IMG/VR virus record: IMGVR_UViG_3300037245_000733
Coordinates: 1-21,584 of that record
DNA length: 21,584 bases
Reading direction: 5' to 3' (one strand)
Source of the DNA: a virus
Numbering within the stretch: position 1 is the first letter of the stretch; every line of letters begins with the position of its first letter. Both the position numbers and the translations under genes were made by a program. This document shows, piece by piece, positions 1 to 21,584 of the stretch. The notes below the pieces were generated by a model. The model had not been told where the DNA came from, ran no database searches, and saw only the letters and a program-made list of their open reading frames with translations.

Positions 1-1
1 T

Positions 2-112
2 GCCTGCCACAATACAGATCGCAATTTCATCGGGATAGAATTAGATGATAATTATTTTAGGATTGCATCTAATCGGATCTACGAAAACAGCAGACAACAG
101 AAATTATTCTAA
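2..112 (+). CDS. DNA methyltransferase, C-terminal fragment (5' end outside window)
   Basis: This is the last 36 residues of a gene that enters the window from the left; the frame is open to base 2 and ends at TAA 110-112. The peptide contains NFIGIELDDNYFRIASNRI. That matches the closing motif of beta-class N6-adenine/N4-cytosine DNA methyltransferases, which usually reads as FIGIE-x-D-x2-YF-x-IA-x-RI and packs next to the AdoMet pocket. The enzyme would methylate phage or host DNA, a common way for phages to avoid restriction. The specificity, catalytic motif and start lie outside the window. It is followed by a control region rather than by a coupled gene, so it probably closes an upstream operon. 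Confidence 0.75.
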   Translation, partial: ACHNTDRNFIGIELDDNYFRIASNRIYENSRQQKLF

Positions 113-165
113 CCCCAAAAAATAACCAACTTTAATTTTAAAATAGCTTGACACTGGGGTGCGGG

Positions 166-183
166 TTGGCACGGGATATGCAA
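166..183 (+). promoter_or_regulatory. Putative sigma-54 promoter P1
   Basis: The sequence TTGGCACGGGATATGCAA fits the RpoN consensus TGGCAC-N5-TTGCA with one mismatch in the -12 box. GG (168-169) and GC (180-181) are 12 bases apart, as required for -24/-12 promoters. Predicted transcription start is near 193, giving a leader of about 200 bases before the first gene. Confidence 0.55.
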
Positions 184-234
184 AACGGTGAATGTGGCAA
201 TATATATACAACAGTGTGTTAAATTTGCAACAAG

Positions 235-251
235 AAAGGTTAATGATTACG
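235..251 (+). repeat. Direct repeat copy 1, AAAGGTTAATGATTACG
   Basis: It is identical to 307-323 except for one base (T/C). The core TAATGATTA is a dyad with a central G, as expected for a dimeric DNA-binding protein. It sits about 110-127 bases upstream of the predicted P2 start, a usual distance for an enhancer-binding-protein site. Confidence 0.55.
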
Positions 252-306
252 CAAGTCAGTTTCTATGTGGTATTTTTTGCAACAGTTTTGATATTTTAGA
301 TAGAGA

Positions 307-323
307 AAAGGTCAATGATTACG
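307..323 (+). repeat. Direct repeat copy 2, AAAGGTCAATGATTACG
   Basis: This is the second copy, 72 bases downstream of the first. It ends 12 bases before the TTGGCAC box of P2. It could be a second activator site or an operator; the sequence alone does not decide. Confidence 0.55.
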
Positions 324-334
324 AGGTTTAAACG

Positions 335-352
335 TTGGCACATGTGTTGCAT
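335..352 (+). promoter_or_regulatory. Putative sigma-54 promoter P2 (near-perfect)
   Basis: TTGGCACATGTGTTGCAT matches the RpoN consensus TTGGCAC-N5-TTGCA without a mismatch in the conserved positions. GG lies at 337-338 and GC at 349-350, exactly 12 apart. The predicted start is near 361-362, which leaves a leader of about 29 bases carrying AAAGGG before the ATG at 391. This makes the ATG at 364 unlikely as a start. Confidence 0.7.
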
Positions 353-390
353 TACCCTAAAGCATGAACGCAATAACAAAGGGAAATAAA

Positions 391-603
391 ATGAAAGATT
401 TTAAAATATCAGAAGACAGAAAAAGCATCGTAATAGAAGACGAAATTGACGGGGTAACAATAATTGCCCAAGCAGACTATGTTTGGAAACCAACCAATGA
501 ACAAGTGAAGGGCTATAACTTGGCAAAGATGATCTATGAATCAGATGATACTGTTGGTGAGATATTCGAGCAATATTACGAGCTAAAGACATTTAATTTC
601 TAA
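391..603 (+). CDS. Small hypothetical phage protein (70 aa)
   Basis: First gene of the plus-strand operon, 70 residues, acidic and soluble with no membrane segment. I chose the ATG at 391 rather than the in-frame ATG at 364. AAAGGG lies seven bases before 391, and the near-perfect -24/-12 promoter predicts a transcript starting near 362, which would leave the 364 codon without a ribosome binding site. The N-terminal half (residues 1-35) alternates short charged and hydrophobic stretches suggestive of beta strands, followed by a helical part. I recognise no family. As the promoter-proximal gene it could be an early regulatory or host-takeover protein, but this is only position-based inference. 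Confidence 0.65.
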   Translation: MKDFKISEDRKSIVIEDEIDGVTIIAQADYVWKPTNEQVKGYNLAKMIYESDDTVGEIFEQYYELKTFNF

Positions 604-628
604 TAAAAAGGGGCAAGGGTAGAATAAA

Positions 629-796
629 ATGACAGAATTAGAAACACTTAGAACCCTTGGCATTTCACTATGTCAACTGGAGGAGCTGATTAGTATACGG
701 GCCATCATATGCTATATTGGCAGAGACGGGGCGACATTTAAGAGGGATGAAGTTCTAGCATTAAAGGCTAAGATGGAACTAGAGGCTACAAATTGA
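629..796 (+). CDS. Small hypothetical protein (55 aa)
   Basis: A 55-residue open frame, MTELETLRTL... to ...MELEATN, with a purine-rich GGGGCAAGGGTAG just upstream. It looks helical and has one Cys-containing hydrophobic stretch in the middle. It ends in TTGA, where the next small frame could start. No family recognised. Position in a tightly packed co-directional operon and the ribosome binding site support it as a real gene. Confidence 0.5.
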   Translation: MTELETLRTLGISLCQLEELISIRAIICYIGRDGATFKRDEVLALKAKMELEATN

Positions 797-942
797 AAAT
801 ACTGCTAACTATTATTGGAATTATCAAAAACATTAGACACGGTAACAAGATACTCGATAACCCTAGAAAGTATGGGATCATAAAGATAACAGGCATGGGG
901 AAATATAACTTTGACGATACAGAAGAGGTGCAAAATGACTAA
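793..942 (+). CDS. Small hypothetical protein, TTG start (49 aa)
   Basis: This frame of 49 residues starts at TTG 793, overlapping the previous stop as TTGA, and ends at TAA 940-942, eight bases inside the next gene. It begins with a hydrophobic KILLTIIGIIKNI stretch followed by a basic and then acidic tail (YNFDDTEEVQND). It fills what would otherwise be a gap between two genes with the usual short overlaps. The rare start codon and lack of homology I can name keep confidence modest. Confidence 0.4.
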   Translation: MKILLTIIGIIKNIRHGNKILDNPRKYGIIKITGMGKYNFDDTEEVQND

Positions 943-2194
943 ACACGCTCTTTATTTTTCCCACGATAGCAATGCAAGAAATGACGAGAAAATCATTAGC
1001 TTGCGTATGTCACTGGGATGGGAAGGGTACGGGCTTTACTGGGGAATAGTTGAGATGCTAAGCGAGAGTACTGATTATGTTATGGAGCTCAATTGTGAAT
1101 TAGTAGCGTTTGCACTACACGGAGATCCCGGTAAAATAAAAGATATAATAATGAACTACAACCTATTCAGTATTAACAATTCCATGTTTAGATCGGAGTC
1201 ACTAAACAGGCGCATGGAGCTCAAGGATAAAAGAGTTGAGAAAGCCAAAAAGGGAGCCAAAGCAAGATGGCACAGTAAAGATAACATCCTAGTATCCACC
1301 GGAGAACTAAGAGACAGTCTGCCTCAAGCGTACATTATATCCTGCGAAGGGAACGGAGAGAAATTTGTAAAAGTAGGAATGACAAAAGAGTACATATCAA
1401 GAAGATATTCTGGACGTATTCCATACAAATACAACGTCTTAAAACAATTCTTTTCTGATGATTGCCTGTCTGTAGAAATAGAGCTCAATACTTTACTTCA
1501 GGATTACAGGTACACGCCATCTCTTAATTTTGCAGGTAAAAAAGAATGTTACACTATGGAATCTCTTAAATTGATCGATTCTTTTGTTTCGTCCTTCGAC
1601 ATAAAAAAAGTGCACACTGTAGATGTTACGCAATGCTTAGCAGATGCAACGCAAGTGCAAAGCAATGCTATAAATAAAGAAAACAATAAAGAAAAGAAAC
1701 AAATAAATAAAGAAAGTAAAACAAAAGACCGTGCATTCGCACTTGAGTTCCTGTCTAATTATTCCATGATTGGGATTAACGAAAAAACATGGGAAGAGTG
1801 GATTGATCACAAAATAGCAATGAAAACCAAAATTACAGAACGTGCTTTGCAGGGTAATATTAACAAGCTCAAGAAAGTACCGGACGCTAACAAGGCCATC
1901 GAAGAGGCCATAGACCGCAATTGGAAGGACATAGTAGTGCATGAGCTACCCGCTTCCAATCCACAGGGCAAGAAAGGGCAACAGGGGAAGGATTATGATA
2001 TAGCATGGGAGCACATCATGACTAGAATTAGGAATCCAAATGCACCTTTAACAGATATTGAAAAAGCTGCAGTCGGTAAAATGGGTGGAATAGATGGATT
2101 CAAACGGATGACTGAGAGAGAGTTAAGCTTTAGAAAGCAGGGTTTGAAGGCGGATTTTATTGGACATTTTGAAAATGAAAAGGGGAAGTTATGA
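935..2194 (+). CDS. Phage replication organizer, Lin1244/DUF4373-type, with inserted GIY-YIG-like domain
   Basis: 419 residues from ATG 935, preceded by AGAAGAGG; a TTG 24 bases earlier is in frame but has no such site. Residues 1-112 match the Lin1244/Lin1753 (DUF4373) N-terminal domain: YFSHDSNARNDEKI, GWEGYGLYWGIVEML, and the KKGAKARW helix that ends it. Residues 132-222 form a separate module, AYIISC...KFVKVGMTK...RR...VEIELNTLL...GKKECYT, like the T5orf172/MUG113 branch of GIY-YIG nucleases, with candidate R156/R157 and E181/E183. An Asn/Lys-rich linker (about 245-265) leads to a C-terminal domain with WEEWIDHK and AIEEAIDRNWK, usual in phage replication initiators. It probably organises replication and may recruit helicase. 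The GIY-YIG insertion is odd; nuclease activity is not proven. Confidence 0.8.
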   Translation: MTKHALYFSHDSNARNDEKIISLRMSLGWEGYGLYWGIVEMLSESTDYVMELNCELVAFALHGDPGKIKDIIMNYNLFSINNSMFRSESLNRRMELKDKRVEKAKKGAKARWHSKDNILVSTGELRDSLPQAYIISCEGNGEKFVKVGMTKEYISRRYSGRIPYKYNVLKQFFSDDCLSVEIELNTLLQDYRYTPSLNFAGKKECYTMESLKLIDSFVSSFDIKKVHTVDVTQCLADATQVQSNAINKENNKEKKQINKESKTKDRAFALEFLSNYSMIGINEKTWEEWIDHKIAMKTKITERALQGNINKLKKVPDANKAIEEAIDRNWKDIVVHELPASNPQGKKGQQGKDYDIAWEHIMTRIRNPNAPLTDIEKAAVGKMGGIDGFKRMTERELSFRKQGLKADFIGHFENEKGKL

Positions 2195-2343
2195 ATAAAA
2201 TTATTTGGTATTTTAAACAGCTATTACCATTAAGATATAAATCAATCTATATTGAAAATGGGCTAAGAACAGAAAGCACGTGGAAAATGTGGATGGGTCG
2301 CTGCTACAATGTCCAATCGAAGATAATAAACCATGATAAGTAA
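2191..2343 (+). CDS. Conserved small phage protein (50 aa)
   Basis: 50 residues, MNKIIWYFKQLLPLRYKSIY... to ...WKMWMGRCYNVQSKIINHDK. It starts at ATG 2191 inside an ATGA overlap with the replication gene; AGGGGAAG is just upstream. The pattern of an aromatic/basic N-terminus (IWYxKQLLPLxY) and a closing WxMWxGRCxN motif is, as far as I recall, a recurrent tiny phage protein of unknown role found beside replication genes. It overlaps the HNH gene that follows by eleven bases. Function unknown. Confidence 0.6.
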   Translation: MNKIIWYFKQLLPLRYKSIYIENGLRTESTWKMWMGRCYNVQSKIINHDK

Positions 2344-2671
2344 AAATAAAAGGCTTGCGATATATATCAGGGATAAATTCGAGTGCGTTTATTGCTGTGC
2401 TAATCTAAGAAGCGTTGGCTCTGAAATGAGGACAGTAGACCACATTAAGACGGTTTCGAGTGGTGGCAAAGATGAGCACTGGAATCTCATCACCTCATGT
2501 TTTAAGTGTAATAACAAGAGAGGAAATTTAAACATCTTTAAGTTTGCCGATGCTGACACACTAAAAAGGATAAGACGACAAACTAACAGGTCTATAAAGT
2601 TGGCGCTCAGGAAAGCTAACAAAATAATAGAACTTGAGAATAGTAGATCGTTCACAAAGGGGATAATATGA
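2333..2671 (+). CDS. HNH endonuclease
   Basis: 112 residues with a classic HNH zinc-finger nuclease core. A first CxxC lies at C18/C21 (FECVYCC), DH at D36-H37 (TVDHI), an SSGGKDEHWNL segment with N51, and a second CxxC at C56/C59 followed by NNKRGN. The motif binds one structural zinc and one catalytic metal and cuts DNA. The C-terminus (about 75-112) is basic and helical. The start at ATG 2333 lies inside the previous gene and lacks a strong ribosome binding site, so translation is probably coupled. It could assist replication or packaging, or be a homing-type nuclease; small phage HNH proteins serve several of these roles. Confidence 0.8.
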   Translation: MISKNKRLAIYIRDKFECVYCCANLRSVGSEMRTVDHIKTVSSGGKDEHWNLITSCFKCNNKRGNLNIFKFADADTLKRIRRQTNRSIKLALRKANKIIELENSRSFTKGII

Positions 2672-2877
2672 AAAAGAATAATCTAAAAAAACAGAACTTA
2701 ACCTTATCAGAAGAGGTTGACCGGCTCAAGCTTTGCATGTACCAGAATGCAAGTGCTTATTGTGGCCAGTCTTGCCCCTATTACGATTATTATGACGGTT
2801 CACTGTGCATGGTAAGCGGTGATTACCTTGAAGAGATGCCATCGAAAGAGTGCACAGAGCAAAGGCGATCAAAATGA
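2668..2877 (+). CDS. Small Cys-rich protein (69 aa)
   Basis: 69 residues starting at ATG 2668 in an ATGA overlap with the HNH gene, with AAAGGGG upstream. The first 22 residues are basic and helical (possible short coiled coil); the rest has C23, C32, C36, C47 and C62 spaced as in a small metal-binding or disulfide fold around a Tyr-rich patch (PYYDYYDG). No family recognised. It belongs to a run of Cys-rich mini-proteins downstream of the HNH nuclease. Confidence 0.6.
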   Translation: MKKNNLKKQNLTLSEEVDRLKLCMYQNASAYCGQSCPYYDYYDGSLCMVSGDYLEEMPSKECTEQRRSK

Positions 2878-3263
2878 ACACATGCCAAAACAAAGATTGC
2901 AACAAACCCTACACCCGCGTTCAGGGTCAGAAAAAGGATTCTAAACTTTGTCCTGTATGTCGAGCTAATGCAAGAGCTGATAAGGATGAGAGGCGCACCC
3001 GTGAGCAAGTTATTTGCATATGTGGCCGCGAGGCTTACAAAACTGATATGATTAATCATGATGGCATTCCACGGTGCCCAGTTTGTGACGTTCTGATTAA
3101 GGCTGCACAAGACAGGGAGGATGATGATATCGTTAAGTATATGGAATCGAAGCAAATGTATTCCAGTGGCCTCAGTGAAATCGGGTCTAATCCGCAAACC
3201 AAGCGCCAACTGCATGCTATGAGAATTGGGGAGTATAATTTTGACAAGAGCGGGGGTAGATGA
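2874..3263 (+). CDS. Double zinc-ribbon-like protein (129 aa)
   Basis: 129 residues from ATG 2874, in an ATGA overlap with the preceding stop. A GTG 24 bases earlier is in frame but less well placed. Two four-Cys groups are visible: C4/C9/C26/C29 (CQNKDC ... CPVC) and C48/C50/C68/C71 (CICG ... CPVC), each able to bind one zinc. A charged linker (RADKDERRTREQ) joins them. The C-terminal 50 residues are helical and without Cys. Such proteins usually bind nucleic acid or protein partners; the precise job is unknown. Confidence 0.65.
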   Translation: MNTCQNKDCNKPYTRVQGQKKDSKLCPVCRANARADKDERRTREQVICICGREAYKTDMINHDGIPRCPVCDVLIKAAQDREDDDIVKYMESKQMYSSGLSEIGSNPQTKRQLHAMRIGEYNFDKSGGR

Positions 3264-3460
3264 TGAGAACCTGGTTCACAAAGAAAAAAAGAAATTCAGG
3301 GTGTATCAATTGTGTGTGGCGAGAGCGACAGGATGGCGTGGATATTTGCAACCCTAACTCAAATCTTACCTTCGATTCATTGCACGGCAAGGTTGAAATT
3401 TTTGATGAATGCTTGCGAAAAAACAAACGTTGCACATGCCGAGATTGGACTTCAAAATGA
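3260..3460 (+). CDS. Small Cys-rich protein (66 aa)
   Basis: 66 residues from ATG 3260, in an ATGA overlap; a second ATG follows immediately at 3263 and either may be used. CGGGGGT upstream gives a ribosome binding site. The basic N-terminus (WFTKKKRNSG) precedes C15/C18 (CINC), C30, C51 and C58/C60 (CTC), again a likely metal-binding arrangement. No family recognised. Confidence 0.6.
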   Translation: MMRTWFTKKKRNSGCINCVWRERQDGVDICNPNSNLTFDSLHGKVEIFDECLRKNKRCTCRDWTSK

Positions 3461-3696
3461 AAAACAGAATTAAATACAATATTGAGTGGAATACAAAAGG
3501 CAACCCATTTGAAAATAGAAAGCTAACAGACAATGCCCTTAGGGTAATTTTGGGTCAGAATCATGGAATGGCTTTAGAATCCTGCTACTGTCAAATGTAT
3601 GACGATTTTACAATCATGTACGATAGCGAGACAAGCGAAAAACTATTAACATACATCATGACTGACGATGGGCTGGAATATGAGGTGCACAGATGA
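3457..3696 (+). CDS. Hypothetical protein (79 aa)
   Basis: 79 residues from ATG 3457, in an ATGA overlap with the previous stop; the frame stays open upstream to 3409, but that part lies within the preceding gene. The product is polar, with a probable mixed alpha/beta fold (KYNIEWNTKG..., MYDDFTIMYDSETSEK). No signal peptide, membrane segment or family motif seen. Confidence 0.55.
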   Translation: MKNRIKYNIEWNTKGNPFENRKLTDNALRVILGQNHGMALESCYCQMYDDFTIMYDSETSEKLLTYIMTDDGLEYEVHR

Positions 3697-4220
3697 AAAA
3701 CAGCATTAAAAACTTAATAGCAGCTCTGATATTTTTCGGGTTGTTTCTGGCTACGATTGAATATTTGTCAGCGGGGGAGACTAGAGACGATGGCCTAATA
3801 TTGGCGCGTTCCTGTTTTGGTGAAACTACACCATGGAATGAAACTGAATGCACCGCAATGCTGTTTGTGTACCTTAAGCGGACGCCAAACGATAGCGATG
3901 TGACAACCACAGCTAAAAAGTATTCATCGGCTTTAAAACGTGGTCAGCATAATAAAAACCGACACTGGTTATTTGAGCTAAACAGGGAATTGGACAAACC
4001 TAAAAGTTGGCCGGACAAGGCAAAGTGGAGTGTATACAAATTGCAATGGGCAAGGCTATTGAAGTTATCAGATGATTTTTTGAGCGGCAAACTGACAGAT
4101 CCTTGTCCAGAATGTGATCACTTTGGCGGGGCCATGGATAAGGCAGACAAGAGTTTGATTTTAGTGAAAACTGATTTTGAATGTAAGAATAAATTTTACA
4201 GGATTAAGGGTAAACAATAA
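3693..4220 (+). CDS. Secreted lysozyme-like/SleB-like protein (putative muralytic)
   Basis: 175 residues starting at ATG 3693 (ATGA overlap). Residues 1-27 are a signal sequence or anchor: basic MKNSIKN followed by hydrophobic LIAALIFFGLFLATIEYL. The mature part has ARSCFGETTPWNETEC (E44, C41, C53), then a helical middle (RHWLFELNREL, W116-type KLQWARLL) and DPCPECDHFGG...KNKFYRIKG near the end (H143, C138, C141, C164). The GE near the start and the late HFGG/NxFYR motif resemble cell-wall hydrolases of the SleB or lysozyme-like type, and the Cys pairs fit an oxidising compartment outside the cytoplasm. With the amidase two genes downstream it may belong to a lysis set. The enzymatic call is tentative. 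Confidence 0.5.
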   Translation: MKNSIKNLIAALIFFGLFLATIEYLSAGETRDDGLILARSCFGETTPWNETECTAMLFVYLKRTPNDSDVTTTAKKYSSALKRGQHNKNRHWLFELNRELDKPKSWPDKAKWSVYKLQWARLLKLSDDFLSGKLTDPCPECDHFGGAMDKADKSLILVKTDFECKNKFYRIKGKQ

Positions 4221-4786
4221 TGAATATTAAAATCATAAAGTACATTCCCGGTGAAACGCCAAATTTTAAACGGTACACATCGAGCAAGCCAGTGCCTTGC
4301 TATACTGACATTACCCAGTTGTGGGTATTGCAGAATAATGTTGTGGATAAATTCCTGATTAAGATTAAACTTAAAGGCTGGCGTAAATGGAAAAAGTTTT
4401 GGATTACATTGAAAGCATTTGCAGGGCTGATAACTGACAAGGCATCAACTCCAATTGCAAGCTCAGATTGGTATCCGGCAAGGCTGGCCTATTTATGGCA
4501 TGATATCCTTTTTTCTACGCACTGTTTTAGGCAGTTTGCAGAGTATGGAGACGATGGCTTTCGTGCCTCGAATATGTTCTTTAGAAAAATAATTGATTTG
4601 TATATTAAGCGAAGTTTCAAATATAAAATAATCAGCAAGCTCCGTGCATTCTTCTGGCATATCAAAAAACGTATTTGGTGGCGGTCTGTTGGTAGTATAG
4701 TAGGACAGGGGCTGTATGTCAACGGGTCGCCAAAGAGGGGGTATCATGGGAAGTTTTCAGCTTGTGAGATTGAGAGGGTGATGTGA
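4220..4786 (+). CDS. DUF1353 family protein
   Basis: 188 residues; ATG 4220 shares its A with the previous TAA (TAATG). The segment GLITDKASTP (about 69-78), followed by WYPARLAYLWHDILF (about 84-98) and ASNMFFRKIID (about 115-125), fits DUF1353. That family has a T-D-x-A-S-x-P motif, then A-x2-x-HD-x-LY/F and a late polar helix. The C-terminus is very basic and aromatic (FFWHIKKRIWW) and could bind membrane or nucleic acid. DUF1353 genes are common in phages, often near lysis or tail genes, but no activity is established that I know of. Confidence 0.65.
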   Translation: MNIKIIKYIPGETPNFKRYTSSKPVPCYTDITQLWVLQNNVVDKFLIKIKLKGWRKWKKFWITLKAFAGLITDKASTPIASSDWYPARLAYLWHDILFSTHCFRQFAEYGDDGFRASNMFFRKIIDLYIKRSFKYKIISKLRAFFWHIKKRIWWRSVGSIVGQGLYVNGSPKRGYHGKFSACEIERVM

Positions 4787-4787
4787 T

Positions 4788-4958
4788 ATGTTTGAGCACA
4801 AGTACAAATTAGTAGATGACGAAAGCCGGGAAAAGTGGCTGGCAGATCTTGAAGTGCTCAAAGAAGAGTTGGCAAAATCAGCACCGGAGGCTTTAGCAGA
4901 ACAACGAAGGCGAAACGCTGAAAATTATTCGTTAAGTTTAACAAGGGGATTGAATTAG
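4788..4958 (+). CDS. Small helical protein (56 aa)
   Basis: 56 residues between the DUF1353 gene and the amidase gene, starting at ATG 4788, one base after the previous stop, and ending one base before the next start. The sequence is strongly charged and helical (SREKWLADLEVLKEELAKS), with no membrane segment, so it does not look like a holin. A GAGAGGGTG run upstream serves as ribosome binding site. No family recognised. Confidence 0.5.
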   Translation: MFEHKYKLVDDESREKWLADLEVLKEELAKSAPEALAEQRRRNAENYSLSLTRGLN

Positions 4959-4959
4959 T

Positions 4960-5544
4960 ATGACCAAAATTGAATACGTAATATTAGAAACAGGCCACGG
5001 TAAAACACTTGTGAATAAAAGGATTGATACACGGGGCAAGCGAAGTACAGACGGGTACAAAGAGGGTGACGGGAATGCAAGACTTGCCCGTGCTATTGAG
5101 ATATTTATGGCTGGTAAATATACAGTTCAAAACCTGCTTGGCAACTGTCCAATAAACGTGCCATTGAAAGCTAGGGTTAAAACTGCTAACCTATTTGCAC
5201 GGACGAAATCAGTCTTTATTAGTTTGCACTCAAATGCCTCTACAAATAAAGGTTGGGGACGCGCAAGGGGTGTAACTGTATTTTATTATAGGGGATCTGT
5301 AGAGGGCAAAAAGCTCGCTCAGTGCATTAGTGATAGCTTGGCACTCAAAAGCAAATTGAAAAACAGAGGTATTAAGCCTTGTTCTTTTTACGTGCTTAAA
5401 AATACAACTATGCCAGCGGTGTTAATTGAGTGCGGATTTATGGACAATAAAAAAGACCTTGAGATAATTAAGAATGACGTTGATATTCACGCTTGTGCAA
5501 TTACTCAAGGGGTGGTTAATTATGAGAGGGGGAGGTTAAAATGA
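4960..5544 (+). CDS. N-acetylmuramoyl-L-alanine amidase (amidase_3), endolysin
   Basis: 194 residues. It would cut the bond between N-acetylmuramic acid and L-alanine in peptidoglycan. The amidase_3 signature is complete: ILETGHG near the start (zinc ligand H13), E35 in the YKEGDGNARLARAIE segment (zinc ligand), ISLHSNAS (H90, third ligand) and AVLIECGFMDN (catalytic E157). Length is right for the catalytic domain alone, with no added wall-binding domain and no signal peptide, so export needs a holin or another route. AAGGGG lies nine bases before the ATG. It sits in the replication-side operon, opposite in strand to the tail genes, and next to the lysozyme-like protein at 3693. Confidence 0.88.
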   Translation: MTKIEYVILETGHGKTLVNKRIDTRGKRSTDGYKEGDGNARLARAIEIFMAGKYTVQNLLGNCPINVPLKARVKTANLFARTKSVFISLHSNASTNKGWGRARGVTVFYYRGSVEGKKLAQCISDSLALKSKLKNRGIKPCSFYVLKNTTMPAVLIECGFMDNKKDLEIIKNDVDIHACAITQGVVNYERGRLK

Positions 5545-5756
5545 GACTACTCACCCAAACAGAATTAAAACAGCATTGTCCGCATTTGACGTGCGAGCAG
5601 TGGGCAGACCAGAATATTTATGCTGATTCACATGGGTGGCTATGGTTTGATGCAGTAGGTGAGCGGTTGCCATTGTTTAATCTGGTCAATAAAGTCAGGG
5701 TTCATTTGTGCATTCCGGAGCTTAAGGATGTTCCGAAGTTTGGGGGTAAATCATGA
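5541..5756 (+). CDS. Hypothetical protein (71 aa)
   Basis: 71 residues, ATG 5541 in an ATGA overlap with the amidase stop and GGGGGAGG upstream, so translation should be efficient. Contains HCPHLTCEQW and a Trp/Asp-rich HGWLWFDAVGERLPLF segment. Possibly a small DNA- or protein-binding domain; no family recognised. Confidence 0.6.
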   Translation: MRLLTQTELKQHCPHLTCEQWADQNIYADSHGWLWFDAVGERLPLFNLVNKVRVHLCIPELKDVPKFGGKS

Positions 5757-6163
5757 AACGCAATAACATTGAATCCAGAATCCAAATAGCCGCAATGGTT
5801 GAGATTGAAAAGCTGTTCAATTATCGGTGGAAGGAATTTTTGATACCACTTGAAAATAGCAAGAAAGAGATTGTAATGTCATCTCCCGTGTATGCGGTTC
5901 CTAACGGTTCAAATCGAAACGTTGTTACTGCTACCATTTTGAAGAAGGAGGGCGTTAAAAGCGGGGTGAGCGATTTAATATTACCACTTGCAAACCTACA
6001 TTACAATTCACTGTGGATTGAAGTCAAAAAGCCAAAAGGTAGGCAGTCAAAGAATCAATTGCAGTGGGAAATATACTGCAATAAGTTTGGGATTAAATAC
6101 GTGATTTGCTACAGTACACAAGAAATTATTGACACGGTGATTAGCTATATGGGGGATGTATGA
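5753..6163 (+). CDS. VRR-NUC domain nuclease
   Basis: 136 residues. VRR-NUC proteins are PD-(D/E)XK-type nucleases that phages use in replication or recombination, for example on junction or flap structures. The expected elements are present in order: ESRIQ helix near the N-terminus (E7, Q11), AVPNGSNRN (48-56), KKEGVKSGVSDLILP with D74, LWIEVKKPKGRQSKNQ with E90, K92 and Q102, then a helix and FGIKYVICYSTQE as the last strand. Length is typical of the stand-alone phage form. Start at ATG 5753 in an ATGA overlap, with GGGGG upstream. Metal-dependent activity is likely since the catalytic residues are intact. Confidence 0.85.
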   Translation: MKRNNIESRIQIAAMVEIEKLFNYRWKEFLIPLENSKKEIVMSSPVYAVPNGSNRNVVTATILKKEGVKSGVSDLILPLANLHYNSLWIEVKKPKGRQSKNQLQWEIYCNKFGIKYVICYSTQEIIDTVISYMGDV

Positions 6164-6282
6164 AGACTTATACAGATGGAGTATACACGGTAGAAGCAAG
6201 GCACAAAGCTCATGCGTTCGATTTATTGGCTATCCTTCACGGCCACTATGAGATCGGGACAATCACTGAGGTGAAAAAATGA
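6160..6282 (+). CDS. Very small hypothetical protein (40 aa)
   Basis: 40 residues, MKTYTDGVYTVEARHKAHAF... to ...TEVKK. It is linked by ATGA overlaps on both sides (6160 with the VRR-NUC stop, 6279 with the next start), and GGGGGATG upstream gives a binding site. The double coupling is the main evidence that it is translated. No family recognised. Confidence 0.5.
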   Translation: MKTYTDGVYTVEARHKAHAFDLLAILHGHYEIGTITEVKK

Positions 6283-6464
6283 AAAAACCAATCAACAAGT
6301 TCATGATGGTAACTTACACTTGCCCAAAATGCAAAGCTGAAAAAGAGGGTTTCAGGGCGGTTCCTGAGACTTGCAGGAAATGCAAAATTGAAATGGAAGT
6401 TTCGACAATGCAGAATCATAAGGTTGATGGAGTGAGGGGGTTTCGAGAGAACGACAAAAATTAA
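6279..6464 (+). CDS. Zinc-ribbon mini-protein (61 aa)
   Basis: 61 residues from ATG 6279 (ATGA overlap). Two CxxC knuckles, C15/C18 (CPKC) and C32/C35 (CRKC), are spaced as in a rubredoxin-type zinc ribbon. The rest is basic and polar. It is the last gene before the terminator region at 6509-6571. Probably a nucleic-acid or protein-binding accessory factor; exact role unknown. Confidence 0.6.
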   Translation: MKKPINKFMMVTYTCPKCKAEKEGFRAVPETCRKCKIEMEVSTMQNHKVDGVRGFRENDKN

Positions 6465-6473
6465 ACACACGCC

Positions 6474-6502
6474 TTGACGCTGGAGAATAAAAAGAGTATT
6501 AA
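6474..6502 (+). promoter_or_regulatory. Putative sigma-70 promoter
   Basis: TTGACG (6474-6479), a 17-base spacer and TATTAA (6497-6502). Transcription would begin near 6508-6510, just at the first of three hairpins and only about 60 bases before a terminator. No open frame of useful size lies between. Confidence 0.45.
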
Positions 6503-6508
6503 CGTATT

Positions 6509-6571
6509 GCAACTTTCCGTTGCCCCTCCACAGGGTAAGCCTCATTACTTTATTGTATTGGGGCTTTTTTT
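6509..6571 (+). ncRNA. Candidate phage small RNA (three stem-loops)
   Basis: Directly after a sigma-70-like promoter lie GCAAC/GTTGC (6509-6523, loop 5), CCCT/AGGG (6524-6535, loop 4) and AAGCCTC/GGGGCTT (6537-6566), the last followed by a T-run. The unit would give an RNA of about 60-65 nt. The first two hairpins are not needed for termination, which is why I consider an RNA product. It may also simply be an elaborate end of the upstream operon. Confidence 0.35.
6537..6571 (+). terminator. Rho-independent terminator of the plus-strand operon
   Basis: Stem AAGCCTC (6537-6543) with GGGGCTT (6560-6566), one U-G wobble, 16-base loop, then a run of T through 6571. Well placed after the last coupled gene. 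Confidence 0.65.
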
Positions 6572-6581
6572 ATGTTATAAG
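6553..6581 (+). promoter_or_regulatory. Weak extended -10 promoter for the HNH gene
   Basis: TG-T-TATAAG (6573-6581) forms an extended -10 element; the -35 region (TTGTAT, 6553-6558) is poor. It lies just after the terminator and 30 bases before the HNH start, so it would allow separate expression. Confidence 0.3.
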
Positions 6582-6610
6582 GTGGTATCTTTTGTGGAGG
6601 AGATAAAAAA

Positions 6611-7159
6611 ATGAATCATAAAAAATGTAGCAGATGTGGCATAGTTAAAGATTTTGGTAGTTTTTATAAAAACAAGAACATGAAATACGGACTACAGGGC
6701 CAGTGCAAGGATTGCAACCGTGAATACCAAAGAGAAAACAAAGAGGAAAGAGCAGAATATAAGCGCAATTATTACAAGTCCAACAAGGAATCCATAGAAA
6801 CTAAGAAGCGCAAGTATCAATCAGAGAACAAGGAAAAAATAGCAGAATACAAGCGCAGGTACGGGAAGGAAAACGCCGAATATATAGCAATCAAGAGGAG
6901 AGAATATCGCCAAACCGAGAAAGGTAAAGCTAGCGAGATTGCAAGAAGTGTCAAGTCTGCTTTAAAATTCCCTCAAAAACGCAAGGCAAGAATCGCGGTA
7001 AGCAATGCAATAAGATTAGGAAAGCTAATACGCCAGCCATGTGAAGTATGCGGAGCCGATAATAAAATACAGGCTCATCATCCTGATTACTCGCAGCCTT
7101 TAATTGTAACTTGGCTATGTATGAAACATCACGTAGCACTTCATGTAGAATTGAGATAG
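6611..7159 (+). CDS. HNH-type endonuclease with N-terminal zinc ribbon
   Basis: 182 residues with three parts. An N-terminal four-Cys ribbon (CSRCG ... CKDCN, residues 6-36) resembles the start of many phage HNH proteins. A long Lys/Glu-rich helical stretch (about 38-105) carries imperfect repeats of the type ENKEKIAEYKRRY. The C-terminal nuclease core (about 118-182) shows AVSNAIRLGKLIRQPCEVCG, then IQAHHPDYSQPL and VTWLCMKHHVALH, matching the HNH family with the HHxDYxxPLxVxWLC signature. GGAGGAG precedes the ATG. It is isolated by a terminator upstream and lies at the border of the two gene blocks, a usual place for a free-standing homing endonuclease; that role is inferred. Confidence 0.8.
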   Translation: MNHKKCSRCGIVKDFGSFYKNKNMKYGLQGQCKDCNREYQRENKEERAEYKRNYYKSNKESIETKKRKYQSENKEKIAEYKRRYGKENAEYIAIKRREYRQTEKGKASEIARSVKSALKFPQKRKARIAVSNAIRLGKLIRQPCEVCGADNKIQAHHPDYSQPLIVTWLCMKHHVALHVELR

Positions 7160-7165
7160 CACAAT

Positions 7166-7191
7166 AAACAGGCCTAGTAATTAGCCTATTT
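7166..7191. terminator. Possible bidirectional terminator between convergent operons
   Basis: AAACAGGC (7166-7173) pairs with GCCTATTT (7184-7191) with one mismatch around a 10-base loop. It lies between the HNH stop and the fibre-like gene's stop, which face each other. The flanking A/T tracts are short, so strength is uncertain. Confidence 0.3.
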
Positions 7192-8104
7192 AGTTAACCA
7201 AGCTAGGGTCATAGTCGATATACATTACAACATCACCGGTAATAGTCGGCACTCCAGCGGCTGTTATAGTGCCAAGCATTTTTTCCACTGTCAGCCATGT
7301 GCTATCATATGAGAACTCACAAGTCATAGGCACATATACGCGCCTAGCTGGCACGGCGTCTCTTGTATAATAAACTCCAACATTGTGAATTGTTGCGCCG
7401 ACTGGTACACCCGTTAGCACAACTTGATCGTTAATTGTCATAAGGTTGTCAGTAACTGTAACACTCGCAAACGGATTTACAAACGAGTTTCTACGGGTTG
7501 TCACTGCTGTGCCGGGGGTTGTGCCTGTATAGCGAGTGCCACCATTGAAAAGATCAGATATTAGCGAATAGGTGTCACCATCGGGGGCAATTTGCGACAA
7601 TGCATTACTACTTAGAACAGTTTGAGCTCCTGTTGAAGTGTTAGCAATGGCAATTGTATTAACGTTGATAGTTAAAAGCTGATTACCGCTTGTGATAATT
7701 GTTGAACCATCCGCCAACTGTGTCAACGAAATCGGCATAGTATCCAAAGCTTCCCTGTACTGCCCCGCCGCTATATCCGGATCGCCGTCTGGAACTATGC
7801 CGGCCTTTTGCAATAGCCCCTGTAGAAACCCCTGTACGTCATTCCTTAGCTTGGCAATCTGTGGCGTTCCATCGTCGGCACCTTCTGTGGTTTCATTCTG
7901 CGCCGACCCATAAGGATAGTCTGCATCGGGTGGCACATGCCTACCCGCAAGTTCTGCTAGTGTGCTAAAATTTAAAGCCATATCGCCCTCCCCTTCATCA
8001 TAATAATTATACTCATTGTAAACATCTTGATCGTTATCATAATCAAAGTCCTGCTCTGCACAATTCAAAGAAAGTGCTACTAAAATTAAAACCCATTTTG
8101 CCAT
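7190..8104 (-). CDS. Tail-fibre-like protein with two possible starts (304 or 263 aa)
   Basis: From M42 (start codon at 7979-7981) the protein reads MALNFSTLAELAGRHVPPDADYPYGSAQN and continues with a helix and KAGIVPDGDP. That is the common N-terminus of phage fibre or structural proteins (VPPxxADYPYGSA...). AAGGGGAGG lies six bases before this ATG. The frame is also open upstream to an ATG at 8104 with its own AAAGGGG and a good sigma-70 promoter. This longer start adds 41 residues: a short signal-like MAKWVLILVALSLNC, then a very acidic stretch rich in D, Y and N. C15 could be a lipidation site, although S12-L13-N14 is not a standard lipobox. The remainder (about 125-304) is beta-rich. It is the last gene of the tail block. 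I think the 263-residue form is the fibre; the long form may be a separate expressed product. Confidence 0.65.
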   Translation of the reverse strand: MAKWVLILVALSLNCAEQDFDYDNDQDVYNEYNYYDEGEGDMALNFSTLAELAGRHVPPDADYPYGSAQNETTEGADDGTPQIAKLRNDVQGFLQGLLQKAGIVPDGDPDIAAGQYREALDTMPISLTQLADGSTIITSGNQLLTINVNTIAIANTSTGAQTVLSSNALSQIAPDGDTYSLISDLFNGGTRYTGTTPGTAVTTRRNSFVNPFASVTVTDNLMTINDQVVLTGVPVGATIHNVGVYYTRDAVPARRVYVPMTCEFSYDSTWLTVEKMLGTITAAGVPTITGDVVMYIDYDPSLVN

Positions 8105-8135
8105 AATAAACCCCTTTTGTTAGTTGCCTTGGTTT

Positions 8136-8163
8136 ATTATAGCGCATTATTGTACTTTTGCAA
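8136..8163 (-). promoter_or_regulatory. Sigma-70 promoter for the terminal fibre-like gene
   Basis: On the minus strand TTGCAA (8163-8158), a 16-base spacer and a perfect TATAAT (8141-8136). Predicted start near 8129, about 25 bases before the ATG at 8104, with AAAGGGG in between. No other gene of the tail block inside the window shows a promoter of this quality. Confidence 0.6.
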
Positions 8164-8170
8164 ATATAAT

Positions 8171-8410
8171 TCATATTGCAATCCAGCCTGCGTTTTCAAG
8201 TACTTTTAAAATTACACCGCCAACTAAAAGGGCAGACCATGCGCCACGCTCTTTGGTCATTAGTGGCTTTCTAGTTGACACCTTTGTTAGTGCGTCAATT
8301 CGCTCATCCATATGGCCTAGTTTTAAATCGATGTTTTCTTTAAATGAATCTAGCCATTTATTGAGGCCGTCTTTGAATTCGTCAAATGTCGCTTGGTCTG
8401 CTTTAGTCAC
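8171..8410 (-). CDS. Small single-TM protein (79 aa), holin-like candidate
   Basis: 79 residues from a GTG at 8408-8410 with AGGAG seven bases upstream. Residues 1-55 are soluble and helical (FDEFKDGLNKWLDSFKENIDLKLGHMDERIDAL, possible coiled coil); residues 58-79 are a hydrophobic segment, GAWSALLVGGVILKVLENAGWIAI, ending the protein. A coiled coil followed by one terminal membrane helix resembles XhlA-type or other accessory lysis membrane proteins. The fibre/lysis border is a normal place for holins in Mu-like phages. The assignment rests on topology and position only. Confidence 0.5.
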   Translation of the reverse strand: MTKADQATFDEFKDGLNKWLDSFKENIDLKLGHMDERIDALTKVSTRKPLMTKERGAWSALLVGGVILKVLENAGWIAI

Positions 8411-8431
8411 TGTATGCTCCTGTTCTGGTTA

Positions 8432-8764
8432 TCACTTATCAAAATCAAACATTTTTAACATCGGCCCCGTAAAGAATTGAGACGCCGCGCCGTTTTTCTT
8501 AACCATTTTACCTTCAATTTCAATTTCTTCGTTAAGTATTTCACGCACTTTTGAGATAGGAAAGGGTATAGCATCAATTTCAATATCGGCCCACTTTTCA
8601 GCGTTCGTCGCATCTTTTAAATTATGTTTTTCATGGATGGCATCTTGAATCATCGTCGCACGTAAACCGATTTCAAGGGCAAGCTCCCCCGGCAAGTTTT
8701 TACGCTCATCGCGTCCAGTACGCTCTAAAATGTTTCGACCTTCAAATTGTTCTAATTTTATCAT
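8432..8764 (-). CDS. Hypothetical protein (110 aa) downstream of fibre gene
   Basis: 110 residues with AAAGGAG before the ATG at 8762-8764. Soluble, acidic and mainly helical (LPGELALEIGLRATMIQDAIHE, ISKVREILNEEIEIEGKM). No motif or family recognised. The position after tail spike and fibre genes would suit a fibre assembly chaperone or a small structural protein, but nothing in the sequence proves this. Confidence 0.6.
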   Translation of the reverse strand: MIKLEQFEGRNILERTGRDERKNLPGELALEIGLRATMIQDAIHEKHNLKDATNAEKWADIEIDAIPFPISKVREILNEEIEIEGKMVKKNGAASQFFTGPMLKMFDFDK

Positions 8765-8778
8765 TTTTATTTGCTCCT

Positions 8779-9834
8779 TTATTTTAAATATCTAAGTTCT
8801 ATCAGATAGGCGTCGCCAATATCGTGGAAACTACTGCCAAGTCTCAAATTGAGGTCCACGCCTTGTATCTCAAGTGCCGAAAAGGCTGTACTCGCCAGAT
8901 AAGAACCGAGGGACAAGTGCTGTGTTGACCCGTTGTAAATATCGCCTTTAATTCCTGTAAATCGCGTTATCGGGCAAGTTGCCCATAATGGTTGTATTTC
9001 AGTATCAACTGTAACAGTTTCATCAAAGCGTATATAATAAGCTTGCTCACTACCTACGAATCCGTCGTAATATTCTGTGATAGTTCCGCCTGCTATGGAC
9101 AAGGCCGGTGTCTCTAGAACTCCGGTTAAAACATTAACTTTTTTACCGCTGCCTATCTCTTCATGCACATACGCCGGTGCTGAAACTGCAACGGTTGTTG
9201 TGTCGATGTGCGGGAAGTTGGCGGCTATTGTGCCCTCGTTGACCTGAACTTCTTTTATATCTGCATAAACACTAACCCCGTCACCCATAAAGCTGTCTAC
9301 AATTCCGTCCAGTGTCAGTGCTATAAATCCCGTGTTAGATCCGACACTGGACTTAGCTTGAGATGCGCAAAAATACCAGCCCTCGCCATCATCGGTTATC
9401 CTAGTAACGTCTGCTGCGGTATTCAACACAGTACCAGTACCTAAATCAAAATTAGTCTCTGCAAATGTACCACCACCCATTGAAGTTCTAATAAAGTCGA
9501 CTACTCCCTTTCGAGCTTTCATACTAAAAGTTACAGTCTTGTCTCTTATGTCTAGTGCCGGTGTAGAGATAAGATGTGTTCCACTTACTGCGGTTGCAAT
9601 GAGTCCACTTGTCCCACTTATGTCAACCCTGCCTTTACCCCACGATAATTGTGCAAGGTCACTACTCCAGATGACAAGATTCCAATAATAAATCAGCTTT
9701 AAAAACCAAGCTTTAATCCCGTCTTCTGCTGGCACGTCTTCGGATATGAATACGCCATTGAGGTGGGTGGCGTTGCCTATGTCACTCAATACCTCCGCGC
9801 TTAAATCTGCTAATATAATATCATTTTGTCCCAT
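8779..9834 (-). CDS. Tail fibre/appendage protein with jelly-roll-like binding domain
   Basis: 351 residues. The N-terminal 45 residues probably attach to the tail. Residues about 50-215 match a module often found in phage appendages: N-L-x-x-x-S-x-D-x-x-x-x-x-W near the start (NLVIWSSDLAQLSW), TFSMKARKG, FDLGTGTVLN, DDGEGWYFCASQ and a closing EVQVNEGTIAANFPHIDTT. This module is usually predicted to be a beta-sandwich that binds carbohydrate. The C-terminal part (about 225-351) has further beta structure. AAGGGGG precedes the ATG, which overlaps the stop of the upstream spike gene. It likely helps in host recognition together with that spike. Confidence 0.7.
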   Translation of the reverse strand: MGQNDIILADLSAEVLSDIGNATHLNGVFISEDVPAEDGIKAWFLKLIYYWNLVIWSSDLAQLSWGKGRVDISGTSGLIATAVSGTHLISTPALDIRDKTVTFSMKARKGVVDFIRTSMGGGTFAETNFDLGTGTVLNTAADVTRITDDGEGWYFCASQAKSSVGSNTGFIALTLDGIVDSFMGDGVSVYADIKEVQVNEGTIAANFPHIDTTTVAVSAPAYVHEEIGSGKKVNVLTGVLETPALSIAGGTITEYYDGFVGSEQAYYIRFDETVTVDTEIQPLWATCPITRFTGIKGDIYNGSTQHLSLGSYLASTAFSALEIQGVDLNLRLGSSFHDIGDAYLIELRYLK

Positions 9835-12455
9835 TATACATGCCCCCCTTCACACCATTTAGTGTATGTAACTTGTGAGCCTGATATGGAAAAATTACCG
9901 CTTAAGGTTGTGGCCTGAACACTTATCCAGACGTGATCGCCAAAGCCTCCGTCTCTACGTGAGACAATATTAGAGACATCAAGGTCAACTTCAAAAAATT
10001 CAAATATGTTTACTGTAACTGCCCTTGATACAATCTCTGTAATTAAACCGGGAGCAAGAGCTGGATTTGATGTGTATGCCGTATCGCCGTCTGCTACGTG
10101 AAACATTCTCACTGTAAATTCAATTGTAGCAGATGCGCTTGGAACACCCTTCCAAATCAGCTTTAAGGGTGATGAGGTATCGCAATCGTAAGGTAAGAAC
10201 CCGTTTACTCCAGTTATGTCTGACGTGGCTGTAAATTTATTAGTTGTAAATCCTACTGCAACATCTTCATTGACCCACAAAGATTGATTTTGCATATTGC
10301 CAGCGAATGGACTTGCACCCGATAAGTTAACAGGCAATTGACCTATTGACCTTGCTTGTCCTCTAAATTCCAGCCACCCGTCAGAGTTTGGCTCAAATGT
10401 GTCAGTGTGCAATTTGAATTGTTCAAATATTGGGGCTGTATCTATTTCTGTGGCCACTCTAAATCTAGCCCAATAGTAACTAGTTCCAAGTGCGGGCACT
10501 ATAGGATCGTTTTTCGTCCAACTATCAATTACAAGCTGTGAATTATACCGTATATGCGCCGACCCTGTTCTCTCAAAGTAATCTTTAGCATGTGGAAACC
10601 TGCCTTGTTCCTCATCAACTTCAAATCCGTTTACTTCTGCCCAGCTTGCGCCGTTCCAATATTCAATTACTATTTCACCTGCACCGGGAACGCATGCTGT
10701 ATCAATCTTGGCCTTAATTCCCGGATGCTCTAAAAACTCCAATGTCTCACTATCCTTGAGGCTTGACGCGATATAAACGGCATTGTCTGCGGTTAATCCC
10801 GGTATTGTGAAGGTTGATACACTGGCACTTCTCGCCTCTGTTGACACGTCCGTAAAATCAGCACCATCATATTCAAAAACAAACATACCGCGAGTGTAGG
10901 AATCGCCCCGGCCTTGACTTGATTCAGCACCTTTTTCAGGAGAGCCGACGTGTAGTTCGCCTAAAACATCAAAACCCTCATCGTCCTCTTTTAGCGTTAT
11001 ATTGCCCATTATCATACGGACACCTGGAACACGGTTAACCAAGTCGCCTGAGATTTGACCACTACCCGAGAGTGTGCAAGTTGCACTTAATAAATTTATA
11101 TCCCATTGCGTGCTGCCTTCAATGTTCATGCTCTGGACTGTCACGTCTGTATTGCTGCCCGTGTCGTTTATTCTCAATCCGTCCTGTCCGCAATTGAATA
11201 TCGCGCCACCGTTTATTTTTACATTTGCTCCGCCCTGAACAACCACGCCGTCAAGACTGCCAACAATCGAAATATTAGAAGCCACGCAACGGCATAGGTC
11301 GCGCATGTATATACCGGTTAATAAGCCGGGATTGAATGATTTTAGGCTGGTTATATCTATAATTGAACCAACACCCGTGCCCTCTATTAGTGTTGTAACG
11401 TCACCGGCAACGCTTCGTATTCCGTTTATAATAGCCGATCCGCTTTCAACAAATACGCCCTTTGCCGTTGTTGCTGTAGTGCTAACAAATCCAATATTGT
11501 CCGCTGTGAAATTTGCACTTGCATGGTTTATGTTTATACCGTTTTCGCAATCTGAAAAAATACAACGAGCAATTGAGGATAAACCGGCCACTGTATGCGA
11601 AACTGCATATCCCGTGCCTGTTACTCCATGAAACGAAACGCCAGAAATAGTAAAAAGGTTGACCATTTCAAACATGTTCACGTTTGGGGTCAAGTGTGTA
11701 AGTCTTACTGTTTGGAGGTCGCCAAGTCCTCTGATAGATAGGTATTCTTTGCCCGTTATTGTACCCGTGATCTCATATGTACCCGGAGCCACATCAATTG
11801 CCCATCGATTGCTCGCGCTTGTCGCACCTGTAAAAGCCACCGCAGCCGCCAAATCGTCAAAATCTCCGCCTGTTTCAGCCACTAATAAATAGTTTTGTGC
11901 TTTTACTATTTTTACATTACTAGTTAAATTTACGTTGCCAACAAACCATAGCTTTGTCCCGGTTGCTGGAGCCACTGAAAATTCAACTGTATCACCTGTT
12001 ATAGTGTAATTATCGTCTGCAAGTCTACCATTCCAAAAAGCCATACCCTCATCATTTACAACGTCACCGGACGGGATTGTGAAAGTAGTATTTACGCCGT
12101 CAACCGTACCTGTTAAGGCTTCGGAAATAAAACCGCCTAGAATATAAAGCCAAACCGCCGCGCCGGGGGTATTGTCAATACAAATATAATAGGCTCCACT
12201 TGCCGTATTCAGCCACGTTTCCATAGTGTTGTAACCGTTTGCACTGTCACTTGTAACTAGTGGATCGCTTGTCTCTTGATACGATGCCTTGTACTCTTTA
12301 ATGTTTCCAGATGGATCAGAAATAAAAACGTCACCTGTATCACTTGCAAAGAAGATATGATTTTCAGCATTAGCGACACCGGCCAAAATCTGCGCCCTTG
12401 TAAAGCTATTGTCTTGTCTAATATCCGCTATGTCTGTGGGTGTTGGTTCTGCCAT
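9834..12455 (-). CDS. Beta-helix tail spike protein
   Basis: 873 residues, the largest gene here. Residues 1-105 form an N-terminal attachment region with DSANGYNTMETWLNTASGAYYICIDN-type sequence (in parts) known from phage fibres. Residues about 110-180 are beta-rich. Residues about 190-485 look like a right-handed parallel beta-helix (pectin-lyase fold): GGDFDDLAAAV, then VAPGTYEITGTITGKEYLSI and successive short strands with ladder-like I/V and N residues. The remainder (about 500-873) has HVGSPEKGAESSQGRGDSY and more beta domains, often seen at the end of such spikes. It probably binds and may cleave a surface polysaccharide; catalytic residues cannot be assigned from sequence. It sits directly after gp48, as expected for the host-range gene. 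Confidence 0.78.
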   Translation of the reverse strand: MAEPTPTDIADIRQDNSFTRAQILAGVANAENHIFFASDTGDVFISDPSGNIKEYKASYQETSDPLVTSDSANGYNTMETWLNTASGAYYICIDNTPGAAVWLYILGGFISEALTGTVDGVNTTFTIPSGDVVNDEGMAFWNGRLADDNYTITGDTVEFSVAPATGTKLWFVGNVNLTSNVKIVKAQNYLLVAETGGDFDDLAAAVAFTGATSASNRWAIDVAPGTYEITGTITGKEYLSIRGLGDLQTVRLTHLTPNVNMFEMVNLFTISGVSFHGVTGTGYAVSHTVAGLSSIARCIFSDCENGININHASANFTADNIGFVSTTATTAKGVFVESGSAIINGIRSVAGDVTTLIEGTGVGSIIDITSLKSFNPGLLTGIYMRDLCRCVASNISIVGSLDGVVVQGGANVKINGGAIFNCGQDGLRINDTGSNTDVTVQSMNIEGSTQWDINLLSATCTLSGSGQISGDLVNRVPGVRMIMGNITLKEDDEGFDVLGELHVGSPEKGAESSQGRGDSYTRGMFVFEYDGADFTDVSTEARSASVSTFTIPGLTADNAVYIASSLKDSETLEFLEHPGIKAKIDTACVPGAGEIVIEYWNGASWAEVNGFEVDEEQGRFPHAKDYFERTGSAHIRYNSQLVIDSWTKNDPIVPALGTSYYWARFRVATEIDTAPIFEQFKLHTDTFEPNSDGWLEFRGQARSIGQLPVNLSGASPFAGNMQNQSLWVNEDVAVGFTTNKFTATSDITGVNGFLPYDCDTSSPLKLIWKGVPSASATIEFTVRMFHVADGDTAYTSNPALAPGLITEIVSRAVTVNIFEFFEVDLDVSNIVSRRDGGFGDHVWISVQATTLSGNFSISGSQVTYTKWCEGGHV

Positions 12456-13228
12456 TAGCTCACCTTGTCCTTAATTACAGCCGTGTCGCCGTAAGTGTCT
12501 TTTAATACGTCCGTAGCACCATAAGTGCTTTTGATTATTGTGTGCTCATTAACCAGCAAAACGCATCTTAAATGCATTGGTTTATATTTGTAAATAAGTC
12601 TCTCAAGCTCAAGCAATGTGTCATTTTTTATACTTGCAAAATTTGGGAATGTCTCCGCACCAACATAAAAGTAGTTCGGGTATAAATCAGTATCATCAAC
12701 AGCAAAGTATTTTTTATCTGTAAATAATATTCCAGAAAATGAGCCATCTTGTGAACCGTCACCATCCTGTGAGCCGTCACCATCTTGGTATGTATAATTC
12801 AAACCGACTGTTTGTATCTTATTTACAAGTAGATTGTTATTTACACGGTCAATTAGTGGAATAGGATTGCGAGCATTTGGTACACTGTCAGCCCACCACT
12901 CATGCACAAAGCAATTAGTGAAACCATTGGCCTGTAATATGTTCTGCAGAAAGTTTGGAGACTGTCCAGCTCCCTGTGACCATTCATTTTCAAGTTGTTC
13001 AGCCGTTCGCGCATTTGCAAAGCCGAATTGCTCTGACCATTCTAATAGATAATTGGTAGTATTTGGGAATATCTCAAGAAATAAACCGGCAACGTGATCA
13101 TGTATAATTTTGGGAACAATAGACAGGGCTTTGATATAAAGGCTTAAAGTCTTTTCGATAATAATTGTCCACGCCCTGCCCTTTGGCAGTAGGAATGAAA
13201 CAAATTTTTGCCAAAAAGTTAACTCCAT
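12455..13228 (-). CDS. Baseplate protein, Mu gp48/YmfQ family (DUF2313)
   Basis: 257 residues. FLLPKGRAW at the N-terminus is the usual first motif of YmfQ/gp48 proteins, which join the baseplate wedge to tail fibres. A second landmark is the closing YKYKPMHLRCVLL, like the family's late PAHT-type segment. In the middle is a tandem repeat DGDGSQDGDGSQDGSF. The last 25 residues are an extension with a near duplication, STYGATDVLKDTYGDTAVIKD. The gene starts inside the end of the gp47 gene and ends at the ATG of the spike gene, so all three are likely co-translated. The spike gene downstream supports the wedge-to-fibre role. Confidence 0.8.
   Translation of the reverse strand: MELTFWQKFVSFLLPKGRAWTIIIEKTLSLYIKALSIVPKIIHDHVAGLFLEIFPNTTNYLLEWSEQFGFANARTAEQLENEWSQGAGQSPNFLQNILQANGFTNCFVHEWWADSVPNARNPIPLIDRVNNNLLVNKIQTVGLNYTYQDGDGSQDGDGSQDGSFSGILFTDKKYFAVDDTDLYPNYFYVGAETFPNFASIKNDTLLELERLIYKYKPMHLRCVLLVNEHTIIKSTYGATDVLKDTYGDTAVIKDKVS
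12753..12788 (-). repeat. 18-bp tandem repeat in the gp48-like gene
   Basis: Two near-identical 18-base units (12753-12770 and 12771-12788, differing at a few bases) with a related partial unit beside them (12741-12752). They encode the QDGDGS repeat. In-frame gain or loss of units would change loop length without shifting the frame. Confidence 0.65.
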
Positions 13229-14397
13229 GTAACAGTTCCCGTCTTTGATTTTTGGCCTTCTAATAGGGCTTTAACATCGAAAGCAACTGCACTGAACAAA
13301 GTGGTCACGGTTGACACTGTACCGCCTTGGGAGGCTACCACGCGCCCGACTATACCGCCTAATTCGGTTCGACTTATAATGTCCTTACGAGGCAGTACAG
13401 ACAATCCCAAAATGTAATTTTCACGCTGCAACAAATAGTTCTCAACCGCGTCTTCAACTTTGGCTTGTGTGGCTGGTACATCTGGGGATGTTAAACCGGC
13501 AATTATTACATCTATTTCAATTCTCTGGATTGAGGCCGTATTTACAAATGCGTTAATTGGTCGCCTGTTAGCAAGTCCGCTGTCTGCAGTTAATTCTATA
13601 TTGTCATAAACAGCTTCTAGCAAGGCCGCGTCTGCAATGCCGTCAGTAGCCGTCTTTGATTCAACATAGACGTCAACTTGACCAGCTCCGCTACTTGGTA
13701 TTAAAGTTGTACCGCCTGAAAATGGCCCAATCCATTTAACGTCTGGACTGGCATCCATCCCCCACTCTCTATAATCGGCATATGCGCCACCTTGAGGACG
13801 GGCAGACCACCATTGTAGTTGACGTGCCCTAAACTCTTCTGTAGTTTCAGGGTCGCCACCAACAACATTAATTGTACTAACAGTACCATTCTTTTTCACG
13901 TCAGAGGGCGCACTCACGAAAGCCATTACGGTTCCCTCGATTACATTTGCACTAGCAGAATAGTTAACCGCCCTGATTGTGGCTGTAACCTGCGGCCCTG
14001 TCAATGCCGTGTCGCCAACGGTCAAATACACTTCTTCTGTCTCTGGATTTACTACTTGGGAGCCGCTCAATAGCGTACCACCCTGAACAATCGTATTTAT
14101 CAAAAAGTCAGATTCAAAGCGTTCGCCCTCAATTCTTTGGAGTCCGACAAGATCGCCCCACATTTGCAACGGGTTTACTTTAATACCACCAACTGTAAAA
14201 TCCTTATCACTTGCTGTGCTGATGAACATTTGAGCAAAAATGAAGTTTGAAAATTGAAATAAAACTACATAAACAAGTCCAAAGGCTTTGGCTATTACCC
14301 TGTTAAATGCTTTTGGAAATAGGGGTACGGTCTGGTTTAATTCAGTTTCAATTTGTGCAATTATTGTATCGCTAATTTCTTTTGCTGTAAATCTCAT
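13219..14397 (-). CDS. Baseplate assembly protein J / Mu gp47-like
   Basis: 392 residues, the normal length for a baseplate J-like protein, a main wedge component of contractile tails. Visible landmarks are an N-terminal helical part (residues 1-60), LVGLQRIEGERFESDFLINTIVQGGTLLSG (about 82-111), a central NVVGGDPETTEEFRARQLQWWSARPQGGAYADYREW segment (in parts, about 177-212) and a late RTELGGIVGRVVASQGG. The central ETxEEFRxR-x-PQGGxxxDYxxW motif is characteristic of the family. The gene overlaps gp46 upstream by an ATGA and gp48 downstream by ten bases, giving the order gp46-gp47-gp48 seen in Mu. Confidence 0.9.
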   Translation of the reverse strand: MRFTAKEISDTIIAQIETELNQTVPLFPKAFNRVIAKAFGLVYVVLFQFSNFIFAQMFISTASDKDFTVGGIKVNPLQMWGDLVGLQRIEGERFESDFLINTIVQGGTLLSGSQVVNPETEEVYLTVGDTALTGPQVTATIRAVNYSASANVIEGTVMAFVSAPSDVKKNGTVSTINVVGGDPETTEEFRARQLQWWSARPQGGAYADYREWGMDASPDVKWIGPFSGGTTLIPSSGAGQVDVYVESKTATDGIADAALLEAVYDNIELTADSGLANRRPINAFVNTASIQRIEIDVIIAGLTSPDVPATQAKVEDAVENYLLQRENYILGLSVLPRKDIISRTELGGIVGRVVASQGGTVSTVTTLFSAVAFDVKALLEGQKSKTGTVTWS

Positions 14398-14831
14398 GAC
14401 TTCTTATCCAATTCTATAGCCAGCGTCTGTGAGACTCCATTGGCTAAAATTAAAATTGTTTCAATTTTTACTCTATTTGTACTCAGTGCGTAAACCGTGC
14501 AATCAAGTGCTGTAATCAAGTCGCCAAATCCAACACTTAAATCATCAATGCACGCATCTTTTAAAGTCTGCATTGTGCCGCTTGTAATTGGCATACCGTT
14601 TAAAAGTGCTTGTACGCGCCCTCTGTACTGTCTTTCGACTGGTTCGTCTTCATTGCCAAGCCATTCAAGATGCTTTGTGTCAGGCGTGTTAATATCGTTT
14701 TCATTGCCACCAACTAAAATCAAATAATACATAGATTCAAGACCGGCTGTCATTGTGATAATACCGTCAACACTCTCAATGTCGCCATCGTCTACGCCCT
14801 GAAATATTAAAACGTCACCTGCTTGTGTCAT
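14394..14831 (-). CDS. Baseplate protein, Mu gp46-like
   Basis: 145 residues. DVLIFQGVDDGDIESVDG at the start, then LESMYYLILVGGNENDINT and WLGNEDEPVERQ, agree with the GP46 family (gpW/gp25-like wedge protein of Mu-type phages), which begins with a D-x-x-x-x-x-x-D-D-G-D-I pattern and continues with L-x-L-x-G-G-N-x-x-D. The last part is a beta-rich L-x-I-x-I-x-L-x-N-G. It is overlapped on both sides by neighbours (ATGA), in the Mu gene order. Confidence 0.85.
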   Translation of the reverse strand: MTQAGDVLIFQGVDDGDIESVDGIITMTAGLESMYYLILVGGNENDINTPDTKHLEWLGNEDEPVERQYRGRVQALLNGMPITSGTMQTLKDACIDDLSVGFGDLITALDCTVYALSTNRVKIETILILANGVSQTLAIELDKKS

Positions 14832-15226
14832 TGTGCAAAAGCCTTTTCTTGGCCCGCGTCTGTTATTTCCACGTCACCTGATACAGGGCCAGTAAATGGT
14901 GCTGACGGCGGCGGCGGGTCAATGGTTCCGATGCAAGCCATTGTCACGCTGTCACCCTCGCGTATCACTTTTTTATTATCAACCGTAACTTTTATTGCAG
15001 TTGCAATCATACTAACAGCCGCGACCGTCAAAACGGATCCGTCCAAAAATCCCGTTGCGTTTCCACCGGCAAAGGTAAAAACTAAAGGGCTTCCATATAT
15101 TTTCTTATCACCGGCAAAGTTTTTTTCAGAAGGTAAACTTGTAACTGTAAATGAACCACCGTCAATCAGTGAACCTGACGAATGGTCAAGGGTCAAGTTT
15201 TCATTTACTACAAGTTCAAGTGTCAT
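14828..15226 (-). CDS. Small baseplate-associated protein, possible spike-tip (PAAR-like)
   Basis: 132 residues between the gp45-like spike and gp46. Beta-rich, with GSPLVFTFAGG, then IKVTVDNKKVIREGDSVTMACIGTIDPPPPSAP. The phrase DNKKVIREGDSVTM...CIG recalls PAAR and PAAR-like tip proteins, which have a G-D-x-V/T segment followed by Cys/His and short Pro-rich turns. The usual P-A-A-R sequence is absent and only one Cys is seen, so I rate this as a suggestion. Its place next to the spike gene fits a protein capping the needle. ATGA overlaps on both sides. Confidence 0.5.
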   Translation of the reverse strand: MTLELVVNENLTLDHSSGSLIDGGSFTVTSLPSEKNFAGDKKIYGSPLVFTFAGGNATGFLDGSVLTVAAVSMIATAIKVTVDNKKVIREGDSVTMACIGTIDPPPPSAPFTGPVSGDVEITDAGQEKAFAQ

Positions 15227-15594
15227 TCTATCACCTTAAAATTATCATTTACATTAAATGTTCCATCGGTTCCAAGTTCAAAAAATCCCTCACTGTTTAA
15301 ACCCTTCATACTTCCATCATTTTTCAACTCAAAGCTTGCAACTACATTTCCATCGGCATCGCGCGCGTATGTCTTTGAGCCGCCTTCGCCACATTCTACA
15401 TTATTATAAACTGAATTTATTACATATTCAGCACCCGATTGTGATATTGAAACAAAGTCACCAACAAGCGGACGGCTTGTAATATTAGGGGCATTATACA
15501 GTGTTGCTGTTTTGTCAATACGCGGGGCAACTGTGACAATAGCTATAAAAGTATTATCAACAATTTCAATCTCTTTTATTTGTCCTAATTCCAT
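15223..15594 (-). CDS. Baseplate spike protein, Mu gp45-like (central spike)
   Basis: 123 residues, shorter than Mu gp45. Residues 1-65 look like an OB-fold (IKEIEIVDNTFIAIVTVAPRIDKTATLYNAPNIT... PLVGDFVSIS, quoted in parts). Residues about 75-123 have the repeating AxDADGNVVASFELKNDGSMKG...GTDGTFNVND pattern of a triple-stranded beta-prism needle. This is the part that pierces the outer membrane in contractile phages. It overlaps the hub gene upstream by ten bases and the small tip-like gene downstream by an ATGA. Confidence 0.78.
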   Translation of the reverse strand: MELGQIKEIEIVDNTFIAIVTVAPRIDKTATLYNAPNITSRPLVGDFVSISQSGAEYVINSVYNNVECGEGGSKTYARDADGNVVASFELKNDGSMKGLNSEGFFELGTDGTFNVNDNFKVIE

Positions 15595-16775
15595 GGTACA
15601 CTCTCCGGTATTTTTCCACTAAATACCCCCGGTAAAACCAAGTTTAAGGTACTCGATTTTGAGCCACCTGTCACTGTTTGAGATACATCTTTGACAAGAA
15701 AATCAAAATAATCCTCAATATAATTGTCAGGACTTCGCAATCTAACAATTTTATTAACATCTATTGTGTCATTATTATCATCAATCCAACTTGCAATTGT
15801 CATTGTAACAACAAAAGCTTTTGCAAACATTCTACCTGCTACAGTTTCAACAGCCGTCTTAAGTTCACCCTCTGACGATTCTTTAACCTCGAAATTGTAG
15901 GGTTTTACTATGCCATTGAAAAACGGATTTTCGACTGTAAAGCTTGCACCAACTTTTTTTGTTTTAGTCTTTAAAACCCCAGTAACAGAACTGTAATAAT
16001 CCGGCTCTTCGAATTTGACATCAACCGTGACACTTGGGCTTTGTGTATCGTCAATTGTAAGTATCGGACTGCCTGATTCTATGCCGCGCCAGAATACAAC
16101 ACCACCGTGCACATCGTCAGAGATGATAAAATTACGCTGTGTCGCCAACTGTGCAAAATAATCAAGTACAACTTGTGTTTGCTCAATATCTGTTCTGTCA
16201 AATCTTGCTCCACTGTCATCACTAAAGCTAAAACCGACACCCATTAGTTCACATAAATGTTTAGCAATACCGCCAAGTGTTGAATTTGTAAACTCAAGAG
16301 GAAATGCGCTTTGCGGTGCCGGTGCATTTTCCAGTATAGAGCATTTTGAAAAACCGTTTATCTTTAAAATTTTACCTTCTGGTTTTGCGAAAATACAAAA
16401 GCCTGTAAACATTAAATCGCCATTGAATCCAACTATCAGATCATTGTATTTACCCTGCGATATGACATCGCGCGTCTCTTTTTCGTTTGGCATTTCAAAA
16501 TATACGCGCCTGATTGCGTCAATCGATTTCGATATAGTGAAATTATCGAATACATTTATCGGGATATTGTTTATCTTAATGTCAACACCTTCTGGTTTTA
16601 AATCAGAATCAAGATCAATAATATCCGGTATTTGTATTACAGTGCCAATTTTAAACGGTTCTATAATTCCGGGGTTGGCACTTTTGATCGTGCTGGCAGT
16701 GGTGTCTTTTCCTGTTGTCTTTCTTGCAACAAGATTAAACGTATCGCCCGAAACTGTTCTATAAGTAGTAGACAA
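15585..16775 (-). CDS. Baseplate hub protein, Mu gp44/gpD-like, with N-terminal LysM
   Basis: 396 residues from a TTG at 16773-16775, preceded by GAGGGG; no ATG is better placed. Residues about 4-52 read as a LysM domain: TYRTVSGDTF, SANPG, FKIGTVIQIPD. The remainder matches the gp44/gp27-type hub: VYFEMPNE, VGFNGDLMFTGFCI, KINGFSKCSILENAPAPQSAF, an LGGIAKHLCELMGVGFSF region, then VVFWRGI and a C-terminal barrel closing with TLNLVLPGVFSGK. The hub holds the spike and the end of the tape measure. In Mu-type phages the LysM function is often on a separate small protein; here it is fused. The gene overlaps the DNA-circularization gene by 17 bases. Confidence 0.82.
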   Translation of the reverse strand: MSTTYRTVSGDTFNLVARKTTGKDTTASTIKSANPGIIEPFKIGTVIQIPDIIDLDSDLKPEGVDIKINNIPINVFDNFTISKSIDAIRRVYFEMPNEKETRDVISQGKYNDLIVGFNGDLMFTGFCIFAKPEGKILKINGFSKCSILENAPAPQSAFPLEFTNSTLGGIAKHLCELMGVGFSFSDDSGARFDRTDIEQTQVVLDYFAQLATQRNFIISDDVHGGVVFWRGIESGSPILTIDDTQSPSVTVDVKFEEPDYYSSVTGVLKTKTKKVGASFTVENPFFNGIVKPYNFEVKESSEGELKTAVETVAGRMFAKAFVVTMTIASWIDDNNDTIDVNKIVRLRSPDNYIEDYFDFLVKDVSQTVTGGSKSSTLNLVLPGVFSGKIPESVPWN

Positions 16776-18045
16776 TTTCGCGCCCCTCTTTGATTATGAA
16801 GTACTCATCACCGCTAAAGTCATTTGTACTGGCAAATAAATCTAACACGTCAGGTTTTGAAGAACCGTAAAGCTCAAAGCATAGCTCTTGCATGCCGCGA
16901 TCACTATCCAATATAATTGTAAATTCTGTTTTTGCGTTAAAACTTGAATCTAACAGGGTGCCTATTGAGCTGTTTATTACTGCCAGTAATTCACTATAAC
17001 CGTCACCATCGTCAAGGTTTGGGTCAATAATGGTATATCCATCATCAGACCAATCAACATAGTCTTTGAGTAAATCAACAAGCTCTTTTGCGTTATTGAC
17101 AAATTCAGTTTTTGTAGTATATTCATTTTGCAAACTAGACGTAGCTGAACTTGAAACCATTGATGAGACAAACAGCTTATCAATATAGAAGTTATTTTCA
17201 GCCTCGAAGTCGTAGCCACTTGGGTCGGGTTCTGTACCAAATATGCTTTGAGCCATGTCCCTATATCCGGCTAGGACGGCTTTTATTTCGCCCTTTATTC
17301 TGGCTGGCGTATCTATAAGGATTTGAGTTTGCCGCGCAATAGTCAATGGCGTACCCACTAATAAATCTATTCCACCGATGATGCTATCTCCAATATCATC
17401 AATATCATTTTGCACGCCTGTAACCGTCCCGGAAACTGCTTTTAGTGATCGCTTTGTAATGCCAACTGCATTAACAAATTTAGTCTTGAAATTTTCCTCA
17501 TCGACTATATCAGTTGTATTTATCTTGTCGGCAAAACTTGCACTTGAGGCATCATTAAAAGAATCAACAATTTGTTGAAACCCCGCTTGTCCACCGATTT
17601 GCAAACCAGTTGTTTCAAGAAATTCCACTAGTATTGTAGTTTGATTTGCTCTTGATACTAATTCAGAAACGTATTGTATTTGCCCCCCCGGCATAACCGA
17701 AGTGTATCCGAAAATTGGGTGGTATAAAGTACCGGGGCCAGTCTCAAGTAATGCCTTTATAAATGCGCTTGCCTGCTTATCGTGATTACCACCCGAAAAG
17801 AAACAAGCCATCGGGAATGAGTGACCGCCTACGCCGTTGTTTTGAACATAGACACCATCGGAATTTGAATTTTCAAATACTGCTATTTTCTTATTAAATG
17901 TAGCATTTAGATCGCCATAATCAAAATCAACCTTTTGGCCACTTTGACTTACATAGCTAGCCGGTTGTAGTCGCTCAATCCATGCTGGCCTCTCTGGATC
18001 TTCATCTCCCAAAAGTATGTTTTTAAATTTGTCTAGCAAGCCCAT
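16759..18045 (-). CDS. DNA-circularization/Mu gp43-like tail protein
   Basis: 428 residues. Residues about 20-145 fit the DNA_circ_N domain: WIERLQPASYVSQSGQKVDF, FENSNSDGVYVQNNGVGGHSFPMACFFSGG (in parts), DKQASAFIKALLETGPGTLYHPIFGY. Despite the name, proteins of this family are tail components and sit between tape measure and hub in Mu-like genomes. The middle is helical (about 150-290) and the end has ELCFELYGSSKPDVLDLFASTNDFSGDE (quoted in parts), typical of the family's last LysM-like or hub-contacting part. Its ATG shares a base with the tape measure stop (TAATG). Confidence 0.8.
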   Translation of the reverse strand: MGLLDKFKNILLGDEDPERPAWIERLQPASYVSQSGQKVDFDYGDLNATFNKKIAVFENSNSDGVYVQNNGVGGHSFPMACFFSGGNHDKQASAFIKALLETGPGTLYHPIFGYTSVMPGGQIQYVSELVSRANQTTILVEFLETTGLQIGGQAGFQQIVDSFNDASSASFADKINTTDIVDEENFKTKFVNAVGITKRSLKAVSGTVTGVQNDIDDIGDSIIGGIDLLVGTPLTIARQTQILIDTPARIKGEIKAVLAGYRDMAQSIFGTEPDPSGYDFEAENNFYIDKLFVSSMVSSSATSSLQNEYTTKTEFVNNAKELVDLLKDYVDWSDDGYTIIDPNLDDGDGYSELLAVINSSIGTLLDSSFNAKTEFTIILDSDRGMQELCFELYGSSKPDVLDLFASTNDFSGDEYFIIKEGREIVYYL

Positions 18046-19730
18046 TAGAATGCACCCGTCTGGACAAGTTCAAGATTCTTAGACTTGCCGCCCTTGGTAA
18101 CTGAGGCGCGTCCTGTCTCATCTTTTATGACTATCTCTGTTTTTTCTGTATTGCTTGTAGTGGTACTGAATGATTCACGTTCACCGCCTGCGCTGCGTCT
18201 TGCAATTTCACGCTGTAGCTTTTCAGTGTTACCCCTCATACCCTCAAGTTGCGCATCCTCTTCAATTGTGCGTCCACCGAAACCCAAGAAATTAGCTTTT
18301 TTAGACGATAGGTCAGTTTGTAAGTCAGTTTGAGACTTGAGCCTGTTGGATAACTCTTTGTCCGTAAAGAGCTTGACATTAGCTTTCGCAAGACCTAACT
18401 GGCTATTAGTCGCTAAATTATCTCTTTGGGTTCTTAGATCCCGTGCTCTGTCAAATTGCTCTGCGGCAAAACTTAAAGCTTGGTACATAACAACTAATGC
18501 GCCAACTATGCCTAGCATTTTAGATAATTTGCTTGACATTGACGCAAGACCTTGAACGGAATCAGCCGCCGATGTTCCAACGCTTGCTGTAGACAATGCC
18601 AGCGAACCCATTTGATTTGCAAACATCATTATTTTAAACGTAGCAAATGCGGCAACCAATGCAATAACAGCCTCTTTGGATTCTACAAAAAACTTCACTA
18701 TTCTAAAGCCAACTGTTACAACGGTTTTTAGCACGTTCCATAAATCAAAAAACGCTTGCTTATTATCGACAACCCAATTGTATAAATCCTTTGCAACTTG
18801 GATTGTTTTTTCAACATACTCTTTGAATTTTGCCGCTATAACCTCTTTATTCGCCTGCGCCCACGCTAATACCTGCTTGGCGATTTCAGTAGCACTTAAC
18901 GCAAGCTCTTTGAGAGTAGGCGCTAATGCTTCACCAATTGCCGCGGCTGCCAACATTGCATTATCCTTCATTGTGGAAATCTTACCTGACAAAGTTTCAG
19001 AAGCAATCTCCATGCCTTTAAAAAAGATACCGCCCTTGCTGGTCATGGTCTTGAATGTATCAGTTAAGTCTTTTACTTTGACATCGCCGTCACTGATTGC
19101 GTCAAACATCTCATCGCCGGTTAACCCTAGCTGGTTTCCTAGCTGTTGAAAAATAGGTACACCGGCCTCTGCAATCATATTAAGAGCCTCAAGGTCAACT
19201 TTGCCTTTGATTAGGGTCTTATTGAAACCGCGCGTAATGGATTCCATTTTTTGAGCATTACCGCCAGCTGTATCACCCATCATTCTAGTCAACTTGATCG
19301 TTTCTTTTATATTGCCATTCATAGAGGGTAATAATTGCGAGGCTGTACCGGCCAAAGTTTCAAATTGAAACGGGGTTGTAGCCGCTGTCTCGTTAAGTAG
19401 CTGAACCATCTCTTTTGCTTTTTTAACACTACCTAGAAGCGGAGTAAACGAAGCCTCCGCATTCTCGATAACTGAAAAACTATCAGCCAGCTTTTTAATA
19501 CCGAAAGCCATTGCGCCAAGCCCGATGCCCGCCGCCAAAAACCCCCGCTTTAGAACCTTACCAGCAAACCGCCCTACCTTCATCATGTTGCGGCCTAGCC
19601 TCTTAAAACTCTTTGAAAGTCTATTTGTCACCATGCCCATACGCTTCAAATTGCGCTCCATGCGAGACAATGGGCGACTGAGGTTATCTTTGCCCTCAAA
19701 GGAGGTTTTGATTCTTAAATTCTTAGGCAT
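18045..19730 (-). CDS. Tail tape measure protein
   Basis: 561 residues. The N-terminus is strongly basic (NLRIKTSFEGKDNLSRPLSRMERNLKRM in parts). A hydrophobic helix follows (FLAAGIGLGAMAFGIKKLADS), then the conserved tape-measure domain (about 90-275): FTPLLGSVKKAKEMVQLLNE, TPFQFETLAGTASQLL, GDTAGGNAQKMESITRGFNK, LTGDEMFDAISDGDVKV and GKISTMKDNAMLAAAAIGEAL. Membrane-like helices around 355-420 and a charged tail complete it. It sets the tail length. At about 0.15 nm per residue, 561 residues correspond to a tail near 80-85 nm, rather short. It starts eight bases inside the chaperone extension frame. Confidence 0.85.
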   Translation of the reverse strand: MPKNLRIKTSFEGKDNLSRPLSRMERNLKRMGMVTNRLSKSFKRLGRNMMKVGRFAGKVLKRGFLAAGIGLGAMAFGIKKLADSFSVIENAEASFTPLLGSVKKAKEMVQLLNETAATTPFQFETLAGTASQLLPSMNGNIKETIKLTRMMGDTAGGNAQKMESITRGFNKTLIKGKVDLEALNMIAEAGVPIFQQLGNQLGLTGDEMFDAISDGDVKVKDLTDTFKTMTSKGGIFFKGMEIASETLSGKISTMKDNAMLAAAAIGEALAPTLKELALSATEIAKQVLAWAQANKEVIAAKFKEYVEKTIQVAKDLYNWVVDNKQAFFDLWNVLKTVVTVGFRIVKFFVESKEAVIALVAAFATFKIMMFANQMGSLALSTASVGTSAADSVQGLASMSSKLSKMLGIVGALVVMYQALSFAAEQFDRARDLRTQRDNLATNSQLGLAKANVKLFTDKELSNRLKSQTDLQTDLSSKKANFLGFGGRTIEEDAQLEGMRGNTEKLQREIARRSAGGERESFSTTTSNTEKTEIVIKDETGRASVTKGGKSKNLELVQTGAF

Positions 19731-19999
19731 TCGGTTTAGTCAAACTTTCTAATTCTGCTCTAATTCCGTTATAAAAAAACTCAATTTCATCGACATCTAG
19801 CTCTAAAACGTTTGGCGCACTTCTGTAAACTCTTGCAACTGCTGTCATCATTTCCCTGTATACGCAATCACCATAGTTGTCCTTGTTCCTAACCCTGCTT
19901 TCGCCGCCTATGACCAGTTCAATATCAGTTTCTGTTTGCCAAAAATATACCGTGAATCGCTTGAACAATTTCAAGGTCAACACCGTCCAATTGTTCTAA
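19723..19999 (-). CDS. Frameshift extension of the tail assembly chaperone
   Basis: An open frame that overlaps the end of the chaperone gene and continues to 19723. It is open from a TAG at about 19999; the only start inside is a GTG at 19983 with no ribosome binding site, so independent translation is unlikely. Residues after the overlap read WQTETDIELVIGG... to ...LESLTKPNA. The frame is +1 (or -2) relative to the upstream gene. A T-run at 19941-19945 (codons ATA TTT TTG) lets tRNA-Phe slip +1 to another TTT. The fusion would be about 212 residues, like the G-T product of lambda. It should bind the tape measure protein encoded next. Confidence 0.65.
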
Positions 20000-20362
20000 A
20001 ATTGATTTTGCAATTCCCAAATACTGCGCTATTATAGCCATATATTTGTTAGCGTCTTGCCCTTCTTTGTATCTATCCATTGCGAGCATATCCTTGCCCG
20101 TTGGTCGCCTTTGAAATTTAACAACTGGCAATGTCTCGCTTTCAGTTATCACAGTTGGCCAGCCCATATCATTGACAGTTATTCGCCCGTCCATTATTTC
20201 CTCAATGATATAATCGCGATCAAGATTAAGGTCTTTTTGAACAAGTAAGTCTCTTTTGCGATCCCACTTAAGGCGGGCAACTTTGCAAATCCTATCAAAG
20301 TCTGCTTCTGCAATTTCTAAAGTAACTACTGTTTCAACTTCGTTCTTAGTTTCATTTTCCAT
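19925..20362 (-). CDS. Tail assembly chaperone, Mu gp41-like
   Basis: 145 residues, zero-frame product. The second half, FQRRPTGKDMLAMDRY followed by IAQYLGIAKSILEQLDGVDLEIVQAIHGIF, fits the phage tail assembly chaperone E/gp41 family, which has an R-P-x-x-x-D-L/M motif and a late L-x-x-LD-x-x-D-x-x-x-x-x-x-x-I-x-x-F. The first half is acidic and helical. AAAGGGG precedes the ATG. Chaperones of this kind coat the tape measure before tube assembly and are made in short and frameshift-extended forms. A strong terminator lies just upstream, between it and the tube gene, which may lower its expression relative to sheath and tube. Confidence 0.75.
   Translation of the reverse strand: MENETKNEVETVVTLEIAEADFDRICKVARLKWDRKRDLLVQKDLNLDRDYIIEEIMDGRITVNDMGWPTVITESETLPVVKFQRRPTGKDMLAMDRYKEGQDANKYMAIIAQYLGIAKSILEQLDGVDLEIVQAIHGIFLANRN
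19940..19948 (-). other. Putative ribosomal frameshift site
   Basis: Minus-strand codons ATA TTT TTG (19948 to 19940). Slipping +1 in the T-run keeps TTT pairing with tRNA-Phe and then reads TGG in the new frame. The zero-frame stop TGA lies five codons downstream of TTT (19925-19927). A -2 shift gives the same frame but pairs worse here. Confidence 0.5.
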
Positions 20363-20380
20363 AATACAAACCCCTTTGTT

Positions 20381-20425
20381 AAAAAATGGGGGGCTTTCAA
20401 ACAGGCAGGGTCACGCCCGCCCCCC
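20381..20425 (-). terminator. Strong internal terminator between tube and chaperone genes
   Basis: On the minus strand GGGGGGC (20425-20419) pairs with GCCCCCC (20394-20388), with 24 bases between them, followed by ATTTTTT (20387-20381). A seven-G/C stem followed by a T-run is a textbook rho-independent terminator. It lies inside the tail operon, after the tube gene. Confidence 0.75.
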
Positions 20426-20441
20426 AAAATGTAAAACCCTC

Positions 20442-20825
20442 TTATCCCATTTTCTTCAATTCGCCAGAGCCTCCACCGCCGAATGATACAGTTTCTGTCA
20501 TTCCCTTTTGTGCCAAGTCACCTGTAATCTGTCCAACACCTTGATACACTGAACCGCTGGCATATGTGTAAACAAGGTCAAGGTCGGCATCGCTGGCCTG
20601 TTTAGCTGCAAGGTACTCTTGATCTCCGAGCTCATCGTTGCACTCAAACTCACTATCAGCCATTGACCATGGAGTAGGCGTTTTTAATGTCCTGTGTGTT
20701 TTCTGATTACCATTGATTAAAATTTCGTTAGTGTATCCGCCCAAAATACGATCAGGGGATGCGTCACCAACGGCTTGAAATTCACGACCATCAACACTGA
20801 TGGTTTCTAAAGGCCCGGCACTCAT
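20442..20825 (-). CDS. Tail tube protein, Mu gpM-like
   Basis: 127 residues. ISVDGREFQAVGDASPDRILGGYTNEILIN near the start, PWSMADSEFECND in the middle and VYQGVGQITGDLAQKGMTETVSFGGGGSGE at the end (quoted in parts) match the tail tube family of Mu-like phages, including its length and the late xxxGxG-I-TGD-x2...V-x-F-x-G segment. It forms the inner tube through which DNA passes. ATG 20823-20825 overlaps the sheath stop (ATGA), and GGAGGTG lies just upstream, so it is well translated. The strong terminator follows directly. Confidence 0.88.
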   Translation of the reverse strand: MSAGPLETISVDGREFQAVGDASPDRILGGYTNEILINGNQKTHRTLKTPTPWSMADSEFECNDELGDQEYLAAKQASDADLDLVYTYASGSVYQGVGQITGDLAQKGMTETVSFGGGGSGELKKMG

Positions 20826-21584
20826 GATGCACCTCCAAAGAAAAAGCTAAACTCTTGTGTTATTGAAAATACATTACCGTTTCCGGCTACTTTATAGACT
20901 ACTCTTGAGTTAACCCGCTTAGGGTTAGAGCCGTCAATAGTAACTGTAGTATTATCTTTTGCATAATTAACATCAGTGATGATTACGTCCTTACCTAGTG
21001 CATCAAACATTTTCCAAAGCTTCGACAGGTAACTTTTCGGTTTACGTGCGGTTGGATTTGTAACCGCCTGATCATCTTGTGGCAATGGCGAACCGTCAAC
21101 TTCTGCATTGTTGAAAATAAGATCAACATTGTAAATAACTGCGCATATCTTTTCAATATCGCAATCATAACGATACGCCGGGGGATCTTCACCGTCAGGG
21201 TGGTACATCATAATACTGTCAGATACATTAACAACACTGTTCTTAATTTCAACAGTTGAAAGACCACGAACAGTAGCATATTGACGTTTTCCGCTATCCC
21301 ACACGGAGGCATCAACTGCCTTCAGGCCGTCAGCAGGTTTTGATCCATAATCGGCGGCCGCATTCACATTTGCAACAACTGCCATTGCGTAAACTTGACG
21401 CCCTGCAATAATAAATGGCAAGTCATTTGAACCGGGATTAGGTTTTAGACTGTTTGTTCTATCTGATTTTCGAGCGTCTGTGATAGCCCCTAGAGTGACC
21501 TGTGACGCCTCGCTTGAGCCTGTATAACACTTAAACGGTCTATGCTCTTCAGGTGCCCACATAAGTTCACCAAATGCTGAATAC
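20822..21584 (-). CDS. Contractile tail sheath protein, C-terminal part (5' end outside window)
   Basis: The frame is open to the window edge (YSAFGELMWAPEEHRPF at the edge), so the ATG at 21562 is internal and the gene begins beyond 21584. About 254 residues are visible. VSDSIMMYHPDGEDPPAYRYDCDIEKI followed by VDLIFNNAEVDGSPLPQDDQAVTNPTARKPK (quoted in parts) and VTIDGSNPKRVN are characteristic of the phage tail sheath C-terminus in this Mu-like group. The protein wraps the tube and contracts at infection. It defines the phage as a myovirus. Translation is coupled to the tube gene by an ATGA overlap. Confidence 0.88.
   Translation of the reverse strand, partial: YSAFGELMWAPEEHRPFKCYTGSSEASQVTLGAITDARKSDRTNSLKPNPGSNDLPFIIAGRQVYAMAVVANVNAAADYGSKPADGLKAVDASVWDSGKRQYATVRGLSTVEIKNSVVNVSDSIMMYHPDGEDPPAYRYDCDIEKICAVIYNVDLIFNNAEVDGSPLPQDDQAVTNPTARKPKSYLSKLWKMFDALGKDVIITDVNYAKDNTTVTIDGSNPKRVNSRVVYKVAGNGNVFSITQEFSFFFGGAS

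Follow-up and report, generated by a model that had tools for sequence, protein, structure and literature searches.

The question raised by this locus is whether two elements resembling sigma-54 (RpoN) promoters, which lie in a short gap ahead of the replication genes of a phage, are real -24/-12 elements, and whether the host's RpoN uses them to transcribe the genes behind the gap. The window, i.e. the whole stretch of 21,584 bases that was analysed, is an IMG/VR virus record. It opens with the end of an upstream ORF (positions 2–112, + strand), as read from the sequence, that is truncated by the contig end and whose C-terminus has a GIELDDNYF motif suggestive of DNA N6-methyltransferases. 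The gap (113–390, 278 bases) extends from the stop of this ORF to the ATG at position 391. Behind it lies a block of + strand genes (391–7159) that begins with a gene for a 70-aa protein without family match (391–603) and its upstream AAGGGA, and continues with a replication initiator (935–2194), an HNH endonuclease (2333–2671), an Amidase_3 endolysin (4960–5544), a VRR-NUC nuclease (5753–6163), and a closing endonuclease (6611–7159). The initiator has domain matches to Lin1244_N and T5orf172, and its C-terminal part matches O-like initiators; the T5orf172 domain sits between the N- and C-terminal parts, which is an unusual fusion. As the block encodes both a replication initiator and an Amidase_3 endolysin, the name replication/lysis operon that the preliminary description had given it is fair. 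A converging block on the - strand (7190–21562) carries contractile-tail genes for baseplate, hub, tape measure, and tail sheath. The phage is myovirus-like. By their tail genes, the nearest named relatives are phages that infect Shewanella, Aeromonas, Vibrio, and Oceanospirillum, all of which are groups that carry RpoN. The early regions of all four fetched tail-gene relatives differ from that of the window.

P2 (335–351, + strand; TTGGCACATGTGTTGCA) is a perfect sigma-54 element, TTGGCAC-ATGTG-TTGCA, while P1 (166–182, + strand; TTGGCACGGGATATGCA), TTGGCAC-GGGAT-ATGCA, has a single mismatch, an A for T at position 178 before the TGC. Direct reading upheld the full match and the one-mismatch copy that had been described at 335–352 and 166–183, respectively, and shortened each by one base at its end. 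The GG-N10-GC spacing of the -24 and -12 dinucleotides is present in both. With the GC taken as -13/-12, transcription is predicted to start at about 362 for P2 and about 193 for P1; the interval from 362 to the ATG at 391, which contains AAGGGA, is 29 bases long, as originally described. We scored both elements with a matrix derived from ChIP-tested Salmonella sites, namely the 29 intergenic ones listed in Table 3 of PMC3844500. P2 (19.9) and P1 (16.7) are the top two sites of the 21.6-kb window, the third scoring 12.2, and in their TGGCACR-N4-TTGCW context both fall within the range of the 29 Salmonella sites (16.1–23.5). Both lie within the gap and are oriented into the replication operon. 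When the + strand of 113–390 was scanned for sigma-70-like sites, none reached 9/12. Directly observed are both elements with their strength, position, and orientation, as well as a gap that lacks any sigma-70 consensus promoter.

Matches to the sigma-54 pattern with at most one mismatch occur four times in the window (0.58 expected) and twice in the gap (0.012 expected), and none of 3000 shuffles gave two. Four sites scoring at least 15 were found in approximately 455 kb of comparison phage DNA (L002–L034), two of them apparently duplicates (so three to four), which corresponds to a density of about one per 100 kb. Because only three to four such sites occur in approximately 455 kb, as compared to two in one short gap, the pair is not readily attributed to chance. 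From this density we estimate that about 0.002 sites would be expected in the gap; the presence of two would be a coincidence in the order of one in a million, or perhaps one in ten thousand once the range of motifs that could have been looked for is taken into account. Some correction is due, since the preliminary description had looked for many kinds of motifs, and P2 falls within a mini-ORF (315–389) whose codons might have created the motif. That these codons or random sequence produced the resemblance is nevertheless unlikely, even after a hundredfold correction. P1 and P2 are very probably real sigma-54 elements.

The gap also contains two short reading frames that both begin with MIT and each have their own ribosome-binding site and ATG. 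The first (235–300, + strand) comprises a ribosome-binding site and an 18-codon mini-ORF (MITQVSFYVVFFATVLIF, ORF at about 244–300) and includes one copy of a 17-mer (AAAGGTYAATGATTACG, 235–251), whereas the second (307–389, + strand) comprises the other copy of the 17-mer (307–323) and a 24-codon mini-ORF (315–389) that ends one base before the ATG at 391. The duplicated 17-mer (235, 307) was considered as an enhancer site and was rejected, as it consists of a ribosome-binding site plus ATG. The position of P2 inside the second mini-ORF, which has a good start, counts against a promoter. Neither an inverted repeat with arms of at least six bases nor an IHF site was found in 1–400, and no activator gene was seen in the window. 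The lack of a visible enhancer site or activator in the window likewise weighs against promoter function; enhancers for enhancer-binding proteins are not known to share a consensus. The leader RNA at 193–395 is not unusually folded (z 0.43), and Rfam and tRNA searches gave no matches.

Taken together, we assign a probability of roughly 60% to P1 and P2 being real sigma-54 elements that are used as promoters by host RpoN and feed the block 391–7159. The promoter reading proposed in the preliminary description agrees with every sequence feature, with matrix scores like those of tested promoters, and with place and direction, and promoters of the early operon are what the two elements most likely are; their binding, activation, and use are what we infer from these features. 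Host RpoN-RNA polymerase would bind P1 and P2 as a closed complex, which a host enhancer-binding protein would open. The P2 transcript would then begin near 362, which is 29 bases upstream of the first gene, and the P1 transcript near 193, with a leader carrying the two mini-ORFs; both transcripts would feed the replication/lysis block. Sigma-54 promoters fire only with an activated ATPase, and a phage that replicates under their control would await a signal of the host or react to one. It is reasonable to infer regulation of the operon by the nitrogen, motility, or stress state of the host and, if true, the host's nitrogen, envelope, or motility state could govern the timing of lysis.

Searches for relatives returned few informative loci. 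The hub protein retrieved one close relative from viral_contigs (L025, 9.2 kb, hub 86% identical), which does not include the promoter region, and the amidase retrieved one distant match, while the first operon gene, a 188-aa protein, and the VRR-NUC protein retrieved no relatives from this collection. DNA similarity of 1–8000 and 113–400 to phage records gave nothing useful. In the genome collection, the hub protein had no match, and the initiator identified four distant loci in Bacteroidota MAGs. The fetched initiator relatives have at most one further early gene in common with the window and no site of the P1/P2 kind near the initiator; this counts against promoter function, although none of them keeps the operon. 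The strict sigma-54 pattern was absent from all 14 named phages, which were chosen mostly as tail or endolysin relatives.

We further scanned the viral collection for the tandem layout TTGGCACN6TGC-N138..168-TTGGCACN6TGC, which was detected in 99 viral stretches (L035–L133), as compared to 20 for a permuted control pattern of identical base composition. The pairs lie outside long ORFs in 80 of the 99 stretches and in about one of the 20 controls; the other 19 sigma-54 pairs are within long ORFs, as are nearly all control pairs, which represent coding repeats. When grouped by DNA, the 80 stretches and the window form 36 groups, and when grouped by protein, 31. The window stands apart from all others, its sole sequence relatedness to the array phages being one endonuclease match. 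Where tested, the array stretches are phages, with terminases, portal, primase/helicase, rIIA/rIIB, and endolysin. The pairs often belong to arrays, the densest of which have 35 sites scoring at least 14 in 15.8 kb (L167), 33 in 17 kb (L169), and 23 in 17.4 kb (L166). A single record can contain as many as 13 occurrences of the strict pattern, and its backward reading is absent throughout. The existence of this class of phages makes phage use of RpoN more plausible.

The array sites also bear on the possibility that another protein, for example a phage initiator, reads the motif as an operator or replication iteron and that its resemblance to the sigma-54 consensus is coincidental. At positions left free by the search, 197 non-redundant sites have R after TTGGCAC (0.96), T before TGC (0.82), and W after TGC (0.95), and there is almost no information outside the sigma-54 element. 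Among TTGGCA words that were missed by the search pattern, 44 of 84 near arrays complete the sigma-54 consensus, as compared to 4 of the 177 located far from them. TTGCW was counted 145 times at offset 11 from TGGCAY and no more than six times at any other offset, and TGGCAT can replace TGGCAC in array sites, an exchange that is also found in the Salmonella set. The logo of about 30 unrelated groups is thus that of sigma-54 in its TGGCAC/TGGCAT exchange and in its R, T, and W positions, which argues against an operator or iteron, as do the presence of only two copies in the window and the lack of a DnaA box in its first 2.5 kb. An RpoN-like DNA-binding domain, whose absence likewise speaks against this alternative, is encoded in none of the 49 records searched, window included. 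In its favour, the replication initiator gene comes after P1 and P2, and the arrays of the largest group, 28 contigs, include two DnaA boxes (TGTGGATAA; L039:1640–1880, L086, L110, and relatives), as in an origin; the array control region of this group may double as a replication origin. The P1 core recurs, spacer included, as an exact 15-base copy (GGCACGGGATATGCA) within the coding strand of a tail gene (approximately 11604–11618, - strand), which also suits a site for another protein. On balance, we consider an operator or iteron unlikely. At one array locus (L115:14054–14275), sigma-54-like sites recur with an exact period of 41 bases, as a tandem repeat near the locus end.

Arrangement of the array sites was informative in two directions. 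Extra sites have the orientation of the pair in 152 cases and the opposite one in 56, and in L166 sites are located 66–67 bases upstream of a gene four times; both features support the array sites as promoters. Opposed to this are the face-to-face or back-to-back sites spaced 18–27 bases apart, some arrays that face away from genes, and the lack of an AT-rich stretch: the 12 bases after TTGCW in the array phages have a GC content of 0.476 versus 0.440 locally, which also counts against P1 and P2 as promoters. Such features fit binding better than transcription, and the sites could instead hold the host sigma-54 holoenzyme as RpoN decoys or road-blocks, with the operon being read from an upstream promoter. 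Consistent with this, 48 of 50 array records are without an activator match, and the two matches found are weak. For the window, a decoy role is nonetheless doubtful: at a low phage copy number, two sites would not suffice to titrate a sigma factor, and both face the operon at promoter-like distance, with the 152 versus 56 bias of the array sites pointing the same way. A phage-encoded RpoN or single-subunit RNA polymerase as the reader of the arrays was rejected, as none was found in 49–50 records, the polymerase search being without positive control. Given the lack of an encoded RpoN-like domain and only two weak activator matches in 50 records, the arrays are probably read by host RpoN.

As a broader and more tentative proposal, to which we give somewhat less than even odds, many unrelated phage lineages would carry consensus sigma-54 arrays within control regions to fire genes via host enhancer-binding proteins or to soak up RpoN, and the window would be a two-site example placed before replication genes. 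The array phages suggest that sigma-54-driven control, or a sigma-54 sponge, evolved several times, and use of the RpoN switch by phages may be much commoner than the literature indicates. Searches of open-access literature returned no description of phage sigma-54 arrays, which seem undescribed within this literature.

The statement of the preliminary description that phage genes under RpoN control are rarely reported is fair, with Pseudomonas phage YuA (Yuavirus) as a precedent, the development of which is, according to PMC5053324, strictly dependent on host sigma-54. The YuA record AM749441 annotates three high-activity promoters with the -24/-12 consensus. These promoters (L174; 38392–38570, 40888–41035, 47152–47312) match the sigma-54 matrix poorly despite high reporter activity, and two of the three promoter clones yielded no sigma-54 site; the poor consensus matches of these reported promoters count against promoter function of P1 and P2. 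No relatedness between YuA and the window was found. Both have host-sigma-54-type promoters or candidates ahead of phage genes; in YuA these are among structural/late genes and of weak consensus, whereas those of the window are near-perfect and ahead of replication genes. Salmonella RpoN promoters are located 27–154 bases from the gene (PMC3844500, Table 3) and have motif, spacing, and matrix score range in common with P1 and P2, which differ from them in being part of a phage. Element, tandem spacing (138–168 bases searched), location in a gap, and usually one direction are shared with the array phages L035–L133. In those phages the number of sites reaches 35 within about 16 kb. With its two sites, the window falls outside a class defined by at least three sigma-54-type elements in one non-coding gap.
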